Source of the DNA: a virus
Length of the DNA: 37,934 nucleotides
Virus record (IMG/VR): IMGVR_UViG_3300019360_000279
Span: 1 to 37,934 of that record
Reading direction: 5' to 3' (one strand)
The notes under the pieces were generated by a model. That model made no database searches. It saw only the letters and a program-made list of their open reading frames with translations, and was not told the DNA's origin. A program made the position numbers and the translations under genes. Positions 1 through 37,934 of this stretch are shown piece after piece; the first letter of the stretch is position 1; the number at the start of each line of letters is the position of its first letter.

Positions 1-30
1 ATGGGGTCAAGACAAGATCGGCGGTACGGA

Positions 31-303
31 CGGTTCACCTCCGCGTGTGCGGAGACAATAATTATTGTTGACGCCCGTGGCGATGTCCCCGCGGTTCACC
101 TCCGCGTGTGCGGAGACAATGTTATAAAATTCAATCGTATTCGCGTCACTGTCGGTTCACCTCCGCGTGTGCGGAGACAATCAGTGAAAGTTCGCCTTCA
201 AGCCGTTGACGGTCGGTTCACCTCCGCGTGTGCGGAGACAATTCCATCAAGTTTGGCGTAAACGTAAAGAAGCACGGTTCACCTCCGCGTGTGCGGAGAC
301 AAT
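31..303 (-). CRISPR. Type I-E-like CRISPR array, five repeats
   Basis: Five identical 29-bp repeats lie at 31-59, 92-120, 153-181, 214-242 and 275-303. Each begins CGGTTCACC and ends GGAGACAAT on the plus strand, with an internal hairpin (CTCCGC...GCGGAG). The four complete spacers are each 32 bp, giving a strict 61-bp period; bases 1-30 are probably a partial spacer. The 29/32 geometry and a minus-strand repeat end of GTGAACCG (the crRNA 5' handle of type I-E systems) put the sense strand on minus. The leader is therefore expected to the right, where prophage sequence begins instead. No cas genes are in the window. By eye no spacer matches the prophage. Confidence 0.97.
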
Positions 304-350
304 GAGCGCAAACACGATAATTGAACACGTCGGAACACGATAATGCCCGG
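303..350. repeat. Putative Mu-type prophage end with two transposase-binding-like repeats
   Basis: The 11-mer AACACGATAAT occurs at 311-321 and 334-344, 23 bp apart, just inside a TG dinucleotide at 303-304. Phage Mu ends begin TG and carry about 22-bp MuA sites in tandem; the Mu right-end R2 site contains CACGATAAATGCG, very close to the second copy here. The position after the tail fibre genes also fits a Mu right end. The T at 303 belongs both to the CRISPR repeat consensus and to the proposed terminus, so the exact junction is ambiguous by one base. If 303 is the first phage base, the 5-bp target duplication should be GACAA (298-302). Confidence 0.7.
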
Positions 351-388
351 AATTTCATTTTGACACAGTCAAAAAACTTTTGGGCTTT

Positions 389-736
389 TTAGGTCAGAAT
401 CGGGGCATCTGCAAAGTATTCGTGTCGTTGCTTTACCTCAGCAATAGCCACTTGTTGTAATTGTAACGCGAGTTCTTGATTGTTGGTTACGAACGCATCA
501 AACTCGTCGTCAGTTTCGGCAATAGGTACGATTTTTTCAAATCGCTGAATTTCCGTACCGCCTTCCTCGAATGTTGTTTTGTCGTGGAAGCTTCGAGTCA
601 CAACATAGATACGTTTGGTGTCAAGCTTTATATGGATTTCGCTAATCAAGTGAACCGCCTTTGGGTGCAACCCTTTATCTTGTCCGATTGCTTCTTTTTG
701 CAGAAGCGGATAATTACGTGCTTCTCTCGCCATCAT
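389..736 (-). CDS. Hypothetical phage protein at the distal end of the late operon
   Basis: This 115-residue soluble protein is not recognised. The start is supported by AGGAGG six bases upstream of the first of two ATG codons (736 or 733), and the frame overlaps the preceding gene by 23 bp, as expected for translational coupling. It is the last late gene before the prophage terminus, a place where phages often carry tail-fibre assembly factors or accessory genes. The sequence is mixed charged with no membrane segment, and the C-terminal half (NNQELALQLQQVAIAEVKQR) is helical in character. Only 85 bp separate its stop from the CRISPR repeat, and no clear terminator lies between. Confidence 0.7.
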   Translation of the reverse strand: MMAREARNYPLLQKEAIGQDKGLHPKAVHLISEIHIKLDTKRIYVVTRSFHDKTTFEEGGTEIQRFEKIVPIAETDDEFDAFVTNNQELALQLQQVAIAEVKQRHEYFADAPILT

Positions 737-923
737 CTTTTACCTCCTGTGCAGTACTAAACTCTTGTTCTAACTCTTCAAGTAACGCATACGCGCCACG
801 CAGTCTCTCAATGAGCAACGCCGTTTCCTTTGCTTCACGTTCAAGAGTTATTAGCTTATTTTTTGCTGACTCAAATTCGTAAGTCAACGCATGTTTTTTT
901 GCCTGTAATGTTTCTATCTGCAT
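714..923 (-). CDS. Small coiled-coil protein
   Basis: This 69-residue protein is almost wholly helical and heptad-like, with regularly spaced leucines (YEFESAKNKLITLEREAK, then LLIERLRGAYALLEELEQEF). Function is unknown. It begins right after the tail fibre stop codon and overlaps the next gene, so it belongs to the late operon. A short coiled coil directly after a tail fibre gene could be a trimerisation or assembly partner of the fibre, but no family match is claimed. The ribosome binding site is weak: AAGGTG lies 12 bases upstream, inside the end of the fibre gene. Confidence 0.65.
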   Translation of the reverse strand: MQIETLQAKKHALTYEFESAKNKLITLEREAKETALLIERLRGAYALLEELEQEFSTAQEVKDDGERST

Positions 924-2177
924 CTAAGTCAATGTCACCTTTTTAATCGTGCCAGAATCGTTATAAGCCAGATATACGCTACCCCCGCTTGTATCTTTGT
1001 GAATGCCCCAATCCTTGTTTGCCGGTAACTGTGTTGTTGTTGGAGCGACTGTTGAAGCCGTGTAACCAACAAATCTTGCGCCACCCACGAACGTCACATA
1101 ACCCGTTGCCGCCGCAATGAACAATGTCATTCCAATTGATAAACTAGAAAACGTGAAATCATAGTTAGCTCCGCCTGTTCCGAGAATGAAGTTACTTGAG
1201 CCTGATTGATAGTAACCAAAACGAGCATCGCCCAGAAACAAACCTTTGTCATTGCCGATTGTGAGAGTGCCTCCAAACACAACATCGCTTCCAGAGACGC
1301 TAGAACCTGAAATGCCTCCAAAGGTTGAACCGTCAACTCTATATTGGAGTTGCGAGCCAGAGCCGCCCGGCGAACCGCCACCACCGCCACCTGTCGCACT
1401 CAACACCCCGCCCGACAAAGACAAGCCAGAGCCTATTGAAATCTCTTCGACATCGCCGGAACTTGCCGTACTACGCCCCAACAAACGAGCCGTAGCTATA
1501 TTTTGGAGTTTCGCAAAAGTGACCGCATCGCCATCAATATCGCCCGTTGCGATGGATGATTTAACAGCAAGTGCGCCAAGTCCTAAAGTTGTTCTTTGAG
1601 CCGCCGCATCAGCATCATCAATCAAAGCCCGCCCTGCGGCTGTACAAGTGATTTCCTCAATGTCACCCGCGCCCGCCGTGCTACGTCCCAGCAATTTGTC
1701 TGTGGCTGAGACGTTTTGAATCTTCGCGTAAGTGATGCCATCGTTTGCGATGTCAACATCATAGTTACCACCTGCGCCGCCATCGGTGACAGAAAAGCGT
1801 GAACCGTTGAAAGCGAGAACTCTTTCAGCCGTTAAGGTCGCATCCGTAGCAAGAGTTAAGTATTGCGCTGTTGTTGGCGCACCACCACCACCACCGGACG
1901 CTGTGATTGAGCCGCCTGAGATTGATAAGCCAGAGCCAATCGTCAGCCATTCAAACTGATTTGTCGTGTTGTTCCAATAGAGAATCTTATCTGCGTTCGG
2001 GTCTGTCAGAGCGGCGATTTGGTCAAGAAAACTATCCCAAGCTTGCGTTTCAGAGCCAAGCTTCAAGATATTTGTTTTACTTGCCTTTTTTGTTACGCCA
2101 CCTTCAACGACCGGAATCATCACTGAACCGTTAGGATTAGTAGTTTCCGTTAGTGCGGAAATTTTTGTATCAGCCAT
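924..2177 (-). CDS. Phage tail fibre protein
   Basis: The N-terminus MADTKISALTETTNP followed by a PVVEGGVTKK segment is the common start of many phage tail fibre proteins. The middle holds two diverged copies of a module (AKIQNVSATDKLLGRSTAG near residue 155 and AKLQNIATARLLGRSTASSG near 222), separated by glycine-rich linkers (GGGGGG), typical of a repetitive shaft. The C-terminus (NKDWGIHKDTSGGSVYLAYN) also recurs in phage fibres. It should trimerise and contact the host surface. The start has GGAGTAAACGAAA upstream. Its place next to tail tip genes and the prophage end matches fibre genes in other transposable phages. No receptor is predictable. Confidence 0.85.
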   Translation of the reverse strand: MADTKISALTETTNPNGSVMIPVVEGGVTKKASKTNILKLGSETQAWDSFLDQIAALTDPNADKILYWNNTTNQFEWLTIGSGLSISGGSITASGGGGGAPTTAQYLTLATDATLTAERVLAFNGSRFSVTDGGAGGNYDVDIANDGITYAKIQNVSATDKLLGRSTAGAGDIEEITCTAAGRALIDDADAAAQRTTLGLGALAVKSSIATGDIDGDAVTFAKLQNIATARLLGRSTASSGDVEEISIGSGLSLSGGVLSATGGGGGGSPGGSGSQLQYRVDGSTFGGISGSSVSGSDVVFGGTLTIGNDKGLFLGDARFGYYQSGSSNFILGTGGANYDFTFSSLSIGMTLFIAAATGYVTFVGGARFVGYTASTVAPTTTQLPANKDWGIHKDTSGGSVYLAYNDSGTIKKVTLT

Positions 2178-2183
2178 TTTCGT

Positions 2184-3392
2184 TTACTCCAAAATCAAAT
2201 AATCACCCGATTCTGTTTGCAGATAATCATCGTTTTCAGCCAACAACTTACTTGAAAGCGACGGTGCTACGCCTGTGTCCAACGTCCCATCTTCTTCGTA
2301 TTGCTTCACACGCACAGACATATCGAAAAGATTCGGCGCAAGTGTTCTGTCTGAAAGTTCGCTGTCAAAACAGACAAGCGTTTCGACATTTCGTTCTTTG
2401 TCATTCAGATAAAACGGAATGTCGAATTTATGAAAACGCCGCAAAGCTTTGACGGTATCAAAAGCAGATAATCGCCGTGCTTGAAAGACCAAGCCCCATT
2501 TCTGCAACGTCTCGCTCAAATAACGAACCACACGGTCTTTGGGGCGCATTCCTTCGGCTTCCGAAATTTCGACTTCCTCGCTCTCGCTATGTTCGGTTTG
2601 CCTATCGAAATGAATCGGCATGATTGCCGTTGTCTTCAAAACTTCCATGTCAAACGCAGTACCACCAGACCAAAAACGTATGCCTTCAAGTTTTCCGTTT
2701 TGCTCATAAAAGCCAGCTATCGGATAAAGCGGATAGTTCAGAGTCGGACTAACAATTTCATAAAACAAAACACCGTTCTTTCTGCATCGGACTTTGCCGT
2801 TTTCAATAGACAGGCGAAAGATGTCTCCATCTTTGTAGGTGAATCCTCCGCCAGCCCAAGCCCCTAACACTGGCGAGCCGTTGACCCAAATTGAACCCCC
2901 GCTCGCTTGCGCTAAAACGAGCATAAAGTCAGCATTTGAGTTTGCCCAATAATATGAGTGTGTGCCACCTGATAACCCTATTCCGCGTGCATAAAAGTTG
3001 CCCGCTTGTGACGCCACAACTTCAATAAAACAATCTCCGCTTGTACAAGATTGACTCCCGACTGCTCCCTTCTCACTCGCAGTTGCTCCCGTATATTCAA
3101 GGTCGTTGTTGCCTAGTATAGTGACGCCCGCAGAAATGCTTGTCCATGTTGGTTTGACTACATCAAAAACACGGATGATTGCATCAGCAGAACTAAGAAG
3201 AACATCATGCGTTTGATTGAATGCTGAGAAATCAACTGATAGCCCCTCGCGTGCTGAAAACAACCCAGCCCAGCCTTGCAAGCCCACACTATCCCAAAGG
3301 GCAATGTTCGTGATGCCAGACACGCTGTAAGATGGTAACGGCGTTGTTCCGTATTTGTGGTTACTTTTAGTTGCTGTAATCGTTGGCGGCAT
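2184..3392 (-). CDS. Tail-associated protein with SPRY/lectin-like region
   Basis: This 402-residue protein lies between the tail hub and the fibre, so a role in the distal tail is likely. Residues about 120-240 read like a SPRY or concanavalin-like beta sandwich: small hydrophobic strands with NGSPVL, FRLSIENGKVRCRKNGVLFY and PIAGFYEQNGKLEGIRFW. The last 20 residues (LLAENDDYLQTESGDYLILE) form a short acidic motif often seen at the end of phage tail proteins. Residues about 250-380 form a separate compact domain rich in charged residues. The assignment is by context and fold impression; no enzymatic residues are seen. Confidence 0.7.
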   Translation of the reverse strand: MPPTITATKSNHKYGTTPLPSYSVSGITNIALWDSVGLQGWAGLFSAREGLSVDFSAFNQTHDVLLSSADAIIRVFDVVKPTWTSISAGVTILGNNDLEYTGATASEKGAVGSQSCTSGDCFIEVVASQAGNFYARGIGLSGGTHSYYWANSNADFMLVLAQASGGSIWVNGSPVLGAWAGGGFTYKDGDIFRLSIENGKVRCRKNGVLFYEIVSPTLNYPLYPIAGFYEQNGKLEGIRFWSGGTAFDMEVLKTTAIMPIHFDRQTEHSESEEVEISEAEGMRPKDRVVRYLSETLQKWGLVFQARRLSAFDTVKALRRFHKFDIPFYLNDKERNVETLVCFDSELSDRTLAPNLFDMSVRVKQYEEDGTLDTGVAPSLSSKLLAENDDYLQTESGDYLILE

Positions 3393-3399
3393 AACTCAA

Positions 3400-5364
3400 T
3401 TAACTCACAGGCTCATCGGTATAAAACGGAAATGTCACAGGCAATAAAGTAAAGCCTTGTTCATCTGCCGCTCCTGCCCCGCTTGCGGCATTGCTTGCAA
3501 GGCAATCAACAAATGCCTCGTAAGTATCTCCTGCTGACCAATGCGATAAATAAACTCTGTCAGCTTTACTTACATGATACGAATCCATCATCGCGCGAAA
3601 GCTGAACACACGCTCAGGGTCTGAAAACAACTTCATGTCAGTATCTGCAATCCTTTGTGCTAACGACCTGCTCATTACTCCTAAATCAATTGGCTGTAAA
3701 TTACTCGGCTGTCCGCCTTGCTCTTCACGTAATGCCGAGCGGTCTGCTTCGACAGGTTTGCGAGCATAAAATTCATCGTCAATGTCACGATAAAAATATA
3801 GTCGCCAATTCGGACGCTCTTCCATCGCTCGCGGCGTGGCTTCAAATGTCCCGGCAACTATATTGAACCGCACGTTGTCTTTATGTGGGTCATAGACAAA
3901 ATGATGTACAGATGCCCTGTCAGGTGGCAAGAACGTAATTTTCCCGTTTACATCTTGCCAATGCCAACCCGGAGCGCGATACATCACTTCCTCAAAGGCT
4001 TGGAAAGCGGTCATAGCATTTGCGGTCGCAAAGTGCGCTTCGTATCGTTTAACTTGACTGTCTGATGGAAACAGACGGCTTGTAGGAATAATTTCCAAAG
4101 AGCGCGACGGCGAAGACCATTCAAGATGTACTTCAGCCGGACCCGCCACCTCAAAATACTCAAGCTTGATGTTGTAAAGTTGCCCTGCTGTTAGTGTGAT
4201 TTGCCCTGTATTCGTGCGGACTGCGCCGCCTGTCCAATCATCAATGATTAACTGATTATTGACCCATAAACGAACCCCGTCGTCTGTGCGTGTCTGGAAT
4301 GTATAAAGCTCACTGTACTGAGGTTTTACCTGTCCTTCCCAACGCACTGAAACGCTATCCGAATTGACACCTGTTCCCGGCGAGCCTGTTCCCCAATTGA
4401 AATCAACTGTTGCGTCAACACGATTCAAAACAAAGGTTTCAAAATTCGTGCCGTTATAGTATCTACCCGTGAGTCCAACGCCTGTCGCCCCTGCCTGCGC
4501 TCCATAACGAAACCATATCAGTATGTCACAAGCAACTTTGAAATTGTGCCAACTCTGCCAATGAATTCTGGAAGAAGGTAATTTTGCTTCATTGAGAAGA
4601 ATGTCTGCCGCAACACGCGCATTATTGGCTGAGAAAGAATTGCTTAGATAAACGCCTGATGAATTATAGTCCGCCACTTTGCGCCCGCGCATGAAGAACG
4701 CAAACTTCGTAGGCTCACTGCCATCTGACAATGTATCAGGCAACAATCCTTCGACATAACACATTCCGCTGAAAGTGTATTTTGATGTCGGGAAAAATTC
4801 AGGTCTGCCTTGATTCGGGTCGTCATATCCCGCGTCGGCTTTCCAAACTTGCAGAGTCCCTGTTCCCGCATTGGTAATGTTGATTGCACTGCCACCGCTC
4901 GTTGCTGATAGCTGAAAAGTGTTTGTAGTTTTGTTTACGACGAAATACTTGACTGTTTCGGCTGTCAACCCTGCCGAAACAAGCCCGCCACGCGAACGCA
5001 CTCGCACTTCGTCATTGTTGTTGTAGCCATGTCCGTTTGCCGTAAAAGTGTCTGTCGAAGAGTCTGCCGTGAAAGTTTTTAGAACGATTTGCTTTGTGAT
5101 TGTGCCTGGATGCAAACGCCATTGGCGGACGCTTGAAATAAACTCATCAATCACTTGCCCGTCATACTCAAATCTATCCAAGCCGTCACAACCATACTTT
5201 CCGCCACGACACAAGAAAGCAATGAACGCAGTGCGGTCAACGCCGCCCACATTCTGCGTTTCAAAATAGACCAAGCGTGCCGCCGTCGCTTGTTTGCCCC
5301 AAGCATCTGCGGCTGTTGGATTTGCCTCATCTTTTGCTTGTCTTAAAACGAAACCCATCGTCAT
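3400..5364 (-). CDS. Lambda J-like tail tip protein with PA14 domain
   Basis: This 654-residue protein takes the central tail-hub position after a lambda L-like gene. Residues about 297-432 form a PA14 domain: it opens GLTGRYYNGTNF and continues with a TRTDDGVRLWVNNQLIIDDW segment, a LTAGQLYNIKLEY strand and EVHLEWSSPS. PA14 domains bind carbohydrates in many secreted and adhesin proteins, so the insert probably helps bind host glycans. Flanking parts resemble phage tail attachment proteins (RTAFIAFLCRGGKYGCDG near the start; a YRAPGWHWQDVNGKITFLPP segment after the domain). At 654 residues it is shorter than lambda J (about 1130). The frame overlaps the preceding gene by ATGA. Confidence 0.8.
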   Translation of the reverse strand: MTMGFVLRQAKDEANPTAADAWGKQATAARLVYFETQNVGGVDRTAFIAFLCRGGKYGCDGLDRFEYDGQVIDEFISSVRQWRLHPGTITKQIVLKTFTADSSTDTFTANGHGYNNNDEVRVRSRGGLVSAGLTAETVKYFVVNKTTNTFQLSATSGGSAINITNAGTGTLQVWKADAGYDDPNQGRPEFFPTSKYTFSGMCYVEGLLPDTLSDGSEPTKFAFFMRGRKVADYNSSGVYLSNSFSANNARVAADILLNEAKLPSSRIHWQSWHNFKVACDILIWFRYGAQAGATGVGLTGRYYNGTNFETFVLNRVDATVDFNWGTGSPGTGVNSDSVSVRWEGQVKPQYSELYTFQTRTDDGVRLWVNNQLIIDDWTGGAVRTNTGQITLTAGQLYNIKLEYFEVAGPAEVHLEWSSPSRSLEIIPTSRLFPSDSQVKRYEAHFATANAMTAFQAFEEVMYRAPGWHWQDVNGKITFLPPDRASVHHFVYDPHKDNVRFNIVAGTFEATPRAMEERPNWRLYFYRDIDDEFYARKPVEADRSALREEQGGQPSNLQPIDLGVMSRSLAQRIADTDMKLFSDPERVFSFRAMMDSYHVSKADRVYLSHWSAGDTYEAFVDCLASNAASGAGAADEQGFTLLPVTFPFYTDEPVS

Positions 5365-6101
5365 CTCAAATCCATTGGATAATCATCACGTCCACCACTT
5401 CCGCCTGTGCCACCGCCCGTATCCCATCCGCTTCCGCTTGTATCGGAGCGAGTGATTTGGACAAGAGCAAATCCCGGCACCCCTTCAATTCTCCAAAGGT
5501 TAAAATGCTCATCACAGGCATCCTCTGTTTTCAAACACGCCACAGCATCGCCGCCTTGATTTGATTGCCAACCGCAAAAACTGTCATCGGGCGACAGAAT
5601 CCCGTTTGCGTTAAATGTGGCTATACATCTTTGCGTCAATGGAAAGCCGCCGATGATTGCATTGCGCTTGAACAAATCACTTACAATTTTCAGAGTCACA
5701 CTGTTGTCAGAACGGCTAATGTTTGCGTCTCTGATTTCGCAATCAAAATGCTTGTCTAACTGATAGCTCAGTCCGATTTTGAAAGCCTTCCAAACCGCAA
5801 CCGTGCCTTTTTCAATCGAACGCCCACGCGCAAGAATGGTCTGTCCTAACACGCCGTCTGTGTTGTCAATTTTGATTGAACCGCCATCGGGAGCTTGTCC
5901 GAGCGGTTGAGAAATTTGAGGCTTTTCTTTCAAACGGGGCAGATAATTATGTCCATTCGTTGTAATGGCTGATTGTGCAAAATAGAATGACTCTGCCGAA
6001 TAAGCCCCGCTTGCTGGCAGAAACAAATCAATCAGCCAATGCGACACATCCCGCACTCCATTCTTCGCTGATTCAATCTCTGTTGTCATTGTCCGCGCCA
6101 T
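5361..6101 (-). CDS. Lambda L-like tail tip assembly protein with candidate Fe-S cysteines
   Basis: Its position between tape measure and the J-like hub, its length (about 246 residues) and its C-terminal cysteines suggest a counterpart of lambda gpL or the DUF2163/BR0599 tail family. Cysteines at about 159, 176, 189 and 196 (in QRCIATFN, SFCGWQ, ACLKTEDACDEH) could coordinate a [4Fe-4S] cluster, as four cysteines do in gpL. A glycine-rich tail (GWDTGGGTGGSGGRDD) ends the protein. I start it at the ATG at 6101, which overlaps the tape measure stop as TGATG and has AGAGG upstream; a TTG one codon earlier is also possible. The family assignment is moderate; the cluster is a prediction. Confidence 0.7.
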   Translation of the reverse strand: MARTMTTEIESAKNGVRDVSHWLIDLFLPASGAYSAESFYFAQSAITTNGHNYLPRLKEKPQISQPLGQAPDGGSIKIDNTDGVLGQTILARGRSIEKGTVAVWKAFKIGLSYQLDKHFDCEIRDANISRSDNSVTLKIVSDLFKRNAIIGGFPLTQRCIATFNANGILSPDDSFCGWQSNQGGDAVACLKTEDACDEHFNLWRIEGVPGFALVQITRSDTSGSGWDTGGGTGGSGGRDDYPMDLR

Positions 6102-9100
6102 CAATAACCTCTGCGTCTTATGTCGTCTTGCGTGCGTGTTAATCCGTTGCCCATGCCGCGCTCTTCAACGTGCGTGATAACCGAGCCAACAATAGCTTCT
6201 TTGCCGTCTTCGGTCTTAGCACCAACTTTGACAATTTCCGCCGATGTTTTTTCATCAACTCCGATTGTGTTCTGCATATAAATCTCAACATTAACAATCG
6301 GTTGTGAATTGCTTTGAGACTGATTTGAATTGCCCAAAGAAAGCGGTTTGTCGCCTGTGAATCCGCCTTCTGCAAAGCCCGGCACTTTTCTCTGTTTCAA
6401 GTACGGCTGAAGCGGTCGCCAATGATCAGGAGTCAACACGACCTCGTTGCCTGTCAGCCTCGCCCAGAAATCATCCTTACGGTCATAAACACCCGGCACA
6501 CGACCATTGAAAGGCATCATTCTCGCGCCATCCCAGCCCAACACTTTTCGCGCCCAACGTGCGTTGTCGTCGCCGGCAAAAATCTCTGCCCGCTCACGCA
6601 ATCTTTGAAGATTCTTCTGTCTGTTTACCTTGCCACCATCGGCAAAAGTAGGCGCAAACAAATCTGCTCTCGCTTGCCTTGCCGCTTGTGCATCTGCCAC
6701 CGCTTTTAATGTACTAATTTTCCCGTCTATTCTGCTGACATCCGCCAAAGCAATTCGTCGCGTTTTGCTGTCTTTCAATTGCGACATCTGTTGCAAATAA
6801 GAAGAGCGAATCTGTTGCGCTTGTGAGAGTGCAGAAGCTCCATCAGTTTTGTTACGACGCACACTGTCAATCAGTTGGTCTAGCTGGCTAAACGCATCCA
6901 ACATCGCCTGATTACGAATCCCTTCTTCTTGTCTGCGTTTTTTATTTCTGCCTAAGAAATACGCCCCAATCAACGCCACAGCCGCAATCGGAAGCAAAAA
7001 CGGAGCGGCGGCGGCAATGCCGGAAACCAACCCCGCAGGCAAGCCCAAACCTGTCAAAGCTCCCGGCGCAAGCAAAGCCGCCAGCGTACCGCCTAACACC
7101 AAGCCGCCCGCGCCGCCCAGAATCTGACCACCCACAGATTGACCGCCCAACATTGTTCCAAACGTCAACCCAAGTGTTGGGGCAAGTGTGCCGAGAAAAT
7201 TGCCAACGCCAGACAAACTGCCTTTGCCGCCAACAAACGACACCGCTTGTTGCGGCGTCATCTGTCCCGTGCGGCTGCGCGGCAAATTTACCAAACCTTC
7301 ACTCACAGATTTGGGAATTTCAATACCTCCGACTCCCGCACTTTTCACTGCTTCTTTTATTAGATTTGATTGTGAAGCATTGCTTGTAACGGATGACACA
7401 GCATGAGAGAAATTCTTCGCCGTATTCGCCGAAAAATTTCCTGCTCTTTCTGCGCCGGCATTATCTGATTTGCCCTTGCTAAATATGCCAAAAATTGAAC
7501 TCAACAAACTCCCTAAAATGCCACCGCTTGAGTTTTGATTACTACTTGATTTGCCCGTAAGCAGTTCCATGAACTTTGAAGCCGCCCATTCCGCCGCCAT
7601 CCGAATCAAAGCGCGTTTGAATTCATCAACGAGAAAATTCATCAATCCTTTCCACCCGTTTTCAACTGTCGCGTTGATTGCTCCCTCAAAGAAGTTTTGA
7701 ACTTCATCCTTCATTGCCTGCCAAGCCTGACGCGCTTTCTCTGCCTCTTTCATTTGGTCTATCACATCGGCAAGCCGCAAGGCTTCTTGGGCGCGTGCAT
7801 CGTTTATATCCGTAATGCCGGCTTTTTCTAAACGTTTCAATACTATTTCGCGCTCTGTGAGTTCGTTATATTGATAAAGTTTGCCGTTGAGGTCTGAAAG
7901 TAAATCCGAATAGGTTGCAGCAACTTGATTTTCCTTCGATTGTGCTGACCAGCCTTTTGCTTTGATTGCTATTTGAGCAAACAACGCAGATATTTCACCG
8001 AGTTTTTCAATAGGAATATCTAAGTTGTTTAGCTTTAGAATGCCCAGAAATAGTTCTGCAAGTTTTATAGGTTCAGCAGACTCCATACCTTTGATTACGG
8101 CGCTGAGTTCATTCAATTGTCCGACTTGCAATTTGAGGTCAGGCATATCCTCTATTCGCTCTAAGAACATATCCAAAGGCGTTTTGTCTTTGCCCCCAAA
8201 TTGTTTCCAATCGTTTTGCAGACGTTCGATTTGACGCCCTTCTTGTGTAATTGAGTCCGACAAAGCCTTTGCTGAACTTTTAATTTTTTCTTGTCGTTGC
8301 GAATCATCCTGCGCCACAAAGAAGTCCTCAAAAGCCTTTCTGAGTTTATCCAACTCATCCTTTGTATATTTTATTGCCCCGCCGGTTTGTCTCAAAAAGA
8401 TTTCGTATGCAATAGTGGCTTTATTGCTGATGGTTTGTGCGCGTTCTAACTCGTAAGTTTGATTTTTTAACTCTTCAATTTTTCGCTTGATGTTTTGCGT
8501 TGCTTCAGCAGATGCTTCTTTTTTGTCGATGTCATCAGCTAAAGCAATCTTTTGTTCATAAAGTGCTTTGAGTTGTTCGCGCTGTGCCTGTGTAAGCTGT
8601 TGTGTTGATAGTTTTTGATACTCTTGTTCGACAGCAGCTTTTCTTGAGTTGTTGCCAAAGAATTTAAGCTCTCTATCTAAATCCTCAACAGACGATTTAT
8701 ATGAATCAACAGCACGTTTGCCATCGTCAAAAGTTTTCTTTTGTTCATTTTGGGTTTGCTCAACGCTCTTACCCATTTTCGCAACTTCTGACAAAGCTTT
8801 TTTAATTGATTCAGGGAGAAGAGCGAAACGACGCTGGAGGTCAGTTTTATCAAATGAACCAGCGTTAATCGCCCGATTTAATTGGTTAAAGGCAGGGGAT
8901 AGTTGGCGTAGCATTTCCCAATAATCGTGCCCACTGTCTAAACCTTTTTTAAGTTGCTCGTCAAGCTGTTTTGCAAAAGATACAATGCCTTCGTAAGTGA
9001 GAAGTACATCCGCATCCGGCAGCTTTATATTAACTACTTCATTCGCATAGTTTTTTATTGCCGTACCGGCGGCAAGCGCGGCTTTTTCCTGTTCACGGAT

Positions 9101-11512
9101 TTTCTTAACCGATTCATCAACTTGTCGCGCGAGATTTGCTTGTTCCTGTGCGCTCCTCTGAGAGATTTTGTAATGCGCGATAAGTTCTGCGCCGCTCTTG
9201 CCTGTTGCTAAAGCTTGTGCGACCAATATCGCTTCCATCTCACCCGCGACTTTTCGCGCTTCTTCAGATGATTTGCTTAATGATTCATATTGGAAATCCA
9301 AGCTTTTTAACTCTTCTTTCAGGTCAAGCGTTGAGACAGCTTCAGCGATGAAAACAGTCTGAATATCATAACCTTGTTCAATTAAAGTCTGATATTCTCT
9401 GCGCTTCTTTGCGAGTCTAGCTAACTCCGCATCTGCTTGAGATGCCTCTGTTAATTTGCTTTGCGCAGCATTTGCGGCGAGCCTAAGCTGGACTCCAATC
9501 AACTCGTCGTTTTTTGCGATTTGTTTTTCGAGTGTTGAAATCACAAATTCACGTTGTGATTTTTCATCTCCCAGCAATCGCAGATTTGCTCTTTCGCCTG
9601 TACTTAGGGCGTTGATAATGTTGTTGTATCTTTCTTTTGCTTCGGAGGATTTGTCTAAAGAATCTTTTTGCTCTTTCAGCCACTTCACATCATCTTGCGT
9701 TGCGGTTATTGAGTGTCTCAAAGCGGCTGTTCGCTCACCATCTGCAAGCGCGACCTCTTTTACAGCAGTTGCGTATTGAACAAGCAGATAGACAAGAGTC
9801 CCGATTATGGCAATCAACGCAAACCAACCACCTGTCACAGCCACAGCCGTCGCGCCCGCAGTCGCAAATGTTGTGCTTAACCCAATCATTGCACGCCCCA
9901 CATTCACTATGACAGGAATAACAGATTGCGCCGTCGCCATATACGCGACAAGAGCTATACGAGCCGAAGTAATGCCAGCCGCAACACTTGTGGCGTTGAA
10001 AGCCGCCGCGAGTCCAACGACCGCAACCGTAAATGCAACTATCACGGTTTTGTTTTGCGCCATGAACAATAAGGCTTGCGACATTCCCCGTATTGCCGCG
10101 CCAGCCAATTCACTCTTTGTGACTATATCCCCCCACGAAATCAAGAACACGCCCACGCTATTTTTCAATAACTCAAACTGAGCCGCCGCCGTGTTACTCA
10201 TCTTTCTATAAGCTTCTTCTGCCACACCAACGGCGGCAGCATTTTCCCGAACAGCACCCTTTACGAAATCAAGTTGTGATAACAAGGTTTGAATACCGGC
10301 TTGTGCCTGCAAATCAGGAAAGATTTTTTGAAGAGTTCCTGCATACTGTTCGTCCGTCATTGATGCAAGTTTGGTTTTCAACTCGGTCAACACATCAAGC
10401 ACCGGACGGAATTTGCCTGTGTTCAAGTCAACCAATTCAACGCCTATATCGTGCAAACCTTCTTTCGCTTCTTTAGTTGGAAGCTTCCGCAAAAAGTTTT
10501 GAAGGTTGTTGATATTTTCCGCCGCCGGACCCCCTTCTTTTGTGACACCCGCAATCAAGCCGCCCAACTCATCAAATGACACACCTGCCAGCTTTGCAGA
10601 TTGCGTCACTCCACCCAGATTTGCCGCTAACTCTCTGCCATTGACCACACCAAGCTTGACTGTATTAAAGAACACATCGCTTATATGCCCGGCTTCAGAA
10701 ACATCTTTTTTATACGCATTCAGGACGCCACTGATTGCCGAACCAAAAGTTTGCGCGTCTGTCTGCGCCGCAACTGCACCTTTGCTGAATGTTTCGACAA
10801 GCTTCAACGCTTGCGTTTCTGTAACATCAAGTGACGAATAAATTTCATACAACCCGTCAGCCATCTGCGCGGCTGTTTGCGGTATTTGTGTGCTAAGTAC
10901 TAAAAGAGAATCCGAGACTTTCTGAGTGTTTAGTGTGGCAATCGTACTGACATTGGTGATAGCTTGTTCTAGTTGAGCAGATGCGCTTAAAGCCTCCGTC
11001 ACCAATTCAACAATTTGTGCCTTTATCCACCTAAACAAATCTGCTGCCAGATTGCCTGCAAACTCACCGCCTGCGAATCTCTTAAACCAATCAAAAGAGG
11101 ATTCCGATGAGTCAAACTCTGAGCCTACTTCTTTAATACCTTGTCCAAGTTGTTTGAAGTCGGCTAAAGCTTTCTGAATTGCAGGACTGAGATTGCCAAC
11201 GCGCCGATTGTAATCTGCTTGGTCAAAAGAGCCTTGACGTAATGCTTGTGACAACTGCTTGAGTTCGGGTTGAAACTGCCTGAGCACATCACGGTATTGG
11301 TTTAATCCTTGAGTTTGCAGACTTTTGACCAGATTCAAACCAATTTTATCAGCTTGGGTAAATACATTCCTGTCCGTGACGCCGGACATACCCTGCCCGG
11401 CACGCACTGCCGACTCATTCAAATCGTCAAAAGCATTTCTAAGCCCTTTGACCACACTGCTCGCGGCTTGCCCTTCTACACCTATCTTGATTGTCACTTC
11501 ACGCTTTGCCAT
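6101..11512 (-). CDS. Phage tail tape measure protein (TP901-type)
   Basis: At about 1,800 residues this is the longest gene and follows the gpG/gpGT chaperones, as expected. It forms the rod that sets tail length and is expected to enter the host envelope at infection. The N-terminal third carries the TP901 core pattern (LVELVTEALSASAQLEQAIT, then TVSDSLLVLSTQIPQTAAQ-like text). Hydrophobic stretches sit near residues 495-525, 565-595 and 1455-1525, the last glycine/alanine-rich. Long charged helices fill the middle. A segment near 85-140 (ALRQGSFDQADYNRRVGNLS) recurs near 880-930 (AINAGSFDKTDLQRRFALLP), an internal duplication. The ATG at 11512 is preferred; an in-frame TTG at 11536 is the alternative. 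Neither has a good ribosome binding site. Confidence 0.93.
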   Translation of the reverse strand: MAKREVTIKIGVEGQAASSVVKGLRNAFDDLNESAVRAGQGMSGVTDRNVFTQADKIGLNLVKSLQTQGLNQYRDVLRQFQPELKQLSQALRQGSFDQADYNRRVGNLSPAIQKALADFKQLGQGIKEVGSEFDSSESSFDWFKRFAGGEFAGNLAADLFRWIKAQIVELVTEALSASAQLEQAITNVSTIATLNTQKVSDSLLVLSTQIPQTAAQMADGLYEIYSSLDVTETQALKLVETFSKGAVAAQTDAQTFGSAISGVLNAYKKDVSEAGHISDVFFNTVKLGVVNGRELAANLGGVTQSAKLAGVSFDELGGLIAGVTKEGGPAAENINNLQNFLRKLPTKEAKEGLHDIGVELVDLNTGKFRPVLDVLTELKTKLASMTDEQYAGTLQKIFPDLQAQAGIQTLLSQLDFVKGAVRENAAAVGVAEEAYRKMSNTAAAQFELLKNSVGVFLISWGDIVTKSELAGAAIRGMSQALLFMAQNKTVIVAFTVAVVGLAAAFNATSVAAGITSARIALVAYMATAQSVIPVIVNVGRAMIGLSTTFATAGATAVAVTGGWFALIAIIGTLVYLLVQYATAVKEVALADGERTAALRHSITATQDDVKWLKEQKDSLDKSSEAKERYNNIINALSTGERANLRLLGDEKSQREFVISTLEKQIAKNDELIGVQLRLAANAAQSKLTEASQADAELARLAKKRREYQTLIEQGYDIQTVFIAEAVSTLDLKEELKSLDFQYESLSKSSEEARKVAGEMEAILVAQALATGKSGAELIAHYKISQRSAQEQANLARQVDESVKKIREQEKAALAAGTAIKNYANEVVNIKLPDADVLLTYEGIVSFAKQLDEQLKKGLDSGHDYWEMLRQLSPAFNQLNRAINAGSFDKTDLQRRFALLPESIKKALSEVAKMGKSVEQTQNEQKKTFDDGKRAVDSYKSSVEDLDRELKFFGNNSRKAAVEQEYQKLSTQQLTQAQREQLKALYEQKIALADDIDKKEASAEATQNIKRKIEELKNQTYELERAQTISNKATIAYEIFLRQTGGAIKYTKDELDKLRKAFEDFFVAQDDSQRQEKIKSSAKALSDSITQEGRQIERLQNDWKQFGGKDKTPLDMFLERIEDMPDLKLQVGQLNELSAVIKGMESAEPIKLAELFLGILKLNNLDIPIEKLGEISALFAQIAIKAKGWSAQSKENQVAATYSDLLSDLNGKLYQYNELTEREIVLKRLEKAGITDINDARAQEALRLADVIDQMKEAEKARQAWQAMKDEVQNFFEGAINATVENGWKGLMNFLVDEFKRALIRMAAEWAASKFMELLTGKSSSNQNSSGGILGSLLSSIFGIFSKGKSDNAGAERAGNFSANTAKNFSHAVSSVTSNASQSNLIKEAVKSAGVGGIEIPKSVSEGLVNLPRSRTGQMTPQQAVSFVGGKGSLSGVGNFLGTLAPTLGLTFGTMLGGQSVGGQILGGAGGLVLGGTLAALLAPGALTGLGLPAGLVSGIAAAAPFLLPIAAVALIGAYFLGRNKKRRQEEGIRNQAMLDAFSQLDQLIDSVRRNKTDGASALSQAQQIRSSYLQQMSQLKDSKTRRIALADVSRIDGKISTLKAVADAQAARQARADLFAPTFADGGKVNRQKNLQRLRERAEIFAGDDNARWARKVLGWDGARMMPFNGRVPGVYDRKDDFWARLTGNEVVLTPDHWRPLQPYLKQRKVPGFAEGGFTGDKPLSLGNSNQSQSNSQPIVNVEIYMQNTIGVDEKTSAEIVKVGAKTEDGKEAIVGSVITHVEERGMGNGLTRTQDDIRRRGY

Positions 11513-11529
11513 GCTATATTGATTGTGAT

Positions 11530-11763
11530 ATGTCAATCACTAAACTATTTATTGGCGCTGTACTTGTAATGCTTGGCGGATTCATTTTGTTAGTCGCATT
11601 TGTAGCATTGCTTGCGGATATACAGTTTTGGGTGATTACAGCAATTATAGGTTTCATTATTGCAATATCAATCCGCGCGGTTGTACAAGCAATCTATGGC
11701 AAACCAATTCACGGTTTGCCTGTCAATGCTTCAATAAAGCCTCAAACAAAAGCGAAACCCTGA
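11530..11763 (+). CDS. Small two-helix membrane protein, antisense to the late operon
   Basis: This 77-residue frame reads rightward inside the leftward late operon. It fills the 190-bp gap between gpGT and the tape measure and overlaps the GT tail by 41 bp. It has two strong hydrophobic spans (LFIGAVLVMLGGFILLVAF and ITAIIGFIIAISIRAVV) and a polar lysine-rich tail ending KPQTKAKP, a natural layout for a small inner-membrane protein. No Shine-Dalgarno sequence is seen, and the promoter is unknown. It could be a lysogeny-expressed accessory gene, for example for superinfection exclusion, but that is a guess from orientation and topology only. It may also be a chance frame. Confidence 0.5.
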   Translation: MSITKLFIGAVLVMLGGFILLVAFVALLADIQFWVITAIIGFIIAISIRAVVQAIYGKPIHGLPVNASIKPQTKAKP

Positions 11764-12804
11764 CCTGTTGCGCCCGTTTTTCAGCTTCAATAAAATTATC
11801 CCAGACAATTAACATTTCCCATTCCAACGCTGACATCTGCGTTAAATCAATTTGCATCCCTGAATCCCGCTCGCTTGCGAGTCGTTCAATGTGCGAGACC
11901 GTGTTCTCAATCTCTCGTGTTTCGCTGTCCGTTTTTGGCGGATGTCCGTCGCATATAGAACAAGTGCGGCAGGCATCAATCTTTGGCTCTGCCGCACTCA
12001 TCCAACGGTCACAACTTGCACCCGGACAATAAGCTACTGTTTTGCTACCGTATAGCTGTGCTACGCGCTCTTGGACGCCCGCAACACAGCCTGCTAGTTT
12101 TTTTCCAAAGCCCTCGATTGTTGACCGAACAACTCAAGAGCGACAGCCATTTTGTGATGAACAGGAACGCGCCCGATATAACCGTCAAATGTTTCAAGCA
12201 AACTGTCATATAACTCAGCAAGCTTTTTCGCTCGTGGCGGAATGCGTGTCTCTGCCGTGCGAAAACGACTGCCCCGTACAATAAAGTTTTGTGACATCAA
12301 TGAGCGATAGCTTCGCATATCAGCCGCGTTTGGAGCGCGAAGATGATGCACGGTGTCAACGGCTTTACCATCAAACAAACATCGTAAAGTAACGCTTGAA
12401 AGTTCTTCATCACTTAACAGTTCTTCCGATAAAACGTCATCTCCGGGCGGCACGACTTCGGTTGCCAGCAAGCCTTCTGTGATTGCCGTTACTTTATCGT
12501 TTGCGTTTGTTGAGTCCTTCCAATCTTCGCGTGCAATATATCCCTCACGCGATTCTGCCAATTTATTCCACAGCCAAACAGCGGCGTCGAAACTGTCATC
12601 TTTTGAAAGTACCGCATCCTCATCTAACTCTTCCGGTCTCGCCTCACGAACGCGGACATTCCGGCGACGTTCATATTCAAGAATTTCTTCGTCGCTTGGA
12701 GCGCGAAATTTATGCGCAACTTCAAAACGCTTGTTGCCTTTTTTTATTGAAAGCGGCACTCGCTGTTCCGCATCGGCGTTGAAAAGCATTTTCCCTGTGT
12801 CCAT
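11723..12804 (-). CDS. Tail assembly chaperone gpGT-like, -1 frameshift product
   Basis: A -1 slip on the heptamer at 12097-12103 joins the 236-residue gpG-like frame to an open downstream frame that runs to 11723, giving a protein of about 360 residues. The added T-like part has 124 residues: 32 encoded before the first ATG of that frame (12001), then 92 more. The T part holds cysteine pairs (YCPGASC and ACRTCSIC) that might bind metal. In lambda the G and GT proteins act together with the tape measure during tail tube assembly, and the order tube-G-GT-tape measure is kept here. Without frameshifting the 11723-12001 frame has no obvious ribosome binding site, which supports the fusion. Confidence 0.85.
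12055..12103 (-). promoter_or_regulatory. Programmed -1 ribosomal frameshift signal
   Basis: On the minus strand the zero frame reads GAA AAA AAC TAG, so the in-frame heptamer A AAA AAC (12097-12103) is followed at once by a stop. Six bases downstream an inverted repeat GCTGTG/CACAGC (12085-12090 with 12055-12060) can form a stimulatory stem, with further GC pairing possible in its loop. Heptamer, stop, spacer length and stem together match known -1 frameshift sites, and the -1 frame stays open to 11723. Confidence 0.88.
12094..12804 (-). CDS. Tail assembly chaperone gpG-like
   Basis: This 236-residue acidic, mostly helical protein lies between the tail tube and tape measure genes, the place of gpG-type chaperones that coat the tape measure during tail assembly. 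It seems to contain two similar halves: N-terminal VAHKFRAPSDEEILEYERRR and C-terminal TVHHLRAPNAADMRSYRSLM, each following a short beta segment, suggesting an internal duplication. It ends ALEKN at a TAG directly after a slippery A AAA AAC, so most ribosomes make this form and a minority make gpGT. A GAGG lies 12 bases before the ATG. Sequence similarity to known chaperones is not evident; the call is from context and the frameshift. Confidence 0.85.
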   Translation of the reverse strand: MDTGKMLFNADAEQRVPLSIKKGNKRFEVAHKFRAPSDEEILEYERRRNVRVREARPEELDEDAVLSKDDSFDAAVWLWNKLAESREGYIAREDWKDSTNANDKVTAITEGLLATEVVPPGDDVLSEELLSDEELSSVTLRCLFDGKAVDTVHHLRAPNAADMRSYRSLMSQNFIVRGSRFRTAETRIPPRAKKLAELYDSLLETFDGYIGRVPVHHKMAVALELFGQQSRALEKN

Positions 12805-12831
12805 TGGGTCCGTTTACCTCTCTTGAATTTA

Positions 12832-13908
12832 CTAAGTCGCATAGCTTGCGACGTTGTTAAAAAGTTCTACTTCGACAATTTTCCCTGCCGCTACATCCCA
12901 CAGTGGCTTGGGCTTGATTTGCAAAGTGACCACGCTGTTTGATTCGCCAAGTTGAACCGTTTCGTATCGCGTCAAAGGAATCTTGAAAATCAATTTATGG
13001 TAATAGGTTGTTTGAATCAGTCCACCCGTACAGGTGACAGTGACATTGACATTTTTCTGCTGTTGCAGAGCCGCATATTCAGCACCGCCCGATGCAAGAC
13101 GAACTACAAAATCGCTTGAGTATTTGCGTTGACCGAATTCACATTCGCCGCGAATCATTCCGGTCGTTGTGTCGCCTGATGTTTGAAATAATGCGCAGCC
13201 GGGACGGAAACCTTCTTCTGCCAACAGCGCGTTATCAACATCAAACATGAATGAATCATATCGGCAGAGATAATCCAGCGAAGCCCCGTCATTTACATTC
13301 AAAGCCATCTGCGAATTAAAAAAGTAGTTAAGCGCGCTGGTAAGTTGGTCAACGTGCGTTGCCCATGTCACGCCACTTGGGACAGTTCGCTTACCGCTTC
13401 CGCGCAAATTGAAATCAGTCGTCAACCGTCCTTTGCCATCGCCTTTAATTGACAATTTCTCCATCACGGCGGATGGATACTGCACATCATGCGCTGATGT
13501 CAGTTGTTCAATGTAAGAAGTAGATGGTAATTGACGTGATACGCTTTCGTCCTGAGGTTTGAAAACGTGCTTGTAAACGAGTGGCGCACCGCCGGCGTCG
13601 GGCTGTGATGTAATCACAGAACCGAAAGCCAAGAGCAACAATCGTCCGATTTCCTGCGAGCAGACCTCAACACTTTTTTGCATCGAAACATCATGGCTTA
13701 AACTCCATTGGTCAGTCGGAAAGTCTGACCCTGTCGCGTAGTTTGCGTTGTCTTGTGTCTCGACACTGTAATCAGCTAAGTTGTTATCAGTGGCTATAAG
13801 CTTTATGTGGCTTTTAGGCGGGCCCGCCGCCGCAACGGTTGGAGTTTGGTAATTCGTCTGCGGAATGCGCGACAGCGCAAACAATCGTTGTTTAATGTTC
13901 AATGACAT
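12832..13908 (-). CDS. Major tail tube protein
   Basis: This 358-residue protein directly precedes the gpG-like gene, the place of the tail tube protein, which polymerises into stacked hexamer rings around the tape measure. It is rich in beta strands (FNLRGSGKRTVPSGVTWATH, FKIPLTRYETVQLGE, VVTLQIKPKPLWD) and resembles the larger tube proteins of some phages of environmental bacteria rather than the roughly 250-residue lambda gpV. A strong GGAGG precedes the ATG. The identification rests on position, size and beta content rather than a diagnostic motif. Confidence 0.75.
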   Translation of the reverse strand: MSLNIKQRLFALSRIPQTNYQTPTVAAAGPPKSHIKLIATDNNLADYSVETQDNANYATGSDFPTDQWSLSHDVSMQKSVEVCSQEIGRLLLLAFGSVITSQPDAGGAPLVYKHVFKPQDESVSRQLPSTSYIEQLTSAHDVQYPSAVMEKLSIKGDGKGRLTTDFNLRGSGKRTVPSGVTWATHVDQLTSALNYFFNSQMALNVNDGASLDYLCRYDSFMFDVDNALLAEEGFRPGCALFQTSGDTTTGMIRGECEFGQRKYSSDFVVRLASGGAEYAALQQQKNVNVTVTCTGGLIQTTYYHKLIFKIPLTRYETVQLGESNSVVTLQIKPKPLWDVAAGKIVEVELFNNVASYAT

Positions 13909-13922
13909 TGGCTAGACCTCCG

Positions 13923-14132
13923 TTAGTTTTTCTTCGTGCCTTTCGGCTTTTCTGCCGGCTCTTCTTTAGCCTGCTCTTCGTTGGCTTGTTGCAAAAAGCC
14001 TTGTTGCAAACAGTAATTCGCAAATTTTTCATTTTCTATTTCAACGTGTTCGCCCGGCAAAAACCTCGCCACAAAATTGCCTTGCGAGTATTCAAGCGTT
14101 CCTTTGTCGTCATCTGTTAGTTTTAGTTTCAT
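13923..14132 (-). CDS. Small acidic/lysine-rich phage protein
   Basis: This is a 69-residue protein with a short N-terminal domain (LEYSQGNFVARFLPGEHVEI) and a low-complexity charged tail (EEQAKEEPAEKPKGTKKN). It starts inside the stop of the preceding gene (ATGA overlap) with GAGGG upstream, so it is clearly translated with the head-tail joining genes. Short proteins with this layout lie in many phage neck or tail modules, often preceding the tube gene. No specific function is recognised. Confidence 0.75.
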   Translation of the reverse strand: MKLKLTDDDKGTLEYSQGNFVARFLPGEHVEIENEKFANYCLQQGFLQQANEEQAKEEPAEKPKGTKKN

Positions 14133-14575
14133 AATTCCCTCGGATTAACTACTATCGGTAAAATGGTTACTGCATAAACGGCTGTCTGAATCTTCGCCCA
14201 ACCGCGAAATGCACGGTTAAGTTTCAAATCACAAACCCTCGCTCCCAATGTCACATCGTCAAGCAAAATTCCGACTACTTTCATTGTGACAGCACGCAAT
14301 AAATCACGCGCCACAACATACGAATCAGGGGAATCTACGTCATTAACCTTAACCAAAATCTGCAATGGAACTCGCGCATCATATTCTTCAATGCTCTCGT
14401 CATAGTGCGGCACAAAATCAGACTCACAGTTGCTTATGCGGATTGTTTTCACGGAATCAATGACTGAATAGACTGTTGGATGAACGTCTGCCAAATACAA
14501 AGGATTGACGGGGTTTGCATTGTCAACAGCGTTCTTCAATACCAGATAGAGCGCATTTTCAGGAGAAGTTGTCAT
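14129..14575 (-). CDS. Putative tail terminator protein (gpU-like)
   Basis: This 148-residue protein sits between the tail completion protein and the tail tube, where siphophages encode the tail terminator that caps the growing tube and joins it to the head. The sequence alternates strands and helices (RVPLQILVKVNDVDSP, VVARDLLRAVTMKVVGILLD, IQTAVYAVTILPIVV), compatible with that small alpha/beta fold. No diagnostic motif is visible. It overlaps the next gene by ATGA, indicating coupled translation. Other possibility: a minor neck protein. Confidence 0.6.
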   Translation of the reverse strand: MTTSPENALYLVLKNAVDNANPVNPLYLADVHPTVYSVIDSVKTIRISNCESDFVPHYDESIEEYDARVPLQILVKVNDVDSPDSYVVARDLLRAVTMKVVGILLDDVTLGARVCDLKLNRAFRGWAKIQTAVYAVTILPIVVNPREL

Positions 14576-14578
14576 TGT

Positions 14579-14941
14579 TTATAAACTCACTAAAACTTCA
14601 TCAAGACTTGGCAAAATAAAGGGACGCTCTTGCATCTTGACTGTACCTTCTTCCAGATAAAGACCGTAAAAGTTCAAAGAAATTTCGCCTTGCAAATCAC
14701 TCACATTGGGCATGATTGAATTCAACAAATTACTTGAATCAACGGCTGGCGGTTGTCCGGGTGCTGATGCGATATGAAAAGAATCTTTGCCGCGTTTGTA
14801 TAGTTTACCGCTTGGCTCACTATCAGCCATTGCGAGTTTCATTCGGTCTGACAAATCAAACGTAATGTCACGAATTATGTCGCGCTCTTCATCTCGCAAA
14901 AGCTTCTGCAAATCCGGCACTTCAACTTGAATCGAAATCAT
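14579..14941 (-). CDS. HK97 gp10-like tail completion protein
   Basis: From the ATG at 14941 the protein has 120 residues. It shows features of the HK97 gp10/minor tail family: an N-terminal helix pair (LLRDEERDIIRDITFDLSDR), a basic stretch (SGKLYKRGKDSFHIASAPGQ) followed by PPAVDSS, and a C-terminal LYLEEGTVKMQERPFILPSL, close to the family's 'EfGT.k..arPFl.pa' ending. These proteins join head and tail. The frame stays open to 15001, but that extension runs through a hairpin-forming tandem repeat and is probably untranslated. No strong ribosome binding site is seen at either start, so initiation may depend on the hairpin or on coupling. Confidence 0.8.
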   Translation of the reverse strand: MISIQVEVPDLQKLLRDEERDIIRDITFDLSDRMKLAMADSEPSGKLYKRGKDSFHIASAPGQPPAVDSSNLLNSIMPNVSDLQGEISLNFYGLYLEEGTVKMQERPFILPSLDEVLVSL

Positions 14942-14946
14942 AAATT

Positions 14947-15003
14947 GATTGAGTGATTGGTGATTGGGTGATTGAAAGATTGTAATCACCCAATCACTCA
15001 ATC
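14947..15003. repeat. Heptamer-like tandem repeat forming a long hairpin
   Basis: Tandem 7-8-bp units related to TGATTGG run from about 14945 to 15017. Arms 14947-14965 and 14984-15003 are complementary over 19 bp with one bulged C, around an 18-base loop. The element lies between two late genes, immediately ahead of the ATG of the gp10-like gene. It looks like a mobile or slippage-made intergenic repeat rather than a terminator, as no T-run follows on minus. Confidence 0.8.
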
Positions 15004-15028
15004 ACCCAATCTCTCAATCCCCCTATCC

Positions 15029-15466
15029 CTAAATCTCACTTGCGACAGCCCACCAGGGGCGAATCGGCAGTGATGCCGCATTGCCTGTTGCTTCTGCCGT
15101 TCGATACTCTTCGACTTCATCAACCGCCGTTTTGAAATACTGCTCGCGCAGACGCTGTAACTCTTCGCTCGTGTAGTATTCGTTGATGACGCTATTCGTC
15201 ACAGACCCGCCCGCATCTTGTTCTTGCTTTACAAGTCCGTTGCGACGGATTCGCGCTCCCGTATTTAACAGCAAGTGATAAACAGCCAAGTGTGCCTCTG
15301 CCCACTCCATTGTTTCAGCCAAATCTTCGTCTTCGTAATTGTCTGAACCAACCCAGCTTTTAAGCTGTCGTTCTGCCGCTGAAAGGCAGAACGACAGCCT
15401 TGCATCTTTCACATCAGACACAATGTCAAACCATTCGCGTAAATTTGCTGCACTCGCTAAAGGCAT
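15029..15466 (-). CDS. Putative head-tail connector/adaptor protein
   Basis: This 145-residue, mainly helical protein starts ASAANLREWFDIVSDVKDAR and continues with FCLSAAERQLKSWVGSDNYE, like the small helical adaptors that bind below the portal in siphophages. Position between capsid-related genes and the tail completion protein supports this. A tail segment (YYTSEELQRLREQYFKTAVD) is strongly helical. The start has AAGAAG at suitable spacing. Family membership is not proven. Confidence 0.65.
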   Translation of the reverse strand: MPLASAANLREWFDIVSDVKDARLSFCLSAAERQLKSWVGSDNYEDEDLAETMEWAEAHLAVYHLLLNTGARIRRNGLVKQEQDAGGSVTNSVINEYYTSEELQRLREQYFKTAVDEVEEYRTAEATGNAASLPIRPWWAVASEI

Positions 15467-15469
15467 CTG

Positions 15470-15790
15470 TTAACTTCTTCTTTTTGTTGTTGTCTTCTTT
15501 GCAGCAACTTTCTTCGTAGCTTTTTCAGATGTTTCCACAGACGCAACCTCTTGTGACGTTTCCTTGTCAGGGGCGACATCACTCGCTCCCTCGCTGGTTT
15601 GTTCGCTGGTTTGTTCGCCGGATGTGCCAGCATTGCTTTCATCGGTAGCTGTAATATCTGCGACAACCCCCGCTTCTTCGATAGTTTCAGTCATTAACTC
15701 AAACGAGCCATCTTTAGACATTCGTTCATAGCTTGCGCTGTCAACATCCGAATCAAAGAAGATGCCGTCACTTCGCTTGAATCTTGGCAT
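15470..15790 (-). CDS. Small head-region protein with low-complexity tail
   Basis: This is a 106-residue protein. The N-terminal 40 residues (MPRFKRSDGIFFDSDVDSAS) look folded. The rest is a Thr/Ser/Glu-rich linker with short repeats (EQTSEQTSEG) followed by a lysine-rich end (KKVAAKKTTTKRRS), similar to histone-like tails. A strong GGAGGTGAC precedes the ATG. A basic tail in a head-region protein could contact packaged DNA, but that is inference. Repeated bases around 15592-15620 (GCTGGTTTGTTC twice) encode the repeated linker and may vary by slippage. Confidence 0.75.
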   Translation of the reverse strand: MPRFKRSDGIFFDSDVDSASYERMSKDGSFELMTETIEEAGVVADITATDESNAGTSGEQTSEQTSEGASDVAPDKETSQEVASVETSEKATKKVAAKKTTTKRRS

Positions 15791-15805
15791 TATCTGTCAC
15801 CTCCC

Positions 15806-16192
15806 TTAAATCTGTTTTGGCAGACGATAAACGCGAACGCTTAATGCAGGGCTGCCCGTTGCCGCATCAAAATTGACATCCATAGAGCCATCGGATTTCG
15901 CAAAACGTGCCGCCTCAAATGGTCCGACAATCTTCTTATCCGTGCCTCCACCGGATGCTGACAATGACACAGCTAAATCCCGCGCTGTATGCGCCGGAGG
16001 ATTTGTGCCAGCCTTAAACGTCACTGTGATTGCCGCATCATCCGTATTGACCAGCTCGAAAATCAGCCTGTCCATTTGACCTTTTGCCGGACAGTTCACA
16101 GTTCCATCCGTGTCAATGCTCAGCACGCTCGGTTGAGCTATTGCACCATTCGCAGACAATTCATTAATCGTTAAACTTGCCGGATTCGCCAT
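15806..16192 (-). CDS. Putative capsid decoration protein
   Basis: This 128-residue protein, rich in small residues and beta strands (RLIFELVNTDDAAITVTFKA, PALSVRVYRLP), lies just after the major capsid gene. Many phages encode a head decoration or stabilisation protein of this size there. The N-terminus ANPASLTINELSANGAI resembles other small immunoglobulin-like or beta-sandwich virion proteins. GAGGG lies ahead of the ATG. The role is assigned by position and composition only. Confidence 0.6.
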   Translation of the reverse strand: MANPASLTINELSANGAIAQPSVLSIDTDGTVNCPAKGQMDRLIFELVNTDDAAITVTFKAGTNPPAHTARDLAVSLSASGGGTDKKIVGPFEAARFAKSDGSMDVNFDAATGSPALSVRVYRLPKQI

Positions 16193-16257
16193 TTCGTTTT
16201 CCCTCTTAAAAACAAGGGGCGCAAATCACGCGCCCGCAAAATTATGGAGCAATCAAA

Positions 16258-17109
16258 CTAAGACTTGCTTGCTGTCAGCACTGCCCACGCATAAGGTCTG
16301 ACGAGCTTCCCGCCATAAACGTGCAAGCCCTTCATGCCATCGCTGAAACCTTTTTCCTTGCGATAGGCTTCGACCTTTAGAATCTGTTCAGCGTAACTAA
16401 AAGCCATTGGATGCGCTGCAATGATTTTGTACTTTGTGCCTGATGTGTTCGGCGTGTTGTTCGATTGCAGAATCCCAAATCCCGACGCTTCACCAACCAT
16501 GCCGTTGCGAAGCACTGCGTCTGTTTGTGCTGTGCCTGCCCTGACGAACCTGTCATCCTTCAAAAGCAGACCGTAAAACCAAGGTGGCACGATACAAAAT
16601 CTGCCCTCAGTCGGTACATCCGCTTCGGTCAATAGGATGCCTAAGTCAACAAGCTTTTCGTAGGCTGTCGTGGCAGTTGGCACAATCGGTGTTGTGTCAT
16701 CGCCAAGCAGATTTGCTGACGGCACGAGCGAATGAAAACTTGCAATGAATCGGTCTGATTTATCGCGCAAACCATGAGCCGCCCGGCGCATTGCTTCATC
16801 AACCGTGTTCGGCTTTGTCTGCGCTCTGTCAATATCGTCAACTGCAAAGTTGAAGTATTTGCTTTGGTCAATGTTGAGCATCTGCGATGCGTCGTTCAAA
16901 TCTTCCGGCGAGTCAATATCCGTGTTCTTCGTGTAAGTCTTGATGGTTACGTCGCCTATGCTATTGATTTTCACGGAATCGCCAGGCTCACGTATTTCGC
17001 CCTCATAGTCACGATTGACAACATTTGACTGCCCATAGACCAACGCTTTATCCAACGCCGTAAGGATGCGTGCGCTCCAAATCGTCGGAATGAAATTATT
17101 CAAAGACAT
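16258..17109 (-). CDS. Major capsid protein (P22 gp5-like HK97 fold)
   Basis: This 283-residue protein shows the pattern of the P22-coat-like capsid family: NFIPTIWSARILTALDKALV at the start, NRDYEGEIREPGDSVKI, then DQSKYFNFAVDDIDRAQ, and near the end FSYAEQILKVEAYRKEKGF and a LHVYGGKLVRPYAWAVL ending. It follows the scaffold gene, the normal order. The ribosome binding site GAGGTG is good. It should assemble the icosahedral head. No obvious separate maturation protease gene precedes it, which fits a scaffold-driven, non-cleaved capsid. Confidence 0.9.
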   Translation of the reverse strand: MSLNNFIPTIWSARILTALDKALVYGQSNVVNRDYEGEIREPGDSVKINSIGDVTIKTYTKNTDIDSPEDLNDASQMLNIDQSKYFNFAVDDIDRAQTKPNTVDEAMRRAAHGLRDKSDRFIASFHSLVPSANLLGDDTTPIVPTATTAYEKLVDLGILLTEADVPTEGRFCIVPPWFYGLLLKDDRFVRAGTAQTDAVLRNGMVGEASGFGILQSNNTPNTSGTKYKIIAAHPMAFSYAEQILKVEAYRKEKGFSDGMKGLHVYGGKLVRPYAWAVLTASKS

Positions 17110-17121
17110 TTCCCGTCACCT

Positions 17122-17745
17122 CTATTTTTGAGCGGTCAAAAACATCTGAACCGCGTCCCAATTTTTGTTGATTTCAGCAGGAGACATTTTATCAATTTGC
17201 TCTTTGGTCAATGTGGTTTGGGGTTTTCCATTGCCTTCACCAGCATCTACCGAGCTAAGTGCTTTTTTGTCCACCACTTTGTCATTAGCTTTATCTGACG
17301 ATGCGTTAAACAAATCAGGAAAATCCTTCTTAGCTTGTTCCAATACATCTTTCAGATTCGTAACCTTGCCGTCTTTATCAAACTCCAAATCGTCTTTGAC
17401 GACTTTGTAAATCAGCGAGGCATTTTTCGCCCCTGATTTTTCTGCTGACTCTCTGACCGAATCCCGTGCATCGCGCTCGCGCAATTGCGTTTTCAAATCA
17501 TCAAGTTCGGCAGCCCGGCGTCCGTCTTCGTCCAACTTCAAACGCTTTTCCAACTTGTCAGTCTCGCGTTTAATCAGACGATTGACATCCGCTTGCGTAA
17601 AAGTCTTTTCCGTTTTGTCGTTTGTGTTCGTATCCTCAGTAGTTTGGGAAGCGTTCTGAGTTCCGCTCTTATCCTCAGTGTTGTTTGTAGCGTTCTGAGT
17701 TCCGCTGTCCTGCCCTTCGGCAGTGTTGTTTGCGTTGTCTGCCAT
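17122..17745 (-). CDS. Phage scaffolding protein (GP20-like)
   Basis: This 207-residue, highly charged protein lies directly before the capsid gene. Its N-terminal 45 residues are low-complexity Asn/Thr/Asp/Glu with a repeated SGTQNA element. The sequence then continues with KTFTQADVNRLIKRETDKLE, a hallmark of phage scaffold/minor structural GP20 proteins, and a long coiled coil. Scaffold proteins template procapsid assembly and leave before DNA packaging. It is the first gene after a terminator at 17839-17870, so a separate promoter may lie in 17746-17838, but no convincing -35/-10 pair was found. No Shine-Dalgarno sequence is seen. Confidence 0.85.
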   Translation of the reverse strand: MADNANNTAEGQDSGTQNATNNTEDKSGTQNASQTTEDTNTNDKTEKTFTQADVNRLIKRETDKLEKRLKLDEDGRRAAELDDLKTQLRERDARDSVRESAEKSGAKNASLIYKVVKDDLEFDKDGKVTNLKDVLEQAKKDFPDLFNASSDKANDKVVDKKALSSVDAGEGNGKPQTTLTKEQIDKMSPAEINKNWDAVQMFLTAQK

Positions 17746-17838
17746 ACGATATGCAGATGTACAACACGGCTTTAATTTGAGCCAGATAGCTTTTTAAGGT
17801 TTCAACGATTTCGATAATTTTGAAGGTTTCCAAGACAT

Positions 17839-17870
17839 AAAAAAAGGAGAGTGATTATTCACTCTCCTTT
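17839..17870 (-). terminator. Rho-independent terminator within the late operon
   Basis: Stem GGAGAGTGA (17846-17854) pairs perfectly with 17859-17867 around a TTAT loop, extended by A-T pairs, and on the minus strand ends in seven T residues (complement of 17839-17845). It lies 25 bp after the stop of the 17895-18158 gene and separates packaging/MuF genes from capsid and tail genes. Confidence 0.85.
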
Positions 17871-17894
17871 AGAAACTTTTAACTCAGGCAAAAC

Positions 17895-18158
17895 CTAAGC
17901 GGCTATCGGTTGTTTCGTAATCTCTGTTTTAATCCGTGCAAGCAATCCCTGACGAAATGCTTTCTCGCTTCCTAACAGGTCAAAGAATTCTTTATCGGTT
18001 TTATCATCGGGAACGATAAATGACATCGTCAGATTATCATCCGATTCAATTTCGTGTGTGCCGTATTTAATCACACGCTGTTGCGTTGTTCCGTTTTCAG
18101 AAAACGTAACATCAAAGCGGTTGTTACCAAGCGATTTAATTTTGAGAAGCTTTATCAT
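17895..18158 (-). CDS. Small protein coupled to the MuF-peptidase gene; candidate immunity protein
   Basis: This is an 87-residue protein of unknown family. It has an N-terminal beta-rich part (LLKIKSLGNNRFDVTFSENG), a hydrophobic strand (LTMSFIVPDD) and a helical C-terminus (KAFRQGLLARIKTEITK). The gene overlaps the end of the MuF-C39-like gene by ATGA and is followed by a strong terminator, so the two are co-translated and end a transcription unit. In MuF polymorphic toxins the immunity gene usually lies just downstream of the toxin, and this gene has the right size and place. It may equally be an ordinary small head protein; the function is inference. Confidence 0.75.
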   Translation of the reverse strand: MIKLLKIKSLGNNRFDVTFSENGTTQQRVIKYGTHEIESDDNLTMSFIVPDDKTDKEFFDLLGSEKAFRQGLLARIKTEITKQPIAA

Positions 18159-19651
18159 TTTTTCTTTCGTCTTAAAACAAACTCACTCAAAATCTTTAGA
18201 AGTTCTGTTGCTTCCATTTTATATGTTGTTTTGTCAAACGGGTCTTTGATGATTATCAAATCATTCTCGTCAACCCCGTCAATCAAAACAGCGTGTCCAA
18301 TTGCCGAGCCTTTTCTTAAAAACACGCCCCATACTTTTGTGGTCTTACTGATACCTATGATGCGTTGTTCATCATCGTCAAAAAATCCACCTATCCATTC
18401 TACATCTTTTTTCGTTTCTTTGGTATTCAAAAAATCAGAAAGATACGCGGAGTTTGCCCAATCGCCAATGTTATCCAAAATCTCTTGTTGGTTTGTTTTT
18501 AATCCGTAGTGTTTAGCCAGCATCTCACCAATTGCCGAAACACAAGAAGCATCATTGATTTGTTTGGTAATTGAAGCGTCAAACTTCTCGTCAATCTTCT
18601 GCCAATCTCCCAACGAGCCAAATTTAGAAACCCGCGTCTTCATCGCTTTTGAGATGGGGTCAATTTTCTTTTTAGACAAAATCTCCGCCAAAGGTCTGCG
18701 AGTCACTGCCTTTCCGAACCTCTTATCAGTTCTGAACATGACAAAATCATCTAAGGCTAAGTCGCCGTTTTTGTAATGCGGAAATGCCTCTTTGCCTAAA
18801 ATCTTTTCTTTTGTGGCGTCGTCTTGACGTTCAAACCAATCACGCCCCAAGTTGCGTTTCAACTCGCGTCCGGGCATGACGCTAATCATTGTGCATCTGC
18901 AATTGATATGTTGAGGAAAAGGTTCATCAATCGGAAATCGCTTGCCGTCCATAGACAAACATAAAGGACAAGTCCGCGCAGATTTGGAAGCAACCCATTC
19001 CCATTGTTTTATGTTGTTCTCTTTGAAAATTTCCCGCGTCGTATCTCTGCGAACGCGGTTGACTTCCGTTCGTGCGACTGACAAAGCACGGCTTTTAGTG
19101 ATGCCGCCCGTGTCTTGAAGGCGTTTTGCTATGCTCTTAAAATCAGTTCCTAGTGCAACTGCTTTTATAACTTCCTCTTGAATTTTATCAATAACAACCG
19201 GAGCCAGCGTCTGTTCAAAATACTCAATAAGTGGCGAGCCGTCGCCCATGAAACCAACTGCGTTTTCAATCGCACGTTTTGGCAAACTTGCACCGATGTT
19301 GAGTTTTGCGCCTTGCAGTTTTGAAATCTCTTTTGCTTGAGTGATAGCTAAATCTATTGCAGTTGCTTGTTCGCGTTCAATGACAGGAATTATTTTGCCG
19401 CCAAATTTCACCACTTCTTTTTCGACATCCTCAAGCAAAGACGCCAGACGTTGCTTTTGAAAAATCCACGACGGCGAAATCTCTTTTCCATCTTTAATTG
19501 CCTCTTCTATCTGTTTCTGAAATTTAAGGTAAGATTTTTGTAACTCTTTTTCGATTGAACGATATGCCTTGAGAATGTCACGAAAAGTTTGTTCTTCTCG
19601 CTTTATAATACTTGCACGGTGTTTTTTGAGATAATCATCAAGGACTGACAT
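18155..19651 (-). CDS. MuF-type head morphogenesis protein fused to a C39/papain-like cysteine peptidase domain
   Basis: Residues about 150-265 are the MuF/SPP1 gp7 domain: SVARTEVNRVRRDTTREIF, then TCPLC (C228, C231) and PQHINCRC (H248, C251, C253). Such minor head proteins bind the portal and may enter the host with DNA. The 498-residue protein continues well beyond this. Residues about 355-490 look like a C39/papain-fold peptidase: QINDASCVSAIGEML puts a possible nucleophile C370 six residues after Q364, the oxyanion-hole spacing of C39 enzymes; GHAVLIDGV supplies H453; IIIKDPFD supplies D470. MuF proteins with C-terminal toxin domains are known in temperate phages. The target is unknown; a proteolytic role in the capsid is the alternative. 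Confidence 0.87.
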   Translation of the reverse strand: MSVLDDYLKKHRASIIKREEQTFRDILKAYRSIEKELQKSYLKFQKQIEEAIKDGKEISPSWIFQKQRLASLLEDVEKEVVKFGGKIIPVIEREQATAIDLAITQAKEISKLQGAKLNIGASLPKRAIENAVGFMGDGSPLIEYFEQTLAPVVIDKIQEEVIKAVALGTDFKSIAKRLQDTGGITKSRALSVARTEVNRVRRDTTREIFKENNIKQWEWVASKSARTCPLCLSMDGKRFPIDEPFPQHINCRCTMISVMPGRELKRNLGRDWFERQDDATKEKILGKEAFPHYKNGDLALDDFVMFRTDKRFGKAVTRRPLAEILSKKKIDPISKAMKTRVSKFGSLGDWQKIDEKFDASITKQINDASCVSAIGEMLAKHYGLKTNQQEILDNIGDWANSAYLSDFLNTKETKKDVEWIGGFFDDDEQRIIGISKTTKVWGVFLRKGSAIGHAVLIDGVDENDLIIIKDPFDKTTYKMEATELLKILSEFVLRRKKK

Positions 19652-19656
19652 AACCT

Positions 19657-19719
19657 ATTGCGGATTGCAGATTGCGGATTTGTTTTGAACTCAGAACTCA
19701 GAACTTAGAACTCAGAACT
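19657..19719. repeat. Two blocks of heptanucleotide tandem repeats
   Basis: ATTGCGG-type heptamers run three times at 19657-19680, and GAACTCA-type heptamers nearly five times at 19687-19719. They fill the gap between the portal stop and the MuF start. Similar short tandem heptamers occur in intergenic regions of some cyanobacteria and other environmental bacteria. The MuF ATG (19651) lies just downstream on the minus strand, with only a weak AGG. Confidence 0.85.
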
Positions 19720-21055
19720 ACTCTTCATCCGTTTCGCCCGCATTAAACGCATTAACAACTGCCTCCGCTGTCGCTTTCTTCAACTCTTTCATGCGCTCAA
19801 TGTCCTTTTCGCCATAGCCCGCTTCAATCCAAAGCTGTTCTTCCGGGACTCCGACAGCCTTTTTCAGAACGAGCGTTTCAAGCAATTCTTTTTGAGACAA
19901 TGCGGCTGGGTCTGTCCATTCAACGAAAAGTTGTGACGCCTTAGCATTGCCTTCTAACAGCAATGCAAATGACATCAAATCTTCCCACACTTGCCCGAAC
20001 GATTCTTGTCTGTCTTTTACTTTCGAGATGAAGCGTGTTTCTGATTTTGACAACGCTTCGCCGGACGGATACTTGGCTTCTGCGAGCGCGAAATAATAGA
20101 GCGGCGTGCCTGTGACCGTAGCCATCTCAATTCTGAATGATTGTTGCACATTAAGAAATTGTTTTAATTCCGTAGCTTCAAAATCTCCGAACTTAACCTC
20201 CGGGTTTTCAGTCACCCATAAACGCTCAACGCCAGCCATGAAGGGTGCTTTCGGCTTGCCGTCCGCGTCATACTCAACATCTACTCCGGTTGCATACCGT
20301 TGACGATACGAAGCAAATTCAGCCGCAACCAACATATCAAGTACGCTCTTATTCAAAGCATCCTGAATCGGCATTGCCTGGTCTAATTCGGAACAACCGA
20401 ACGAGCCAATGTCCGAATTGTTGGCAAAATGGAACACAGGAACAACGTCAAAAGGATTCGTAATTATAGCCTCTCCGTCATCAGTAAACGGGATTAAATC
20501 TTTTTCGTTGAGCATTGCGCCCACGCTACGCGAAATATATTTTTCAATCCTGTCGCTGTAATAAAGATTTAGCCGAAGCTTTTTGTCTATTCTCTGCCAG
20601 CACTTAGCGGCATATAGAATTTTGCCCGGCGTTTCTGCATCGTAAAAGACAGTGCAAGTTGCCGCCTTTTGTGGATAGATTGTTACTTTGCCAGCTGGGT
20701 CAGTCCACACAATTGCGTATGAGTCGCCGTTCTTAATTGCTTCTTTGTGAATCTCCCCTGCACGTTTCCCCATGCGGTTGTTCTGCCAGATTTTCCACGC
20801 TTTAGTTGCTGAATCCGTTTCTCCCTCTTCGACCTGAAATCCCGTTATCGTGAGTTTGTCTTTGACGGCATCAACGACAGGCGGACAAAGATTGTCAGCA
20901 AACTCTCTGAACAACGAGCCGAAAGCGTTCTTGAATTTTTCCGTAGCAAAAGTAAGAGTGTGATTGCCTTTGTAATAGTTCTCGCTCTTTACATAGCGCG
21001 GTTGATTCGTACTGAAATTCTCTATTGCTCGCTTGATGTCGTTGTTCTCGTTCAT
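19718..21055 (-). CDS. Phage portal protein (SPP1 gp6-like)
   Basis: This 445-residue protein has the form of SPP1-type portals: an N-terminal YVKSENYYKGNHTLTF, the conserved FADNLCPPVVDAVKDKLTI segment, HKEAIKNGDSYAIVWTDPAG, FGCSELDQAMPIQDALNKSV, and the YPSGEALSKSETRFISKVKD region that forms the tunnel helices. The portal dodecamer is the DNA entry and exit pore and the docking site for terminase. It lies between the large terminase and the MuF gene, the standard order. The acidic C-terminus is typical. Slightly short for the family but apparently complete. Confidence 0.92.
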   Translation of the reverse strand: MNENNDIKRAIENFSTNQPRYVKSENYYKGNHTLTFATEKFKNAFGSLFREFADNLCPPVVDAVKDKLTITGFQVEEGETDSATKAWKIWQNNRMGKRAGEIHKEAIKNGDSYAIVWTDPAGKVTIYPQKAATCTVFYDAETPGKILYAAKCWQRIDKKLRLNLYYSDRIEKYISRSVGAMLNEKDLIPFTDDGEAIITNPFDVVPVFHFANNSDIGSFGCSELDQAMPIQDALNKSVLDMLVAAEFASYRQRYATGVDVEYDADGKPKAPFMAGVERLWVTENPEVKFGDFEATELKQFLNVQQSFRIEMATVTGTPLYYFALAEAKYPSGEALSKSETRFISKVKDRQESFGQVWEDLMSFALLLEGNAKASQLFVEWTDPAALSQKELLETLVLKKAVGVPEEQLWIEAGYGEKDIERMKELKKATAEAVVNAFNAGETDEE

Positions 21056-21188
21056 TTTTTAATTGTTGCCCATTGCTGCAATAGGCATTTTTACCGTCCC
21101 ACGCTGTCCCTGTGGCGTTAATGAAACTCTATGCGCTCTATTTAGCCTTGTTCTTAAATGCGGGCGATAGAACGGCGATTTTGCTTTT

Positions 21189-22625
21189 TTAGAATGTCAG
21201 CAGTTTTCCGCTTCGTTTTGACAACATCAAAACTCCACCTGACACCGTATCAACCTGGTCATCGTGTGTGTCGCCCTTGCCTGTAAACAAACAGGCTTCT
21301 TTCAGGAATCCTTGAACCCAAGCCCCGCGCACTATTCTGACTTTTCCCTCTGACGCTCTTGATGACCATGACAAAGCGCGTGAGAGTTTGTCTATTGTCA
21401 CAGGCACACTTTGAATCGGAATGTGACGAACCGCAGGCTCTCGCAAAAGTTCTTGTACAGCCGCTATACCGTGCAATGCTTTTTCAACTCCGTGCCGCGT
21501 TCGCTTTTCATTTGGACTACGCATTGTCTTAATCATCTCGCGCCTTGCATCGGGCCACTCCCAACGACCATGAACCATGTCACGAATCCAAAGATTTCCT
21601 TCCGCGTCAAATGCAATCGCCACACAAGCTGTGTAATCAGCCGTTGTCTTAATTGATGCCGCCAAATCCCAATACCGAACCCAACGCAATCCGTCCGGTG
21701 CTTTGTCACGAATCGAATCTTTGAACCAATCAAGCTTAAAGACTGCACCTTCGTTTGGCACAGGTTGTTGTTGATACTGACTTGACCATTCGTAAGGCAC
21801 TTGCTTTGCTTTGATTCGTGCGAGCTGTTCAGAATTAAAACGCTCAGGGCAAAGAGCTTCACCGACTGCGCGACCGAGCGGGTCATTCTCTTCTGCTAAT
21901 GCAGGCAGTGAAACAATCTCCCAAGTGTCGCCGCCTTCTTCTTGCTCTTCTAAGAGTTGCCCTGATAAATCGTGTGTGTGCCAGCGTGTGTTCATCATTA
22001 CGATTGCACAACCCGGTTCTTGCCTTGTGTAGAGTGCAGCATCAAACCATTCTTTGACGTTATCTCTGTGAGTATCGCTTTCGGCTTCCATTCTGTTTTT
22101 GATTGAGTCGTCAACCAAAATCAAATCCGCGCCGTATCCGACAACGCCACTGCCACGCGACACAGCCAACACGCCGCCGCCGTCTATGGTTTCCCATTCT
22201 TCTGTAGCGTTCTTTTCTTTTGACAGAGCGACGCGCCCGGCAAGCAATCGTTTAATTTCCCGTGAGAATTTGTTTGCGAGTTTTTTCCCGTAACAACCTA
22301 TGACTATTCTAAGTTTCGGGTTTCGCTCCAACCGCCACGCAGCATAGAACACAGTAACGATTGTGGATTTGCCGTGACGTGGCGGCGCGAACAACATCAA
22401 CCGGTCAGTCTCTTTGTCTGTGATTCGTTGAAGTTGTTTGCCAATGAATTTTTGATATGTCCAGTCCCAAGTAAAATTTGGTGAACGCTCTTTACACCAT
22501 GAAAGAAAATCGGCAGCGTCTTTTTTGCTGATGCCGAGACGTTCTTCCGTACGGCGAACGGCAGAACGAACGCGCTCTTCTGCTTCTTGCTCTTTTTTAA
22601 CTCTCTTTAGAATTGACGTTGGCAT
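21189..22625 (-). CDS. terL: Terminase large subunit
   Basis: This is the packaging ATPase-nuclease. From the ATG at 22625 (478 residues) Walker A is PPRHGKS near 81-87, Walker B with catalytic acids is LILVDD near 170-175, and coupling text MNTRWHTHDL follows. The RNase H-like nuclease begins with YWDLA (D near 322), and the late acidic motif is GDTHDDQVDT. Transposable phages package by headful from integrated copies, taking host DNA with the ends. An in-frame TTG at 22646 gives a form 7 residues longer. The start lies inside the preceding gene, so translation is coupled. A 133-bp gap without a gene follows before the portal. Confidence 0.95.
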   Translation of the reverse strand: MPTSILKRVKKEQEAEERVRSAVRRTEERLGISKKDAADFLSWCKERSPNFTWDWTYQKFIGKQLQRITDKETDRLMLFAPPRHGKSTIVTVFYAAWRLERNPKLRIVIGCYGKKLANKFSREIKRLLAGRVALSKEKNATEEWETIDGGGVLAVSRGSGVVGYGADLILVDDSIKNRMEAESDTHRDNVKEWFDAALYTRQEPGCAIVMMNTRWHTHDLSGQLLEEQEEGGDTWEIVSLPALAEENDPLGRAVGEALCPERFNSEQLARIKAKQVPYEWSSQYQQQPVPNEGAVFKLDWFKDSIRDKAPDGLRWVRYWDLAASIKTTADYTACVAIAFDAEGNLWIRDMVHGRWEWPDARREMIKTMRSPNEKRTRHGVEKALHGIAAVQELLREPAVRHIPIQSVPVTIDKLSRALSWSSRASEGKVRIVRGAWVQGFLKEACLFTGKGDTHDDQVDTVSGGVLMLSKRSGKLLTF

Positions 22626-23157
22626 AATGCGCTCGCGCTTTTTCAAAGAGCGGCTCGTGAATCTTGATTAATTCTTTAGTTGCATTGTCAGACAGTGAAG
22701 GCAACCATTCCAACAGCCTGTCAAAGAAAGCCGCAAAACCCTCTATATTTTCTCGTGCCGATTCCAATTTCATCAGCGCGTCAATTTCAAGTTTGCAGTA
22801 ATCTCTGTGCTGATAAACAAGGTCTTTGTTGTTACAACCGTCCGCGTCTAATTTTGTGCTGATTGTTTCGCGTTTCTGTTTGATGTCCAGGAAAAGACTT
22901 TCAGCCGCATTTGTCGCATTCGTGCGTAGCTTGTTAGCAATGTGTAGTTGAAGTGCTTTTTCCCATCCGTACTTTGCAATCCAACCCTCTTGAATATCGC
23001 CGTTTTTAAGTTTCCGGGAAAATAGAATCTGTTTACGCCAACCAGCCCAACCTTTGGCTTGCATCTCTTTCTCAATCAAGTCAAAGTGTTGACCGTTGTA
23101 TTGCAGATAAAGCTGAAACGCATCTTCAATACATTCTGGCGGACGTTTTAACGGCAT
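22597..23157 (-). CDS. Putative terminase small subunit
   Basis: A 186-residue protein immediately upstream of, and overlapping, the large terminase gene. The N-terminal 75 residues (RPPECIEDAFQLYLQYNGQ, then EKEMQAKGWAGWRKQILFSR and GWIAKYGWEKAL) look like a small helix-turn-helix DNA-binding unit of the kind that recognises packaging sites. The C-terminal part is helical and acidic, as in oligomerising small terminases. The start is taken at ATG 23157, with GGAAG six bases upstream, rather than a TTG two codons earlier. The call depends on position plus the apparent HTH. Confidence 0.7.
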   Translation of the reverse strand: MPLKRPPECIEDAFQLYLQYNGQHFDLIEKEMQAKGWAGWRKQILFSRKLKNGDIQEGWIAKYGWEKALQLHIANKLRTNATNAAESLFLDIKQKRETISTKLDADGCNNKDLVYQHRDYCKLEIDALMKLESARENIEGFAAFFDRLLEWLPSLSDNATKELIKIHEPLFEKARAHYANVNSKES

Positions 23158-23159
23158 AG

Positions 23160-23555
23160 TCAACTTCCATCATCATCAACTACCTGACGTTTGCGAACTT
23201 CAAAAAAGAGTGTTTTCAAATCACCCTTGATTCTTTCTTGTCCTGCATTGATGAGTTCTTTCAAATCGTGTATTGATTCCTTTAATTCTGCGCGGGTTAC
23301 GTAACCTTCCGAGCGCAATTCTACGCGCTCCAATCGTATCACTAAAGGATTCACAACACGCCGTTCAAATTCCGCAATTTGCTCTTTGACTTGTTGTGTC
23401 TGTCGCTCAAATTCCTTATAAGCCTCGTCTAAATCTTTTTTGGAGGCTTTAGTGAACGATGACAAAACCCACGTCGCTATTGCAGTACCAAACACGGCTA
23501 AGGCGATTTGAAAAATATGTTCTATCGTCATTGGTCTTATTGCTATTGTGTTCAT
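23160..23555 (-). CDS. Membrane-anchored coiled-coil protein, candidate spanin or holin partner
   Basis: From ATG 23555 (131 residues) the protein has one N-terminal membrane span (IFQIALAVFGTAIATWVLS) followed by a long charged coiled coil (LDEAYKEFERQTQQVKEQIA and onward). This is the topology of inner-membrane spanin subunits, and a lipoprotein-like gene lies just upstream in the same lysis block; the order differs from the usual nested Rz/Rz1. A tape-like or Mu gp-type structural protein is the alternative. Start choice is uncertain: TTG 23585 and ATG 23531 are both in frame and none has a clear ribosome binding site. Confidence 0.65.
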   Translation of the reverse strand: MNTIAIRPMTIEHIFQIALAVFGTAIATWVLSSFTKASKKDLDEAYKEFERQTQQVKEQIAEFERRVVNPLVIRLERVELRSEGYVTRAELKESIHDLKELINAGQERIKGDLKTLFFEVRKRQVVDDDGS

Positions 23556-23622
23556 GGGTAAAAGATGCAATGAATCAAACAGCAATTGTTTTTAATTACC
23601 TTTCCGATTCATTGCATTTCGC

Positions 23623-24120
23623 TTATCTTGATTTAGCTTCAGCGTAAGACTCAATGACATTTGCGGCATCAGTGAAATCTTGCCTTTGCAAATCGGGAGA
23701 ATCCCGCGAACGTGAAATTAAACATGAAACTTTTCGGGCTATGTTTTTCAAGTTCGCGTTTATTTTTTCAAGCCTCCGTCCGACATCGGATTCAGGTGGT
23801 ACAAGTGGCGCGACTGATGTTTGAAAAGTTGCTACAACCTCTGAGAATTCAATTATCAACGTGGCTCTTTCTTTCGTTGTCTTCGCCACTTTTGCGTGTT
23901 CGATAAAGGCAGAAAGTTGTCCTTGAAATGCGATTACATTTCCCGCATTGTCCAGCAAAGGAATCAAAGCAGCAGTCTCACTCAAAGCATTCTCAGCCCA
24001 TTGTTCCATTGTCTTCTGCTCACACGCGGTTGAAAACGCAACTGTTATCATCAACATTAACGCCATCATCACAGACAGCAACGCTTTACATTTAACTGTT
24101 AAGTTTTGACTTCGAATCAT
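23623..24120 (-). CDS. Exported, probably lipid-anchored protein of the lysis region
   Basis: From ATG 24120 (165 residues, GAGG five bases upstream) the N-terminus has a basic segment, then a hydrophobic core (ALLSVMMALMLMITVAFSTA) ending at a cysteine. FSTAC is a loose lipobox, so signal peptidase II processing is possible. The mature part is helical (ESDVGRRLEKINANLKNIAR). Next to the endolysin and a membrane-anchored coiled-coil gene it may be the outer-membrane spanin partner, though it is longer than typical Rz1. A host-like DUF lipoprotein carried by the phage is also possible. Confidence 0.7.
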   Translation of the reverse strand: MIRSQNLTVKCKALLSVMMALMLMITVAFSTACEQKTMEQWAENALSETAALIPLLDNAGNVIAFQGQLSAFIEHAKVAKTTKERATLIIEFSEVVATFQTSVAPLVPPESDVGRRLEKINANLKNIARKVSCLISRSRDSPDLQRQDFTDAANVIESYAEAKSR

Positions 24121-24147
24121 ATTCACCTCATGGGGCTAAGTTTGTTT

Positions 24148-24228
24148 GCAGACATTGAGTCAGCCCCCGCAACGGATTTTTTAATCACCGTTCTCAATGT
24201 CTGCGCTTTACAGATTTGACTCTGTAAA
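24148..24228. promoter_or_regulatory. Paired hairpins between endolysin and lipoprotein genes
   Basis: A 12-bp perfect inverted repeat GCAGACATTGAG (24148-24159)/CTCAATGTCTGC (24193-24204) encloses a second stem AACGG (24171-24175)/CCGTT (24188-24192) that is contiguous on one side. A separate 7-bp stem TTTACAG/CTGTAAA (24207-24213 with 24222-24228) follows directly after the endolysin stop. No T-run follows on minus, so RNA processing, stability or translational control of lysis genes fits better than termination. Confidence 0.7.
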
Positions 24229-24232
24229 CTTG

Positions 24233-25237
24233 TCACTTGACGTTTTTGCGATTTGGGTCACTAGCGATAAATTTTCTCACTACTTCATCAATCGTGTTTC
24301 TAAAGACAACTGCGAGAATGGTTGCCATGCCAAACACAAAAGCCAGTAAGAGCATTCCTTTTTCACTTGTAAGAAAAGCCCAGACACCAGTGCCACCAGC
24401 TATCAGAGTTCCAAAAATCTCGCCATACCAACGCTTGACTCCGGTTGGTCCGACCTGAGTGGCAGGCGCGTCCGGCGAATCGCCTAACGGCTTTTGTTCG
24501 GTTGAGATTTCCTGCTCTGTCTTGATTGTCTTCGTTTGTTGATTTCCCGTAGTTTCTGAATACCCTCGAAAACCGTCCACGCTATCATTGCCAGCCGAAA
24601 AATCTTCATCGTCATTCTCCAAACTGAAATTGATAATGCTTTCAAAGTGTGTTGCTGTTTCGGCAATCTTTCGTCCCTTCTTGCGCTTATCACCGTTCAC
24701 GATTTCGCGTGCGTTGTAGAAATCGCTTGCATGGTCATTGATGTACCTGTCAAGAGTGTGAGGTTTGTCGTTTTCATCTTTGCGATACAAACCTTTCGTC
24801 ATGCCGATAAGTAGAGCTTCATAAGCCCACTTTGGCTCAAGCAATAAAGCTGGCTCTTTAACAAACAAATCACCGACACCACACGCATTGCCAACAGTGA
24901 GATAGTTATCTTCCCATGTCGTCTGCACTAATCCGCGTCCGTAGTAACCCGTGAACCAATACCGGTCTTGATTAGCTCTGCGTGGCGACCCTGCAAGTTC
25001 GCGTGTTTCTTTTACAGGCTGAAATTCAGTCCAAACACGATTAACCCGTTTGCCTGACTCATGCTTTGCTGTCGCTAAGATGTAAGAGAATTGCGGAATA
25101 TTCTTTAACCGCGTTTCTGTGTCAAAACGGTCAAGAATATAGTTCAAGCCATCAACCGTGCGTTGAGATTTAATCTCTCCGAATCGCTCACGATATGCGC
25201 TGTAAAACTTCTCTCTATTTAACCTCAGTCCATCCAT
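24233..25237 (-). CDS. Endolysin (GH19/lysozyme-like) with C-terminal two-span membrane domain
   Basis: Residues 1-200 form a muralytic domain: FSYILATAKHESGKRVNRVW places a likely catalytic Glu in KHESG, and YYGRGLVQTTWEDNY is the conserved substrate-cleft motif of GH19-type phage lysozymes. A polar linker (about 205-262) rich in Glu, Thr and Gln follows. Residues about 271-289 and 294-312 are two hydrophobic spans (IFGTLIAGGTGVWAFLTS, then GMLLLAFVFGMATILAVVF), with a charged tail. No N-terminal signal peptide is seen. The membrane part could act as a holin or pinholin, or tether the enzyme. No separate clear holin gene is present nearby, which supports a fused function. Confidence 0.87.
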   Translation of the reverse strand: MDGLRLNREKFYSAYRERFGEIKSQRTVDGLNYILDRFDTETRLKNIPQFSYILATAKHESGKRVNRVWTEFQPVKETRELAGSPRRANQDRYWFTGYYGRGLVQTTWEDNYLTVGNACGVGDLFVKEPALLLEPKWAYEALLIGMTKGLYRKDENDKPHTLDRYINDHASDFYNAREIVNGDKRKKGRKIAETATHFESIINFSLENDDEDFSAGNDSVDGFRGYSETTGNQQTKTIKTEQEISTEQKPLGDSPDAPATQVGPTGVKRWYGEIFGTLIAGGTGVWAFLTSEKGMLLLAFVFGMATILAVVFRNTIDEVVRKFIASDPNRKNVK

Positions 25238-25252
25238 CTGAAAATCGAAGCT

Positions 25253-25744
25253 CTATTTGCCTGTAATCGTTACTTTGAACGTCTGTTTTAGCTTTGAGAT
25301 TTCGTTCAACTTATCTCCCAAAAACTTTTCAGCTTTGCCGATTTGAACTTTGAAACAATCCCAAAACTTTTTATCCTTCGCGCTTTGCGAAACCGAATCA
25401 AAAAAGACTTTCGCATCACACTCTCTGACTGAATTGATTGACACTGCCGCACTTGCCGTATCCCCTTCAACGAGGCGCATTTTCGGCACACCTTCATCAT
25501 CAACGACAGACAACAACGCTTTAGAAATTTCATCTTCTATCGCGTTCATCTCTGCCATGACAGGCGATATTTTTGATTGATGTTTTTCAATAATTGGAGT
25601 GCAACGGGCGTCGTATTCTTCTTTGAGCGGTTGAAGGTCTTTCAGTTGGGCTTGTTTAAGCTTTGACAGCTTCGCGTTCAGCATTGACCATTCGTTTAGC
25701 TTCTCTGCGATTGACTTGCGGGTTGGCTTCATAATCGCTGACAC
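25253..25744 (-). CDS. Gam-like host-nuclease inhibitor (probable)
   Basis: A 163-residue protein with an N-terminal coiled coil (IAEKLNEWSMLNAKLSKLKQ continuing to about residue 80) and a small alpha/beta C-terminal half (MRLVEGDTASAAVSINSVRE, then FFDSVSQSAKDKKFWDCFKV). This layout fits Mu Gam, which binds DNA ends and protects them from exonucleases, and Gam is usual in transposable phages. It is the first gene of the leftward operon, whereas Mu carries gam in its early operon. The start is GTG 25744 (GGGG five bases upstream) or ATG 25732. The family call is moderate; a generic coiled-coil protein is the alternative. Confidence 0.6.
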   Translation of the reverse strand: MSAIMKPTRKSIAEKLNEWSMLNAKLSKLKQAQLKDLQPLKEEYDARCTPIIEKHQSKISPVMAEMNAIEDEISKALLSVVDDEGVPKMRLVEGDTASAAVSINSVRECDAKVFFDSVSQSAKDKKFWDCFKVQIGKAEKFLGDKLNEISKLKQTFKVTITGK

Positions 25745-25882
25745 TAACGCCCCAATGTTCGTTGCTGAACAGTAGTTTTTTTGCTTTCTAAGATTTTGCT
25801 GATTTGAATGATTTTTAAGGAAGGCTATTCCAAAAATAAATAACTTGGGTTAATGTGTGCCTGAAAGTGAGGTTGCCCCGAT

Positions 25883-26116
25883 ATGCTTCAATATGATTTT
25901 GGTTTTGCCCCCCGTCCGGCATTGAGACTCAGCGAGATTGAGCAAATCTTGCGTCGTCATCGCATCATCAATCCTATTCCGAGCCGTGCTAATTTAATCG
26001 AATTAGTCGAAGACGGAAGACTAGAAGGCAAACTCACAAACTATGGTTATATTGTTTATGAAGACAGTTTCAAAAAGTGGGTCAGAAGCTTACAGCCTGA
26101 ACAAATCGCTGCTTGA
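25883..26116 (+). CDS. Small helix-turn-helix-like DNA-binding protein
   Basis: A 77-residue protein read rightward from the gap opposite the Gam-like gene. LRLSEIEQILRRHRIINPIP, followed by SRANLIELVEDGRLEGKL and a short hairpin (NYGYIVYEDSFKKWV), looks like a winged-helix/excisionase-type domain. GTGAGG lies ten bases before the ATG. Divergent transcription from the 25745-25882 gap would let it regulate the leftward late operon. It is convergent with the zinc-ribbon gene. No specific family is claimed. Confidence 0.75.
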   Translation: MLQYDFGFAPRPALRLSEIEQILRRHRIINPIPSRANLIELVEDGRLEGKLTNYGYIVYEDSFKKWVRSLQPEQIAA

Positions 26117-26154
26117 GTGTTCTTAATAACAAATCTATCTCATAGCTTTTCTTT

Positions 26155-26775
26155 CTATTTCTTCGATCTTTTCAAAACGGAGATGTAAGTGCATCGGCAA
26201 TAACCGTAATGACTTGTACATTTATCAATAGGCAAATCCGGCACATTATCTAAACTGTATATCTCTCTGTTATGTTTCAAACAATTCTCGCAAGCACTAG
26301 CTTTTGCCGCTAAAATTTGTACGCCAATAATAATATCCCTGTTTTGCCGATACAATTCTAAAATCGCCCTTCTTCTTTCAGGTAAAATGTATTTCAGATA
26401 CTCCGTCTGAATCTCTTTTTTTAGAGGTTCGCGCCCAAGCTTTTTACGTAGATATTGACGAATAGATTCTTTGTCTTGTTTTTCTTTCAAATAGTTTTCT
26501 AAAATTCCGTTTATTGTTGCCCATTGAATTTCAACTTGCTCTGCGTCGTTTTCAGTCAATAGAACTTTCTGTTCATCGAAAGGACGGATACGGGAATAAA
26601 TAGGATTTTTACAGTTTGTGCATTTCGTCTTTGCTTGTGGTCTTTTTGCTAATACGAAATTGCAATACGGGCATTTTGAATGTTCATTGCCAATCGGCTT
26701 TATCATCAGTTTTCCGCATATTCCACAAAAGTTTGCAGAGTCCGCATTTTCATTCTGGCAAAAATGACATTTCAC
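26155..26775 (-). CDS. Zinc-ribbon protein with MuF-like terminal cysteine motif
   Basis: The N-terminal 60 residues carry four CxxC knuckles (C3/C6, C17/C20, C35/C38, C52/C55), i.e. two zinc ribbons. A helical middle follows (ENYLKEKQDKESIRQYLRKK and onward). The C-terminus has C162/C165, then C186, SHYGYCRC (H189, C193, C195), matching in spacing the C-x2-C...H...CRC end of phage MuF proteins such as the one at 18155-19651. It starts at GTG with AAGGTG upstream and follows the repressor by 12 bp, so it belongs to the lysogeny transcript and should be made in the lysogen. A role as co-regulator or as a defence or exclusion factor is possible; none is shown. Confidence 0.8.
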   Translation of the reverse strand: MKCHFCQNENADSANFCGICGKLMIKPIGNEHSKCPYCNFVLAKRPQAKTKCTNCKNPIYSRIRPFDEQKVLLTENDAEQVEIQWATINGILENYLKEKQDKESIRQYLRKKLGREPLKKEIQTEYLKYILPERRRAILELYRQNRDIIIGVQILAAKASACENCLKHNREIYSLDNVPDLPIDKCTSHYGYCRCTYISVLKRSKK

Positions 26776-26787
26776 ATCAATACACCT

Positions 26788-27744
26788 TCATTTCTTCTTA
26801 GATTTCTTACCCAAGACGAATTTATAAAAGTTTTCGAGTTCGTACATATCTAAATCACTTAAAGAAATTTTCTTAAACCTATTGAAAATTTCTCGCTTCC
26901 TATCAACGTCATTCCAATTTAATTCTTTGCGACAAATAGTTTGAATCCGTCTAATATATTCATTCCGTGAAACAGGGTTTACACCTTTTTGTATTGCATT
27001 CTTTTCTGCAATCTTCTCTCTTTTTAGTAGGTAATCTAATGCTTCCTCGAACTTTTCGATTGACAAATTTTTGTATGAGGTAATTTCATATCTTTGTTTG
27101 AATTGATTCATAACGACACCATAAGCATTGTTTCCCATGCGAATCGTTTCTAAACTACCAATGCGAACCAATAGTTCTTGGATTTGTCTAGCTTGCTGTT
27201 CTGTAATACTTCCATCAGGAGGTTTGTTAATGGTTCGTGTTGTATGTTTTTGCGTAATTATCTTTTGGCTATGACTGCCAATTAACATATCACCGCTATT
27301 AGTACGGAACTTAATTACATTTTCACCGCTCTTACTCTTTTGTTTTTGGTCTGGAATTAATAAATGGTTCAAATCTTTACGCAACTTACCAAGTGATTCA
27401 ATAGCAAAGGCAACTAACTCCTGATATTGGTCAACATCAACATTGTACTGTGAGGCATTAAGGCTTTCATCTACATATTTTGTAGCAATATCTTCATCAT
27501 TTAGATTTATAAGTTCAGGATAAATTGGTTCTTCACCTCCAATGAGCCATTCTTCTCTAACGCCCAGCTCCTGTGCCAATGCCTGAATTAATAAAGTGTT
27601 TGGCGTTCTTCTGCCATTCTCAATATGTGAGATTTGCCCCTGACTTTGCCCGACCCGCTCCCCTAACTCTTTAGTAGTGAGATTAAGCAGTTTACGAGCG
27701 TACTGAACTCTTTCGCCTATAAAATTCAATTCTACCGTTGACAT
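26788..27744 (-). CDS. XRE-family prophage repressor with ORF6C-like C-terminal region
   Basis: Residues about 8-65 form a Cro/CI helix-turn-helix (LLNLTTKELGERVGQSQGQI, then SHIENGRRTPNTLLIQALAQ). Further on, YGVVMNQFKQRYEITSYKN and LSIEKFEEALDYLLKRE resemble the ORF6C domain found in phage antirepressor and Rha-type proteins. There is no LexA-like Ser-Lys peptidase motif, so induction probably does not use RecA-stimulated self-cleavage. It is divergent from the early operon across 70 bp that hold a palindrome and a promoter-like element, the position of Mu repressor c. Its transcript continues into the zinc-ribbon gene. Confidence 0.85.
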   Translation of the reverse strand: MSTVELNFIGERVQYARKLLNLTTKELGERVGQSQGQISHIENGRRTPNTLLIQALAQELGVREEWLIGGEEPIYPELINLNDEDIATKYVDESLNASQYNVDVDQYQELVAFAIESLGKLRKDLNHLLIPDQKQKSKSGENVIKFRTNSGDMLIGSHSQKIITQKHTTRTINKPPDGSITEQQARQIQELLVRIGSLETIRMGNNAYGVVMNQFKQRYEITSYKNLSIEKFEEALDYLLKREKIAEKNAIQKGVNPVSRNEYIRRIQTICRKELNWNDVDRKREIFNRFKKISLSDLDMYELENFYKFVLGKKSKKK

Positions 27745-27747
27745 TTT

Positions 27748-27762
27748 TAATACAGAGTATTA
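27748..27762. promoter_or_regulatory. Candidate repressor operator (15-bp palindrome)
   Basis: TAATACAGAGTATTA is a perfect 6-bp inverted repeat with a three-base centre, three bases upstream of the repressor ATG in the divergent gap. XRE repressors bind such sites; here binding would autoregulate the repressor and could affect the early promoter 10 bp away. Confidence 0.6.
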
Positions 27763-27771
27763 TTTATTACG

Positions 27772-27801
27772 TTGTAGCTTACCGATGTAACGATTTATAA
27801 A
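27772..27801 (+). promoter_or_regulatory. Candidate early promoter (rightward)
   Basis: TTGTAG (27772-27777) and TATAAA (27796-27801) are 18 bp apart, a sigma70-like arrangement with a weak -35 and a good -10, ending 13 bp before the first rightward ATG (27815). It overlaps the intergenic operator region, as expected for a repressor-controlled early promoter. Prediction only. Confidence 0.45.
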
Positions 27802-27814
27802 AAAAAGAAACAAA

Positions 27815-28012
27815 ATGATTGAATTAGAACCAGCTAATTTTCCCAATCAGCCAGATTTGCTAAGTCAGATAAATCAACTTTGTCAGACTCTTTCAAATCT
27901 TGAGCAAATAATTGCTCAACTAGAGCCGAAGCATATTTTATTTCTGTCTGCAAATCACTCCCCTTTAAGTGGGCGAGAATTGCACATTGTTGAGCCAGAT
28001 TCGCCTGCATAA
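27815..28012 (+). CDS. Small hypothetical protein, first rightward early frame
   Basis: A 65-residue frame following the predicted early promoter. LLSQINQLCQTLSNLEQIIA is a short amphipathic helix or coiled coil; the rest is unremarkable. An A/G-rich stretch (AAAAAAAAGAAACAAA) precedes the ATG, which is a weak ribosome binding site. A minus-strand frame of equal length covers the same bases (27834-28031) and coding cannot be decided from sequence alone. The plus frame is preferred for orientation and for its position ahead of the Ner-like gene. If neither is coding, this is a 340-bp leader between repressor and Ner-like gene. Confidence 0.4.
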   Translation: MIELEPANFPNQPDLLSQINQLCQTLSNLEQIIAQLEPKHILFLSANHSPLSGRELHIVEPDSPA

Positions 28013-28086
28013 GACAGCGCAATAAAATCATCTTGTTCTTTTTCCATAGCTTTCACCTGTAAGCAAATTTCAAAAGGAAACTAACA

Positions 28087-28314
28087 ATGAACCCAAAGCA
28101 AGTCAAGATTTACCTAATAGAAAAAGATTTAACTATTCAGGGAATAGCTAAAAAACTTTGCCGTGACAATCAATCAGAACAAGCAATCCGCGTGATGATT
28201 TCGCAAATGATACACGGGCATCGTTATTACCCCGCGCTGGCAAAGCGGTTGAAAACCCGTTTCGGCGTTGCCATTCCCCGCCCTTCAAATCAACAACTGA
28301 AAAAAGTAGCTTAA
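28087..28314 (+). CDS. Ner/Cro-like small DNA-binding regulator
   Basis: A 75-residue basic protein: VKIYLIEKDLTIQGIAKKLC followed by RVMISQMIHGHRYYPALAKR and LKTRFGVAIP is a lambda-repressor-like helix-turn-helix with the typical helix 2/helix 3 pair. Its size and its place opposite the repressor match Mu Ner, a negative regulator that shuts down early and repressor promoters. A good Shine-Dalgarno sequence (AAGGAAA) lies six bases upstream of ATG. It is followed 20 bp later by the Rha-type gene. Confidence 0.8.
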   Translation: MNPKQVKIYLIEKDLTIQGIAKKLCRDNQSEQAIRVMISQMIHGHRYYPALAKRLKTRFGVAIPRPSNQQLKKVA

Positions 28315-28334
28315 ACAGCGAAAGGAAAATAACC

Positions 28335-28964
28335 ATGTCAGACAGTCCTAAATTAAAAGTTATTGAAGGTCATGTTTACGCGAGTTCTTTAGACATAGCC
28401 AAAACTTTTAGCAAACATCACTTTCACGTCATAGAAGCGATTGAGAACACCTTAAACGCATCGAAAAAGCGTGGCGTTGAGCCTACCGACCTTGAAATCA
28501 TCAAAGAATTTTCACTCGTCAATTTTGACGAGTCAAACTACACAGACCGCAAAGGTGAAACCCGTAAAATTTACAACATGACCCGCGACGGATTTGCCAT
28601 TGTCGCAATGGGCTTCACTGGCGCAAAAGCGCAAGTTTGGAAGATTCGCTACATCAACGAGTTCAATCGGATGGAGCGCGAACTGCAAACCCGTAATCTC
28701 AAAAATCAACATGATGCCCAATTCAGATTCGACTTTCCCGAATGTGCAGACACATTTGATAAAACCCGTCAGTCTATGACTGTCACTTACGCGCTTGGAC
28801 GGTTGACCGAATGCGGCTTGATGATTCCGCCTGTTTCGCGTCAGCAAATTATCAATCTTATAAAACGACAAACCCTGGACGGTTTCAACGATGGGCGAAC
28901 GTGGCATATCTACGCCGATTCTTTCAACCGTTTCCTAGAACTCCGCGCACGCCGCGCCGCATAA
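28335..28964 (+). CDS. Rha-family phage regulatory protein
   Basis: Residues about 10-105 match the Rha (pRha) domain: VYASSLDIAKTFSKHHFHVI, an LVNFDESNYTDRKGETRKIY segment, and YNMTRDGFAIVAMGFTGAKA with AQVWKIRYINEFNRME. Rha proteins are lambdoid-phage regulators; in phi80 and P22 relatives rha interferes with growth in hosts lacking IHF. The C-terminal part (LTECGLMIPPVSRQQIINLI, DGFNDGRTWHIYADSFNRFL) is a second putative DNA-binding segment like an excisionase-type winged helix. AAAGGAAA supports the start. In this place it probably controls early transcription. Confidence 0.9.
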   Translation: MSDSPKLKVIEGHVYASSLDIAKTFSKHHFHVIEAIENTLNASKKRGVEPTDLEIIKEFSLVNFDESNYTDRKGETRKIYNMTRDGFAIVAMGFTGAKAQVWKIRYINEFNRMERELQTRNLKNQHDAQFRFDFPECADTFDKTRQSMTVTYALGRLTECGLMIPPVSRQQIINLIKRQTLDGFNDGRTWHIYADSFNRFLELRARRAA

Positions 28965-29035
28965 ACTAAAAAATTTTACCCAAAATTGAAAGTTGAATTT
29001 CAGCAGGATTTTCAACACGACAGATTGAAAACGAT

Positions 29036-29431
29036 ATGAGAGACCCAAACGACATTATTGCAGAAGCCGCTTATCCGTGCGTGAAACTGCTTGCTAATAA
29101 CGATTATCAAGTCACGTTGACCCGGATGTATAAAATCATAAGCGAAGAGCATCGCTATCAAGAATTATGTCGGCTTGTTACCGCAATCGGCAGACACAAT
29201 CCGACAGGCTTACTTGAGATTCAGGCACACTTTAATTCTGTCTGTGAAAACGCACTCGGCGCAGTTCCCGCGTTCACAATCGCACAACTCAACAAAGAGT
29301 TAAACGATGTCCCACAAGCCATTCTTGAACATCGCCCAATCCCTGAACAAAAGAAAGAAATCAATCAGGCAATCGCCGCGTTGACCGCCCGCCTAAAAGA
29401 CCTTGAACAACAGGAGGCTTTGAACAAATGA
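29036..29431 (+). CDS. Hypothetical early protein
   Basis: A 131-residue soluble helical protein (YPCVKLLANNDYQVTLTRMY, IAQLNKELNDVPQAILEHRP) ending in a coiled coil (QAIAALTARLKDLEQQEALN). It is the first of a run of four ATGA-coupled early genes leading through GemA, so it is surely part of the rightward operon. Function not recognised. The ribosome binding site is weak (GAAAACGAT before ATG). Confidence 0.75.
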   Translation: MRDPNDIIAEAAYPCVKLLANNDYQVTLTRMYKIISEEHRYQELCRLVTAIGRHNPTGLLEIQAHFNSVCENALGAVPAFTIAQLNKELNDVPQAILEHRPIPEQKKEINQAIAALTARLKDLEQQEALNK

Positions 29432-29694
29432 CAGACAATTCAACGACACAAAATCAGCCCCGTGACATTCAGAGTTATCTGAAAACGACTCTTGAGATTT
29501 TCGAGTACGGTTTCACGAGCATTGCAGTTTTGTCGCATCAATCGCCAGCGTGGTTGGACGCAAAATTAACCACTCTGTGCGAGCGCGTGCGAACGTCAAC
29601 AGACGAAGAGTTTTCACGCATCGCCGGAAAGTTCATGTATCGAATCGCTCTGACTCTGAATTGGAAAACGAACGCGAATAGGAGGATTCAATGA
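29428..29694 (+). CDS. Hypothetical early protein
   Basis: An 88-residue protein, ATGA-coupled on both sides (to 29036-29431 and to GemA). IQSYLKTTLEIFEYGFTSIA and AWLDAKLTTLCERVRTSTDE are helical segments. The upstream bases CAGGAGG end 13 bp before the ATG. No domain recognised; context suggests an accessory of early phage development. Confidence 0.7.
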   Translation: MTDNSTTQNQPRDIQSYLKTTLEIFEYGFTSIAVLSHQSPAWLDAKLTTLCERVRTSTDEEFSRIAGKFMYRIALTLNWKTNANRRIQ

Positions 29695-30179
29695 ACTCAA
29701 AACATTGTGGACAACTTCAACCCGCACAAACAGCAATCGGCAACAAATCACAGAAGCAAGTTCAAGCGATATGGGGCTTGGCTCGCAAGTGGAGATTTGA
29801 CCACGAATCTTTGCATGAACTTGTCGCAGATGTGACGGGCAAGGATTCGATTCGCGCTCTGAATAAGAAAGAAGCTGACGCCGTTATCGCACGTCTTGGC
29901 GGCTCGCCGTTTTACGCAGACAAAGCCGGAACGCCACGCCGGACGATTCAATATCGCAGACAAAAAACGGGTGTGGTCCAACTTGAAACAGGCAAGCAAT
30001 TAAAACTCATGCGCGACGTTTCCGCAAAGCTTGGTTGGAATGACGAGACTTTGAAAAACTTCTGCCTTCGCCAAATCAAAAAGCAAATTCCTACAACAAC
30101 CAAAGAGGCACAAAAAGTTATTGAGCCAATGAAAGCAATGCTCGCTCGCAACAAGCAAGAACCAAAGGAGGTTGCATGA
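29691..30179 (+). CDS. gemA: GemA/Mu gp16-family regulatory protein
   Basis: This 162-residue protein matches the GemA (DUF1018) family of transposable phages: QKQVQAIWGLARKWRFDHES, LVADVTGKDSIRALNKKEAD, and AVIARLGGSPF at the start, then a DNA-binding-like segment (LKLMRDVSAKLGWNDETLKN). In Mu, GemA modulates host gene expression and DNA topology. Its presence independently supports the Mu-like assignment. It is coupled by ATGA to the genes before and after, with AGGAGG ten bases before its ATG. Confidence 0.88.
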   Translation: MNSKHCGQLQPAQTAIGNKSQKQVQAIWGLARKWRFDHESLHELVADVTGKDSIRALNKKEADAVIARLGGSPFYADKAGTPRRTIQYRRQKTGVVQLETGKQLKLMRDVSAKLGWNDETLKNFCLRQIKKQIPTTTKEAQKVIEPMKAMLARNKQEPKEVA

Positions 30180-30736
30180 ATAACGTCCCCGAATTTGCAT
30201 ATCATATTTCGCCAAAATGTTATGACTGTTTTGATAGTGGTTTAGTTAATCACCATCACACACTTGGAGTAATTTCACATTGCCCAAACTGTTATAGCTC
30301 GCTGTTTTTCTCTGATGCATCACGTAAGTTTCAAAGCGTAGTCCTTGACCTTCAACAGCGTGGCAAAGAGATTGACAAGTCGCTTTTCTTCTTAGCTCAA
30401 ACACTGACTCCATTTACAAGCGACAAGCCTGTGAAGCGTGAGTATTTAGACACTTGGTTAAAATCAACAGAGCGTCAAACAAAATCTAACCTTGCAAGGT
30501 TGCAAAACGAATGGTTGCTACCAATCGGCTCACGCAAACATGAACCATTCGGACATTGGATAATCACAACAGAAACCGATTTCAGAGAGTGGCGACGCGA
30601 AGCCCGGCAAGCGGCTATCACACGCCTGACAACTATTCACAGAGTTGAACGCCACAATTTTCCAGAACTATCAGGTCAAACAAAGATGGATTTCGCTGTA
30701 CAGATTGCCAACGAGATTGCAGAGGTCTGCGAATGA
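30176..30736 (+). CDS. Early protein with N-terminal zinc-finger-like cysteines
   Basis: A 186-residue protein whose first 40 residues hold CYDCFDSG and HCPNCYSS, two CxxC pairs separated by about 20 residues, a single zinc ribbon of the DnaJ-like 'CxxCxxxG' type. The remainder is helical and basic, with REYLDTWLKSTERQTKSNLA and RLQNEWLLPIGSRK, suggesting a DNA-binding or replication-related accessory. It overlaps GemA and the following winged-helix gene by ATGA. No precise family is recognised. Confidence 0.75.
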   Translation: MNNVPEFAYHISPKCYDCFDSGLVNHHHTLGVISHCPNCYSSLFFSDASRKFQSVVLDLQQRGKEIDKSLFFLAQTLTPFTSDKPVKREYLDTWLKSTERQTKSNLARLQNEWLLPIGSRKHEPFGHWIITTETDFREWRREARQAAITRLTTIHRVERHNFPELSGQTKMDFAVQIANEIAEVCE

Positions 30737-30996
30737 AACAAAATCGTTACTCAAACAATGGAGTCTTAAAACACGCAAAAGTTCTTGAAGCATTACGCGG
30801 ACTAGAGTTTGAGCCTGTAACTCTAAAACGAGTCTCTGAGCGCACAGGTTTCAATGCAAATTACTGCTTTCGCGCACTGCAAACTTGGGAAGAAATTGGA
30901 TGGGCAAAACAGCTTGAGGACGGACGCTGGACAGTGACAACACAGCTAATGCGTTTCTCGCGTACCTACGAGGAAACGCTTGAAAACACAATTTAA
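30733..30996 (+). CDS. Small winged-helix regulator
   Basis: An 87-residue protein with winged-helix character: HAKVLEALRGLEFEPVTLKR, then VSERTGFNANYCFRALQTWE and the wing GWAKQLEDGRWTVTTQLMRF, similar to IclR/MarR-type N-terminal domains. It ends four bases before a palindrome-rich intergenic region (31000-31078), so it might bind there and control the next gene set. ATGA-coupled to the preceding gene. Confidence 0.75.
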   Translation: MKQNRYSNNGVLKHAKVLEALRGLEFEPVTLKRVSERTGFNANYCFRALQTWEEIGWAKQLEDGRWTVTTQLMRFSRTYEETLENTI

Positions 30997-30999
30997 GAA

Positions 31000-31078
31000 T
31001 TCACAAATTTGTGAACTCTTAGAACGGAAAATGCAATTTTCCTAAGATTTTTCAAAACAGGATTCACAAATTGTGAAT
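31000..31078. promoter_or_regulatory. Cluster of three palindromes between early genes
   Basis: TTCACAAATTTGTGAA (31000-31015) and ATTCACAAATTGTGAAT (31062-31078) are near-identical perfect palindromes, 62 bp apart start to start, like paired operator half-sites for one dimeric regulator. Between them GGAAAATGCAATTTTCC (31026-31042) is a perfect 7-bp inverted repeat with a 3-base loop. The second operator-like site ends 16 bp before the ATG of the next gene. This is the only sizeable gap in the 29-32 kb operon, so it is probably a regulated promoter. Confidence 0.75.
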
Positions 31079-31093
31079 TTTAACGAGGCAAAC

Positions 31094-31966
31094 ATGAAAA
31101 AGAATCCTATCGAGCAAGCTGCCGAAAGCAAGCGGCAAGAACTCGAAAAAATTGTTGACGACAAACGCATATCGGCAGTGCTAACTAAAGAAGGAATGCG
31201 AGGCGCAGAGATGATTGGCGCACTTCGCGCAATGGATAATCTGCACAAACATTTAGGCTCACAAGTTATTCGTGGACTTGAGCAATTCCAATCCGAAAAA
31301 GGGTATGAATCTTATGGATTCACTCGCTTTGATGATTTTCTTGATGGCTACGAAAACTCTCCCATGTCAAAACGCCAATACTATGACCGTCGTGATGCGC
31401 TCAACCGCGAAGGCGACGAACTTTACGACGCTCTGAACGCACTCAAGATTCCGATGTCTGCCCGCAAGTTGTTGGGCGACGGCTCAATTCAAATCGAAGG
31501 CGACGAGATTGTTATAGGCGATGAACGCACTTCATTATCTGACCGCAATTTTATCAAACAGACAATTCAAACACTCGCACAAAAACAATCACAAACTGCA
31601 AAGGAATTAGAAAAACTAAGAAAGAAAGTTGAAAAGGGCGACGAAGAAAACAATAAACTGAAACAAAAGATTGATACCTTGAAAAACTCGCCGCTTGGTG
31701 ACAATTCACAGCACCCGCACTCAATCGCACACTTAAATTTAATTGGCGCATTCAACCTTCTTGCACAAGAGGCAGAAGAACTGTCAGACGAAGAAAAACA
31801 ACAACTAGCTCCACGCACTTTTGAAACCATAGCCGCGCAGATGGAAAAGCTTTCGTCTGCCTACAACCGCGCAACAACGAGCGCAAATAACAAACGCAAG
31901 AAAAAAGATTTGCCGGAAGTTTTGCCGTCGCTGGATGACGACGAACTAGCCGAATTGATGGACTAA
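31094..31966 (+). CDS. Hypothetical early protein with coiled coil
   Basis: 290 residues from ATG 31094, chosen for GAGG six bases upstream; an in-frame GTG at 31073 lies inside the palindrome. The N-terminal half reads RQELEKIVDDKRISAVLTKE and GFTRFDDFLDGYENSPMSKR, then IPMSARKLLGDGSI, which recalls the helical DNA-binding regions of ParB-like or plasmid maintenance proteins. Residues about 160-205 form a coiled coil (LAQKQSQTAKELEKLRKKVE). The acidic tail ends DDDELAELMD. Function unknown; being preceded by operator-like palindromes suggests it is specifically regulated and might autoregulate. Confidence 0.75.
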   Translation: MKKNPIEQAAESKRQELEKIVDDKRISAVLTKEGMRGAEMIGALRAMDNLHKHLGSQVIRGLEQFQSEKGYESYGFTRFDDFLDGYENSPMSKRQYYDRRDALNREGDELYDALNALKIPMSARKLLGDGSIQIEGDEIVIGDERTSLSDRNFIKQTIQTLAQKQSQTAKELEKLRKKVEKGDEENNKLKQKIDTLKNSPLGDNSQHPHSIAHLNLIGAFNLLAQEAEELSDEEKQQLAPRTFETIAAQMEKLSSAYNRATTSANNKRKKKDLPEVLPSLDDDELAELMD

Positions 31967-31976
31967 GGAGATGGAC

Positions 31977-32177
31977 ATGATAGACGACAGAATCAATGAA
32001 CTGACTGATGACGCAATCGCAATTGTCAGCGAAGCCCTAGAGTCGCCAGACCCATATACGAAATTGAGTTCAGCAATTCAGTTTTTGCAGACAATTCTTA
32101 TTGTCACTCATAGCGAACGCCTAAAAGCGCAAGACCGATGGGACAACACCATCGTTATTAAAAAGGAGAAACAATGA
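31977..32177 (+). CDS. Small hypothetical early protein
   Basis: 66 residues from ATG 31977, chosen because AAGGAG lies six bases upstream; the ATG at 31971 would be too close to it. Helical, acidic at the N-terminus (MIDDRINELTDDAIAIVSEA) and basic at the end (NTIVIKKEKQ). It overlaps the next gene's start by four bases. Function unknown. Confidence 0.7.
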   Translation: MIDDRINELTDDAIAIVSEALESPDPYTKLSSAIQFLQTILIVTHSERLKAQDRWDNTIVIKKEKQ

Positions 32178-32887
32178 CACCAGCAACACAAATAACCGAG
32201 CTAAAAAATAACTCGGTCATCATGGGTAACGAACTAACAAGGTTACATTCTAAGACAACATTGATTGAAGAATTATGTAGAGAATTTGACCTGCAACCTG
32301 AACAAATCTTTGTCACAAAACAAGGTGATTTGTTCTTTGATTACGAGGCTCTTTGCGTGCTTGCAAACGCACTTGGAACTTTCCCTGATATTTCAGTCGA
32401 AGCTATTGAAACAAACAAAGATGGTCTGATTACGGCTCAGGCATCCGTGATGCTTGAAAGCGGTCATATTCGCAGAAGTTTTGACACTGTTTTAGTTGGA
32501 GATATTAAACCGGACGGGAGCAAGATTTTGGACTTTCGTGAAGCGGTTTCTCTAGTTCGCGCTCGCGCACTTCGTGGCGCACTTCGCGCCGCTGGATTCG
32601 ACCCTGTTAAAGCGTACAACAAAAGCAAAAACGGAGAACAACCAGAACTTGAAATAGGTTATGAAAACACTTGGCAGAAGATGAATTCAGAGGCTCATGC
32701 GATAGGGCAAAAACTCGGCTACATCATCAAGCATCCGGGCGTCCCGCAATTAGACAAGTTGAAATGGTATCGCTTAATGCGAAACATTTTCCCGAATGTT
32801 CAAACAAGCAAAGATTTGAGCGAAGTGCAAATGTCGCAATGGCTCAACACACTTCGTGGTTTAGACCGGGCAACCAACCCATATTAA
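32174..32887 (+). CDS. Hypothetical early protein, possibly replication/recombination related
   Basis: A 237-residue protein with AGGAGAAACA before its ATG. The core has a beta-rich half (FVTKQGDLFFDYEALCVLAN, ITAQASVMLESGHIRRSFDT) followed by a helix FREAVSLVRARALRGALRAA and GFDPVKAY. That helix resembles the 'TRA.kRALR...' helix of phage single-strand-annealing proteins (Rad52/Sak/Erf-like), but the match is loose. The C-terminal segment (LDKLKWYRLMRNIFP) is basic. It ends seven bases before a strong terminator, making it the last gene before the transposase. Recombination function is only a hint. Confidence 0.75.
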   Translation: MTPATQITELKNNSVIMGNELTRLHSKTTLIEELCREFDLQPEQIFVTKQGDLFFDYEALCVLANALGTFPDISVEAIETNKDGLITAQASVMLESGHIRRSFDTVLVGDIKPDGSKILDFREAVSLVRARALRGALRAAGFDPVKAYNKSKNGEQPELEIGYENTWQKMNSEAHAIGQKLGYIIKHPGVPQLDKLKWYRLMRNIFPNVQTSKDLSEVQMSQWLNTLRGLDRATNPY

Positions 32888-32893
32888 CAAACC

Positions 32894-32934
32894 AAAAGGC
32901 AGATGCGATTTCAGCCTACGCATCTGCCTTTTTT
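32894..32934 (+). terminator. Rho-independent terminator ahead of the transposase gene
   Basis: GGCAGATGCG (32898-32907) pairs perfectly with CGCATCTGCC (32919-32928) around an 11-base loop, extended by four A-T pairs, and is followed by six T (32929-32934). It is a strong intrinsic terminator just 10-22 bp before the transposase start codons, so transposase expression from the early operon would need read-through or antitermination, or an undetected promoter. Confidence 0.9.
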
Positions 32935-32955
32935 CTAATCGCAATGGAAAATCCG

Positions 32956-34662
32956 ATGAGAATACTTGGCGAGAATACCATCAAAGAAATCCGTGAGTCT
33001 ATGCGTGGACTCAACGGAACAGCTGCCAGCGCAGAGGCTGAACGTCTGGCAAAACTTTTCAACATTTCAATTTCCCGAATCTACGAAATAACAAAAGACC
33101 TTCGACCCAAACGAAAACCACGCGCAGACAAAGGCAAACGGATTGCTGATTTAATGAGCGATGATGTTCTAAAACAAATGGCTTCTTGGGTCGTCACTTA
33201 TGACATTACACCAGCAGACGCTTTTGAAACTGCCCGTCAACGAGGTCTGCAAATCCCTGTCGAACTGCCGACGTTTCAGCGTTATATGCGCGAACATGAT
33301 TTGAATAAAAAGGCTCGTCGCAATCCGCAAACTCCACACCGCACATTTGAAGCCTCTGCGCCTGGCGAACTTTTTCAATTCGATATTTCAGGGTCAAAAC
33401 AACGATGGTACGACCTAAAAACAAGAAAGATTTTGACAGTCTCTGAGTTGGAAGTTTCGGAAAACCACCCGAACACAAAAGCCACTCGCGTCAAGGTCTG
33501 GCGATTCAAACTTATTGATGATTTTTCGCGGCGCGTTTTCACACGCTACTACGCGGTTGATAAGGCGAATTCAAGCCATGTAATTGACTTCCTACTTCAA
33601 GCATATTCTGAAATCGGTGTTCCTCTTAATCTCTACACAGACAACGATTCAATCATCAAATTTGGACGCAATGCAGACGCGACAAAGGTAATTGATAAAG
33701 CACTTTCAGAGATTGGAGGCTACAATGTTTTTCACCACTTGCCCGGCAATGCTCGCGCAACAGGAAAGATTGAGCGTCAGCACCAAAACAGCGAGGCAGT
33801 AGAAAAGCTTATAGGATTGTTTCTTGACGAAGGACGAATACTTACGCTTGAAGACTTGCAAACTTTCGCCCGCAACACAGACACCCGCTATAACAGCACA
33901 CGACACCGGACAACTGGCGAAACACCTATGGCTCGCTGGCAATCAAAGCTACACACAGTCCGCATGGTTGATTATCAAATCTTGAAATCAGCGTTTCTGG
34001 CTGACTCGTTTGACATCACGTTGAAAGGTGATTTGACCTTTGAACTTAAAGGCAAAACTTATCAATTACCGACTGACCAAGTCTTTCAAGATTTGTTGCC
34101 GCGCCAAGCAATCACAAAGAAAAAACTCAAAGTAATCTTTGCCGATGACACAGAGTTTTACACTTTCATTGATTTTGATTTGAACGAATATGACATTCAG
34201 AAATCGCTTGCCGTTTCTGATGTCGCTGGCGACTTCAAATCAACTGCGTTTTCGCGTGGAGAACGCAACCGGAAAGAACTCAAACAGTTTGCAAAAGAGA
34301 ATGCGAAACAAGAGCGCGAGCGTAAACAGCAAGGGATTATGCCCGCGCCTATTCCATACTTCGACAGCGATGTAGTTGTTGAAAAAACAAACACAATTCA
34401 GTTTCCGAAACCGACTGTGGACGTAACGCCGCAAATCATCGAACACGCCCCCATGGACCCAAGAGAGAAAGAAATCTATTCGTCAAAGATTGGATTTTGG
34501 GATGCTGTGCGCGAGTACGAATCGCAGTTCAAGCAGATTGCAGAGTGCAAAGATTTTCTTGATTCGCTGTTTGCGAATCGTGACGAAGTTTTACCCAAGT
34601 CTGAGATTGAAGACGCGCTCAAGCTTGGGATTCAACAATCGCGTCTGCGTTTAGCGAAGTGA
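32956..34662 (+). CDS. MuA-like DDE transposase
   Basis: This protein has 568 residues from ATG 32956 (GGA seven bases upstream; ATG 32944 adds four residues). An N-terminal helix-turn-helix (AERLAKLFNISISRIYEITK) should bind the phage ends. The RNase H-like catalytic core carries D143 (ELFQFDISGS), D229 (LYTDND) and E273 (TGKIERQHQN), the DDE triad. After the core come a beta-barrel-like segment (FDITLKGDLTFELKGKTYQL) and a charged C-terminal tail, where MuA contacts its ATPase. Length is close to MuA (663). It joins phage ends to target DNA with a short duplication. The following gene is the ATPase partner. The frame is open a further 285 bp upstream, but that overlaps the preceding gene and a terminator. 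Confidence 0.95.
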   Translation: MRILGENTIKEIRESMRGLNGTAASAEAERLAKLFNISISRIYEITKDLRPKRKPRADKGKRIADLMSDDVLKQMASWVVTYDITPADAFETARQRGLQIPVELPTFQRYMREHDLNKKARRNPQTPHRTFEASAPGELFQFDISGSKQRWYDLKTRKILTVSELEVSENHPNTKATRVKVWRFKLIDDFSRRVFTRYYAVDKANSSHVIDFLLQAYSEIGVPLNLYTDNDSIIKFGRNADATKVIDKALSEIGGYNVFHHLPGNARATGKIERQHQNSEAVEKLIGLFLDEGRILTLEDLQTFARNTDTRYNSTRHRTTGETPMARWQSKLHTVRMVDYQILKSAFLADSFDITLKGDLTFELKGKTYQLPTDQVFQDLLPRQAITKKKLKVIFADDTEFYTFIDFDLNEYDIQKSLAVSDVAGDFKSTAFSRGERNRKELKQFAKENAKQERERKQQGIMPAPIPYFDSDVVVEKTNTIQFPKPTVDVTPQIIEHAPMDPREKEIYSSKIGFWDAVREYESQFKQIAECKDFLDSLFANRDEVLPKSEIEDALKLGIQQSRLRLAK

Positions 34663-34671
34663 GAAAACACT

Positions 34672-35841
34672 ATGAGCTATGAAATTTTATCGCCCCAAGA
34701 ATTTGGCGCAAGGCTATCAAAGTTTTGTGACCGTCACGTAATTTCGCTCAGACATTTAGAGACACTCTGCGGCAACAGCAAGAATTTGTCACGCTCGTCT
34801 TTGAGTCGCATTTTGCATAATGAAATACGTCCCGAATTTCTGCGCTTTACGTTCCCGCGTGTGCTACCGCTTATCGAAAACGCGCTGGAACGCTACCTAT
34901 ACAACTGTGGCTTTGACGCCACTGACATCAACAAAGAATTAAACAAACTATTTCCCGATAGGAGCGAAAGAGAAATGATTGCAAACCGTTGTGAATTACC
35001 CGCCGAAGCTGTGCGCTTCTTTGGCTTGAAACAAGACCCTTTTGATGTAGATAGAATTCCAAGTGATGACGAACTTTTCACAAATTCAGATCTAGACAAA
35101 CTCGCAGATCGTGTGAAAGATGCTGTGCTGTATCGCCGCTTTCTCGCCGTCATCGGACCCGTAGGCTCTGGCAAGACAAGTTTGAAGATTCGCGTTGCTC
35201 GTGAGCTATCAGATACGAAACACGAAGTCCGTCTTTTATATCCTGAATTTTTTGACATGAATGTTGTGAGTGTTGGCGCAATCGCTCGCTACATCCTTGA
35301 AGAGTTTGAAACAAAATGCCCGGCAGATTCAGCCGCCCGCGTCCGCAAAATCAAAAGCCTTTTAACGAGTCTGCATAACGAAGACGTGCGCGTTTGCCTG
35401 GTCTTTGATGAATGCCATCGCCTCAATGACAAAGTTCTGTCCAGCTTGAAAAACTTTTGGGAACTGACCAACGGCGGCTATTCAAGATTGCTTGGGATTG
35501 TGCTGTTGGGACAGCCCAAATTTGTTGAATCAACCATGCGTGACTATAAATTCAGAGAGATTGCCGAGCGCGTGAAAATTCTGCAAATGCCGTCCCTGCA
35601 AAAATCCGCGCAGGACTATTTGTCCCACAAGCTTTCAGCCAACGGCGGAGACATCGAACTGCTTTTTGAACAAAAGGCACTCGATAGAATCTGCCGTCTC
35701 GCAAAAACCCCGCTCGCGCTCGGCAACTTAACAAACGAGGCATTACTTGAAGCTTTCAAGTTGAAAGAAAAACGAGTGATGAATTCAATGCTCAAACTCC
35801 CCGAAATGCCGCAAGTCAAATCATTCAGAAAAGCAGACTAG
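34672..35841 (+). CDS. MuB/TniB-like AAA+ ATPase, transposition activator
   Basis: A 389-residue protein. The N-terminal part has an HTH-like segment (NSKNLSRSSLSRILHNEIRP). The AAA+ core has Walker A GPVGSGKTS (162-170), Walker B VCLVFDEC (241-248) and a sensor-like VLLGQPKF, in the style of MuB, TniB and ExeA ATPases. FFGLKQDPFD just before the core is the common ExeA/TniB lead-in. MuB-type proteins coat target DNA, choose integration sites and stimulate the transposase. It begins 10 bp after the transposase stop. The N-terminal HTH matches the DNA-binding appendage of MuB. Confidence 0.93.
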   Translation: MSYEILSPQEFGARLSKFCDRHVISLRHLETLCGNSKNLSRSSLSRILHNEIRPEFLRFTFPRVLPLIENALERYLYNCGFDATDINKELNKLFPDRSEREMIANRCELPAEAVRFFGLKQDPFDVDRIPSDDELFTNSDLDKLADRVKDAVLYRRFLAVIGPVGSGKTSLKIRVARELSDTKHEVRLLYPEFFDMNVVSVGAIARYILEEFETKCPADSAARVRKIKSLLTSLHNEDVRVCLVFDECHRLNDKVLSSLKNFWELTNGGYSRLLGIVLLGQPKFVESTMRDYKFREIAERVKILQMPSLQKSAQDYLSHKLSANGGDIELLFEQKALDRICRLAKTPLALGNLTNEALLEAFKLKEKRVMNSMLKLPEMPQVKSFRKAD

Positions 35842-35852
35842 AGGATAAGGAC

Positions 35853-36233
35853 ATGACACTGACACCAAGACAAAAAAACGACGTTCAACGACGCGCCAAT
35901 CAGTTGGCAAACTTAATCAGTGGGCATCCGCCGCCAATCGTATTGTCATGGTCGTTGGCGTTTGTTCTTGAAACAATACATGGAGGTCGTTGGCGTGCGC
36001 TGTGGTGGCTCACACGCCATCTTGCGGGCGAGGCATACCAAGAACGCAAATGGCGTTTGCAATGGTGGTGGCACGAAAAACTAATGCGTCGCTCTAAAGA
36101 TGAAACTGCAAGAAACATCCTACGCGACGATTACATTGACGATTACATTAACGATTACATTAAAGATACAGCAGACGAATGGGATGAATGGGATGACATT
36201 ATTGATAATGTTGAACCAACAAAAAAGAGGTAA
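35853..36233 (+). CDS. Hypothetical Trp/Arg-rich early protein
   Basis: A 126-residue protein unusually rich in Trp and Arg in its middle (GGRWRALWWLTRHLAGEAYQ, ERKWRLQWWWHEKLMRR), then an acidic repeat DDYIDDYINDYIKD and a WDEWDD tail. It starts with AGAGGATAAGGAC upstream. The Trp/Arg region may be membrane-associating or nucleic-acid binding. The acidic repeat is encoded by three 12-bp tandem units. No family recognised; it follows the ATPase in the early operon. Confidence 0.75.
   Translation: MTLTPRQKNDVQRRANQLANLISGHPPPIVLSWSLAFVLETIHGGRWRALWWLTRHLAGEAYQERKWRLQWWWHEKLMRRSKDETARNILRDDYIDDYINDYIKDTADEWDEWDDIIDNVEPTKKR
36129..36164 (+). repeat. Three 12-bp tandem repeats in a coding region
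   Basis: GATTACATTGAC, GATTACATTAAC and GATTACATTAAA follow one another in frame, encoding DYID, DYIN and DYIK. In-frame unit length means copy number could change without frameshift. Confidence 0.9.
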
Positions 36234-36238
36234 TGACT

Positions 36239-36493
36239 ATGCACAAAAAGAAAATCAACAAAATCTCGATTGATTTAACTGAACAACAGTTAGCGCAACT
36301 CCAACCAATTTTTGATTTAGCTGATGACGCATATTACAGCGGCAAAAAAGGAATAGTTCTTGGGCAAGCGTATGCTCCAGACGACACAGGAACTTCAAAC
36401 AAAGGCAAATTTGTCGTGGTGTTTTTTCCGAATGAATACGCAGAGAAATTGGTTGCAGTTATCAAAGACGCGAAGCTAGAGGAGATAAAATGA
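36239..36493 (+). CDS. Small hypothetical protein
   Basis: 84 residues from ATG 36239, chosen because GAGG lies eight bases upstream; the earlier ATG at 36233 is only two bases from it. Basic start (MHKKKINKISIDLTEQQLAQ), then FDLADDAYYSGKKGIVLGQA and a hydrophobic strand (KGKFVVVFFPNEYAEKL). Short single-domain soluble protein. It overlaps the next gene by four bases. Function unknown. Confidence 0.7.
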   Translation: MHKKKINKISIDLTEQQLAQLQPIFDLADDAYYSGKKGIVLGQAYAPDDTGTSNKGKFVVVFFPNEYAEKLVAVIKDAKLEEIK

Positions 36494-37185
36494 GCGACAC
36501 CTATTTTAGCGACATTGAATCTGCCTTTGTCCGCGCACGCGGCAAGCATTTGTTTTTACAAACAACCGACTTCGCTCTTGTTCAAACATGGCAAGAGCGG
36601 AGCATTCCGGTTCACGTTGTTCTTTCTTCGATTAACACAGTTTTCAAAAACTACAACGAGAACGAGAACGGTAAACCGAAACGTCTTATCAACTCTTTGA
36701 GTTATTGCACTCAAGAGGTTGAAGCGCAGTTCGCCTCGTGGTCAGAATCGCAGGTAGGAAAGAGCGAAACCTACGTGAGCAGCGATGCAGAAGAAGAGGC
36801 TTTTAACGACATCACTGTTAGGCAATTAACCGAGCGAATGAAGAAACTTGAAGCAATTCAGGAAACCGCGCCGGACAAACTTAGAGAGGCAATCGAACTC
36901 GTTGTTCCGTTGTTGTTCTCTGCCATCAAAGAGTTTGAGATTCACCAAGATTTACAACGACTTGAGGAAGAATTATCACATCTTGAATCACAGCTAAACG
37001 ACGCGATAGGGGCAAGCGTGTCAGGCAAAGAATATGCTGAATTAACAAAGACCCTTGAAAAAGAGTTAGGTGGTCTTTCACGAAATCTTAATAACGAAGT
37101 CTATATGCAAACTTTGAATAGTTTGCGTTTGAAGACACTGCGCGAACTCTACAACGTCCCGCGCCTTTCCCTATTTTATTTATGA
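36490..37185 (+). CDS. Hypothetical early protein, possibly DNA-replication related
   Basis: A 231-residue protein. Its N-terminal 90 residues (YFSDIESAFVRARGKHLFLQ, then DFALVQTWQERSIPVHVVLS and SINTVFKNYNEN, ending LINSLSYCTQEVEAQF) match a pattern I associate with uncharacterised proteins of Acidobacteriota and related bacteria, next to helicase-loader genes. The C-terminal half is a long coiled coil (QDLQRLEEELSHLESQLNDA). A good GGAG precedes ATG, and the last four bases overlap the methyltransferase start. The family link is from memory and unconfirmed. Confidence 0.7.
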   Translation: MSDTYFSDIESAFVRARGKHLFLQTTDFALVQTWQERSIPVHVVLSSINTVFKNYNENENGKPKRLINSLSYCTQEVEAQFASWSESQVGKSETYVSSDAEEEAFNDITVRQLTERMKKLEAIQETAPDKLREAIELVVPLLFSAIKEFEIHQDLQRLEEELSHLESQLNDAIGASVSGKEYAELTKTLEKELGGLSRNLNNEVYMQTLNSLRLKTLRELYNVPRLSLFYL

Positions 37186-37934
37186 CTTTCGGTTCGCTCT
37201 TTTCAGGCTTCGGCGGAATGGATTTAGGACTTGAACGCGCAGGAATGTCATGTCGTTGGCAAGTGGAAATAAACGATTTTGCGCGAGAGCAAATTTTAGA
37301 AACGCATTTTCCGAACACTAGGAAATATACAGATGTCAACACAGTTGGAAAACACAACCTTGACACAGTCGAACTTATTTGCGGAGGGTTTCCATGCCAA
37401 GACATCAGCCGCAACAATTCGCAGGGCAAAGGTCTTAAAGGTAATCGTAGCGGATTGTGGAGAGAGTTTTACAGAATCTTATGCGAGTTACGACCTCGCT
37501 ACGCACTCATTGAAAACTCATCAAATCTTGTTAATAGAGGATTGCCACAAATCCTCTCTAACCTTGCCGGAATCGGGTTTGATGCGGAGTGGATTTGTCT
37601 TCAAGCATCCGATTTCAATTATCCGCATGAGAGAAAAAGGCTTTTCATTGTTGCCTACCCTAACAACCTCAGATTGGCGCAAATCAAAGTATTCTCTGAA
37701 AATTTCTTTAAGCCAATTGAAAAGCAAAAGCACCCATTCAATTTTCTATTTATTGAAAATGTTGGGCGTTTCTATCCAGAAATCCCCTGCGATTATGGAA
37801 CAAATGATGGGCTTTCCAATCGGCTGGACAACAAAACACTTGAAGAAATCACACACGGATTAGGAAACGCAGTTGTCCCGGCAATTAGTGAGTTTATAGG
37901 CAAACAGATTTTAGAGTTTGACAGGCACTTATGA
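37182..37934 (+). CDS. DNA (cytosine-5) methyltransferase, compact phage type
   Basis: Methylates cytosine at C5, most likely protecting phage DNA from host restriction. Motif I GSLFSGFGGMD (4-14) binds AdoMet; motif IV GGFPCQDIS (69-77) has the catalytic C72; motif VI is ENS (111-113, usually ENV); motif VIII QASDFNYPHERKR (141-153) is a variant with HERKR; motif X is GNAVVP (228-233). At 250 residues it is shorter than most (about 300-400), and the target recognition region between VIII and X is only about 75 residues. The gene is ATGA-coupled to its upstream neighbour. A second long frame overlaps it in +1. Confidence 0.92.
   Translation: MTFGSLFSGFGGMDLGLERAGMSCRWQVEINDFAREQILETHFPNTRKYTDVNTVGKHNLDTVELICGGFPCQDISRNNSQGKGLKGNRSGLWREFYRILCELRPRYALIENSSNLVNRGLPQILSNLAGIGFDAEWICLQASDFNYPHERKRLFIVAYPNNLRLAQIKVFSENFFKPIEKQKHPFNFLFIENVGRFYPEIPCDYGTNDGLSNRLDNKTLEEITHGLGNAVVPAISEFIGKQILEFDRHL
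37333..37863 (+). CDS. Overprinted ORF inside the methyltransferase gene
   Basis: A 176-residue frame, offset +1, is fully contained in the methyltransferase gene. It begins with ATG preceded by AGGAAA at a suitable distance. Its text ('ADCGESFTESYASYDLATHS', LPESGLMRSGF, SLLPTLTTSDW, MMGFPIGWT) follows a pattern I recall from many phage proteins of the type 'SLLPTPTASD...EWMMGFPIGWT', usually annotated near or as methyltransferases. The methyltransferase frame is also clearly conserved over the same bases, so this may be true dual coding. It could instead be a conserved shadow caused by constraint on the main frame. Function unknown. Confidence 0.45.
   Translation: MSTQLENTTLTQSNLFAEGFHAKTSAATIRRAKVLKVIVADCGESFTESYASYDLATHSLKTHQILLIEDCHKSSLTLPESGLMRSGFVFKHPISIIRMREKGFSLLPTLTTSDWRKSKYSLKISLSQLKSKSTHSIFYLLKMLGVSIQKSPAIMEQMMGFPIGWTTKHLKKSHTD

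Follow-up and report, generated by a model that had tools for sequence, protein, structure and literature searches.

Does a virus record that opens on a CRISPR array hold a transposable prophage that went into the array of its own host? The stretch analysed here (the window) comprises all 37,934 bases of the IMG/VR virus record IMGVR_UViG_3300019360_000279, with an array in its first 303 bases and phage DNA from 303 onward (Table 1). We are confident, short of certainty, that the record captures a Mu-like transposable prophage inserted in the type I-E array of its host, an acidobacterium that probably belongs to the Pyrinomonadaceae or stands near them. The original prediction of such an insertion gains from the comparisons made here, in which the phage terminus was fixed by homology and relatives of phage and array were found to meet in one genome, G001.

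Table 1. Features of the window (positions are those of the whole stretch)
Feature	Position	Strand	Basis or remark
Truncated fifth spacer	1-30		
CRISPR repeat 1	31..59	-	Minus strand taken as crRNA sense, ATTGTCTCCGCACACGCGGAGGTGAACCG, from a comparison with arrays adjoining cas2e
CRISPR repeat 2	92..120	-	Repeat search
CRISPR repeat 3	153..181	-	Repeat search
CRISPR repeat 4	214..242	-	Repeat search
CRISPR repeat 5	275..303	-	Interrupted by the phage; 28 of its 29 bases precede the cut
Four complete 32-nt spacers	60-91, 121-152, 182-213, 243-274 (in 60..274)	-	
CAA, predicted left copy of the 3-bp target duplication	300..302	+	Predicted from six of six near kin; right copy would lie outside the record
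TG, phage terminus (tail-gene end)	303..304	+	Gapless alignment with five kin left ends, T and G invariant
End site 1, AACACGATAAT	311..321	+	Exact copy; conserved in kin; putative transposase-binding site
End site 2, AACACGATAAT	334..344	+	Exact copy; conserved in kin; putative transposase-binding site
Near-palindrome TTGACACAGTCAA	360..372	.	Present with variations at the same place in aligned phage ends
Last leftward phage ORF	389..736	-	Directed at the array, in crRNA sense; without a match in PHROG or Pfam
Tail fibre-like protein with PA14 domain	3400..5364	-	
Tape measure protein	6101..11536	-	
Major head protein	16258..17109	-	
Minor head / head morphogenesis protein	18155..19651	-	Likened by us to Mu gpF
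Portal protein	19718..21055	-	
Terminase large subunit	21189..22646	-	
Endolysin	24233..25237	-	
Repressor-like protein with helix-turn-helix	26788..27744	-	
GemA-like protein	29691..30179	+	PF06252
MuA-like DDE transposase	32671..34662	+	Homology from about 32944
MuB-like AAA ATPase, DNA transposition protein	34672..35841	+	phrog_296, E=2.3e-19; AAA_22
C5 cytosine methyltransferase	37182..37934	+	Stop codon is the record end

The array consists of five identical 29-nt repeats (CGGTTCACCTCCGCGTGTGCGGAGACAAT) with a period of 61, and no sixth copy was found in the window at up to three mismatches, which bears out the earlier claim that the fifth repeat ends at 303 and is the last. Type I-E arrays have repeats of 28-29 nt and spacers of 32 nt, and the 29-nt repeats and 32-nt spacers of the window are of this size. 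A degenerate repeat search returned four stretches in three genome records. The nearest repeat, identical at 28 of 29 bases, belongs to the Acidobacteria MAG G002, where an array of 40 repeats adjoins a type I-E cas operon (Cas2e, Cas1e, Cas5e, Cas7, Cse2, Cse1, Cas3). In the Pyrinomonadaceae MAG G001, a variant array of 118 repeats similarly adjoins Cse1, Cse2, Cas7, Cas5e, Cas6e, Cas1e, and Cas2e. A Loktanella MAG, the third record, holds only one such repeat, within an array of different consensus. The exact host repeat was absent from every genome searched, and the exact 28-nt repeat had no match in the collections of viral contigs and genome contigs. As the G001 and G002 arrays both show the leader side, the phage can be placed on the leader side of the array in the window.

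The window shares the 61-bp period with both of these type I-E systems. Unlike in the window, no prophage was seen within the G001 or G002 arrays, and in the latter a block of 832 bp that reads as a single open frame lies exactly between two repeats (L009:5269-6100, G002:C41). This block matched neither Pfam nor PHROG families and had no second copy in the G002 genome; it is either long DNA that the array truly captured or the trace of an assembly that jumped from one spacer to another.

The phage terminus was located by aligning the left end of the window with those of five kin: the alignment of these six ends has no gaps over 84 columns, and T303 and G304 of the window are its first invariant columns. 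The twin 11-mers 23 bp apart that had been pointed out previously are exact copies of AACACGATAAT. Taken alone, this motif is rarer than chance in the window (6 matches at up to two mismatches versus 12.5 expected from shuffles), and the end sites are judged real on their conservation: kin share the twin site, its spacing, and its distance from TG, at both ends and inverted. In G423, G426, and G001, twin sites were found at both ends in inverted orientation, and the first 11-mer begins at an offset of 8 bases from the terminal T; G493, G151, and G159 follow the same end plan with more divergent sites. Furthermore, L093 and L094, a distant pair of virus records, agree almost completely from TG inwards and differ outside TG. 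Ends of the type TG...CA with inverted sites were thus read on the left in the window and on both sides in kin. Given the gapless alignment and the inverted twin sites at both ends of kin, positions 303-304 are a phage terminus and not the start of a spacer, as the original prediction had proposed.

T303 is at once the last base of repeat 5 and the first base of the phage, which puts the cut 1 bp inside the repeat. The junction was therefore rightly placed at a repeat edge, but it does not coincide with the exact repeat boundary that had been described. The chance of an insertion at most 1 bp from either repeat edge is about 6/61 (about 10%), so this position is unremarkable. The RNA fold of the junction gave a z of about 0. 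A near-palindrome like TTGACTCAGTCAA recurs, varied but kept, in all six ends of the alignment at about 57 bp inward of the terminus, and one further phage end (L067) carries a second copy further inward.

The phage sequence begins where the next spacer would be expected to start. The same would be seen if an array spacer had been copied from the phage and the assembler had run on from it into the phage genome, and the open-frame block between two repeats in L009 is the kind of product that such a jump could make. We hold this to be a most improbable origin of the junction: the first phage bases past the repeat are the terminus fixed by five kin, and we estimate the odds that a spacer would by chance start on it at about one in 40,000 phage positions. 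In addition, all matches of bases 304-335 to kin at E up to 0.02 fall on the end sites of these kin.

The ends of kin were examined in 11 sequences with 80 to 12,951 candidate end pairs each, from which pairs were chosen by the end-site motif. The chosen pairs (G423, G426, G001, G493, G151, G159, and G499) all ranked among the top four by inverted match, regardless of duplication. No convincing pair emerged for G450, G492 (represented without its middle 12.7 kb), G494, and G496, which stand outside the duplication count. With TG and CA fixed as ends, a duplication of 3 bp was found in every near relative for which both ends could be read, six in all (G423 ATT, G426 ATT, G001 AAC, G493 TTG, G151 CGT, and G159 AAT), and other lengths from 2 to 7 never matched. 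The phage in G001 interrupts a gene that we take to be DinB-like. Removal of 3 bp gave the peptide YAGNWK and scored best of seven lengths (0 to 6) against the four closest homologues, with a margin over no removal of only 1 to 5 bits. Since near kin duplicate 3 bp, the missing right junction is predicted to read CA|CAAT instead of GACAA, which had been expected from a Mu-type 5-bp duplication. A duplication of 5 bp fits none of the six near kin.

The flanks differ among kin, so these phages had inserted at many unrelated sites; ATT adjoins the left TG in three of them (G423, G426, and L067). In distant kin, a 6-bp duplication was found for G499 and, read by eye, for G498. These elements span about 12.3 kb (G499, L152, 1156-13478 in coordinates of its record) and 12.9 kb (G498, about 2139-15007) and carry similar twin end sites. 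The transposase and ATPase of G499 are 25-27% identical to those of the window, and both elements may be transposons or defective phages.

The left end of the phage is its tail-gene end. Late genes (tail fibre, tape measure, major and minor head, portal, terminase, endolysin) are read leftward, and early genes are read rightward from about 28.3 kb (an antirepressor-like regulator, the GemA-like protein, transposase, ATPase, a DnaD-like helicase loader, and the C5 methyltransferase). The transposase matched phrog_310 (E=2.4e-30) and no Pfam family at E 0.001. Its residues D147, D233, and E277, presumably the catalytic triad, are invariant in an alignment of six sequences, some of them partial. 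The gene of the MuB-like ATPase adjoins that of the transposase, as in transposable (Mu-like) phages. The head, portal, and terminase proteins encoded at 15806-22646 are 47-68% identical to those of G450, and the transposase is nearest to that of G423, which makes the phage a mosaic.

Among 119 genomes of the G001 family, 8 had a transposase match, with 58% identity at best; among 396 taken from the phylum, 13 had one, three of these being strong (E below 1e-90) and ten weak. End-like hits at up to three mismatches were obtained in 26 of the 119 genomes, some of them by chance; a reversed control matched in three genomes. Of the phage kin found, the nearest are prophages of the G001 family; the MAG G001 itself holds both the variant I-E array and a related prophage. 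G002, with the nearest repeat, gave no transposase match. As single queries against viral contigs, transposase and ATPase yielded nothing that could be confirmed, and the phage collection contained only four distant transposase matches (23-24% identity). As the kin of the phage and of the array indicate the same bacterial phylum and meet in G001, a chimera of unrelated organisms is unlikely. Judged from these sequence relationships, the host was probably an acidobacterium of or near the Pyrinomonadaceae.

A single junction, the left one at 303-304, lies within the record. No inverted end site was found near 37934 when the window was scanned, and the right phage end lies beyond the record: the distance from the ATPase gene to the right end amounts to 7.2 kb in G423, 5.4 kb in G426, and 3.8 kb in G001, of which the window retains 2.1 kb. 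The first three bases of the record are ATG (inside the array) and the last three a stop codon. Start or stop codons at both edges were found in three of six records checked (the window, G496, and G499), a codon of this type at one edge in one (G492), and at neither edge in two (G493 and G494). An ATG start together with a stop-codon end suggests that the record was trimmed at gene edges out of a longer contig.

With only one phage end in the record, the array could also be a scrap of packaged host DNA on the phage, or the product of a join during library preparation, instead of the flank of a resident prophage; transposable phages package host DNA at both ends, according to the abstract of PMC5977238. 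The array side is, however, at least 302 bp long, and the edges of the record look like gene-edge trimming of a longer contig, so we regard this origin as unlikely. In its packaged-DNA form it overlaps with the resident prophage, as the transposition into the array would be real in both.

For a resident prophage, which we prefer, the transposase would have linked the TG/CA ends to target DNA cut with a stagger one base into the repeat, and the predicted duplication of CAA would flank the prophage. The tail-gene end would face the leader-distal part of the array, with at least five repeats and their spacers parted from the leader or from spacers upstream by the full length of the prophage, which six kin suggest to be about 41-46 kb. 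The far junction, the leader, and the cas genes lie outside the record, and the cas genes would survive elsewhere.

The choice of the array as target was most likely fortuitous. No CRISPR array was found in any of 17 other stretches with kin or candidate ends, which represent about a dozen independent insertions: two (L074 and L087) repeat sites of others, one (L070) is maybe a chance end, and G425a/b come without host flank. Three arrays that served as positive controls (window, L007, and L009) were recovered by the scan; flanks were in part short, and those of G493 (about 99 bp each side) were left out. Arrays occupy 0.16% of G001 and 0.04% of G002, and at these proportions one case among many prophages looked through is unsurprising. 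Furthermore, hairpins showed no excess at seven empty sites. We read the locus as one insertion that was very probably untargeted.

Targeted insertion, by a transposition machinery that prefers CRISPR repeats or tandem palindromes, has a precedent of a kind in phage Ab30, for which the passages of PMC5977238 describe 42 hotspots, 5% of sites, adjoining palindromic and partly tandem BIME elements; CRISPR repeats are themselves tandem palindromes. Against such a preference stand the missing arrays in the other stretches and the ordinary hairpin content of the empty sites, and we consider it very unlikely. It is equally doubtful that the clade prefers CRISPR arrays and so disables memory against itself, as counter-defence by transposition, with the 3-bp stagger as the mark of a distinct transposition machine.

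The 17 stretches also bear on whose array this is. It sits in a virus record and might be taken for a mini-array that the phage itself carries against rivals. Its place is outside the TG terminus, though, near-identical repeats adjoin I-E cas operons in bacterial genomes, and none of the other kin or candidate stretches holds an array; this ownership is scarcely credible.

For an untargeted insertion into the array of the host, the consequences for immunity can be outlined. Five or more units left of 303 are cut off from anything upstream. Having lost any upstream leader, the separated spacers are likely to be silenced, and immunity would be lost with them. The spacer search covered 161 sequences, including phage bases 304-335 as a control and one truncated spacer. 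The four complete spacers of the window matched neither its phage nor the kin compared. Besides the control, the best match of spacers to phages had E=0.002; these hits, among them 22 of 24 bases between a G001 spacer and window 28636-28659, are too weak to build on. With no spacer match to phage or kin, there is no sign that the insertion relieved self-targeting. A scan between 303 and 389 gave no terminator-like site, and as the last phage ORF and the array both lie on the minus strand, leaky late phage transcription into the array is conceivable.

The phage DMS3 offers a laboratory precedent; the CRISPR system of its host, Pseudomonas aeruginosa PA14, is to our understanding type I-F. Deletions centred on the CRISPR2 array arose seven times among 18 evolved lysogen isolates, with phage-mapping reads at their boundaries and 5-bp duplications used to find the sites, in the accessible part of PMC11406979. 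There, self-targeting could select for transposition-linked CRISPR loss in laboratory evolution. DMS3 and the phage in the window thus share that Mu-like transposition physically alters a host CRISPR region, but the DMS3 case comprises deletions under self-targeting in the laboratory and not a simple array insertion (PMC11406979, same passages).

As far as the portions of PMC8705779 at hand go, Mu duplicates 5 bp and B3 6 bp of target. Transposase plus activator, random insertion, and a short target duplication are common to these phages and that of the window, whose near kin differ from them in duplicating 3 bp. The window also departs from Mu and B3 in its late genes, which run leftward, and its early genes, which run rightward from about 28 kb. 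Transposable prophages of Porphyromonas gingivalis similarly end in conserved termini and are bounded by a short repeat whose length departs from the standard, 4 bp in the excerpts of PMC10367356, unlike the 3 bp of the window's near kin, and they live in another host phylum. Titles, opening parts of abstracts, and passages from the literature contained no report of a 3-bp duplication in Mu-like phages or of a transposable prophage inside the CRISPR array of a natural strain, and neither point was reported in the available text of PMC7344871, PMC2612747, PMC4406082, or PMC8616872.

The insertion event itself resembles the laboratory precedent, and the unusual 3-bp duplication, read in kin, appears to be the variant trait. 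Stagger length lends itself to comparison inside a single transposase lineage, with 3 bp in near kin and 6 bp in distant 12-kb kin. The locus would show a transposable phage physically splitting a CRISPR array in a natural sample and not in the Pseudomonas laboratory model, and it points to a route by which immunity may be altered without anti-CRISPR proteins.

Follow-up and report, generated by a model that had tools for sequence, protein, structure and literature searches.

In ordinary C5-cytosine DNA methyltransferases (C5-MTases), the target recognition region and motif IX together form the DNA-binding small domain. M.EcoHK31I and the similar M.EaeI are made of two polypeptides. The small ORF of M.EcoHK31I encodes 176 aa and lies inside the large ORF in a different reading frame. 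The large subunit of M.EcoHK31I contains motifs I-VIII and X together with the predicted recognition domain, and the small subunit contains motif IX only; in M.AquI, two polypeptides also make up one C5-MTase, with the split located in the variable region after motif VIII and motifs IX and X carried by the second polypeptide (PMC3404938). A different kind of out-of-frame coding is represented by the ShiLan element, an HNH endonuclease encoded out of frame in a mycobacteriophage methylase (PMC11855218).

The DNA analyzed here (hereinafter the window; all 37,934 nucleotides of the IMG/VR record IMGVR_UViG_3300019360_000279) belongs to a Mu-like transposable phage that encodes a transposase (phrog_310), a MuB-like ATPase, a Mu F-like protein and a Rha regulator. 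The last gene of the window encodes a C5-MTase, here denoted alpha, and contains a long ORF in the +1 frame, denoted beta (Table 1). Comparative sequence analysis suggests that this locus encodes a two-polypeptide C5-MTase, in which alpha would be the catalytic subunit and the nested beta would carry the recognition region and motif IX; we assign this reading a probability of about 0.86. Because the start of alpha overlaps the upstream ORF by ATGA, these genes are probably translated from one mRNA. The stop codon of alpha coincides with the last bases of the record (37932-37934) and lies inside TTATGA, so that the ATGA might be shared with a following gene. Trimming of the record at the edge of a gene is likely. 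Elsewhere in the window, the Mu F-like protein (18155-19651) shows a weak C-terminal match to Peptidase_C39 (1e-4), an unusual pairing. In the region 32174-34662, the ORF 32174-32887 and the transposase (TTG 32671) overlap by 217 bases on the same strand, and the true start of the transposase is probably located further downstream than this TTG.

Table 1. Features of the alpha-beta locus (positions in the window) and of three loci with an alternative layout (positions in the respective loci).
Feature	Position	Strand	Evidence
Alpha: main-frame C5-cytosine methyltransferase, 250 aa, motifs I-VIII and X, without motif IX	37182..37934	+	PF00145, phrog_363
Beta: +1-frame ORF, 176 aa, proposed second subunit	37333..37863	+	phrog_1008, +1-specific conservation, open-frame test
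AGGA, Shine-Dalgarno-like, 9 bases 5' of the beta ATG	37320..37323	+	sequence
Alpha motif I (FGSLFSGFGGMDLGLE), alpha frame only	37188..37235	+	invariant columns; N/S upstream of the overlap
Alpha motif IV (GGFPCQD), catalytic Cys	37383..37403	+	sequence, invariant columns
First doubly constrained stretch: alpha codons 99-165 (motifs VI, VIII)	37476..37677	+	per-column and reverse tests, N/S
Variable zone (probable target recognition region), constrained in the beta frame only	37677..37773	+	N/S; low alpha pLDDT
Beta motif IX (SPAIMEQMMGFPIGWT) in +1; the alpha frame reads PCDYGTNDGLSNRLD	37783..37830	+	z up to 60; motif-IX profile
Alpha motif X (LGNAVVPA), alpha frame only	37860..37883	+	sequence; tail N/S
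Upstream ORF, DnaD-like helicase loader	36490..37185	+	phrog_7498 6e-12; 4-base overlap (ATGA) with the alpha start
MeeZee (L165)	1293-2388		alpha ends after motif VIII, +1 with IX and X
Lilbooboo (L166) and phiBT1 (L167)	1290-2393		alpha ends after motif VIII, +1 with IX and X

Alpha matches PF00145 (7e-42, 144 bits against a cut-off of 22), with only positions 1-185 of the 324 profile positions covered, and phrog_363 (3e-56). These matches bear out an earlier note, made from the letters of this DNA, in which motifs I, IV, VI, VIII and X were recognized in the main frame. Compared with M.HhaI, alpha matches over motifs I-VIII and then over motif X only. The AlphaFold2 model of alpha (pLDDT 83) matches the M.HhaI structure 2uz4 (E 1e-16, 168 residues); it is confident over motifs I-VIII and poor at residues 181-219, with a pLDDT of 42-59 in the variable zone. 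The inner frame of 176 codons with its own AGGA and ATG, also pointed out in the earlier note, is present in the sequence (187 codons from stop to stop), and its product matches phrog_1008, which is labeled 'DNA methyltransferase' in PHROG (1e-12, 48.8 bits); profile and structure-database searches returned no Pfam, NCBIfam or PDB match for beta. Modeled alone with AlphaFold2, beta reaches a low-confidence pLDDT of 64, and the Foldseek comparison of this model with the PDB gave no match and is uninformative. The low pLDDT of beta alone fits a subunit that would fold together with its partner, although it does not amount to positive evidence.

Like M.EcoHK31I, the window locus encodes a large polypeptide with motifs I-VIII and X that lacks motif IX; motif IX resides on a small polypeptide, in the +1 frame, both in the window and in its relatives; and, again as in M.EcoHK31I, the large ORF contains the small one in another reading frame. 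The two differ in that selection across the window family places the recognition region in the small polypeptide, whereas the published prediction places it in the large one. M.EcoHK31I recognizes YGGCCR and has a partner restriction enzyme; no restriction enzyme or endonuclease gene was seen among the window neighbors examined, although the record ends at the alpha stop codon. Alpha shares its fold and motifs I-VIII with the single-chain C5-MTases M.HhaI and M.HaeIII, but these contain motif IX in the same chain, and such enzymes have no unusual +1 ORF. As in the ShiLan element, a second protein is encoded out of frame inside a phage methylase gene; however, the ShiLan HNH endonuclease is a mobile insertion in the third frame, whereas in the window it is the conserved sequence of the methylase itself that is dual coding.

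When the codons of the window gene are shuffled synonymously 20,000 times with the main protein kept, the longest +1 ORF has a mean length of 78 codons and reaches at least 187 codons in only 17 (p ~8.5e-4), and none of the 23 other window genes tested contains a +1 ORF longer than 120 codons. A scan of IMG/VR with the main protein yielded at least 80 homologous loci; the locus counts given here are lower bounds from the matches listed and are no estimate of prevalence. Among the matches listed, the longest +1 ORF of 82 homologs averages 221 codons as compared to the expected 107; it exceeds its own expectation in all 82 and does so with p<0.05 in 73, and the homologs that exceed the expectation include genes of 41-50% GC. 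Nearly every homolog keeps its +1 frame open over the constrained stretch. Across 59 pairs, changes at main-frame positions 1, 2 and 3 number 934, 676 and 2459 upstream of the overlap vs 1102, 579 and 1393 within it (chi-square p 4e-40, the within-clade pairs being not fully independent). Third-position changes drop from 50 upstream to 4 in the overlap for the pair L050/L080, from 54 to 7 for L294/L295, and from 21-24 to 2-3 for the mycobacteriophage pairs. The openness of the +1 frame and the suppression of third-position change in the overlap support the dual-coding reading put forward in the earlier note. The same note had set two observations against its own reading. Stop codons in the +1 frame of relatives are not found at the family level, although homolog L052 has an apparent stop within the variable zone and some bacterial copies (e.g., L285) contain stops; and third-position variation of the kind left by main-frame selection only is absent from the family, with third positions in the overlap suppressed.

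Selection is distributed unevenly between the two frames along the gene. Among 66 diverged homologs (those with less than 70% main-protein identity among the matches listed), +1 conservation exceeds the synonymous-shuffle expectation mainly over main codons 99-217 and hardly elsewhere: columns with z>5 account for 51% of codons 99-165 and 75% of codons 198-217 but for 2% of codons 1-98 and 18% of the tail. The strongest +1 columns lie in four motifs: 'MGFPxGWT' (M and G), 'RSG' (G), 'LNP' (P) and 'KTSQ' (Q). The reverse test keeps the +1 protein constant, and main-frame conservation likewise exceeds expectation throughout. Because no close relative of the window was found among the matches listed (best main-frame identity 48%), substitution rates were taken from the family, as uncorrected nonsynonymous-to-synonymous (N/S) count ratios by zone in 23 closer pairs with bootstrap intervals. 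The N/S values of alpha and beta, respectively, are 0.12 and 0.82 upstream of the overlap, 0.21 and 0.44 in the first overlap block, 0.82 [0.63-1.02] and 0.35 [0.23-0.47] in the variable zone, 0.43 and 0.21 in the motif IX block, and 0.21 and 0.73 in the tail. Constraint along the gene is on alpha only, then on both frames, on beta only, on both again, and finally on alpha only. Within the first doubly constrained stretch, the window beta reads SYASYD...KTHQ...LPESGLMRSG...SLLPTLTTSDW. A few of its conserved sites differ from the consensus (LLPTL in place of LLPTP, SLKTH in place of SWKTS), a point that speaks against the two-polypeptide reading.

The claim of the earlier note that both frames are constrained over the same bases stands for codons 99-165 and for the motif IX block. 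It does not extend to the first ~48 codons of the +1 ORF, which are nearly free in +1, the +1 constraint setting in at about main codon 99 (37476) rather than at the beta ATG, nor to the variable zone. Since this zone, between motifs VIII and IX, is constrained in beta only, the target recognition region is probably read from beta, and this would explain the 'short, odd' recognition region of the main frame, in support of the suggestion in the note that its oddity results from dual coding.

Motif IX is missing from alpha and present in the +1 frame. The segment 'MMGFPIGWT' of the window +1 frame is motif IX. The comparative evidence bears out the inner frame seen in the earlier note as a coding sequence, although its identity as the carrier of this motif was not recognized there. 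A conventional motif-IX profile, built from enzymes with this motif in the main frame, scores 2.6 in the +1 frame of the window but -10 in frames 0 and +2, with a maximum of -3.4 for shuffles. Among the matches listed, +1 is the best-scoring frame for this profile in 212 of 242 loci, and of 232 such loci only 1 has the motif-IX pattern in its main frame. A textbook motif IX stands in the +1 frame of diverged relatives (from Clostridia, Pseudomonas and others), e.g., 'VRRMLPSECEQLQGFP' and, in L239, 'YVRRMLPSEYEQLQGFPKNWT'. Conversely, 15 control bacterial enzymes were found to carry motif IX in the main frame; the +1 ORF is ordinary in 13 of them (p 0.27-0.98), the exceptions being L256 (p 0.07) and L254 (p 0.015), and the +1 ORFs are also ordinary in three further full-length enzymes that the motif-IX pattern missed. 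In the loci without in-frame motif IX, nearly all +1 ORFs have p<=0.035; the exceptions, L283 and L284, have 68% GC, at which long ORFs are expected anyway.

Several other explanations of these patterns have to be considered. The +1 ORF could be a by-product of main-frame conservation and codon bias that yields no protein. Scored with a +1 profile built without it, the window reaches 168 bits as compared to a mean of 89 and a maximum of 112 for 50 shuffles, and when profiles built from one half of the homologs were scored on the other half, all 66 homologs exceeded all 50 of their own shuffles (means of 216 and 229 bits vs 110 and 115). About half of the profile score survives synonymous shuffling; the +1 frames thus owe roughly half of their resemblance to an echo of the main frame, but not the other half. 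It is this other half, together with ORF length, the per-column and substitution tests and the conventional-enzyme controls, that opposes a by-product, and with the synonymous-site tests refuting it at the family level, we give this explanation hardly any weight. A pure echo of main-frame conservation is ruled out by the cross-validated profile, and a chance ORF resulting from codon bias or GC content by the synonymous shuffles, the low-GC homologs and the conventional-enzyme controls. Dual coding might also be real, with beta being an independent accessory protein, such as an anti-restriction factor or a regulator, rather than a subunit. This would be compatible with the conserved N-terminal block of beta (SWKTSQ, WPRSGMMRNG, LLPTPTASD), which has no Pfam or PDB match, and with the short +1 ORFs, lacking motif IX, that are retained in certain enzymes whose main frame has this motif (L198, L211, L228), but appears unlikely given that beta holds a motif that alpha lacks, that the occurrence of beta goes together with the lack of motif IX in alpha, and that the +1 frame of phages phiBT1 and MeeZee carries motif X too. 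Because beta carries the C5-MTase motif IX that is absent from alpha, it is best read as a second subunit and not as an unrelated protein, most likely that of a two-polypeptide methyltransferase of the M.EcoHK31I kind.

Production of a separate beta can itself be questioned, inasmuch as the +1 constraint begins inside alpha without one conserved start-codon position. Programmed frameshifting into the +1 frame would yield a fusion of the N-terminal part of alpha with the C-terminal part of beta in place of a separate beta. However, alpha and beta are both constrained over codons 99-165, where a single shift loses one of them, and motif X would require a second shift. Moreover, each of the 66 homologs offers an ATG or GTG after its last +1 stop and ahead of the constrained core, and a Shine-Dalgarno-like word precedes a beta start in 61 of the 66. 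In four homologs (L013, L018, L044 and L060), the sole start is located 13 codons 5' of the core, right after a +1 stop, with AGGA or GGAGG upstream, and L078 has the same ATG with AAGGA. The double constraint over motifs VI and VIII, along with this start-codon evidence, favors internal initiation over frameshifting, which we regard as quite improbable.

Of 252 loci among the matches listed, 211 share one arrangement, in which alpha and motif X are read in frame 0 and the two beta blocks in +1. The layout is seen in at least hundreds of phage and bacterial loci, with beta usually unannotated; related loci in E. coli prophages and in Salmonella phage S9-5, for example, are annotated as a single DNA cytosine methyltransferase. 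No clear standalone beta was found away from a methyltransferase, the loci detected with the beta profile being almost all C5-MTases with beta in +1; a scan of viral contigs with the window beta alone retrieved zero relatives. In mycobacteriophage MeeZee (gp78, gp77) and in the Streptomyces phages Lilbooboo and phiBT1, the main frame stops right after motif VIII, and the +1 ORF holds motif IX and a motif X of its own in addition to the first beta block and the variable zone. These three are closer to M.AquI than the window is, but their halves overlap in different frames. In the phiBT1 record, only the first half is annotated, with no second ORF, and the methylase bears the note 'may be inactive'. 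In L283 (Kibdelosporangium), motif IX is in frame with alpha and the first beta block is in +1, possibly an intermediate layout. The layout of L283, together with that of the three phages, indicates that the same parts exist in several frame arrangements.

Several additional variants were observed. In mycobacteriophage Llama (L168 1501-2260), the alpha frame is broken at about codon 124 and continued in +1, with the halves annotated as two 'DNA methylase' genes (74 and 75), and several relatives show the same two-piece match. In the E. coli prophage copy PCP07014 (L303 901-1662), which is marked as a pseudogene, both frames stop at about the same place (alpha codon ~122). The +1 ORFs of L198, L211 and L228, over approximately alpha codons 39-224, belong to a distinct family (KYFLSPKACAGILRRAEKRGK) and are maybe a second, separate kind of overlap.

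Under the two-polypeptide reading, alpha would supply the catalytic and cofactor-binding domain (motifs I-VIII) as well as motif X, and beta, nested in alpha in the +1 frame, would supply the target recognition region and motif IX. Beta would probably be initiated independently at the internal ATG (37333, with AGGA upstream) on the same mRNA as alpha, and is predicted to pair with alpha into one active enzyme, for the activity of which both polypeptides would be needed. Presumably, in line with what is generally known of phage methyltransferases, the role of the locus is to methylate the phage's own DNA against host restriction. The precedent of two-polypeptide C5-MTases is old; the breadth of the family and the location of the recognition region in beta appear to be new, and no description of the nested family in phages was found in the literature searched, which covered few subscription papers.

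More broadly, the sequence comparisons make it reasonably probable that a large, mostly unannotated class of phage and bacterial C5-MTases has its DNA-recognition half in the +1 frame inside the catalytic gene, such that the same bases would encode part of the recognition subunit as well as catalytic motifs VI and VIII, while specificity would evolve where the catalytic subunit can vary almost freely. Because annotation pipelines usually call one frame only, the 'DNA cytosine methyltransferases' of phages and prophages probably include hundreds of catalytic halves whose partner went unrecorded. If this is true, alpha cloned alone is likely to be a dead enzyme, a prediction to be compared with the 'may be inactive' remark on the phiBT1 copy. 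The family provides a large natural case of long same-strand dual coding in which selection can be resolved by zone for each of the two frames, and thus lends itself to direct tests of how overlapping genes split functions. The overlooked subunit itself becomes testable, including whether specificity follows the variable region of beta.
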